Assembly: GCA_030065775.1 (NCBI GenBank)
Contig: JASJDL010000009.1
Location: 1 to 32,047, forward strand
Source of the DNA: Flavobacteriaceae bacterium
Lineage (GTDB): Bacteria; Bacteroidota; Bacteroidia; Flavobacteriales; Flavobacteriaceae
Length of the DNA stretch: 32,047 nucleotides
Reading direction: 5' to 3'
Shown here: one piece after another, positions 1-32,047 of the stretch
Numbering within the stretch: position 1 is the stretch's first letter
Layout: every line of letters starts with the position of its first letter
The notes under the pieces: model-generated
Databases searched by the model: none
Seen by the model: the letters and a program-made list of their open reading frames with translations, nothing else
Told to the model about the DNA's origin: nothing
Translations under genes and position numbers: made by a program

Positions 1-1
1 C

Positions 2-1081
2 GATGAGGTATTTGGCAGGATAAATAGCAAAAGTTACGTGCAATTGTCGCCTTCTTCCTTCGATATTGAAAATGACGCCCAATTCGATTCAATCGAACTT
101 GTCTTAAAATATGATAAGTACTTCTATAATGATACCATACCTGCCCAGGAATTTAAAGTTTTTGAGGTCGATCAGACTATTGAGCCAGACGAAGGTAACT
201 ACTATAACACTACAAATTTTAGGTATAAAGATGCGCCAATTGCTCTGAAAGAATTTTTACCTAAAATCAATAAAGTAGATTCTTTAGTAATTAAAATAGC
301 TGACTCGTATGGCAGATCGCTGTTTACTAAGTTTATAGAAAATGAGATTAATAATGAAGATGAGTTTTTAGATGATTTCAAGGGCTTACTAGTCGAAGGT
401 ACCAGGGAAACTAATACGACCATTTTGGGCTTTTCTCTCGATAGCTACATGAGAATGTATTATAGTTTAGATAATGAAATCGAAGCTGACGGGCGCGTCT
501 TAGATTTCTCATTCAATGCAGGGAATACCTTTAATAACATTAGCAGTAACAAATCAACCACCTACTTCGAATCAATCGATGACCAAGAAGATTATTTATC
601 CAGTGATGAGGCAGATGAACTCAGTTTTATACAATCAGGTATCGGAATTGTCACCAGAATAGATATTCCAAACATAAATGCGTTAAACAATATTCAAGGC
701 CAGGGAAGCATTCTTGATGCCAAGCTGAAAATGACTTTAAAACGAAACTCATCGACCAATAATTTATTTACTGATGGCAACTTACTAGCCTTTATTATTG
801 ACAGAAAATCAAATGTATTGGCAGACCTTACTTTTGACGGATCTGTACCGGTTACAAGTGTTATCGAAATTTCGGACTCTGAATTTGACGCTGATACTTA
901 TGTAATGGATATGATGAGTTTTATTGACCTAAAGCAACAAGAGACAAATGAACCTTTCTTTCTCGCTATTTATCCCGAAGAGTTTACATCTTCAGTAAAT
1001 CGATATGTCCTAAATGGTAATGAAGCTGAGGACAATCTACGATTAAAATTAGAATTGATTTATGCGATATATGATGAGTAA
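2..1081 (+). CDS. DUF4270 family lipoprotein, 3' part only
   Basis: The frame is open to the left edge of the window (codons from base 2 read DEVFGRINSKSYV and continue), so the gene is cut at its 5' end and the GTG at 38 is not the start. About 359 residues are visible. The pattern 'D-x-V-F-G' followed by a soluble, Asp/Asn-rich beta-type sequence, with paired segments such as SIELVLKYD and LKLELIYAIYDE, is typical of DUF4270, a family of Bacteroidota exported lipoproteins of unknown function. The signal peptide and lipobox would lie outside the window. The 3' end overlaps the next gene by 20 bp or less, which suggests co-translation with an outer-membrane barrel protein. Family assignment is by recognition of the sequence pattern; the function is unknown. 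Confidence 0.8.
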   Translation, partial: DEVFGRINSKSYVQLSPSSFDIENDAQFDSIELVLKYDKYFYNDTIPAQEFKVFEVDQTIEPDEGNYYNTTNFRYKDAPIALKEFLPKINKVDSLVIKIADSYGRSLFTKFIENEINNEDEFLDDFKGLLVEGTRETNTTILGFSLDSYMRMYYSLDNEIEADGRVLDFSFNAGNTFNNISSNKSTTYFESIDDQEDYLSSDEADELSFIQSGIGIVTRIDIPNINALNNIQGQGSILDAKLKMTLKRNSSTNNLFTDGNLLAFIIDRKSNVLADLTFDGSVPVTSVIEISDSEFDADTYVMDMMSFIDLKQQETNEPFFLAIYPEEFTSSVNRYVLNGNEAEDNLRLKLELIYAIYDE

Positions 1082-2306
1082 TCTACTAATTTACGGTGCG
1101 TTACTAATTATTTGTAGTGTAAAAACCGCGACGGCGCAATCGAATAATCTATCAAGCTCTCCATATTCATTATTCGGATTGGGCGTACCCAGTGATATTA
1201 GTGTTGGTAAAACGAATGCTTTCGGTAAGTCAGGACTCGCTTTACCATTCGAGAACTCCATAAATGGCTTAAATCCTGCCGCTTATGGGGGCATACTTTC
1301 TAATAGATTTCTCTATGATTTAGGAGCAAAATTCGAAACCGAAACGCTCATTGAAGACGGCAATGAAGAAGGCCAGGTCAATGGAAATTTCTCAAATATT
1401 GCGATTGCATTTCCCATAACAAGAAGATCAGGACTTGGTATTACACTTATACCGTTCACCAATGTGGGCTACGAAGTGTTAGGAATTGAATCATCTATCA
1501 ACGGCTCTTCAGAATCATTTCTTGCTAATATTACCGGTTCGGGCGGACTTAATGATTTAAAATTAAATTATGGGCATTCATTTAGTAAAAAGCTTAGGCT
1601 GGGCTTAGGTATTTCATATTTATTTGGAAAAATAGAGGAAGAAGAAATCGACTTGATTGGGGGTAGTTTGTTGAGCATTCGTGAAGAGAGCTATTATAAT
1701 GGATTTCGGTTTACACCCGGATTTCAATATGACCTTACCAAGAACATTTCTATTGGAGGTATTGTAAATTTACCGTCTGAACTCGATGGAAGTCAAACCA
1801 GAACGGTAGCTGTCAACGCCTTAGAACCTGAAGAAAGCGAAAGTGAATTAGACGCCTTTAAATTACCGCTGGAAGCGAGCTTAGGTGTCTATGTAAGATT
1901 TAATGAAAAGTTGTCTTTTACTTTAGATTATAAGCGAAGCTTTTGGGATGAAACCGATCAAAACGATCAAATTGGTGATTTTGTGGATCAAGATTTTGTT
2001 GGTTTAGGTTTGGAATATACTCCAAAAGTAAAGGGATTGGCCTATTGGCAACGTATCAACTATCGATTAGGCTTTAATTATGATAATGGAAACTTAGTAA
2101 TAGATGGTAACAAAATAAGCAATACAGCTATCAATTTTGGTTTCGGGCTCCCGATCAGCGAAAGAAATAATTCAATGTTAAACCTGCACTATTCATATGG
2201 CCAAAGAGGATTAGTTTCCAATGGCCTTATCAAAGAGAATTACCATATTCTGACGTTCAACATAAGCCTTGAAGACCTCTGGTTCGTAAAAAGAAAACTA
2301 AATTAA
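1062..2306 (+). CDS. Outer-membrane beta-barrel protein (FadL-like appearance)
   Basis: This 414-residue protein has an N-terminal signal peptide (about residues 5-26, ending ATAQ) followed by SSPYSLFGLGVP and an 'NPAAYGG' segment. Repeated amphipathic strands with aromatic ends follow (for example LKLNYGHSFSKKLRLGLGISYLFG). This is the general look of outer-membrane transport/porin-like proteins of the OMPP1/FadL superfamily, in which an NPA motif near the N terminus is common. Three in-frame ATGs (1062, 1071, 1074) compete as the start. All overlap the end of the DUF4270 gene, so translational coupling is likely whichever is used; 1071 or 1074 gives the more usual short signal peptide. It may form an envelope unit with the DUF4270 lipoprotein. 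The substrate cannot be deduced. Confidence 0.75.
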   Translation: MRYMMSNLLIYGALLIICSVKTATAQSNNLSSSPYSLFGLGVPSDISVGKTNAFGKSGLALPFENSINGLNPAAYGGILSNRFLYDLGAKFETETLIEDGNEEGQVNGNFSNIAIAFPITRRSGLGITLIPFTNVGYEVLGIESSINGSSESFLANITGSGGLNDLKLNYGHSFSKKLRLGLGISYLFGKIEEEEIDLIGGSLLSIREESYYNGFRFTPGFQYDLTKNISIGGIVNLPSELDGSQTRTVAVNALEPEESESELDAFKLPLEASLGVYVRFNEKLSFTLDYKRSFWDETDQNDQIGDFVDQDFVGLGLEYTPKVKGLAYWQRINYRLGFNYDNGNLVIDGNKISNTAINFGFGLPISERNNSMLNLHYSYGQRGLVSNGLIKENYHILTFNISLEDLWFVKRKLN

Positions 2307-2347
2307 ATGACCTTATACGATCATTTTTTCGGTCGAATCAATACTTT

Positions 2348-2383
2348 TTAATGTAAATTAAACGTTAACTTAATGTAAATTAA
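2348..2383. repeat. Two 14-bp direct repeats, 22 bp apart
   Basis: TTAATGTAAATTAA occurs at 2348-2361 and again at 2370-2383, a 22-bp period (about two DNA turns), and a related TTGTAAATATA follows directly. They lie just upstream of the TAnnTTTG box at 2399, so they could be binding sites for a regulator of the short transcription unit. The region is very AT-rich, so chance is possible. Confidence 0.35.
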
Positions 2384-2398
2384 TTGTAAATATATTTA

Positions 2399-2406
2399 TA
2401 TATTTG
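2399..2406 (+). promoter_or_regulatory. Candidate -7 promoter box TATATTTG
   Basis: This is an exact match to the Bacteroidota -7 consensus TAnnTTTG. No TTG is present at the usual 17-23 base distance upstream (the nearest, at 2384-2386, is only 12 bases away). Transcription would start near 2411 and could end at the terminator at 2575-2600. Confidence 0.35.
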
Positions 2407-2424
2407 TGTAAATGAAGCCGGTAT

Positions 2425-2553
2425 ATGCGGATCGTAGCACAAATAAAAAAAGTTATTCGCTCTATTATGAAGAAGCCTTCTCAGCTGATGAAATGGTTAA
2501 GGTTATATGCTTTAAAGTGCCGAAGAGGATATGAAATGCCTTATAGATCATAA
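2425..2553 (+). CDS. Possible 42-residue basic small protein
   Basis: A short reading frame starts about 14 bases after the predicted transcription start and ends 20 bases before a strong hairpin terminator. The product begins MRIVAQIKKVIRSIMKKPSQ and is rich in Lys/Arg with a central Leu/Trp/Tyr segment and a single Cys, so it could be amphipathic. A second frame in the same strand, 2412-2534 (40 residues, starting MKPVYADRST), also fits, and the two cannot both be judged from sequence alone. The unit could equally be a small RNA of about 190 nt. I do not recognise either peptide. The only support is its position between a -7-like box and a terminator. Confidence 0.25.
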   Translation: MRIVAQIKKVIRSIMKKPSQLMKWLRLYALKCRRGYEMPYRS

Positions 2554-2574
2554 CTGAAACAATAAATCGATAAA

Positions 2575-2600
2575 AAAAAGCCTGCGTGAGCAGGCTTTTT
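2575..2600. terminator. Bidirectional hairpin terminator
   Basis: GCCTGC and GCAGGC form a stem around a GTGA loop, flanked by an A run on the left and a T run on the right, so it can act in both directions. On the minus strand it lies 4 bases after the stop of the small barrel gene; on the plus strand it would end the short unit starting near 2411. Confidence 0.85.
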
Positions 2601-2604
2601 ATAG

Positions 2605-3093
2605 TTAGAATTGATAACGTAAGCCGAGTGCTATATCCAAATCGAGGTCATTGTCGCCGAAATCATTGATCAAACCAAATTCTGGTCTAAAATCTATAGA
2701 AATCAACAAGGGGATGTCAAAGTCGTACTCTACGCCTATGTTACCATTAGCGTTTACGAATAAACCATCATCGCCGTCAAAATTATCTCTTGCTATATCT
2801 ATGGAGCCAATACCTGCCCCGAAACCGGCGTACCAGTTAAAATTACCATCGATGTTCCAAACCCATTGGTAGATACCTGACAGTTTCCAGGCATCGTAAT
2901 TTTTATTGTCTCGAAAACCGAGATCAAATTCGAGCCTGTTATTATTCTTAATACTTTTTTGATAGGAGATTTCAACTCCAAAACCATCATTGTCACCTGT
3001 TCTAATGCCTAAGGCATGTGACGAAATATCCTGGGCTTGAGTGTAAGTTAGAAATCCGAGTAGCAGTAAAGCCGTAAAAATTAGTTTCTTCAT
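2605..3093 (-). CDS. Small outer-membrane beta-barrel protein
   Basis: The 162-residue product starts with a clear Sec signal peptide (MKKLIFTALLLLGFLTYTQA, cleavage before QDIS). The mature part alternates hydrophobic and polar residues and ends in Tyr-Gln-Phe, the terminal aromatic typical of outer-membrane barrels. Segments such as WYAGFGAGIGSID and GVEYDFDIPLLISIDFRPEFGL resemble the eight-stranded OmpA/OmpW-like small barrels. An in-frame ATG at 3141 exists, but it would put 16 extra residues before the signal peptide, so I prefer 3093. The gene is monocistronic: it is divergent from trxB and has its own terminator directly after the stop codon. The function is unknown. Confidence 0.75.
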   Translation of the reverse strand: MKKLIFTALLLLGFLTYTQAQDISSHALGIRTGDNDGFGVEISYQKSIKNNNRLEFDLGFRDNKNYDAWKLSGIYQWVWNIDGNFNWYAGFGAGIGSIDIARDNFDGDDGLFVNANGNIGVEYDFDIPLLISIDFRPEFGLINDFGDNDLDLDIALGLRYQF

Positions 3094-3292
3094 AAGTAAC
3101 ATTTTAAATAGATATATTTTTTTAAGAAAATGTATTTGCAATTACTATGCCTAAGATACTTTTTTGTAAACAATCCTGTTTATTTCGACTAAGCATTCGG
3201 ACAGAAAAATACCCATTTATTAGGTATTATTTCCGTTTATTATTGAATTATTAAAAGTTATTAATGAAGCTTTTAATCCATAAAAAATACTA

Positions 3293-3300
3293 TAAATTTG
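3293..3300 (+). promoter_or_regulatory. Candidate -7 box TAAATTTG of trxB
   Basis: An exact TAnnTTTG match lies 21 bases upstream of the trxB ATG, giving an expected transcription start near 3305-3307 and a leader of about 15 bases. A clear TTG at -33 is missing. The remainder of the 3094-3321 intergenic region is AT-rich and shows no other site I would support. Confidence 0.45.
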
Positions 3301-3321
3301 CCACTTAAAATTTAAAAAAAT

Positions 3322-4272
3322 ATGTCAGAAAATATAGAACGTGTAAAATGCTTAATTATAGGCTCTGGGCCTGCAGGGTATAGCGCAGCGGTATATGCTG
3401 CCAGGGCTGATTTACATCCAGTAATGTATACCGGCTTGGAGCCTGGAGGTCAGCTAACTACAACCACGGAAGTCGATAATTATCTAGGATATCCTGACGG
3501 TGTTGACGGGACGGCAATGACCGAAGACTTTAAAAAACAAGCCGAGCGATTCAATACAGATGTTCGTTTTGGTTTAGTGACAAAAGTGGAATTGAGCGAT
3601 AAAGTTGGCGGTATTCATAAAGTGATTGTCGATGGCACGAAAGAGATAGAAGCCGAAACTGTTATTATTTCAACGGGTGCGACAGCAAAATATTTAGGTT
3701 TGGAGAGTGAAGAGCGATTAAAAGGAGGTGGAGTCTCTGCGTGTGCGACCTGCGATGGCTTTTTCTACAAAGGCCAGGAAGTGGTCGTTGTAGGTGGCGG
3801 TGATACGGCTGCTGAAGAAGCAACTTTTTTAGCTAAATTATGTACAAAGGTAACGATGCTAGTACGTAGAGATGTGATGCGCGCTTCTAAAGCCATGCAG
3901 CATCGAGTTAATGGCACCGAGAACCTGGAAGTACTATACAACACTGAATTGGAAGAAGTATTAGGAGATACTGTTGTAGAAGGCGTTCGCGTTGTGAACA
4001 ATCAAACAGGCGAAAAGCATGAGATTCCTGTAACCGGTGTATTTATCGCTATAGGTCATAAACCAAATACAGACCTATTCAAAGGTGTTTTAGACATGGA
4101 TGATGTCGGTTATATCATTACTAAAGGAAAATCCACAAAAACCAACTTACCGGGTGTTTTTGCTTCGGGTGATGTACAAGATAAAGAGTACAGACAAGCT
4201 ATTACCGCAGCTGGAACCGGTTGTATGGCGGCCTTGGATGCTGAACGTTACCTGGCTGCTCTTGAAGGATAA
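3322..4272 (+). CDS. trxB: Thioredoxin-disulfide reductase
   Basis: This 316-residue flavoenzyme uses NADPH to reduce thioredoxin in the cytoplasm. All diagnostic parts are present in the expected order: the FAD-binding GSGPAG (residues 14-19), EPGGQL (40-45), the redox-active CATC (Cys141 and Cys144, followed by DGFF), the NADPH-binding GGGDTA (158-163) with the arginine cluster VRRDVMRA (181-188), and the second FAD-binding segment VFASGDVQD (279-287). The length matches low-molecular-weight bacterial TrxB. The start is supported by a -7-like box 21 bases upstream. A strong terminator follows the stop codon by 20 bases, so it is probably a single-gene unit with no thioredoxin gene beside it. 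Confidence 0.97.
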   Translation: MSENIERVKCLIIGSGPAGYSAAVYAARADLHPVMYTGLEPGGQLTTTTEVDNYLGYPDGVDGTAMTEDFKKQAERFNTDVRFGLVTKVELSDKVGGIHKVIVDGTKEIEAETVIISTGATAKYLGLESEERLKGGGVSACATCDGFFYKGQEVVVVGGGDTAAEEATFLAKLCTKVTMLVRRDVMRASKAMQHRVNGTENLEVLYNTELEEVLGDTVVEGVRVVNNQTGEKHEIPVTGVFIAIGHKPNTDLFKGVLDMDDVGYIITKGKSTKTNLPGVFASGDVQDKEYRQAITAAGTGCMAALDAERYLAALEG

Positions 4273-4292
4273 TAACTTAATATTGATTTAAT

Positions 4293-4322
4293 AAAAATGC
4301 CTCCCATTTTGGAGGCATTTTT
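4293..4322. terminator. Bidirectional terminator between convergent genes
   Basis: AAAAATGCCTCC pairs with GGAGGCATTTTT over 12 bp around a CATTTT loop, with T runs on both strands. It lies between the convergent trxB and the leftward gene ending at 4328 and can serve both. Confidence 0.9.
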
Positions 4323-4327
4323 TTTGG

Positions 4328-5002
4328 TTAGTTTTTAGTCAGTCGTTTACCATGATAAGGGCAATAAGACCATGACCCGTCATGTAACTGTTCGTCGATC
4401 GGACATTTTTTAGGTTTTAACAAAGACCCCAATGGTAATTGCCATTGAAACTGTTCATCACTTAATTTTACTGTGAACTTTTCTTTATTCTTTGCGTTTA
4501 CGATTTTTTCCATTGGATTATTAACCTTCTGAAATAGGAAGAAGTGCATATTTTCACCCAATTTACCTAACATATTTGCTAAAACCGGCTTCATAATGGT
4601 AATCAGGCGTTTCGTATTCAAATCGATTTGATCTTCGGTAAGTGGCGAAAACTCTTCCTGCAAATCATTTATAACCTTGAGCTTATTGAAAATGGCTTCC
4701 TCACTGATATAATGTATATTCCCGTCGGCATCGATAGTTCCATCAATTGTGGCAACCATAGTATATTTTTCGAATTCATTTAGCATAGCATTGGCGTCCA
4801 TCTCGGGTATGGATTCATCTTGTGAAAAAACAGCTTCCCAGAAATCCGTGGGAATCCACCATACCAATCTCATTTTATCTGGTGAATCAGATAGTTGCTG
4901 TGTTTCTTCTGTCAACTTGTTGATATTCACCTTAAAATCTTGGGCTAGAAGTGTCCCCGAAAGGGAAAAAATCAAAAACAGAATCGTAATTTTTTTGTGC
5001 AT
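4328..5002 (-). CDS. Exported protein of unknown function with Cys-rich tail
   Basis: The 224-residue protein has a signal peptide (about 1-20, ending TLLAQ). The middle is helical and charged, with RLVWWIPTDFWEAVFSQD (45-62) as the most distinctive segment. The C-terminal 25 residues contain KKCPIDEQL (from Cys200) and SYCPYHGKRL (Cys214, His217). This layout is that of a treble-clef/zinc-ribbon tail in which the usual second and fourth Cys are replaced by Asp203 and His217. I do not recognise the family. The gene stands alone, convergent with trxB. A 15-bp perfect inverted repeat sits in its leader at 5006-5020. Signal peptide and coding status are firm; function is not. Confidence 0.75.
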   Translation of the reverse strand: MHKKITILFLIFSLSGTLLAQDFKVNINKLTEETQQLSDSPDKMRLVWWIPTDFWEAVFSQDESIPEMDANAMLNEFEKYTMVATIDGTIDADGNIHYISEEAIFNKLKVINDLQEEFSPLTEDQIDLNTKRLITIMKPVLANMLGKLGENMHFFLFQKVNNPMEKIVNAKNKEKFTVKLSDEQFQWQLPLGSLLKPKKCPIDEQLHDGSWSYCPYHGKRLTKN

Positions 5003-5005
5003 TGT

Positions 5006-5020
5006 AGGATAAATTATCCT
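5006..5020 (-). promoter_or_regulatory. 15-bp inverted repeat just upstream of a start codon
   Basis: AGGATAA and TTATCCT are perfect 7-base arms around one base. The repeat ends 3 bases before the ATG of the leftward gene at 5002. It could be an operator or an RNA structure that affects ribosome access. The basis is symmetry and position only. Confidence 0.35.
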
Positions 5021-5070
5021 TTTATAACTGCATTTTACCCAGTTTTAGTGTAAAACTTCAATTTTTTTAT

Positions 5071-5098
5071 AAAAAAGGCTGCCTTTTTCAAGACAGCC
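5071..5098 (-). terminator. Terminator of the GIN-domain gene
   Basis: Read on the minus strand, GGCTGTCT pairs with AGGCAGCC (8 bp, one G-U) and is followed by TTTTTT. It lies 46 bases after the stop codon of the leftward gene ending at 5145. The G-U pair forms only in the minus-strand RNA, which fixes the direction. Confidence 0.8.
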
Positions 5099-5144
5099 GC
5101 CATTTAACAAAAAAATGGAAAAAACAACTCAATTTTAAATACTG

Positions 5145-5852
5145 TTAGCCTCTTACGTCTCCGCCAGAAGAACTATTTTTTCTTATTTTCTTTGGATTTC
5201 CGACATATTTTATATCACCACCACTCGTGGCATTGGCGTCTAATTCTTCAGTGACATTTACTGAAATATCTGCCCCACTGGTTACCCGAGCTTCACAGGT
5301 TTTTGCTTCCAAACCAGAAGCCTGGAGGTCACTGCCACTTGTAGACTTTGCAACAAAATGATCAGCCGTTCCCTCTATACGTGCATCTGAGCCACTAGTT
5401 GTTGAACATGTTAGGTTTACTACATCGACTATCAAACGCACATCTGCCCCACTTGTAACCGAAACCTTTAGGTCATCAGTTTCCAGCGTATTTTCAGACC
5501 TAAGTTCGGCACCACTATTAACGCGTATTTCATTAACCTTTTCGGCGTTCAAATACACTTTTTTTCTTTTAGCGCTCCAAATGTTTTCATCAGCATAAAT
5601 TTTTAGGACTCCGTCTTCTACTTCAGTCTGAATGATATCATGTAGATTTTCATCAGCCTCCAGTTTTAACGAAGTGCTATTACCCATTGTGAGATATACA
5701 TCGATGCCGTTGCTCACACGGATCGCTTCAAAGTCTGAGGAAATACTGCGAGTTGCGGTCTTAACGATTCGGTTTCCCTTTACGCCACCAATCATACACG
5801 AGGTGGTCAAAAAAAGGACGATTACTGCTGAAATTTTAGTGAATGTTTTCAT
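5145..5852 (-). CDS. GIN-domain (DUF2807) lipoprotein
   Basis: The 235-residue product begins with a lipoprotein signal (residues 1-18, then Cys19 in LTTSC). Then comes the DUF2807 'head GIN' opening, in which FEAIRVSNGIDVYL is typical, and a regular series of turns reading [S/T]SG[A/G/S]D about every 18-20 residues (for example VTSGADVR, TTSGSDAR, STSGSDLQ, VTSGADIS, ATSGGDIK, SSSGGDVR). This spacing is what a right-handed beta-helix would give. The family is widespread in Bacteroidota and has been called a putative auto-transporter adhesin, but no function is established. GIN genes are often near PspC and PadR genes, as here. A good promoter (5913-5943) and a terminator (5071-5098) make it a single-gene unit. 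Confidence 0.88.
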   Translation of the reverse strand: MKTFTKISAVIVLFLTTSCMIGGVKGNRIVKTATRSISSDFEAIRVSNGIDVYLTMGNSTSLKLEADENLHDIIQTEVEDGVLKIYADENIWSAKRKKVYLNAEKVNEIRVNSGAELRSENTLETDDLKVSVTSGADVRLIVDVVNLTCSTTSGSDARIEGTADHFVAKSTSGSDLQASGLEAKTCEARVTSGADISVNVTEELDANATSGGDIKYVGNPKKIRKNSSSGGDVRG

Positions 5853-5912
5853 TTGTTGTTTTTATTTTAATTGTTGATAATGGTTGATTCTTGGTGTTGG
5901 TTAATTTTTACT

Positions 5913-5943
5913 CAAATCTATGGTCATTTTGGTTTCCTTTCAA
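5913..5943 (-). promoter_or_regulatory. Bacteroidota-type promoter of the GIN-domain gene
   Basis: On the minus strand TTG (5941-5943) is followed after exactly 20 bases by TAGATTTG (5913-5920), a full match to TTG-N17-23-TAnnTTTG. The expected transcription start is near 5906, giving a leader of about 55 bases before the ATG at 5852. Confidence 0.65.
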
Positions 5944-5985
5944 TTCAAACACGATGAACTGTCAGCTTTAAGTGATGAAATGTAA

Positions 5986-6444
5986 TTAATGAAGACTTAC
6001 CACTTTGGAAATCTCCCAATCGTCATTTTTTTGCCTCCAAAAGACTATGAATTTAGAGGGCTGGGATACACTTTTTTCAATCAGGTTACGGAATTTATGA
6101 TAGCCAATCGCTACAATTCCATAATTCGGTATTTTGTACATTTCCATGCTGCCCTCGACCAGTTCCCTATTTACTCTGCCACAAATATTTTTTTCTATGG
6201 CTAGAATAAGATCTTTCTTAGAGGTTTCCAGACCACCTATATCATGGAAGAACTCAATATCTTCAGCATAAAAAGAAGCGTGTTTCTCCAGTTTTTTAGG
6301 GTCTTCACAATTATTATATGCTTCGAACAGCACCGTATCTAGGCCAACGATTGTTTTGTATAGTTCAGTTCCTTTCTCGACTTGTGCGAAAGAATTGATA
6401 GATAGCCCAACGATCATTAAAAATGTATATAATTTCTTCACCAT
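5986..6444 (-). CDS. Exported NTF2-like (DUF4440/SnoaL-type) protein
   Basis: The 152-residue product has a signal peptide (about 1-20, ending NSFAQ). A mature domain of about 130 residues follows with the pattern of the NTF2-like superfamily: an N-terminal helix (LDTVLFEAYNNC), 'HASFYAEDIEFFHDIGGL', and a C-terminal strand pair ending FIVFWRQKNDDWEISKVVSLH. DUF4440 proteins typically end in this 'W...dgkWkI..v.s.H' pattern. Such proteins can be enzymes or ligand-binding domains, and nothing here points to a substrate. It lies 56 bases downstream of the PspC gene on the same strand without a visible terminator between, so it may be the last gene of the padR-pspC operon. Confidence 0.75.
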   Translation of the reverse strand: MVKKLYTFLMIVGLSINSFAQVEKGTELYKTIVGLDTVLFEAYNNCEDPKKLEKHASFYAEDIEFFHDIGGLETSKKDLILAIEKNICGRVNRELVEGSMEMYKIPNYGIVAIGYHKFRNLIEKSVSQPSKFIVFWRQKNDDWEISKVVSLH

Positions 6445-6500
6445 TGAAAATTTAGGTTCTAATTATTATGACGATTTTTTTGCTTTTAGGGTTTCAAAAA

Positions 6501-8288
6501 TTAGTTGATTCTGACTCCGTTCTCATCAACTTTAACTTCTGCCTTTTCACCATCATCGTTGATCTTAATTTCAAGACCGTCTTCATCGAGGTTCACTTTT
6601 ACGCCGTCTTTTTCTTCATCTTCGGTATTCCAATCATCATTTTTACAGTCTAAACATTCCAGGCCTTCATCAGTCATTTTGAAATAATGTTCAGGCATAT
6701 CTCTTCTATACATATCATTCGTAGTCTCTATCCACCCTAAGAAACTTCGGGTCGACTCATCTATATAAATCACTTGGCCAACCGGTATGTACATGGTTAC
6801 GCGTACATCTTGATTCCTGTAGGGTTCTTTATCATCTAACAGCAAGTATCCATCGAACGAAATGGTAGTTCCTAGCTGCTTGAAATCATACTGGATTTCT
6901 TCTGCATTCTGTTTGGCGACCAACCGGGTTCGGCCACTCGCTTCTTTTCTTATTTTAACATATGCATTTGCACTATCTGTTTCTTTAAAATACAGGGTGA
7001 CGTCGTTAGAATAGAGCTTGCGATTGTCATTTTCATCAATCACTCTGCTGAATCCAGAGCGATGCCTGAATGAGAAATAATTTGAAAGGTTCTCATTGTC
7101 CTGCATCTTCACAGACAAGGTATCTAGAGGTGTCGTTACATAATCTTTTGTTTCTATGACGTGTGCGTCTCGAGCAAATTCGGCGCCATGTTTCACTCCA
7201 ATAAAGATGGCAGATAATAACGCTATTAACCATATTCCTAATAAGACGAACTTGGCGGTTCTACTTAGAATTTGTGATTTTCCTGAAATGATAAATAGGC
7301 CCAGGAAAAATAACATTAAGAAAGGTATTCCTACCAGTACTAGCATTAAGAGTGACAACACCCATATTGGAACATTTGTTACATTCTGGAAAACAAAATC
7401 GTCATCAAACATCCAGTCGGCACCCATAAAGTCAACGGTACCGGCAGTGAATAAACCAACTACCAGGGCGATGAGTGTAGATACTGCAACAATAATTAGG
7501 ATCACTCCGATAAATTTACCAATGATGGCAAAAAAGGTGACTATAATTTTACCAATTACATCAATGAATTCCTGAATACCTGATTGCCCGCGTTTATCCC
7601 TTCTTCGTTCCCTCTTTTTTTTTAATGAGTCAGAAACATTCTCATAGCCTTCCTTAACGGCTCCGGTAACATCATCAACGGCATCTTTGACACGTGCAGA
7701 AGCATCTTCAAACTCGGCACGAACGCGCTTTTCTATGTTGGTTATGGTTACAGGCTCACCCTCCATTTGTAATTTTTCTGCGGTGGTTCTTGCTTCAGGT
7801 AATAAGATCCATAAGATGATATAGAGTAAGAATCCGAACCCAAAACCAAATGCGGCTATAAGCCAGGCAATTCGAATCCAGATCACATCTACATCAAAAT
7901 AATAAGCGATACCAGACGATACGCCGCCTAGGAACTTATCCTCGCCATCACGAAACAAACGCCTTCTGGAAGCTCTTTCACCTCTATATGTTCTTCTGGT
8001 CTCTTCTGAAAACAATTCTTCATCAACCATATAATCTTCGGGCTGCCCCATCACCGAAATGATCTCATCAATATCATTTTCACTTACAACCTGGCGCGGA
8101 TCAGCAACTTTCTCTGATAACAATTCACTGATGCGTTGCTCGATATCGGCAATGATCTCATCTCTACCTTTAGGGTCATCACTTAAAGATCTGCGAATTG
8201 AATCGATATACCTTTTTAATTTTTGATAAGCGGTCTCATCAATGTGAAAAAAGACTCCTCCTAAATTTATGTTTATTGTCTTGTTCAT
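6501..8288 (-). CDS. PspC-domain membrane protein
   Basis: The 595-residue protein has a soluble N-terminal region with helix-rich 'DEIIADIEQRISELL' (43-57). A PspC domain follows at about residues 110-165 (LFRDGEDKFLGGVSSGIAYY, then DVDVIWIRIAWLIAAFGF and the membrane segment ending LWILLPEA). Next are a basic linker (KKKRERRRDKR) and about three further membrane segments (about 245-280, 308-335, 345-365). The C-terminal half is probably extracytoplasmic, ending in an acidic set of short beta repeats (VKVNLDEDG, LEIKINDDG, AEVKVDENG). PspC proteins take part in phage-shock/envelope-stress responses in proteobacteria; the Bacteroidota long forms are uncharacterised. The start overlaps the PadR gene by 4 bp, so the two are translationally coupled. 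Confidence 0.92.
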   Translation of the reverse strand: MNKTININLGGVFFHIDETAYQKLKRYIDSIRRSLSDDPKGRDEIIADIEQRISELLSEKVADPRQVVSENDIDEIISVMGQPEDYMVDEELFSEETRRTYRGERASRRRLFRDGEDKFLGGVSSGIAYYFDVDVIWIRIAWLIAAFGFGFGFLLYIILWILLPEARTTAEKLQMEGEPVTITNIEKRVRAEFEDASARVKDAVDDVTGAVKEGYENVSDSLKKKRERRRDKRGQSGIQEFIDVIGKIIVTFFAIIGKFIGVILIIVAVSTLIALVVGLFTAGTVDFMGADWMFDDDFVFQNVTNVPIWVLSLLMLVLVGIPFLMLFFLGLFIISGKSQILSRTAKFVLLGIWLIALLSAIFIGVKHGAEFARDAHVIETKDYVTTPLDTLSVKMQDNENLSNYFSFRHRSGFSRVIDENDNRKLYSNDVTLYFKETDSANAYVKIRKEASGRTRLVAKQNAEEIQYDFKQLGTTISFDGYLLLDDKEPYRNQDVRVTMYIPVGQVIYIDESTRSFLGWIETTNDMYRRDMPEHYFKMTDEGLECLDCKNDDWNTEDEEKDGVKVNLDEDGLEIKINDDGEKAEVKVDENGVRIN

Positions 8289-8626
8289 TTTTTTGCTGGT
8301 TTTTTGCTGGTTACAGTTTTTACGGCTCCAACGAGCTCACTCCAAGTTGTATTTAATTCTTTTAAAAATAATTTGCCTGTTTCGGTCAATGCATAATATT
8401 TGCGCGGTGGCCCGGATGTAGATTCTTCCCATCGGTAGCTCAACAAACCTGCATTTTTTAATCGTGTTAACAACGGATATACGGTGCCTTCGACCACGAG
8501 CAGCTTTGCATCTTTTAAATGCGAGAGAATTTCTGAAGTGTAGGCATCACCACCTTCTAAAATGGATAGGATGCAGAACTCTAAAACTCCCTTACGCATT
8601 TGCGCTTTTGTATTCTCTATCTTCAT
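8285..8626 (-). CDS. PadR family transcriptional regulator
   Basis: The 113-residue protein is a winged-helix DNA-binding protein of the short PadR type. It shows the hallmark N-terminal 'MRKGVLEFCILSILEGGDAY', the recognition region 'VVEGTVYPLLTRLKNAGLL', and the wing 'RWEESTSGPPRKYYALTETG', followed by a C-terminal helix for dimerisation. PadR proteins are usually repressors of adjacent genes. Here the stop overlaps the start of the PspC gene (ATGA), so it very likely controls its own operon with the PspC protein. A 5-bp inverted repeat (CGACG-AATA-CGTCG at 8666-8679) in its upstream region is a possible but weak operator. The inducing signal is unknown. Confidence 0.93.
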   Translation of the reverse strand: MKIENTKAQMRKGVLEFCILSILEGGDAYTSEILSHLKDAKLLVVEGTVYPLLTRLKNAGLLSYRWEESTSGPPRKYYALTETGKLFLKELNTTWSELVGAVKTVTSKKPAKK

Positions 8627-8766
8627 GATACTTGTACTTCTTTTTTAGGGTCTATAAAAATATGGCGACGAATACGTCGACTACATATAAAATTACTTCT
8701 GTTAGTATAGAAATCATAGCTGGGTTGATTTAGTCCGATCTCTGAGGGGTAATCAGCGATACAGAA

Positions 8767-9207
8767 TTATTTAATAAATTTTATGGTTAAAGGATAGCGA
8801 TACACTTCTCCTCTACTTGCTTTTATAGCCGCCACGATCACCAGGATAAATTTGATGAAACTGAGTACAGCTATTAGTGAACCTATGCTTAGTATTCCAA
8901 AAAGGTTATCAAAACCCCAATGGAAATGAAAATCAAAATGATCAAAATCGTCTACATGCCTTAAGTGATTAAAAAAAGAACCAATAGCAAATGGAAACAT
9001 GAACATTCCTAAAATTGTGACATACAATACATAACTAATATTGAAGTTCACGGCTTCTACACCGTTCTCATCCACATAGGCACTTCTGTCCTTATTAACT
9101 GACCATAATATAAGCGGCCCTAAAATGCTTCCAAATGGAAACACAAAACTAAAAAAGGATGATAAATGCGTTAAAAATGCCGTGTTCTTTTCTCTTTGTG
9201 TCAACAT
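8767..9207 (-). CDS. DUF4870 membrane protein with His/Asp-rich loop
   Basis: The 146-residue protein shows the DUF4870 (Tic20-like) pattern: a short N terminus (TQREKNTAFLTHLSSF), a first hydrophobic hairpin (FVFPFGSILGPLILWSV), the conserved 'VDENGVEAVNFNISYVLY', and further membrane segments ending in a short basic tail. Between membrane segments there is a loop, RHVDDFDHFDFHFHWGFDN (about residues 88-106), unusually dense in His and Asp, which could bind a metal. It lies upstream of padR with a 140-base gap on the same strand and has its own good promoter. DUF4870 genes commonly accompany PspC/PadR genes in this phylum. Its role is unknown. Confidence 0.85.
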   Translation of the reverse strand: MLTQREKNTAFLTHLSSFFSFVFPFGSILGPLILWSVNKDRSAYVDENGVEAVNFNISYVLYVTILGMFMFPFAIGSFFNHLRHVDDFDHFDFHFHWGFDNLFGILSIGSLIAVLSFIKFILVIVAAIKASRGEVYRYPLTIKFIK

Positions 9208-9238
9208 GGTTAAATGATTTTAATAGTACTTGACACTG

Positions 9239-9270
9239 CAAATATATATATAAAAAACAGTATTATGCAA
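9239..9270 (-). promoter_or_regulatory. Bacteroidota-type promoter of the DUF4870 gene
   Basis: On the minus strand TTG (9268-9270) is followed after 21 bases by TATATTTG (9239-9246), a full match to the consensus. Transcription would start near 9232, about 25 bases before the ATG at 9207. It could also drive padR and pspC by readthrough. Confidence 0.6.
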
Positions 9271-9386
9271 TACAAAGTACTAAAAATTTTTAAAATTTAA
9301 CATTTTTTAACTTTTGTGAATTCTAATTATTTCAATGTATAATTTTGATATTCAATTATTTATTCCTGTTTTATGAAAATAAAAAA

Positions 9387-9407
9387 GGGTGCAAAAAAAT
9401 TACACCC
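9387..9407 (-). terminator. Terminator of the GH65 gene
   Basis: On the minus strand GGGTGT pairs with GCACCC (6 bp with one G-U) around a U-rich loop and is followed by TTTTTTATTTT. It starts 25 bases after the stop codon of the GH65 gene. Confidence 0.75.
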
Positions 9408-9432
9408 TCTTAGTTTCAAAATACTTATTTTA

Positions 9433-11469
9433 CTACTTTTTTCGCTCAAATGTATTTTTGTCAACACCTATTCCGGACATTTTTAGATACCTCCATCGCT
9501 TTGGCAATGAGGTGTCTAATTGCTTGATTCCTTCATCAGTAATATCTAACCCTCCAATACCAAATAGAACCGATTGCAACGTTCCTCCTGCCCCGGTAGC
9601 GAAATATGGATTGGTGCCACCGGCAGTTTCAGCCAAAACACCAAACGGAGGTACTTCGTTGGGTTGGTAACTTTTCTTAAAAAGTTCATAAGCTTTCTCC
9701 GCATCACCTAACCTTGCATACAGTACGGCTAAAATTGCACCACCCATAGCCGGACCATCTGGTGCCAGGCGTGGTTCATAATAGTTCAGGTCTTTACGGA
9801 TGTCTTCTTTTTGTGTCACAACTTTTAAGGGATACGCGAGTAGATTTACGTCGGCCTGCTTGATCATCACACCATCATACGTCTTATTTTCTTTTGTTGT
9901 GCCATCAGGAAATTTCAATATTGGAATATTCGCCGCTACATGATTCCAGTCAGCATTAGGGGTAAGGCCTAAAACTTTGGCAGCTTGAGAGGCGTACCCC
10001 AAGACCGTTTTTACCATACCATTCGTAAATGCATTGTTATCTATATTTTCCTCCCATTCATTGGCACCTATGACATTATTAATATCAAAACTACCTTCAC
10101 CGCTTCGTTCTACTCTACTTGACCAGAAATCTGCTACTTCTTTTAGCACAGGGTAGCCCCGGGTTCTTAGCCATTCTTTATCTTTTGTGACCTGATAGTA
10201 TTTCCAGAAGGCCCATCCTACTGTGGCAGATATATGCTGCTGAAATGGCCCAGTCAATGCCCATACCGGCGTATCTTCAGAACCGTCTTCTGCAGACTCC
10301 CATGGGTACATCGCTCCGTCATAGCCATGAGCAAATGCATTCTCCTGGGCGGCTCCTAAGCGTTCAAATCGATATTCTAATAACGACTTTGCAATCTCAG
10401 GTTGTAAAACCAAAAGTGGTGGGTACATCCATAATTCAGTGTCCCAAAAAACATGGCCATTATATCCTAAGCCAGATAAACCCATTGGTGATAAGGAGTA
10501 CGCCGTGCCCTTTCGTGCAAATGAATATAAATGATATATCGCAGATCGTACTGCGCGCTGTGATTCCAGGTCACCTTCAATTTCGATATCACTTTCCCAT
10601 AGGTCCTTCCAGGCCTTTTGATGTGCATTTAGCAATCTTTCTGTACCTTCAAGTTTTGCAAAAATTGTCAAGCGTTCTGCTTCATTATGCGGATCATTAT
10701 TATGAACCGAGGATAGTGTAGAACCCACCACGGCAAATCTGTACGTCTCCCCTTTTTTGAGTTTTCTTCGAAACTTCATAAGGTGCATGTTGTAATCCCA
10801 ATCTTCATGAATGATCTTGGGTTCATCGCCATGCTTTTCTGGAAAAATAAAAGAGGTACTTGTAGCAACTTTTTTCTTTCCGGGGCTGAAAGCCACCGAG
10901 CTCATTAAAGGTATCAACACATGAGGTCGGTCGATCTCTGAGTATAAATTTCTTACATCCGAAAGATGATTAGGGGCCTCTATATAATTTATCGGTGTTA
11001 TTTCTACATCTTTTTTCGCTTTTATTTCAATAACACTCATAGCGGTATATGGCAGATTTCTTAATGACATTAAATCCTGCTTCACTGAAACCGACTTACC
11101 GACATTATAGGTTGTCGTCAACATTGCTTTCTTCATGTCAAGGGTCTGCGCATAATCAGATATTTCTCTTCTACCAACTCTTTTTCCATCAACTTCAAGA
11201 TGCATATTCATATGACTGAAAGTTTTCAATATATTGCTTACACGTCCTCTCTGATAATAATCGTAAACACCATTAAGGACCACATCTTTAACTTTCATAG
11301 GTTCAGGTGAAGACACCAGGCCTACCATACCGTTGGCGACGGTGATACCATAATAATTCGCAGGGTCAATATTGGAGGCTTGAATATGCCAGGGAGACTT
11401 GGAAAGGTCTTGTGCAACTAAAAAATTCGTAAAGGTAAAAATAACGAGGATGGTTACTACTTTTTTCAT
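9433..11469 (-). CDS. Secreted glycoside hydrolase family 65 (alpha-glucosidase type)
   Basis: With the start at 11469 the product is 678 residues with a clear Sec signal (MKKVVTILVIFTFTNFLVAQ); an upstream in-frame ATG at 11535 would bury it. GH65 features are the beta-sandwich N-terminal domain, the (alpha/alpha)6 segment GYNGHVFWDTELWMYPPLL (from 335), HGYDGAMYPWES (381-392) and the general-acid motif GANEWEENIDNNAFTN with Glu471. GH65 phosphorylases carry a phosphate-binding loop near the C terminus. Here that region reads LAETAGGTNPYFATGAGG, with Glu614 in the position expected of a general base. The Flavobacterium johnsoniae enzyme FjGH65A, an inverting alpha-1,2-glucosidase (kojibiose hydrolase), has from memory the acid at 472 and base at 616, an almost identical layout. 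I therefore infer a periplasmic hydrolase. Its substrate here may be different. It is divergent from the GH32 operon. Confidence 0.9.
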   Translation of the reverse strand: MKKVVTILVIFTFTNFLVAQDLSKSPWHIQASNIDPANYYGITVANGMVGLVSSPEPMKVKDVVLNGVYDYYQRGRVSNILKTFSHMNMHLEVDGKRVGRREISDYAQTLDMKKAMLTTTYNVGKSVSVKQDLMSLRNLPYTAMSVIEIKAKKDVEITPINYIEAPNHLSDVRNLYSEIDRPHVLIPLMSSVAFSPGKKKVATSTSFIFPEKHGDEPKIIHEDWDYNMHLMKFRRKLKKGETYRFAVVGSTLSSVHNNDPHNEAERLTIFAKLEGTERLLNAHQKAWKDLWESDIEIEGDLESQRAVRSAIYHLYSFARKGTAYSLSPMGLSGLGYNGHVFWDTELWMYPPLLVLQPEIAKSLLEYRFERLGAAQENAFAHGYDGAMYPWESAEDGSEDTPVWALTGPFQQHISATVGWAFWKYYQVTKDKEWLRTRGYPVLKEVADFWSSRVERSGEGSFDINNVIGANEWEENIDNNAFTNGMVKTVLGYASQAAKVLGLTPNADWNHVAANIPILKFPDGTTKENKTYDGVMIKQADVNLLAYPLKVVTQKEDIRKDLNYYEPRLAPDGPAMGGAILAVLYARLGDAEKAYELFKKSYQPNEVPPFGVLAETAGGTNPYFATGAGGTLQSVLFGIGGLDITDEGIKQLDTSLPKRWRYLKMSGIGVDKNTFERKK

Positions 11470-11487
11470 AATTAAGAGATTAGTAGG

Positions 11488-11495
11488 CAAATATA
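11488..11495 (-). promoter_or_regulatory. Candidate -7 box of the GH65 gene
   Basis: TATATTTG on the minus strand matches TAnnTTTG and lies 18 bases upstream of the chosen GH65 ATG, predicting a leader of about 12 bases. No clear TTG at -33. The 84-base divergent region 11470-11553 must also hold the start signals of the GH32 operon, where I see no good box. Confidence 0.4.
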
Positions 11496-11553
11496 AATAA
11501 GAAATATGAACCTTATTTTTTTTACTTTTATCCATTCCTGTAAAATTCTAATC

Positions 11554-13125
11554 ATGATACGAAGTATGTTTTTGCTGACGTTTTCGGGGTTGTTGCTATA
11601 TTCATGTACAGAAAAAAAAGAAATCAAGAAGCTTGATAAAGCGCTTGAAGTAAATGAAAGAATCAGTTATAATGAAAGTTACAGACCTCAGTATCATTTT
11701 TCTCCCACAGAGAAGTGGATGAATGATCCAAATGGACTGGTATATCACAAAGGTGTTTATCATTTGTTCTATCAACACTATCCGGAAGACATCGTATGGG
11801 GCCCCATGCACTGGGGGCATGCAATTAGTAACGACTTGATTTCATGGGGGCACAAACCTATTGCGCTATATCCTGATAAACATGGATTAATTTTTTCCGG
11901 TAGCGCTGTCGTTGATAAAAAGAACAGCTCTGGCTTTGGAAGCCTAGAAAATCCTCCCATGGTCGCAATCTTTACCTATCATTTAATGGAAGGTGAAAAA
12001 GCAGGCAGAACTGATTTCCAGACGCAAGGTATAGCTTACAGCTTAGATAATGGTAACACCTGGAAGAAATATGAAAACAACCCGGTTATCGGAAATCCCG
12101 GTATTAAAGACTTTAGAGATCCTAAGGTATTCTGGCATGAGGAATCTAATCAATGGATCATGGCCTTAGTAGCTGGAGATCATGTAAAGTTTTATAATTC
12201 AGAAAATCTAAAAGAGTGGAATTACCTAAGTGATTTCGGCAAAGGCAAAGGCGCCCATGGAGGTGTCTGGGAATGCCCCGACCTGTTTACATTAAAGTCT
12301 GAAAACAGTGATGACGAAAAGTGGGTGCTGCTAGTAAGTATTAACCCAGGAGCCCCCAATGGTGGTTCTGGAACACAATACTTTATTGGAGATTTTGACG
12401 GAAAGACATTCAGAGTTGAACATGATGACGTCAAGTGGTTAGATTATGGTATGGACAATTACGCAGGTATCACCTATAATAACGAACCCAATAATGATCG
12501 TGTCTTTATCGGGTGGATGAGTAATTGGAATTATGCCAGAAATACACCAACTGAGGTTTGGCGTAGTGCCATGACACTACCAAGAAAATTAACATTGACG
12601 AAAGAAGGGTCCGATTATTACGTTAAAGGTAATCCAATAGAGGCTATTGGGCAACTCATTGAAAAATCTGAAGATAACGAAATTATGAGGGTTGCCAACG
12701 AATCGAAATGGATTCTGGAGAAAGATTTTCTAAACGAATCTAAGATTTCATTTACCGCCGATTCGTTACACCATATTGAAATACAATTGACAAATAATAG
12801 CAATGATGCACTTCTTTTGGGAATCGATCCTGAAAAAAATGTAGCTTATATTGACAGAACAAAGTGTGGAAAAACCGGTTTCGAAAAAAGTTTTGCAGCA
12901 GCACGTCATGTGATGCCTCTAAAAATTAGGGACAGCGAAATTTCGATAGAAATTTATCTAGATAGATCGTCTGTCGAGTTTTTTATCAATAATGGTCGCT
13001 ATGTAATGACCAATCAGATTTTTCCAAATGAACCACTTACGTCTATTTCTGTTAGTGGCGATCAGAAACAAGGTATTCGCAATTTCAAGATAGAGCAAAT
13101 TAAATCGATTTGGAATGAAAAGTAA
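11554..13125 (+). CDS. GH32 lipoprotein, fructan/sucrose beta-fructosidase
   Basis: Starting at 11554 gives a 523-residue lipoprotein (signal ends LLYSC, Cys18). An ATG at 11506 would add 16 residues before the signal. All GH32 catalytic motifs are intact: WMNDPNG (55-61) with the nucleophile Asp58, the RDP motif (188-190) with transition-state stabiliser Asp189, and WEC (239-241) with acid/base Glu240. The C-terminal beta-sandwich is present (DRSSVEFFINNGRYVMT). The family splits beta-D-fructofuranosides (sucrose, inulin, levan). No additional carbohydrate-binding domain is seen, which fits an exo-acting enzyme. The lipid anchor puts it in the periplasm or at the cell surface, where it would release fructose for the MFS transporter encoded next. 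The stop overlaps the transporter start by 11 bp. Confidence 0.95.
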   Translation: MIRSMFLLTFSGLLLYSCTEKKEIKKLDKALEVNERISYNESYRPQYHFSPTEKWMNDPNGLVYHKGVYHLFYQHYPEDIVWGPMHWGHAISNDLISWGHKPIALYPDKHGLIFSGSAVVDKKNSSGFGSLENPPMVAIFTYHLMEGEKAGRTDFQTQGIAYSLDNGNTWKKYENNPVIGNPGIKDFRDPKVFWHEESNQWIMALVAGDHVKFYNSENLKEWNYLSDFGKGKGAHGGVWECPDLFTLKSENSDDEKWVLLVSINPGAPNGGSGTQYFIGDFDGKTFRVEHDDVKWLDYGMDNYAGITYNNEPNNDRVFIGWMSNWNYARNTPTEVWRSAMTLPRKLTLTKEGSDYYVKGNPIEAIGQLIEKSEDNEIMRVANESKWILEKDFLNESKISFTADSLHHIEIQLTNNSNDALLLGIDPEKNVAYIDRTKCGKTGFEKSFAAARHVMPLKIRDSEISIEIYLDRSSVEFFINNGRYVMTNQIFPNEPLTSISVSGDQKQGIRNFKIEQIKSIWNEK

Positions 13126-14461
13126 AACACTTTATTGGTCAATCACGGTTGCCTTGGCAGGATTTTTATTCGGTTTTGATACCGTGGTGATTTCGGGCGC
13201 CAATCAACCCATAAAAGAATTATGGAATACCTCGCCTTTATTTCATGGTACCTTTATTATGTCTATGGCACTTTGGGGAACGGTGTTCGGCGCACTTTTC
13301 GGAGGGCTCCCTTGTGATAGATTCGGAAGAAAAAAAACATTGATTTGGATCGGTATCCTGTACCTGCTATCGGCATTAGGTTCAGCCTTTGCTCCGGATC
13401 CATATACCTTTTCTTTCTTTCGATTTATTGGCGGACTGGGTGTTGGGGCCTCTTCAGTAGCTGCCCCAATTTATATCTCAGAAATCTCATCTGCTGAAAA
13501 GCGGGGAAGATTAGTAGCGCTATACCAATTTAATATCGTCTTCGGAATTTTTATAGCCTTCATTTCTAATTATTTATTAAAAGGTGTTGGAGGTAGCAAT
13601 GATTGGCGATTGATGTTAGGTGTGGAAGCCATTCCTGCCCTTGCCTATTCCTTGATGGTATTGACCGTTCCCAACAGTCCGAGGTGGCTGGCACTCAAAA
13701 AAAGAAATGATGAGGACGCAAAACAGGTATTAAACTTAATATATACGAAACAAAAAGCGCTTGAAAAACTGGCCGAAATAAAAGAAGATTTAGTCAATAA
13801 TCTTAAAGGTGAACGCCTGTTTCAGAAAAAATTTAGCCGTGTGATTTGGTTGGGATTCCTAATCGCATTTTTCAACCAGCTTTCGGGTATCAATTTTGTA
13901 CTGTACTATGCCCCTGAAATTTTAGAGCGATCAGGCCTGGCAGCAAAAGAATCTTTGTTCAGTTCAATTTCCATTGGCGTTGTGAACTTAGTTTTCACCT
14001 TCGTAGGTTTATGGCTGATTGACCGATTAGGAAGAAAACAACTCATTATTATTGGGTCAATTGGATATATTATTAGCCTCGCCATGGTAGGCTGGTCTTT
14101 CTACAGTGGCGCCAGTTCTGGTTTATTACTGTCCTTTATTTTGCTTTTCATAGCGTCTCATGCGATAGGGCAAGGCGCAGTTATTTGGGTTTTTATCTCT
14201 GAAATTTTCCCAAACAACGTAAGAGCTTATGGACAGTCTTTAGGTACCGGAACCCATTGGGTTTTTGCGGCAATAATCACATTAATCACACCTTTATTTC
14301 TAGATAATGATAAAGGAATATTTGCTGAAAATCCTTGGCCAATATTTGTGTTTTTTTCATTTATGATGATACTTCAGTTAATCTGGGCTTTAACCAAGAT
14401 GCCAGAGACAAAAGGCATTTCATTAGAAAAATTAGAAAAACAATTAGTTAAAAATGAATGA
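13115..14461 (+). CDS. MFS sugar porter, probable fructose (or hexose) importer
   Basis: The 448-residue protein has about 12 membrane segments and the signatures of the sugar porter family (TC 2.A.1.1). These are GFDTVVISGA in helix 1 (20-29), DRFGRKK (68-74) between helices 2 and 3, RFIGGLGVG (103-111), VPNSPRWL (185-192; Asn replaces the more usual Glu), QLSGIN (255-260), the second-half DRLGRK (303-308) and PETKG (430-434). Such proteins import monosaccharides with protons across the inner membrane. Between an exported GH32 and a fructokinase, with overlaps of 11 bp and 8 bp, fructose is the most likely substrate. Its position resembles that of the inner-membrane monosaccharide importer in the B. 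thetaiotaomicron fructan locus. Confidence 0.93.
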   Translation: MKSKTLYWSITVALAGFLFGFDTVVISGANQPIKELWNTSPLFHGTFIMSMALWGTVFGALFGGLPCDRFGRKKTLIWIGILYLLSALGSAFAPDPYTFSFFRFIGGLGVGASSVAAPIYISEISSAEKRGRLVALYQFNIVFGIFIAFISNYLLKGVGGSNDWRLMLGVEAIPALAYSLMVLTVPNSPRWLALKKRNDEDAKQVLNLIYTKQKALEKLAEIKEDLVNNLKGERLFQKKFSRVIWLGFLIAFFNQLSGINFVLYYAPEILERSGLAAKESLFSSISIGVVNLVFTFVGLWLIDRLGRKQLIIIGSIGYIISLAMVGWSFYSGASSGLLLSFILLFIASHAIGQGAVIWVFISEIFPNNVRAYGQSLGTGTHWVFAAIITLITPLFLDNDKGIFAENPWPIFVFFSFMMILQLIWALTKMPETKGISLEKLEKQLVKNE

Positions 14462-15353
14462 TAATCAATCGCTTACCGCCGTATGCTATGGTGAAGTATT
14501 GTGGGATGTTTTTCCTGATCACAAAACCATTGGTGGCGCTCCTTTAAACGTAGCTTTACGTCTAAAATCACTTGGTATAGATACCGCTGTTATCACAAGA
14601 ATTGGTACTGATTCGAATGGTAAAGCGTTAACCGACTATCTTTCAGCCAATGGATTAGATTTATTTAATGTGCAAATTGATAACGAGCATAAAACCGGGA
14701 TCGTGAACGTTGCTTTAAACAATAGCGGTTCTGCCAGCTATGAAATTGAATATCCGGTAGCCTGGGATAAAATTCAATTGACAGAAAGGGCTGTAGAATT
14801 AGTAAAAACATCAGATACTTTTGTTTTTGGAAGTTTGGCTTGTCGTGATAAAATTTCAAAAAATACGCTACTTGAATTACTAGAGTTCGCAAAATTTAAG
14901 GTTTTTGATGTGAATCTTCGCCCACCACATTACTCCTATGAGCTATTATTAGAACTCATGCACAAGGCAGATTTTATAAAGTTAAACGATGAAGAACTAC
15001 TGGAAATCTGCAACCATATGGGTATTTCGGCATCTAACTTAAAAAATAGGATGCAACTTTTGTCGAAGAGAACAAATTCGCGCATTATTTGTTTGACAAA
15101 AGGCAAAAATGGTGCAGCATTATTGGTTGATGGTAGTTATTACGAAAATCAGGGTTATAAGGTTACTGTTGAAGATACCGTTGGAGCAGGTGATTCATTT
15201 TTAGCAACCCTAATTGCAAAACTACTGCAGAAATCGACTCCGGAAATTGCCTTAAATCATGCTTGTGTGGTTGGAGCTCTTGTGGCATCTAAAAAAGGTG
15301 CAAATCCAAAAATTAGCTTGACGGATATTGAGCGAGCAATGTCAAAACAGTGA
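14454..15353 (+). CDS. PfkB family fructokinase
   Basis: The 299-residue cytoplasmic kinase transfers phosphate from ATP to a sugar, here most likely fructose to fructose 6-phosphate. It shows GEVLWDVFPD (13-22), the substrate-binding GGAPLNVA (27-34), typical of bacterial fructokinases, DVNLRPP (152-158), KLNDEE (176-181) and the C-terminal PfkB signature DTVGAGDSF (241-249) with catalytic base Asp247. The length matches the family. It is the third gene of a tightly overlapping GH32-transporter-kinase set, so the encoded steps run from release, through import, to phosphorylation. No hairpin terminator is visible after it. Confidence 0.93.
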   Translation: MNDNQSLTAVCYGEVLWDVFPDHKTIGGAPLNVALRLKSLGIDTAVITRIGTDSNGKALTDYLSANGLDLFNVQIDNEHKTGIVNVALNNSGSASYEIEYPVAWDKIQLTERAVELVKTSDTFVFGSLACRDKISKNTLLELLEFAKFKVFDVNLRPPHYSYELLLELMHKADFIKLNDEELLEICNHMGISASNLKNRMQLLSKRTNSRIICLTKGKNGAALLVDGSYYENQGYKVTVEDTVGAGDSFLATLIAKLLQKSTPEIALNHACVVGALVASKKGANPKISLTDIERAMSKQ

Positions 15354-15373
15354 AAAGAAAAAAAGTAGGGTGA

Positions 15374-15389
15374 ACGAAAACCTTTTCGT
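15374..15389. promoter_or_regulatory. Operator-like inverted repeat 1 upstream of susC
   Basis: ACGAAAA and TTTTCGT are perfect 7-base arms around CC. It shares ACGAAA-N4-TTTCGT with the repeat at 15405-15420, and the two centres are 31 bp apart. It is probably a binding site for a dimeric regulator of the susC operon; the regulator is not encoded in the window. Confidence 0.6.
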
Positions 15390-15404
15390 AATAAAGTTAT
15401 TAAC

Positions 15405-15420
15405 ACGAAATCGATTTCGT
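15405..15420. promoter_or_regulatory. Operator-like inverted repeat 2 upstream of susC
   Basis: ACGAAATCGATTTCGT is a perfect 16-bp palindrome with a central CG, the format favoured by LacI/GalR-type repressors. It lies 178 bases before the susC ATG and three helical turns from the first copy, so two dimers would sit on the same face of the DNA. Confidence 0.65.
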
Positions 15421-15540
15421 ATGTTCAATAAAATTTAATTTAAAGTTAAATTTTTGTAGTTTCCATCTCGAAAACTTAAGAATTTAATAATTCGACCTCT
15501 AAACAATTGAGTTATTCTTAATTTTAAGGGGTTGATTTTA

Positions 15541-15564
15541 AACTATCTACATGTGTAAATAGTT
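15541..15564. promoter_or_regulatory. 24-bp imperfect dyad in the susC leader
   Basis: Arms AACTATCTACA and TGTAAATAGTT pair at 10 of 11 positions around TG, ending 33 bases before the susC start and followed by TTTAAA. Its sequence is unrelated to the ACGAAA repeats, so it may bind a second regulator or, as RNA, form a weak leader hairpin. Confidence 0.45.
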
Positions 15565-15597
15565 TTTAAATTCAAGAATTAACTAATTTAAATAATT

Positions 15598-18594
15598 ATG
15601 AAAGTTAAATTACGCATGCATTTGCTGGCATTATTATGTTTTGCATTATGCTCCAGTGCACTTATTGCACAACAAACCGTAACCGGTACGGTTACAGGTG
15701 AAGACGGACCACTACCCGGTGTAAGCGTCGTTATTAAAGGAACATCTCAGGGTACTGAGACAGATTTTGATGGGCTTTACACCCTCAATAATGTTCCATC
15801 AGACGCTACGTTGGTGTTTAGCTTTATCGGTTACAGAACTACCGAAATAGCAGTTGATGGTAGGTCTCAAATTGATGTGACTCTGGAAGTGGATGCCCAG
15901 GCCTTAGACGAAGTAGTCGTCGTAGGTTACGGTTCTACTACCCGTAAGGAGGTAACAACGGCTGTTACGTCTGTGAGTACGGAAGACTTCAACCAGGGTG
16001 TAATTCAGGAACCTACGCAATTACTGCAAGGTAAGGTAGCCGGTTTGACCATCTACAATAAAGGTGGGGACCCGAATACAGCGGCCACAGTCCGTTTAAG
16101 AGGTCTTTCAACTGTCGGAGGTAACACAGAGCCATTAGTTGTCATTGATGGTGTTCTTGGTCAATCGTTGAGTAATGTTGACCCGGCAGATATTGAAAAC
16201 ATTACCGTTTTAAAGGATGGTTCTGCGGCTGCAATTTATGGTACTCGAGGTTCGAGTGGTGTAATCCTGGTAACTACAAAATCGGGTAAAAGCGGACAAC
16301 CATTCACTGTAAATTATAATGGACAATTCTCTACGGCTTCGATTGCAAATGAAATTGATATTATGAATAGAGATGAGTTTTTGGCCGTTGGAGGTACTGA
16401 CTTAGGAAGTGACACAGACTGGAGAGATGAGGTGACGCGTACCGCCTTTACGCAAGTGCACAATATTGCTGCTATTGGTGGTAGTGATGATGCCAACTAT
16501 CGAGTTTCACTAAATTACAGGGATACAGAAGGTATTTTAGAAAATTCAGGGTTTGAGCAGGTCAACGTGAGAGCGAAATTATCTGGTAAAATTTTAAACG
16601 ATAAATTAAAAATCGATTTTAATTCTGCTTTGACACAACGTGATAGTGACTTTGGATTCAATGAAGCCCTACGTTATGCTGTGTTGTACAACCCAACTGC
16701 CCCAATCTTCGGAGCTGATGCACCTTTCGCATTTAATTCAGATCAATTCGGTGGTTATTTTGAAACGTTAGGTTTATTTGACAGTTTTAACCCTGTTTCA
16801 ATCGCAGAGCAAAATAGAAATACGGGGGCGAGAAGCATTCTAAATTACAGTGTTGATTTAAGATACAACTTCTCGGATGAGTTGTCTGCCCAATTGAGCA
16901 TAGGTCAGCAAAATGAAAAAAATAGAAACAGAGAATACTATCCTACTACTGCCTTCTTTAGAGGAAATGCCTTAAGTCCGTTTAGAAAAGGTTTGGCGCG
17001 ATTCTTTAGCAACGAAATTGAGAATACAACATTAGAATTATTCGGAACCTGGAATAAAACGTTCAGTGATACATTCACACTAAAACTAACCGGTGGTTAT
17101 TCTTGGCAGGAGACAGATTACAATGAGTACTTCTTATCATTAGGTGACTTCCCTCCTGGTGTTAACTTTAACTTTGATGACGCCATCGAAGTCTCACAGG
17201 ATTTGTTAGAAGCAGGACGTGTTCAGGCGAATAGCGGAAGAAATGATGATGACAGAATTATAGCATTCTTTGCGCGTGCTAACGCAACCATAGACGATGC
17301 TATCTATTTGAATGCTTCGGTGAGACGTGAAGGGTCTACAAGATTTGGTTCTGAAAATCAGTGGGGTGTATTCCCTGCCTTCGCAGTGGGTGCCGACTTA
17401 AATAAGTATTTGGAATTAGACAATGTAAACCTGCTTAAGGTAAGACTAGGTTATGGGGTTACTGGTGCAATTCCACCTCAGCAAGGTCTTGCTCAAACAA
17501 CCTTCAATGTGAGTAACGGTTCGAACGGATTCGGATCAGCGTCCACAGGTTTAGGAAGTAGGGCTCCGAATCCCGATTTACAGTGGGAAGAAAAAAGAGA
17601 ATTGAACCTAGGGTTTGAATTTGCTACAGACCGCTTCTCCGCGACACTAGATTTATATAATAGAGACATCGTTGATTTCATTCAATTGGTGAACGTAGAC
17701 GCCGCAGTATTTGGTTTTTCAACACAATGGCAAAATGCGGGTGAGTTAAATACCCAGGGTATAGAGCTGACAGCAAATTATGATCTAGTCAAAAATGATA
17801 AAGTCACCTATAATACAGGTATTGTATTTAACACTTATACCACAAAACTAGAAAAGAATGTTGGTGGTGATAGAACAACAGGTAATTTAGGAGCTCCAGG
17901 CCAGAATGATACGAACGTAATTCTTGTAAGAGAAGGGCAAGAAGTCGGTCAGATTTGGGGACCGGTATTCACAGGTGAGGTTGATGGAGACGGAACTCCA
18001 ATTTTGGCAGACCTCAACGGAGATGGCGTCTTGGTCACTGATCAAGGTAGTGCCTTAGCCGATGATGCTGACTTTGCTGTATTAGGTAAAGGTTTCCCAG
18101 ATTTTGAAATTGGATGGACGAATCAGGTTACTATAGGTAATTGGGATATCAATGCCTTCTTTAGAGGTGCGTTTGGACATAGTTTAGTAAACGCGTTCCG
18201 TGCGTTTTATGAGCCCAGAATTGGATCGCAGTCATCGTATAACTTTATAAATACTGATTTGGCGAGAGATGATATAAGAACAGCGCAATTTAGTTCCTAC
18301 TATGTTGAGAAAGCTGACTTCTTTAGACTAGATAACTTGTCTGTGGGATATAATTTTGATATTAACAATAGTTATATCAAGAACATTAGAGTATCTCTTG
18401 CAGGTCAAAATGTATTTACGATTACAGATTATACCGGTGCAGATCCTGAGCCAGCTTTACAAGATTTTGGTTCGCTCGATAATGCAGGATTTCTCGATAG
18501 AACAAATCCGGATGTGTTAGCACCAGGTATTGACAGACGTTACAACTACTTTGCGTCTCGTACGTTTACGCTTGGTGTAAATATTAACTTTTAA
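15598..18594 (+). CDS. susC: SusC-like TonB-dependent outer-membrane transporter
   Basis: The 998-residue protein is a SusC/RagA family TonB-dependent transporter that imports oligosaccharides through the outer membrane together with its SusD partner. In order: a signal peptide (about 1-24), a CarboxypepD-regulatory-like domain (about 26-105, with TVTGTVTGEDGPLPGVSVVI), the 'DEVVVVGYGS' segment (104-113) typical of the SusC junction before the plug, the plug domain with VRLRGLSTVGGNTEPLVVID and the 'VLKDGSAAAIYGTRGSSGVI' signature, then a long beta-barrel ending in ...TLGVNINF with the terminal Phe. It is followed after 17 bases by susD. Regulatory repeats lie in the 244-base region upstream. 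Substrate specificity is inferred from the adjacent fructose genes, not from SusC itself. Confidence 0.96.
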   Translation: MKVKLRMHLLALLCFALCSSALIAQQTVTGTVTGEDGPLPGVSVVIKGTSQGTETDFDGLYTLNNVPSDATLVFSFIGYRTTEIAVDGRSQIDVTLEVDAQALDEVVVVGYGSTTRKEVTTAVTSVSTEDFNQGVIQEPTQLLQGKVAGLTIYNKGGDPNTAATVRLRGLSTVGGNTEPLVVIDGVLGQSLSNVDPADIENITVLKDGSAAAIYGTRGSSGVILVTTKSGKSGQPFTVNYNGQFSTASIANEIDIMNRDEFLAVGGTDLGSDTDWRDEVTRTAFTQVHNIAAIGGSDDANYRVSLNYRDTEGILENSGFEQVNVRAKLSGKILNDKLKIDFNSALTQRDSDFGFNEALRYAVLYNPTAPIFGADAPFAFNSDQFGGYFETLGLFDSFNPVSIAEQNRNTGARSILNYSVDLRYNFSDELSAQLSIGQQNEKNRNREYYPTTAFFRGNALSPFRKGLARFFSNEIENTTLELFGTWNKTFSDTFTLKLTGGYSWQETDYNEYFLSLGDFPPGVNFNFDDAIEVSQDLLEAGRVQANSGRNDDDRIIAFFARANATIDDAIYLNASVRREGSTRFGSENQWGVFPAFAVGADLNKYLELDNVNLLKVRLGYGVTGAIPPQQGLAQTTFNVSNGSNGFGSASTGLGSRAPNPDLQWEEKRELNLGFEFATDRFSATLDLYNRDIVDFIQLVNVDAAVFGFSTQWQNAGELNTQGIELTANYDLVKNDKVTYNTGIVFNTYTTKLEKNVGGDRTTGNLGAPGQNDTNVILVREGQEVGQIWGPVFTGEVDGDGTPILADLNGDGVLVTDQGSALADDADFAVLGKGFPDFEIGWTNQVTIGNWDINAFFRGAFGHSLVNAFRAFYEPRIGSQSSYNFINTDLARDDIRTAQFSSYYVEKADFFRLDNLSVGYNFDINNSYIKNIRVSLAGQNVFTITDYTGADPEPALQDFGSLDNAGFLDRTNPDVLAPGIDRRYNYFASRTFTLGVNINF

Positions 18595-18611
18595 TTAAAA
18601 ACTTTATAACA

Positions 18612-20231
18612 ATGAAAAGTTTGATAAAATTGACATTCTTATTCAGTATACTATTCTTAGCATATTCATGTACTGATCTAGATGAGGTGTTAGAAGATGA
18701 ATTAACGACGGAGTTCTCCGATCCGGGTGTTGCGGTAATTGAGGGAGCTACTTCTGGAGGAGTTTTTCCACCAGCGGCACTGGTACCATCGTATAATCGA
18801 TTGAGAAACGGTTCTGCAAATCACGGTAGCTATTATTCGGTGCAAACAGTTGCTTCGGATGAGCATGCTATCGGCCAGAAAGGTGGTGACTGGTTTGATG
18901 GAGGTGTTTGGTTACGAATTCATAGGCATACCTATGAATCAGCCAATGGACAAATTAATAATATATGGACCGACGCCTATGGAGGTATCAGCGAAGTAAA
19001 TTTAGCCATTGCAAGCGGTGCATTATCGGCTGCTGAACTTGCGCAGGCGAAAGTGATTCGTGCTTTCTTCTATTGGAGGCTGTTAGATAATTTTGGAAGA
19101 GTGAAATTAGTGACAGAATCGGCCGCTGACCCACCTCAATCGAGTAGAGTTGATGTTTTCAACTTTGTTGAGAGTGAATTACTAGATGCGATTGGAATCG
19201 GCGCTGTTACTGGGAGTATGGATTTATCAGCAAGCCCATTGGGTACTGCGGCGCAGCCGTATATCGTGAACCAATATGGTGCCTTGTCATTTCTAGCGAA
19301 ATTATACTTAAACGCAGAGGTATATACAGGTGTTGCCCGATTCCAGGAAGCTGACTGGGCAGCGAGTTACGTAATAGATAATGGTCCCTACATGTTGAGT
19401 GACGCGAGTATTTCAGTTCCTAACTTGGCGAAAAGGCCAGACGTTGCTTCTGACCCTGATGAGTTAACTGGTTATGCTGCCGCATTTGCTCCGAATAATC
19501 AATTCAACCCTGAAATGATCTGGTCGATTTATTATGATGAGACTTTTCCAAATGATCAACCTCAGATGAACTTTGTACAAATGCACTTGCACTATAGTTC
19601 TCAGTTGACCTATGCTTTAGATGAGCAACCATGGAATGGATATCAGGTATTAGAGGAATTCTACAATAGTTACGAAAACGGTGATGCCAGAAAAACAGCG
19701 AACTTCTTGGTTGGACCGCAATCTGATTTTGGAGGATCGGCTTTATTAGATTTCGCCTCTGATGATCCTGACCTGGTAGTTGATTATACACCAGCTATTA
19801 ATGAATTAGAGCCAAACTCAATTCGTCAAAGCGGTGTTAGACAAAATAAATTCAGTTACCAATTGTTTAGTAGAAGAAGTATGAACAATGATTACCCATT
19901 ATTCAGATTAGGTTATGTTCATTTAATTCGAGCTGAAGCAAGAGCAAGAGAGGCCGGAGACTGGAGTCTGGCTGAACCCGATGTAACTGCTATTAGAGCA
20001 AGAGCAGGATTAGGCGCATTGCCTTCTATTACAGCTGACAGCTTCTTTGATGAATTAGGTAGAGAAATGTTCTTGGAATCTGACCGTAGAACAAGTTTGG
20101 TTCGTTTTGGTAAATATGGTGATGCATGGTGGGAGAAAGCTGCTAGTGCAGACTTTAGAACTGTATTCCCAATTCCTCAGAATCAGATTGATGCTTCCGG
20201 AGGTACTTTAACACAAAACCCAGGATACTAA
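18612..20231 (+). CDS. susD: SusD-like surface glycan-binding lipoprotein (RagB/SusD)
   Basis: The 539-residue lipoprotein (signal ending LAYSC, Cys20) is the SusD partner that caps SusC and binds the sugar outside the cell. The residues after Cys20 are strongly acidic (TDLDEVLEDE), like the lipoprotein export signals that send Bacteroidota lipoproteins to the surface. Family marks are the TPR-like helical segments (WTDAYGGISEVNLAIA; LAQAKVIRAFFYWRLLDNFGRV), the C-terminal RagB/SusD segment (NDYPLFRLGYVHLIRAEARAR) and the ending FPIPQNQIDASGGTLTQNPGY, which closely follows the family consensus. The gene ends 23 bases before a strong terminator, which separates susCD from the downstream FG-GAP genes. 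Confidence 0.96.
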   Translation: MKSLIKLTFLFSILFLAYSCTDLDEVLEDELTTEFSDPGVAVIEGATSGGVFPPAALVPSYNRLRNGSANHGSYYSVQTVASDEHAIGQKGGDWFDGGVWLRIHRHTYESANGQINNIWTDAYGGISEVNLAIASGALSAAELAQAKVIRAFFYWRLLDNFGRVKLVTESAADPPQSSRVDVFNFVESELLDAIGIGAVTGSMDLSASPLGTAAQPYIVNQYGALSFLAKLYLNAEVYTGVARFQEADWAASYVIDNGPYMLSDASISVPNLAKRPDVASDPDELTGYAAAFAPNNQFNPEMIWSIYYDETFPNDQPQMNFVQMHLHYSSQLTYALDEQPWNGYQVLEEFYNSYENGDARKTANFLVGPQSDFGGSALLDFASDDPDLVVDYTPAINELEPNSIRQSGVRQNKFSYQLFSRRSMNNDYPLFRLGYVHLIRAEARAREAGDWSLAEPDVTAIRARAGLGALPSITADSFFDELGREMFLESDRRTSLVRFGKYGDAWWEKAASADFRTVFPIPQNQIDASGGTLTQNPGY

Positions 20232-20245
20232 ACGAAAGTTTTTTC

Positions 20246-20253
20246 TATATTTG
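20246..20253 (+). promoter_or_regulatory. -7-like box overlapping the susD terminator
   Basis: TATATTTG matches TAnnTTTG and ends one base before the terminator stem. Transcription starting about 7 bases downstream would begin inside the left arm of the hairpin and so remove the terminator. Directly upstream, 20232-20247 reads ACGAAA-GTTT-TTTCTA, 10 of 12 arm positions of the susC operator. There is no TTG at -33; low support. Confidence 0.3.
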
Positions 20254-20254
20254 A

Positions 20255-20286
20255 GGGTTGCTCTACATGAGCAACCCTTTTTTTTT
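20255..20286 (+). terminator. Strong terminator after susD, abutting next start codon
   Basis: GGGTTGCTC and GAGCAACCC form a perfect 9-bp stem around TACAT, followed by nine T. The ATG of the next gene begins one base after the T run, so little or no leader is left if the hairpin ends transcription. Partial readthrough would lower expression of the downstream genes relative to susCD. Confidence 0.92.
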
Positions 20287-20287
20287 G

Positions 20288-23200
20288 ATGATGTGCCGAT
20301 TTATAAGTTTATTCATTGTTCTTTTATCAATTTCATGCACTACTAATGAAAATACAGAACAGACCTTGTTTGTACTGAAAGATGCATCAACCGGGATTGA
20401 TTTTAACAATTCATTGACCTATACCGAACGCTTTAACCCATATACCTACAGAAATTTTTACAACGGCGGTGGGGTCGCTATTGGTGACATTAATAATGAT
20501 GGACTCGAAGATATTTTTTTTACCGGAAATCTTGTCGATAATAAATTATATATAAACAAAGGAGATTGGCAATTTGAGGATATTACTAAAACTGCAGGAG
20601 TTTCTTGTCCGAATGTATGGTCGACTGGAGCCACATTCGCAGATGTTAATGGCGATGGTTTTCTCGATATATACGTGTGTAAGTCTGGCCCTCCGGGGGG
20701 AACGAATCGTCATAACGAGCTATTTATAAATAATGGTGACCTTACCTTTACAGAAGCCTCAAAAGAATACGGCTTAGCCATTGAAGGCCTATCAGTTCAC
20801 GCTGCATTCTTCGACTATGACAAGGATGGTGATCTAGACGTCTACATCTTAAATAATTCTATTAAATCTATAGGAAATTTCGACTTGGTAAAAGATCAGC
20901 GCACAATTCCTGATGAAACCGGCAGCGGAAATAAATTCTTAAGAAATGACAATGGTAAATTCATCGATATCACTCAAGATGCTGGTGTATATTCAAGTAA
21001 GATCGGATTCGGACTAGGAATTACACTTGGCGACTTCAATAATGACCACTGGATAGATATTTTTATCTCCAATGATTTTTTTGAAAAAGATTATTTATAT
21101 ATCAATAATAAAAAAGGAGGGTTCACCGAAGAATTAGAAAATCGTTTTGAATCTATCTCCATGGGTGCTATGGGCGCTGATTTTGCCGATCTGGATAACG
21201 ATTTGAATAATGATCTTTTTGTTACAGAAATGCTGCCCAGATCTTTAGAACGGCAAAAAGTGAAAATAGTTTTTGAGTCTTGGGATAAGCAGCAGGTTGC
21301 CAAACGACAAGGCTATTTTAATCAATATTCACGAAATACCCTACAAAGGAATTTAGGAGACGGTTCATTCGTTGAGCTAGGAAGACAGGCCAACGTCTCC
21401 GCTACTGAATGGAGCTGGAGTGCTTTATTATTTGATATGAATAATGATGGAACAAGAGATATTTTCGTCAGTAATGGAATCTATAAGGACTTGTTAGATA
21501 GAGACTACCTAACATATGAAGCAAATGAAGAGACCATACGTAATAGAATAAATAGTGATGAAAAAGAGGTGATCAAAAAGTTAATTGATGCGATGCCCTC
21601 TAAAGCAGTATCAAATGCGGTATATCAAAATAAAGGGAGCTTTGAATTTGAAGAAAAAGCTCTGGAATGGGGCTTGGCCACACCAAGTTTTAGCAATGGA
21701 AGTGCTTATGGTGATCTCGATAATGACGGAGATCTGGATCTGGTCGTTAACAACGTGAACATGCCTTCTTTTATCTATCAAAATAAAACCGATACGCTCT
21801 CGAATAGAAGTATCACTATACAATTAGCCCAGAAAAATAGTAATCCTAGTGCAATTGGTGCAAAAGTTGTGATTTACTATGATGGCCATAAAAAAATATA
21901 TGGTGAAAATTTCACTTCAAAAGGTTTTCAAAGTAGTACACCTTCAAAAATTCACTTTGGGGTTGGTGAAGCGTCTAAAATAGATTCACTCTGGGTTCAA
22001 TGGCCTGATGGCAATTCTTCCTTTCATAGCAATTTAGCAACAAATAGACTGCATACCCTATACTACCCTTCTATCAAAAGCAAAAATGATTTTTTGAATT
22101 CCGGAAAAGACAATCACCAGCTCCAGAAAATAGAAACCATTGCAAATCACACACATGTTGAAAATAAATATATCGATTTTAACAATGAGCGTTTATTACC
22201 TCAAATGTATAGCAACGAAGGGCCCGCATTAGCCTGTGAAGATCTCAATCATGATGGAGTTACGGATTTTTTTATTGGCGGTGCCAAAAATCAGACGGCA
22301 AATCTATTCTTGTCTTCACCACAAGGATATACTAAAATAGATGAGCCATTTCAGAAAGATATCGGCTCAGAAGACGTTGAAGCCACATTTTTTGATGCAG
22401 ATAATGACGGCGACCTCGATCTTTATGTTTGCCATGGAGGTAAAGCCTTTTCACCACACTCTGCTGATCTGCACGATAGTTATTACAGGAATGAAAATAA
22501 TTCTTTTATCAAATCTGAGATAAAATTCCCAAAACCGATCAGTTCGGCTGTAGCAGTAGCCTCAGATTATGACAATGATGGTGACCAAGATCTCTTTGTT
22601 GGCGAACGCTATAAGACGAATTTATATGGACAGCCAGGATCAGGATATTTGCTTCAAAATGACGGAGACGGAAATTTTGAAGTCATAGACATAGAAGCGT
22701 TCAAAAATATAGGCATGATAACCGATGCTGTATGGCTCGATATCAATAAAGATGGCTGGCAAGATCTTATTATTGCTGGAGAATGGATGCCTTTAAAGAT
22801 TTATATAAATGAGCAATCAGAATTTAAAGATAAAACCCTTGAATACGGACTGAAAAATTCATCAGGCCTATGGACCACGATAGCACTAAAAGACATTGAT
22901 AACGACGGAGATCAGGACATCATCGCAGGTAATATCGGATTGAACACATTTTTAGCACCCGAAATGCGAATGTACATCTCTGATTTTGACCAAAACGGAT
23001 TTAAAGAACAGCTAATTTGTAAAAAAATAAATGGCAAGTACTACCCTATTGTTGATAAAGATGAATTGATCTCACAAATTCCTCCCTTAAAGAAGAAGTT
23101 ATTATATTATAAAGACTATGCAAGAGCCGACATCAACGCGATTTTCGGTAAGGAGCGCATAGATAACACCTTTTATTTAGCTGTAAATATGTTGGAAAGT

Positions 23201-23551
23201 ACCATATTTTATAATGAAAATAATAAATTTGAGCCCAGAAAACTACCTTCGGAAGTTCAATATGCTCCCGTTTATGCAATTACATCATCAGATATAGATG
23301 GCGATGGGCAAATAGATTTAATTTTTGGAGGAAATCAATATTTAGTAAAACCGCAATTTGGAAAGTATGATGCTTCAAAAGGATGGTGGGTAAAAGGACC
23401 TTTTCATAAGGACATTTCTGAATATCAGGTGAACACATTAAATATCCGAGGCCAAATAAGGGAATTAAATTGGTTGACACATAACAACAGTAAGATACTA
23501 ATAGTCGCAAAAAATAATGACAAAACAGCATTTTATAAGTACAAGGATTAA
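20288..23551 (+). CDS. FG-GAP/VCBS repeat lipoprotein with ASPIC/UnbV domain (paralogue 1)
   Basis: The 1087-residue lipoprotein has Cys17 after LSIS; the start is ATG at 20288 or 20291, since upstream codons lie in the terminator. A first FG-GAP region holds repeated calcium-type loops (DINNDGLED, DVNGDGFLD, DYDKDGDLD, DMNNDGTRD, DLDNDGDLD). An ASPIC/UnbV domain follows at about 505-585 (IGAKVVIYYDG, GFQSSTPSKIHFGVG, WVQWPDG). A second FG-GAP region has DADNDGDLD, DYDNDGDQD, DIDNDGDQD and DIDGDGQID. The architecture suggests two calcium-stabilised beta-propellers held by the ASPIC domain, similar to CRTAC1-type proteins; no biochemical role is established. Downstream of susCD it takes the place of a surface glycan-binding protein, which is my inference for its role. 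It overlaps the next gene by 35 bp. Confidence 0.9.
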   Translation: MMCRFISLFIVLLSISCTTNENTEQTLFVLKDASTGIDFNNSLTYTERFNPYTYRNFYNGGGVAIGDINNDGLEDIFFTGNLVDNKLYINKGDWQFEDITKTAGVSCPNVWSTGATFADVNGDGFLDIYVCKSGPPGGTNRHNELFINNGDLTFTEASKEYGLAIEGLSVHAAFFDYDKDGDLDVYILNNSIKSIGNFDLVKDQRTIPDETGSGNKFLRNDNGKFIDITQDAGVYSSKIGFGLGITLGDFNNDHWIDIFISNDFFEKDYLYINNKKGGFTEELENRFESISMGAMGADFADLDNDLNNDLFVTEMLPRSLERQKVKIVFESWDKQQVAKRQGYFNQYSRNTLQRNLGDGSFVELGRQANVSATEWSWSALLFDMNNDGTRDIFVSNGIYKDLLDRDYLTYEANEETIRNRINSDEKEVIKKLIDAMPSKAVSNAVYQNKGSFEFEEKALEWGLATPSFSNGSAYGDLDNDGDLDLVVNNVNMPSFIYQNKTDTLSNRSITIQLAQKNSNPSAIGAKVVIYYDGHKKIYGENFTSKGFQSSTPSKIHFGVGEASKIDSLWVQWPDGNSSFHSNLATNRLHTLYYPSIKSKNDFLNSGKDNHQLQKIETIANHTHVENKYIDFNNERLLPQMYSNEGPALACEDLNHDGVTDFFIGGAKNQTANLFLSSPQGYTKIDEPFQKDIGSEDVEATFFDADNDGDLDLYVCHGGKAFSPHSADLHDSYYRNENNSFIKSEIKFPKPISSAVAVASDYDNDGDQDLFVGERYKTNLYGQPGSGYLLQNDGDGNFEVIDIEAFKNIGMITDAVWLDINKDGWQDLIIAGEWMPLKIYINEQSEFKDKTLEYGLKNSSGLWTTIALKDIDNDGDQDIIAGNIGLNTFLAPEMRMYISDFDQNGFKEQLICKKINGKYYPIVDKDELISQIPPLKKKLLYYKDYARADINAIFGKERIDNTFYLAVNMLESTIFYNENNKFEPRKLPSEVQYAPVYAITSSDIDGDGQIDLIFGGNQYLVKPQFGKYDASKGWWVKGPFHKDISEYQVNTLNIRGQIRELNWLTHNNSKILIVAKNNDKTAFYKYKD

Positions 23552-24131
23552 TTTCAATTTGCTTATTACCTTTGTGCTGACTTTAACTATTATGAATAGT
23601 TGTAAAAAGTCCGCTTATACAGAATTGGTGAGAGCAGAGTTAGCTACAGAGGTCATCAATGATTCTCTCAAATTCGGATTAAAATTAGGAGTCCCTCGTC
23701 AACATTTTTATGACATCTGTTGGCAACTAAATAAAGAACAAAAAGTGAAGCAAGGGCCATTGAATAATTTCGTAGAATACAAGCTTCCAACAAAAAACAA
23801 AGACCGTGTGGAAGAACGAATAACGATGCTTTTCTACGGCATATTTGATGAGGAAAAAATTATGACCGGTCTCGATATGAAATTTTATTTTGATGCCTGG
23901 TCTCCATGGAATAAATCACTACATGCTGACAAGCTCATACCGGTTGTAAAAGACACCTTATTGTCGTGGTACCCTGGAAACAACTTCATTCCAATCACGC
24001 TAAAGAAAAGTGATAAAGAAGTTCTGATTAAAGTAGATGGAAATCGTCGCATACTCATAGAATCTCCCAAGGATAGTAGACAGCTAGATGTCAGAATCGA
24101 TGACCTAAGGTATGTTGAAGGCATTAATTAA
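23517..24131 (+). CDS. 204-residue lipoprotein of unknown family
   Basis: The predicted protein has a lipoprotein-type signal (FNLLITFVLTLTIMNSC, Cys29) and a mature domain of about 175 residues without recognised motifs. Segments such as KFGLKLGVPRQHFYDICWQLN and ITMLFYGIFDEEKIMTGLDMKFYFDAW suggest a mixed alpha/beta fold. The start at 23517 overlaps the preceding gene by 35 bp. The next ATG (23592) would leave only three residues before the Cys, so 23517 is preferred even though its n-region is long. It lies between two FG-GAP/ASPIC paralogues in one operon, so it may be a partner or chaperone of those proteins. I do not recognise it. Confidence 0.75.
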   Translation: MTKQHFISTRINFNLLITFVLTLTIMNSCKKSAYTELVRAELATEVINDSLKFGLKLGVPRQHFYDICWQLNKEQKVKQGPLNNFVEYKLPTKNKDRVEERITMLFYGIFDEEKIMTGLDMKFYFDAWSPWNKSLHADKLIPVVKDTLLSWYPGNNFIPITLKKSDKEVLIKVDGNRRILIESPKDSRQLDVRIDDLRYVEGIN

Positions 24132-24143
24132 TCGAATACACGT

Positions 24144-27100
24144 ATGACCTATACTAGACTGATAATTGCTCTTTTAATTGTAGTGAACTTTTCTTGTAAC
24201 AAAGCTCAAGACGAACCTTCTCCAGAAATGTTTAAACTGTTGGACACCTCGGAAACCGGGATCAATTTTCTCAATGAACTTAGTTATAGCGATCAATTCA
24301 ACGTATATAAGTATCGAAATTTTTACAATGGCGGAGGTGTGGCGATTGGTGATATAAATAATGACAGTCTACCCGATCTTTACTTTACAGCCAATCAATC
24401 AAAGAATAGGCTTTACTTAAACAAAGGGAACTTCAAGTTTGAAGATATAACAGACAACTCTAAAACAGCTGGAACCAAGCCCTGGTCTACCGGGGTCTCT
24501 ATGGTCGATATTAATGCCGATGGCTTACTGGACATTTATGTTTGCAATTCTGGTGATATTAATGGAGAGAATAAACAAAATGAACTGTTTATTAATAACG
24601 GTGACCTTACCTTTACTGAAGCAGCAGCAGCATATAATTTAGATGATAAGGGTTTTTCAACACATGCTTCTTTTTTTGACTTTGATAAAGATGGTGATCT
24701 CGATGTCTATATTTTAAATAATTCCTATCAAGCAATTGGCAGCTTTGACCTCAGAAGAAATGAACGGCCTAAAAGAGACCTTTTAGGTGGTGATAAATTA
24801 ATGGAAAATGTTGATGGCAAATTTATAGACATCAGTGAAAAAGCAGGTATCTACGGTAGCGTGGTAGGTTTTGGTCTGGGAGTAACTGTTGGTGATGTTA
24901 ATAATGACGGATGGGAAGATATTTACATCTCCAATGATTTTTTTGAACGAGATTACCTGTATATCAATAATCAGAACGGAACATTCTCAGAGCAACTTGA
25001 AAACCAAATTGCGGCCACAAGTGCGGCCTCGATGGGCGCTGATATGGCGGACATCAATAATGATGGTTATAATGATATTTTTGTAACTGATATGCTACCA
25101 TCTGAATATCAACGTCTTAAAACAGTTACAACATTTGAAGACTGGAACAAATATCAATTAAAGGTCACTAATGGCTACCACCATCAATTCACAAGAAATA
25201 CGCTTCAGTTGAACAACGGCAATAATTCCTTTAGCGAAATAAGTAGATTGAGCGGTGTTGCGGCTTCAGATTGGAGCTGGGGTGCCTTATTCTTTGATAT
25301 GGACAATGATGGTCTCAAAGACCTTTATATCGCTAATGGAATCTACAAAGACCTTACCGATCAAGATTACCTGCAATATATCTCTAATGAAGAAGTCATT
25401 AAATCAATCGTGGCGAATGATAAAGTTGACTACAAACGACTGATCGATATCATCCCATCAAGAAAAGTAAAGAACCATGCATATAAAAACCAGGGAAACT
25501 TACAGTTCGACGTATATGAGGAATCAGGACTATGGACTGAGAGCTTTTCAAATGGCGCCGCTTATGGTGATTTAGATAATGACGGTGACCTCGATCTGGT
25601 AGTTAACAATTTGAATATGGAATCATTTGTTTATGAAAATACTTCTGACCAAAGAAAAAATTCAAATTATATCAAATTAGTATTACAAGGTGAAGGTAAA
25701 AATACAGGCGCTATAGGTGCCAAAGTGGAGGTTCAAAATTCAAATATTAGTGTTGAAAATCAACCTGCAAGAGGTTTTCAGTCCAGCATGGATCCACGAA
25801 TAAATATTGGCATTCCAACGAATGATCCTGTAAATCTAAAAATCACATGGCCATCAGAAAAAGTATCTTTCCTGAATAATATTCAAGTGAATCAAACGAT
25901 CTACCTAAGTGAAAAAGACGCAAAACTTGTGCAACCTGAAGATCGAGATTATAAGACGCCTATCTTCAAGAAAAATTCCCTTAAAATAGATTACAAACAC
26001 CAGGAAAATATCTTTGTAGACTTCCATAGAGATCGTTTACTCAATCATATGTGTAGTACAGAAGGACCAAAACTTTCGATGGCAGATCTAAACAATGACG
26101 GGTTTGAAGAGCTCTTTATTGGAGGTTCTAAGGGAAACCCTGCTCAATTATTTCAAGGAAATGCCACCGGGTTTTCTGAAGTAAGCTCAAGTACTTTTAT
26201 CAAAAATAGCAATTCAGAAGATAGCTCCAGCCTCTTCTTTGATGCTGATGGCGATGGTGATTTAGACCTCTACGTTTGCAGTGGTGGTGTAGAATACTCG
26301 CAATTTGCGGTTGAATTTTTAGACCGGCTTTATATAAACAATGGTGCGGGTGACTTTACCCTCTCTGATCAAAAGCTACCTTCTTTGAATTCATACCATA
26401 GTACTTCAACTGTCACTGCTTCTGATATAGACAATGATGGTGATCTTGATTTATTTGTGGGAGAACGCATTGTCCCATTAAAATACGGGGTTCCAGGTTC
26501 AGGATTCATTTTAGAAAATAATGGTAAGGGTATTTTTACAAACGTTACAGATACCAAAGCCAAAGACCTGATTGATTTAGGAATGATTACCGATGCAACT
26601 TTTGAAGATATAGATAAAGATGGAGATGAAGACCTGATGATTATTGGTGAGTTCATGGGAATTGAGCTTTTTATAAATGATAAAGGCTCATTCAAAAAAC
26701 AAGTTGACAATCCCATTTCTAACTTAAAAGGATGGTGGAATACAATTCATAAATCAGATCTCGATAATGATGGTGATCTTGACTTTATACTAGGAAATCA
26801 TGGGTTGAACAGCAGATTTAAAGCCAGTAATGAAAAGCCTATAACCCTGTATTCGGGCGACTTCGACAACAATGGCTTCATTGACCCCATCCTGACATTC
26901 AGAGCAGTCAATAATAAAGATTATCCTTATGCATTACGGCATAATTTAATCGATCAGATCAAATCTTTAAAAAAGAAATTTCCTGATTATCAGTCGTTCA
27001 AAAATTCTGATATAACCCAAATGTTTGATGAAAAGCAACTTCAGAATAGTAAGGCCTTAGAGGCCAATACGCTTTCTTCAATAATTTTAATTAATAAAGG

Positions 27101-27422
27101 CAATCTGGATTTCGAGGTCAAAGAGCTTCCTTTAGAAGCACAGCTCTCCCCTGTCTATGCCATTGTTACCGATGATTTTGACGGTGATGGCGATCAGGAT
27201 ATAGTTCTTGGCGGAAATCTTTACAGCGTGAAACCCGAAGTCGGTAGATATGATGCCAGTCATGGGGTATATCTTGAAAACCTAGGACAATTCCGTTTTA
27301 AAAATCACAGAGGCGGTAATGGTTTTTCTATAACCGGCGAAGTAAGAGACATAATAATAGATGATAAAAAACTTATTATATCCAGAAACAGGGATTCACT
27401 GGCCATATTTAACTATAAATAG
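24144..27422 (+). CDS. FG-GAP/VCBS repeat lipoprotein with ASPIC/UnbV domain (paralogue 2)
   Basis: The 1092-residue lipoprotein (Cys18 after VNFS) has the same layout as paralogue 1. After the conserved opening FYNGGGVAIGDINND come FG-GAP loops DINADGLLD, DFDKDGDLD, DVNNDGWED, DMDNDGLKD and DLDNDGDLD, an ASPIC/UnbV domain at about 505-590 (TGAIGAKVEV, GFQSSMDPRINIG), then DADGDGDLD, DIDNDGDLD, DIDKDGDED and DFDGDGDQD. Its ASPIC domain lacks the usual 'WPDG' (WPSEK instead). Some stretches are also identical at DNA level with paralogue 1 (21 bases at 24927-24947 and 21065-21085, encoding ISNDFFE), which supports duplication. It starts 12 bases after the small lipoprotein gene and ends one base before paralogue 3. 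Confidence 0.9.
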   Translation: MTYTRLIIALLIVVNFSCNKAQDEPSPEMFKLLDTSETGINFLNELSYSDQFNVYKYRNFYNGGGVAIGDINNDSLPDLYFTANQSKNRLYLNKGNFKFEDITDNSKTAGTKPWSTGVSMVDINADGLLDIYVCNSGDINGENKQNELFINNGDLTFTEAAAAYNLDDKGFSTHASFFDFDKDGDLDVYILNNSYQAIGSFDLRRNERPKRDLLGGDKLMENVDGKFIDISEKAGIYGSVVGFGLGVTVGDVNNDGWEDIYISNDFFERDYLYINNQNGTFSEQLENQIAATSAASMGADMADINNDGYNDIFVTDMLPSEYQRLKTVTTFEDWNKYQLKVTNGYHHQFTRNTLQLNNGNNSFSEISRLSGVAASDWSWGALFFDMDNDGLKDLYIANGIYKDLTDQDYLQYISNEEVIKSIVANDKVDYKRLIDIIPSRKVKNHAYKNQGNLQFDVYEESGLWTESFSNGAAYGDLDNDGDLDLVVNNLNMESFVYENTSDQRKNSNYIKLVLQGEGKNTGAIGAKVEVQNSNISVENQPARGFQSSMDPRINIGIPTNDPVNLKITWPSEKVSFLNNIQVNQTIYLSEKDAKLVQPEDRDYKTPIFKKNSLKIDYKHQENIFVDFHRDRLLNHMCSTEGPKLSMADLNNDGFEELFIGGSKGNPAQLFQGNATGFSEVSSSTFIKNSNSEDSSSLFFDADGDGDLDLYVCSGGVEYSQFAVEFLDRLYINNGAGDFTLSDQKLPSLNSYHSTSTVTASDIDNDGDLDLFVGERIVPLKYGVPGSGFILENNGKGIFTNVTDTKAKDLIDLGMITDATFEDIDKDGDEDLMIIGEFMGIELFINDKGSFKKQVDNPISNLKGWWNTIHKSDLDNDGDLDFILGNHGLNSRFKASNEKPITLYSGDFDNNGFIDPILTFRAVNNKDYPYALRHNLIDQIKSLKKKFPDYQSFKNSDITQMFDEKQLQNSKALEANTLSSIILINKGNLDFEVKELPLEAQLSPVYAIVTDDFDGDGDQDIVLGGNLYSVKPEVGRYDASHGVYLENLGQFRFKNHRGGNGFSITGEVRDIIIDDKKLIISRNRDSLAIFNYK

Positions 27423-27423
27423 C

Positions 27424-30400
27424 ATGCGTAATAGTTATACGTTCTTAGTTGCAGCGGTTGTCATATGTATCTTCTCATGTTCGAAAAAAACCTCCGGACC
27501 TCCGGTTGAAAAGGCTGCAATTTATTTTGAATCACTCCCTGCCGACAGCACCGGCATCCACTTTTCAAATGACCTGTTTTTTAAAGATGATTTGAACATA
27601 ATAGAATTTCTGTATTACTATAATGGCGGCGGTGTCGCCGTAGGGGATATCAATAATGATGGCTTAGACGACATTTACTTCACTTCAAACATGACTAGCG
27701 ATAAGCTGTATTTGAATCTCGGTAATTTTAAGTTCAAAGATATTACTCAAGTCGCAGGTATTTCAACCGATTCAACATGGTCTACAGGTGTCACTATGGA
27801 AGATATCAATAATGATGGATTACTTGATATTTATGTTTCGAAAGTTGGTAATTATAAAGACCTACAAACCAACAATAGGCTCTATATTAATAATGGTGAT
27901 CGAACATTTTCTGAACAAGCATCATCTTATGGCTTAGATTTTTCAGGATTCTCGACGCAGGCCTCTTTTTTTGACTATGATAATGATGGCGATATGGATA
28001 TGTACCTCTTGAATCATGCGGTGCACACCCCAAGAAGTTATGGTGATATTAGAATGCGAAAGGTGAAAGACAGCCTTTCAGGCGATCGACTTTATGAAAA
28101 TAAATTGAATGAAGGTCTGTCGAAATTTCAAGACGTCACCGAATCTGCCGGAATCTATTCCAGCGCTTTAGGTTATGGACTCGCATTAATTACTTCAGAT
28201 GTCAATAAAGATGGATTCATTGATATTTATGTAGGTAATGATTTTCATGAGAATGACTACTTATACATCAATCAGGGAAACGGGTCTTTTCAGGAAGCTA
28301 TCTCCGAATATATAGATCATACGACACGTTTTACTATGGGTATCGATATTTCAGACATTAACAATGATTCAAGACCAGATATTTTTACACTCGATATGAT
28401 GCCTTATGATAAAGAAATATTGCTAAAGTCTAGTGGCGAAGACTCCGATAAGGTAAGTCAGATCAAAAAGAATTTTGGTTTTGAAATGCAATATGCAAGA
28501 AATACCTTGCAAATTCAACGTGAGGATAATTCGTTTGCCGAGTTGGCGCTTATGACAGATACCTATGCTACCGACTGGAGTTGGTCTACACTGATTCAGG
28601 ATTTTGATAATGATGGATTCAAAGATATTTATGTTACAAATGGTATTTACAAAAGACCTAATGATTTAAACTATATCAATTTCCTGAGTAATACAAACTT
28701 CGCCAAATATGATCAAACGAAGCAAAATGAGCTCGAAAAAAAATTGATTGACGAAATGCCTACCATAAATTTGCCGAATAATATTTTTAAGAATAATGGA
28801 AATCTGGGCTTTGAAAGATTGACTGAGAACGCCGGTCAAATCCCGTCCTACTCCAACGGTGCTGCATACAGTGATTTTGATAATGACGGTGATATCGATT
28901 TGGTGGTTAACAATATTAATCAAAAAGCTTTTATTCTAAAAAATGAAAGTGAAAATGTTCAGCAGAATAGTCATGTAGCCCTGGACCTCAAAGGCAATTC
29001 GTTGCTTAAAAATACAAACGGATCAAAAGTTTACCTATATGCCGGTGATCAAGAATATTACCAGGAACTTACGAGTACAAAAGGATACCAATCGAGTTCA
29101 ACACATAAGGTACATATGGGTCTGGGAACTACTTCACAAATTGACTCGGTAAAAATAGTTTGGTTGGATGGTACAGAACAAATTGAGAAACAAGTAAAGA
29201 TCAACCAATTAAATGCGATAGAAAAAAGCTCTGATGCAAGACCAACCTATAGAACAGCTTTCAAAACAGAGAACGAAGCAGAAAGATTTCCCTTTGTACA
29301 TATAGAAAATAATTATATCGATTATGAAAATGAACCGCTGGTTCCTGAAAAACTCTCCACAGAAGGACCTTGTGCTGTATCGGCTGATTTTAATAAAGAT
29401 GGTTTACAGGATTTATTTATTGGAAATGCCAGGTACCAGACACCTGTTCTTTATTTGAAACAACCTAATGGAGACTTCAAAAAACACGTTCAAGATGTTT
29501 TTATCAAAGATGCAATTTATGAAGATGTAGACGTCGAGGTATTTGATATTGAAAATGACGGCGACCTTGACTTATATGTAATGAGTGGTGGTGGTGATAA
29601 GGTAGAAAACGATGCCTATTTAGAAGACCGAATATATATCAATGATGGTCAAGCGAACTTTACAAGGCTAATGAAGCCCTTAATAAAAACCAATGGTGGC
29701 AGTGTTAGCGCTGGAGATTTTGATGGCGACGGCTTTGACGATCTTTTTATCGCCAATCGATCGATTCCCGGGGGCTATGGATTATCACCCTACAGCTACA
29801 TACTTAAAAATAACCAAAACGGTACATTCATTATGGTAAATAAAGTGCCTTTAGGTATGATAACAGATAGCCAATGGATTGATATTAATGGTGATCAACT
29901 ACTTGATTTAGTTGTGGTTGGCGATTGGATGCCTGTCACAGTACTAGTCAATAAAGGTGATCTTAAATTCGAAAATGCCACTAAAGAACTTGGTCTGGAA
30001 AAATCTTCGGGTATGTGGAATGCGGTTGTGGTGCATGATATTGACGCTGATGGAAGACCAGATATCATCGCCGGAAACGCAGGCCTCAATTTGAAATGGA
30101 AAGCATCAAAAGAAAGACCAATAAAACTCTATTTGGACGATTTTGATAATAACCAACAAGTTGACCCCATCATATTCCATGATTTTTATGGTGCGTATGT
30201 TCCCTTTGCTTCTAGAGATCATCTCGTAAGCCAAATGCCTTCACTGAAGAAGAAGTTTTTAAGTTACACCGAATTTGCTAAAATCAAAACTATAGAAGAT
30301 TTGGTGGGCAGTAGTGAAGAAAATATCTTAGAAGTGAAAGAAATCAATGAATTACGTTCTATGGTATATTTAAATACCAATGCCGGGTTTAAAGAACAAC

Positions 30401-30693
30401 CTTTGCCGTTTGAAGCACAACGAAGCTCCATCGAAGATATCGCTATCCATGAAAATGAAAATCAAGAAAGTAAACTCATTTACGTTGGGAACTTTAGAGG
30501 ATATATTAATGAATTAGGACAGAATACCGCAAATTCAGGTGGGGTCTTAACCATAAATAACGGTGCGATTCATCAGGTTATAGACTTGAATGTACCTTCC
30601 AATCTGAACACCAGAAAAATAGTTAAATTAGATAAAAATAGATACCTGGTTCTTGCCAATAACGATAAATCTTATATTTTTGAAACTAATTAA
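27424..30693 (+). CDS. FG-GAP/VCBS repeat lipoprotein with ASPIC/UnbV domain (paralogue 3)
   Basis: The 1089-residue lipoprotein (Cys19 in IFSC) starts at 27424, one base after the previous stop; an in-frame ATG at 27361 would lie inside the previous gene and hide the signal. It keeps the shared frame (YYNGGGVAVGDINND, ATDWSWSTLIQDFDNDG, YSNGAAYSDFDNDGDID) but is more diverged: NDFFE is replaced by NDFHEN, and one segment contains EDSDKVSQIKKNFGFEM. The ASPIC domain is at about 515-600 (GYQSSSTHKVHMGLG, IVWLDG). The second propeller has DIENDGDLD, DFDGDGFDD and DIDADGRPD. The divergence suggests a separate ligand or an older duplication. It is followed after 19 bases by the haloperoxidase-like gene. 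Confidence 0.9.
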   Translation: MRNSYTFLVAAVVICIFSCSKKTSGPPVEKAAIYFESLPADSTGIHFSNDLFFKDDLNIIEFLYYYNGGGVAVGDINNDGLDDIYFTSNMTSDKLYLNLGNFKFKDITQVAGISTDSTWSTGVTMEDINNDGLLDIYVSKVGNYKDLQTNNRLYINNGDRTFSEQASSYGLDFSGFSTQASFFDYDNDGDMDMYLLNHAVHTPRSYGDIRMRKVKDSLSGDRLYENKLNEGLSKFQDVTESAGIYSSALGYGLALITSDVNKDGFIDIYVGNDFHENDYLYINQGNGSFQEAISEYIDHTTRFTMGIDISDINNDSRPDIFTLDMMPYDKEILLKSSGEDSDKVSQIKKNFGFEMQYARNTLQIQREDNSFAELALMTDTYATDWSWSTLIQDFDNDGFKDIYVTNGIYKRPNDLNYINFLSNTNFAKYDQTKQNELEKKLIDEMPTINLPNNIFKNNGNLGFERLTENAGQIPSYSNGAAYSDFDNDGDIDLVVNNINQKAFILKNESENVQQNSHVALDLKGNSLLKNTNGSKVYLYAGDQEYYQELTSTKGYQSSSTHKVHMGLGTTSQIDSVKIVWLDGTEQIEKQVKINQLNAIEKSSDARPTYRTAFKTENEAERFPFVHIENNYIDYENEPLVPEKLSTEGPCAVSADFNKDGLQDLFIGNARYQTPVLYLKQPNGDFKKHVQDVFIKDAIYEDVDVEVFDIENDGDLDLYVMSGGGDKVENDAYLEDRIYINDGQANFTRLMKPLIKTNGGSVSAGDFDGDGFDDLFIANRSIPGGYGLSPYSYILKNNQNGTFIMVNKVPLGMITDSQWIDINGDQLLDLVVVGDWMPVTVLVNKGDLKFENATKELGLEKSSGMWNAVVVHDIDADGRPDIIAGNAGLNLKWKASKERPIKLYLDDFDNNQQVDPIIFHDFYGAYVPFASRDHLVSQMPSLKKKFLSYTEFAKIKTIEDLVGSSEENILEVKEINELRSMVYLNTNAGFKEQPLPFEAQRSSIEDIAIHENENQESKLIYVGNFRGYINELGQNTANSGGVLTINNGAIHQVIDLNVPSNLNTRKIVKLDKNRYLVLANNDKSYIFETN

Positions 30694-30712
30694 TAATCAG
30701 AAAGAACGTATT

Positions 30713-32038
30713 ATGAAGTCAAGAGTTTTATTAGTTGCGTCACTACTTATTTTACTCATAGGGTGTAAAAAAAATGAAGAGTATAAAGCTACGTTAAGTG
30801 ATCCCGAATTGTTTCATTCGGCTGTTAAGAAATTAACAGATGTCATTGTCTACGATATTTTCTCTCCACCGGTGGCGTCACGTGTTTATATGTATCCAAG
30901 TGTGGCGGCATATTCAGTGATGCAACAAGGCAATGCAGACGCGTACCATAGTTTATTTGGTCAACTCAAAGGCTTGGAAGCTATACCCAAGCCTGACTCT
31001 GAAGTCATTAATTTTAATCTTGCGGCGTTTTATGCGCACACTGTCGTAGGAAAACAATTGATTTTTTCGGAAGATAGGATTACGGCTTTTCAGGATGAAA
31101 CCGTTGAAAAATTGAAAGAGCAAGGGGTGCCGAAAGATGTATTAGACGCCTCCTTAGATTATGGCAATAAAGTAGCCCAGCACATCTTAAAATGGTCTAA
31201 AACCGACTTATACGACCAGACCAGAACTTATCCAAAGTATACTATAAAGCAAGAAGATAAATTTTGGAAGCCCACACCTCCAGATTATATGGATGGTATC
31301 GAACCACATTGGAACCAGATTCGTACCGTGGTATTGGATTCTGCAAATCAGTTCCCGCCAATTCCACCCGTTAAGTTTGACTTAACCGAAGGCAGTGAGT
31401 TTCAAAAGCAGTTAATGGAAGTCTACGAAGAAGGGCGTGGTAAAGATGCTGAAAGTAAGGAAATTGCCAGTTTCTGGGATTGTAACCCTTACGTTTCGCA
31501 TCATAAAGGGCATGCTATGTTCGCCACAAAAAAAATTACTCCTGGTGGGCATTGGATAGGTATTACGGCCATATCTACCAGACAGGCAAAGAGTGATTAT
31601 GCAGAAACAATAAACGCCTATGCCAATGTATCGATTGCACTTTTCGATGCTTTTATAAGCTGTTGGGATGAAAAATGGCGAAGCCTTGTAGTGCGACCGG
31701 AAACTTTGATAAATCAGCATATGGACGAAGAATGGGTACCTCTATTACAAACCCCTCCTTTTCCTGAATATACCAGTGGCCATTCGGTGATTTCCCGAGC
31801 TGCTGCCGTGACTCTCACTAATTTGTACGGTGATAATTTTCATTTTAACGATACCACCGAGCTTGAATATGGCTTACCCATGCGTAGTTTTAAATCATTT
31901 ATTCATGCCTCTGAAGAAGCTGCAATTTCAAGGTTATATGGTGGAATCCATTATAGAATGGCAATTGATGAGGGTGTAACACAAGGCCATAAAGTTGGAG
32001 ATTTTATCGTCGCAAATCTTCAGACAAAAAAGGAATAA
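30713..32038 (+). CDS. Vanadium-dependent haloperoxidase/PAP2-family lipoprotein
   Basis: The 441-residue lipoprotein (signal ending LIGC, Cys18) starts at 30713; an ATG at 30653 lies inside the previous gene. The full oxyanion pocket of the vanadium haloperoxidase/PAP2 superfamily is present: Lys321 and Arg328 in KWRSLVVRPE, Ser355-Gly356-His357 in PEYTSGHSVISR, and Arg407 and His413 in SRLYGGIHYRM. The spacings Lys+7 to Arg and Arg+6 to His equal those I recall for the Curvularia chloroperoxidase (353/360, 402-404, 490/496). The enzyme may oxidise halides with peroxide or act as a phosphatase; sequence alone cannot decide. This family is often encoded next to FG-GAP/ASPIC genes behind susCD in Flavobacteriia, which suggests a shared job at the cell envelope. 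It ends the operon visible here. Confidence 0.92.
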   Translation: MKSRVLLVASLLILLIGCKKNEEYKATLSDPELFHSAVKKLTDVIVYDIFSPPVASRVYMYPSVAAYSVMQQGNADAYHSLFGQLKGLEAIPKPDSEVINFNLAAFYAHTVVGKQLIFSEDRITAFQDETVEKLKEQGVPKDVLDASLDYGNKVAQHILKWSKTDLYDQTRTYPKYTIKQEDKFWKPTPPDYMDGIEPHWNQIRTVVLDSANQFPPIPPVKFDLTEGSEFQKQLMEVYEEGRGKDAESKEIASFWDCNPYVSHHKGHAMFATKKITPGGHWIGITAISTRQAKSDYAETINAYANVSIALFDAFISCWDEKWRSLVVRPETLINQHMDEEWVPLLQTPPFPEYTSGHSVISRAAAVTLTNLYGDNFHFNDTTELEYGLPMRSFKSFIHASEEAAISRLYGGIHYRMAIDEGVTQGHKVGDFIVANLQTKKE

Positions 32039-32047
32039 GCTCGTCTT

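What the first reader, a model, noticed from the sequence alone, without database searches (positions are those of the whole stretch)
9433..11469. Bacterial GH65 with hydrolase-type catalytic pair, divergent from a fructan operon
Most bacterial GH65 enzymes are phosphorylases. Here Glu471 (GANEWEENIDNNAFTN) and Glu614 (LAETAGG) match the acid and base of FjGH65A almost position for position, and a signal peptide exports the protein away from cytoplasmic phosphate pools. Its pairing with GH32 suggests the natural substrate carries both alpha-glucosyl and beta-fructosyl units, such as glucosylated sucrose derivatives, instead of plain kojibiose.
Basis: partly seen in the sequence, partly recalled or inferred. 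Interest (0 to 1): 0.55.

Follow-up and report, generated by a model that had tools for sequence, protein, structure and literature searches.

The report
Kojibiose hydrolase beside sucrose-splitting PUL
The gene encodes an already known kind of exported enzyme that clips alpha-1,2-linked glucose, and its repeated placement beside sucrose- and trehalose-splitting genes in one uptake cluster suggests these bacteria eat glucose-extended sucroses made by cyanobacteria, a diet for which we found no described pathway.

Summary
ORF 9433-11469 (-) is a GH65 hydrolase, not a phosphorylase: it passes NCBIfam's kojibiose hydrolase equivalog (1118 bits, cut-off 800), is 52% identical to FjGH65A, and has all eight published FjGH65A catalytic and subsite +1/+2 residues. 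The enzyme is an ordinary new member of a known kind (EC 3.2.1.216).

The setting is more interesting. GH65 is divergent from GH32-MFS-fructokinase, followed by SusC-SusD, three FG-GAP/ASPIC lipoproteins and a vanadium haloperoxidase. GH65 lies in one cluster with GH32 in six other genomes, on two GH65 clades (six changes on the tree), about 12 times the chance density. GH66 dextranase, which marks the known dextran role of FjGH65A, is absent here and unlinked elsewhere. The commoner partners of GH65 are ASPIC, haloperoxidase and GH37 trehalase, so GH32 is one recurrent partner, not the defining one.

The best-fitting substrate is alpha-1,2-glucosylsucrose, the "sucroglucans" of Anabaena/Nostoc: GH65 strips the alpha-1,2 glucoses and GH32 splits the sucrose. 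Erlose and sucrose are not expected GH65 substrates.

The parts
9433..11469 (-). GH65 kojibiose-type alpha-1,2-glucosidase (678 aa); acid Glu471 (codon 11057-11059), base Glu614 (codon 9628-9630); +1/+2 subsite residues Arg74, Trp390, Glu391, Thr406, Glu474, Lys537
   Evidence: NF053734 1118 bits; 7fe3 792 bits; residue table; Foldseek best hit 7fe3, TM 0.90
11410..11469 (-). probable Sec signal peptide (MKKVVTILVIFTFTNFLVA/QD), export to the periplasm
   Evidence: hydropathy only; sequence inspection
11470..11553 (.). divergent intergenic region shared by GH65 and GH32 (84 bp if GH32 starts at the ATG at 11554); holds TATATTTG on the minus strand, matching the Bacteroidota -7 consensus TAnnTTTG recalled from memory, with no clear -33 box
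   Evidence: sequence; promoter not tested
11506..13125 (+). GH32 beta-fructofuranosidase/exo-inulinase-like lipoprotein (lipobox LLLYSC; likely start 11554)
   Evidence: Pfam PF00251 328 bits; nearest solved relatives exo-inulinases 8i12, 1y4w and invertases
13115..14461 (+). MFS sugar porter; overlaps the GH32 gene
   Evidence: TIGR00879 348 bits, cut-off 238
14454..15353 (+). PfkB-family kinase, likely fructokinase; overlaps the MFS gene
   Evidence: PF00294 149 bits; best NCBIfam fructokinase PRK09434, below its cut-off
15598..18594 (+). SusC-like TonB-dependent transporter
   Evidence: TIGR04056 636 bits
18612..20231 (+). SusD-like binding lipoprotein
   Evidence: PF07980
20258..23551 (+). 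FG-GAP/ASPIC-UnbV protein 1 (CRTAC1-like beta-propeller)
   Evidence: PF13517, PF07593
23517..24131 (+). small protein without Pfam match (H4), found between ASPIC 1 and 2 in other copies of the cluster
24144..27422 (+). FG-GAP/ASPIC-UnbV protein 2
27361..30693 (+). FG-GAP/ASPIC-UnbV protein 3
30653..32038 (+). vanadium-dependent haloperoxidase (PAP2 superfamily) lipoprotein, last gene on the contig
   Evidence: 521 bits to 4cit, listed as vanadium-dependent haloperoxidase; K...RP, SGH and R...H motifs present

Best explanation
The gene encodes a periplasmic, inverting GH65 alpha-1,2-glucosidase (kojibiose hydrolase). Glu471 protonates the alpha-1,2 bond and Glu614 activates water, releasing free glucose from the non-reducing end of an alpha-1,2-glucoside (family and mechanism shown by homology; export inferred from the N-terminus). 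It works inside a SusCD/ASPIC uptake locus with GH32, a sugar porter and a PfkB kinase, and in relatives with GH37 trehalase, GH13 and GH97 (gene linkage shown; cooperation inferred). The most likely natural substrate is the alpha-1,2-glucosylsucrose series of cyanobacteria, Glc-a1,2-(Glc-a1,2)n-b-Fruf. SusCD would import it, GH65 would strip glucoses down to sucrose, GH32 would cut the fructosyl bond before or after, MFS would bring the monosaccharides in, and PfkB would phosphorylate fructose (all inferred).
For: Equivalog match 1118 bits; 7fe3 the top sequence and fold hit; all eight FjGH65A catalytic and subsite residues conserved (residues from PMC10316084). GH32 in the same cluster as GH65 in the window, G050, G219, G582, G655, G544 and L080, six changes on the GH65 tree; four GH32 within 10 kb in 68 other genomes against 0.34 expected. 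G050 and G219 repeat the order GH65 <> (MFS, GH32), PfkB, SusC, SusD, three ASPIC, haloperoxidase, and continue to GH37; G544 holds GH13, GH32, GH37, SusCD, ASPIC, GH65 and haloperoxidase together. GH66 dextranase occurs in 2 of 36 carriers and is never linked. A natural substrate with exactly this linkage exists: glucosylsucrose/sucroglucan (PMC9909042; PMC4390839; PMC4390843). Structure argument (inference): in the FjGH65A-isomaltose complex the +1 glucose is joined through its C1 to a +2 sugar that points to solvent, the geometry glucosylsucrose would need.
Against: No assay, expression or growth data. Most GH65 copies of this family have no GH32 within 10 kb (4 of 116 loci do, many truncated). 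Once related genomes are collapsed, the enrichment of GH32 is only marginal (P about 0.05). The window enzyme's pocket is that of FjGH65A, so nothing in the protein itself points to fructose at +2. In the clade-F enzymes that share the GH32 context, Arg74 and Glu475 are lost, so not all these GH65 need have one substrate. GH32 could serve plain sucrose or fructan beside an unrelated kojibioside. No link to cyanobacteria was tested.
Confidence: 0.45

Rival explanations
1. General osmolyte locus: the cluster takes up a mixture of small non-reducing sugars (sucrose through GH32, trehalose through GH37, alpha-glucans through GH13/GH97), and GH65 clears kojibiose and other alpha-1,2-glucosides as separate compounds. 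No single molecule carries both units.
For: GH37 trehalase is a commoner neighbour of GH65 than GH32 (16 against 4 of 116 loci); GH32, GH37, GH13 and GH97 vary independently between loci.
Against: Kojibiose alone is a rare sugar; six changes of the GH32 neighbour on the tree suggest more than coincidence.
Confidence: 0.3
2. Branched-dextran enzyme as in Flavobacterium johnsoniae: GH65 removes alpha-1,2 branches from isomalto-oligosaccharides of lactic acid bacterial dextran.
For: FjGH65A, the characterised relative, does this (PMC10316084); all its +1/+2 ligands are conserved in the window.
Against: No GH66 in the window genome (80% complete) and only 2 unlinked cases in 36 carriers; no GH31 in the window; GH32, PfkB and ASPIC have no place in a dextran pathway.
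Confidence: 0.08
3. Chance neighbours: GH65 and the GH32-MFS-PfkB sucrose cassette are independent modules that share only an intergenic region; GH65 acts on whatever alpha-1,2-glucoside is present.
For: The GH32-MFS-PfkB trio occurs without GH65 beside it in G255 and G051; close GH65 relatives such as L040 stand alone.
Against: The divergent layout recurs in G050, G219, G582 and G655, with GH65 of a distant clade (G050's 46% identical to the window's), about 12 times the density expected.
Confidence: 0.13
4. The natural substrate is another alpha-1,2-glucoside such as 2-O-alpha-glucosylglycerol or a glucosyl-galactosyl glycan like that of collagen (human PGGHG is a GH65 relative).
For: GH65 holds a 2-O-alpha-glucosylglycerol phosphorylase and PGGHG, both fold neighbours.
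Against: Pocket residues are those of FjGH65A; a GH32 partner is unexplained.
Confidence: 0.04

Closest known systems
FjGH65A, kojibiose hydrolase of Flavobacterium johnsoniae (EC 3.2.1.216; PDB 7fe3)
   Same: 52% identical over 658 columns, same fold (TM 0.90), same acid/base and all published +1/+2 residues, exported
   Different: FjGH65A sits in a dextran locus with GH66, GH31 and GH97; here the neighbours are GH32, MFS, PfkB, SusCD, ASPIC proteins and a haloperoxidase
MmGH, kojibiose hydrolase of Mucilaginibacter mallensis
   Same: same family by description; [quoted passage not shown]
   Different: its sequence was not compared here
GH65 kojibiose phosphorylase (3wiq) and 2-O-alpha-glucosylglycerol phosphorylase (4ktp)
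   Same: GH65 fold and alpha-1,2 specificity
   Different: phosphate-dependent enzymes of about 760 aa; 20-24% identical in the fold alignment
Human PGGHG (9sd4-9sd8)
   Same: GH65 hydrolase acting on an alpha-1,2-glucosyl bond; its Glu430/Glu574 are the residues mutated in the PDB entries
   Different: 26-28% identical; substrate is glucosylgalactosyl-hydroxylysine of collagen
Bacteroidota GH32 sucrose/fructan loci (GH32, MFS, PfkB, SusCD)
   Same: same cassette of beta-fructosidase, sugar porter, kinase and SusCD
   Different: an added GH65, three ASPIC/FG-GAP proteins and a haloperoxidase; no endo-fructanase in the window

Membership tests
GH65 kojibiose hydrolase (EC 3.2.1.216, NF053734) | score above the NCBIfam equivalog cut-off of 800 bits | tested here: met
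   1117.9 bits
GH65 kojibiose hydrolase (EC 3.2.1.216, NF053734) | general acid and general base glutamates (FjGH65A Glu472, Glu616) | tested here: met
   Glu471 and Glu614
GH65 kojibiose hydrolase (EC 3.2.1.216, NF053734) | subsite +1/+2 ligands Arg74, Trp391, Glu392, Thr407, Glu475, Lys538 | tested here: met
   all six conserved
GH65 kojibiose hydrolase (EC 3.2.1.216, NF053734) | phosphate-independent hydrolysis of kojibiose | not testable with these tools
   needs an assay
GH65 kojibiose hydrolase (EC 3.2.1.216, NF053734) | export signal | tested here: inconclusive
   hydropathy and cleavage-site pattern fit; no signal-peptide predictor was available
GH65 phosphorylase | phosphate site in place of a general-base glutamate, length about 750-770 aa, match to the phosphorylase-type profile above its cut-off | tested here: not met
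   678 aa, base Glu614 present, PRK13807 211 bits against a cut-off of 838
Branched-dextran utilisation locus (FjDexUL type) | GH66 dextranase linked to GH65 | tested here: not met
   no GH66 in the own genome, which is 80% complete
Branched-dextran utilisation locus (FjDexUL type) | linked GH31 and GH97 | tested here: not met
   none among the Pfam-scanned genes from GH65 to the contig end at 32047
SusCD polysaccharide utilisation locus | adjacent SusC and SusD with carbohydrate-active enzymes | tested here: met
   SusC 15598-18594, SusD 18612-20231, GH32, GH65
Glucosylsucrose (sucroglucan) utilisation locus | induction by, import of and growth on alpha-1,2-glucosylsucrose | not testable with these tools
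   hypothesis from enzyme set and linkage only

The most novel reading that the evidence does not exclude
A recurrent Bacteroidota uptake locus (SusCD, three FG-GAP/ASPIC lipoproteins, vanadium haloperoxidase, GH65 with GH32 and/or GH37) is dedicated to glucose-extended non-reducing osmolytes of cyanobacteria. It would be the first described heterotrophic route for glucosylsucroses, with two GH65 clades filling the same slot and differing in their +1/+2 pocket.
Probability: 0.3. Interest if true: 0.68.

Novelty: new variant of a known kind. Interest (0 to 1): 0.45.

Why it matters
Glucosylsucroses are compatible solutes of Anabaena/Nostoc and other cyanobacteria, made under salt and heat stress; PMC9909042 estimates a global production of 1.5 to 3 billion tons a year. 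Their synthase was identified only recently, and the paper searches here returned no degradation pathway. If the locus acts on them, it joins a cyanobacterial product to its bacterial consumers, gives the kojibiose hydrolase family a natural role besides branched dextran, and gives a testable setting for the conserved but unexplained ASPIC/FG-GAP proteins and vanadium haloperoxidase.

Tried and rejected
Phosphorylase reading: rejected (base glutamate, length, profile scores). Dextran reading: GH66 sought in 36 carriers and found unlinked in two. 'Fructan operon': no endo-fructanase in the window, so the broader SusCD locus is preferred. Erlose or sucrose as GH65 substrates: rejected from the published MmGH specificity. 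Residue mapping was first done with the crystal-construct numbering, off by three, and corrected. A literature search for ASPIC + SusD + FG-GAP found nothing, for haloperoxidase + SusD only an Arenibacter genome note, and for GH65 + GH37 + GH32 + SusD + kojibiose (at least four of the five) only a Gramella genome comparison. A link of the haloperoxidase to glucose oxidation, suggested by glucose-dependent iodine uptake in Arenibacter, was considered and not pursued: no glucose oxidase gene was recognised in the window by Pfam. Whole-genome download was not available. The AlphaFold model rested on seven sequences and has low confidence around the active-site loops (mean pLDDT 73), so it was used for fold comparison only.

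Full report
WHAT IS THERE. The ORF at 9433-11469 (minus strand) encodes 678 aa with GH65 N-terminal and central domains. It matches NCBIfam NF053734, kojibiose hydrolase, at 1118 bits against a cut-off of 800, while the generic GH65 profile PRK13807 gives 211 bits against 838. The nearest solved protein is FjGH65A (7fe3, 792 bits), then human PGGHG and kojibiose phosphorylase. A model made from seven relatives (mean pLDDT 73) has 7fe3 as its top PDB match (TM 0.90, 52% identity). It is the only GH65 found in this genome.

ACTIVE SITE. The window enzyme has Arg74, Trp390, Glu391, Thr406, Glu471, Glu474, Lys537 and Glu614. [quoted passage not shown] Kojibiose should therefore be a good substrate here, and erlose or sucrose poor ones.

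NEIGHBOURHOOD. Divergent from GH65 lie GH32, an MFS sugar porter and a PfkB kinase with overlapping reading frames, then SusC, SusD, three FG-GAP/ASPIC proteins with a small protein between the first two, and a PAP2 protein that is 521 bits from the solved vanadium haloperoxidase 4cit. The contig ends there. The GH32 carries a lipobox and its nearest solved relatives are exo-inulinases and invertases.

OTHER GENOMES. Eighty GH65 loci from named genomes and 36 Flavobacteriaceae carriers, the window's genome included, were read for neighbours. Within 10 kb of GH65, ASPIC proteins occur in 39 of 116 loci, the haloperoxidase in 33, SusD in 16, GH37 trehalase in 16 and GH32 in 4, many loci being truncated. 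G050 and G219 repeat the window's layout, GH65 divergent from MFS, GH32, PfkB, SusC, SusD, three ASPIC proteins and a haloperoxidase, and continue to GH97 or GH13, further transporters and GH37. A phylum-wide sample added G582 and G655 (GH65 and GH32 divergent and adjacent, SusCD and ASPIC following GH65) and G544 (GH13, GH32, GH37, SusCD, ASPIC, GH65 and haloperoxidase within about 25 kb). The Saprospiraceae locus L080 has ASPIC, GH65, MFS, GH37, GH32, PfkB and MFS.

IS THE GH32 LINK MORE THAN CHANCE? In 68 carrier genomes other than the window's own, four have GH32 within 10 kb of GH65 against 0.34 expected from the density of GH32 (P = 4e-4); if the two pairs of relatives are each counted once, P is about 0.05. 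On the GH65 tree the GH32 neighbour needs six changes. The link is recurrent but not general, and GH65 is more often beside ASPIC proteins, the haloperoxidase or GH37.

TWO CLADES. The tree separates a clade with the FjGH65A pocket (window, FjGH65A and all 80 named-genome loci) from a Flavobacteriaceae clade in which Arg74 is replaced and nearly all have lost Glu475 (P, Q, H or A), although the base and the other ligands remain. GH65 of the second clade fills the same place beside GH32 and SusCD in G050, G219, G582 and G655. They pass the kojibiose hydrolase cut-off but I know of no characterised member, and they may differ in acceptor.

SUBSTRATE. Dextran is unlikely: GH66 was found in 2 of 36 carriers and never linked. 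A compound that needs exactly GH65 plus GH32 is known: cyanobacterial glucosylsucrose, Glc-a1,2-(Glc-a1,2)n-b-Fruf (PMC9909042; Fischer et al. 2006 cited in PMC4390839), also called sucroglucan (PMC4390843). In the FjGH65A-isomaltose complex the +1 glucose is joined through C1 to a +2 sugar that points to solvent; a +2 fructose attached in the same way should fit. This is inference. Cyanobacteria also make sucrose and trehalose, for which GH32 and the recurrent GH37 would serve. I put about 0.4 on glucosylsucrose as the natural substrate of the window locus, about 0.95 on hydrolytic alpha-1,2 specificity, and about 0.75 on functional cooperation with the GH32 locus.

VERDICT. The enzyme itself is a new member of a known family. 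The locus, as a recurrent combination of GH65, GH32 and/or GH37 with SusCD, ASPIC proteins and a vanadium haloperoxidase, was not found described in the paper searches made here, which cover open-licence papers only.

Noticed in passing
30653-32038: A vanadium-dependent haloperoxidase closely related to the solved 4cit enzyme (521 bits) is part of the SusCD/ASPIC/GH65 cluster, and such a gene lies within 10 kb of GH65 in 33 of 116 loci. Why a haloperoxidase travels with glucoside hydrolases is unexplained.
   Followed up: partly
20258-30693: Three tandem FG-GAP/ASPIC (CRTAC1-like) proteins of about 1100 aa, the commonest neighbours of kojibiose hydrolase across Bacteroidota; possibly surface binding proteins, function unknown.
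   Followed up: partly
L161:8946-10976, L034:9739-11814, L180:9756-11759: A second clade of GH65 above the kojibiose hydrolase cut-off that lacks Arg74 and Glu475 of FjGH65A; the family name may be misapplied to it.
   Followed up: partly
L034:11867-12886, L161:7838-8857, L146:11101-12123: In clade-F loci a LacI-family regulator sits next to GH65; the window has none nearby.
   Followed up: no
L178:6697-9423 (G000:C88): The window genome's only GH37 trehalase lies on another contig beside an MFS transporter of the kind that accompanies GH37 in G219 and G050.
   Followed up: partly
4328-9207: Minus-strand run with DUF2807, DUF4440, a 595-aa multi-helix membrane protein, a 113-aa PadR-like regulator and a small membrane protein, apparently an envelope-stress cluster unrelated to the finding.
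   Followed up: no
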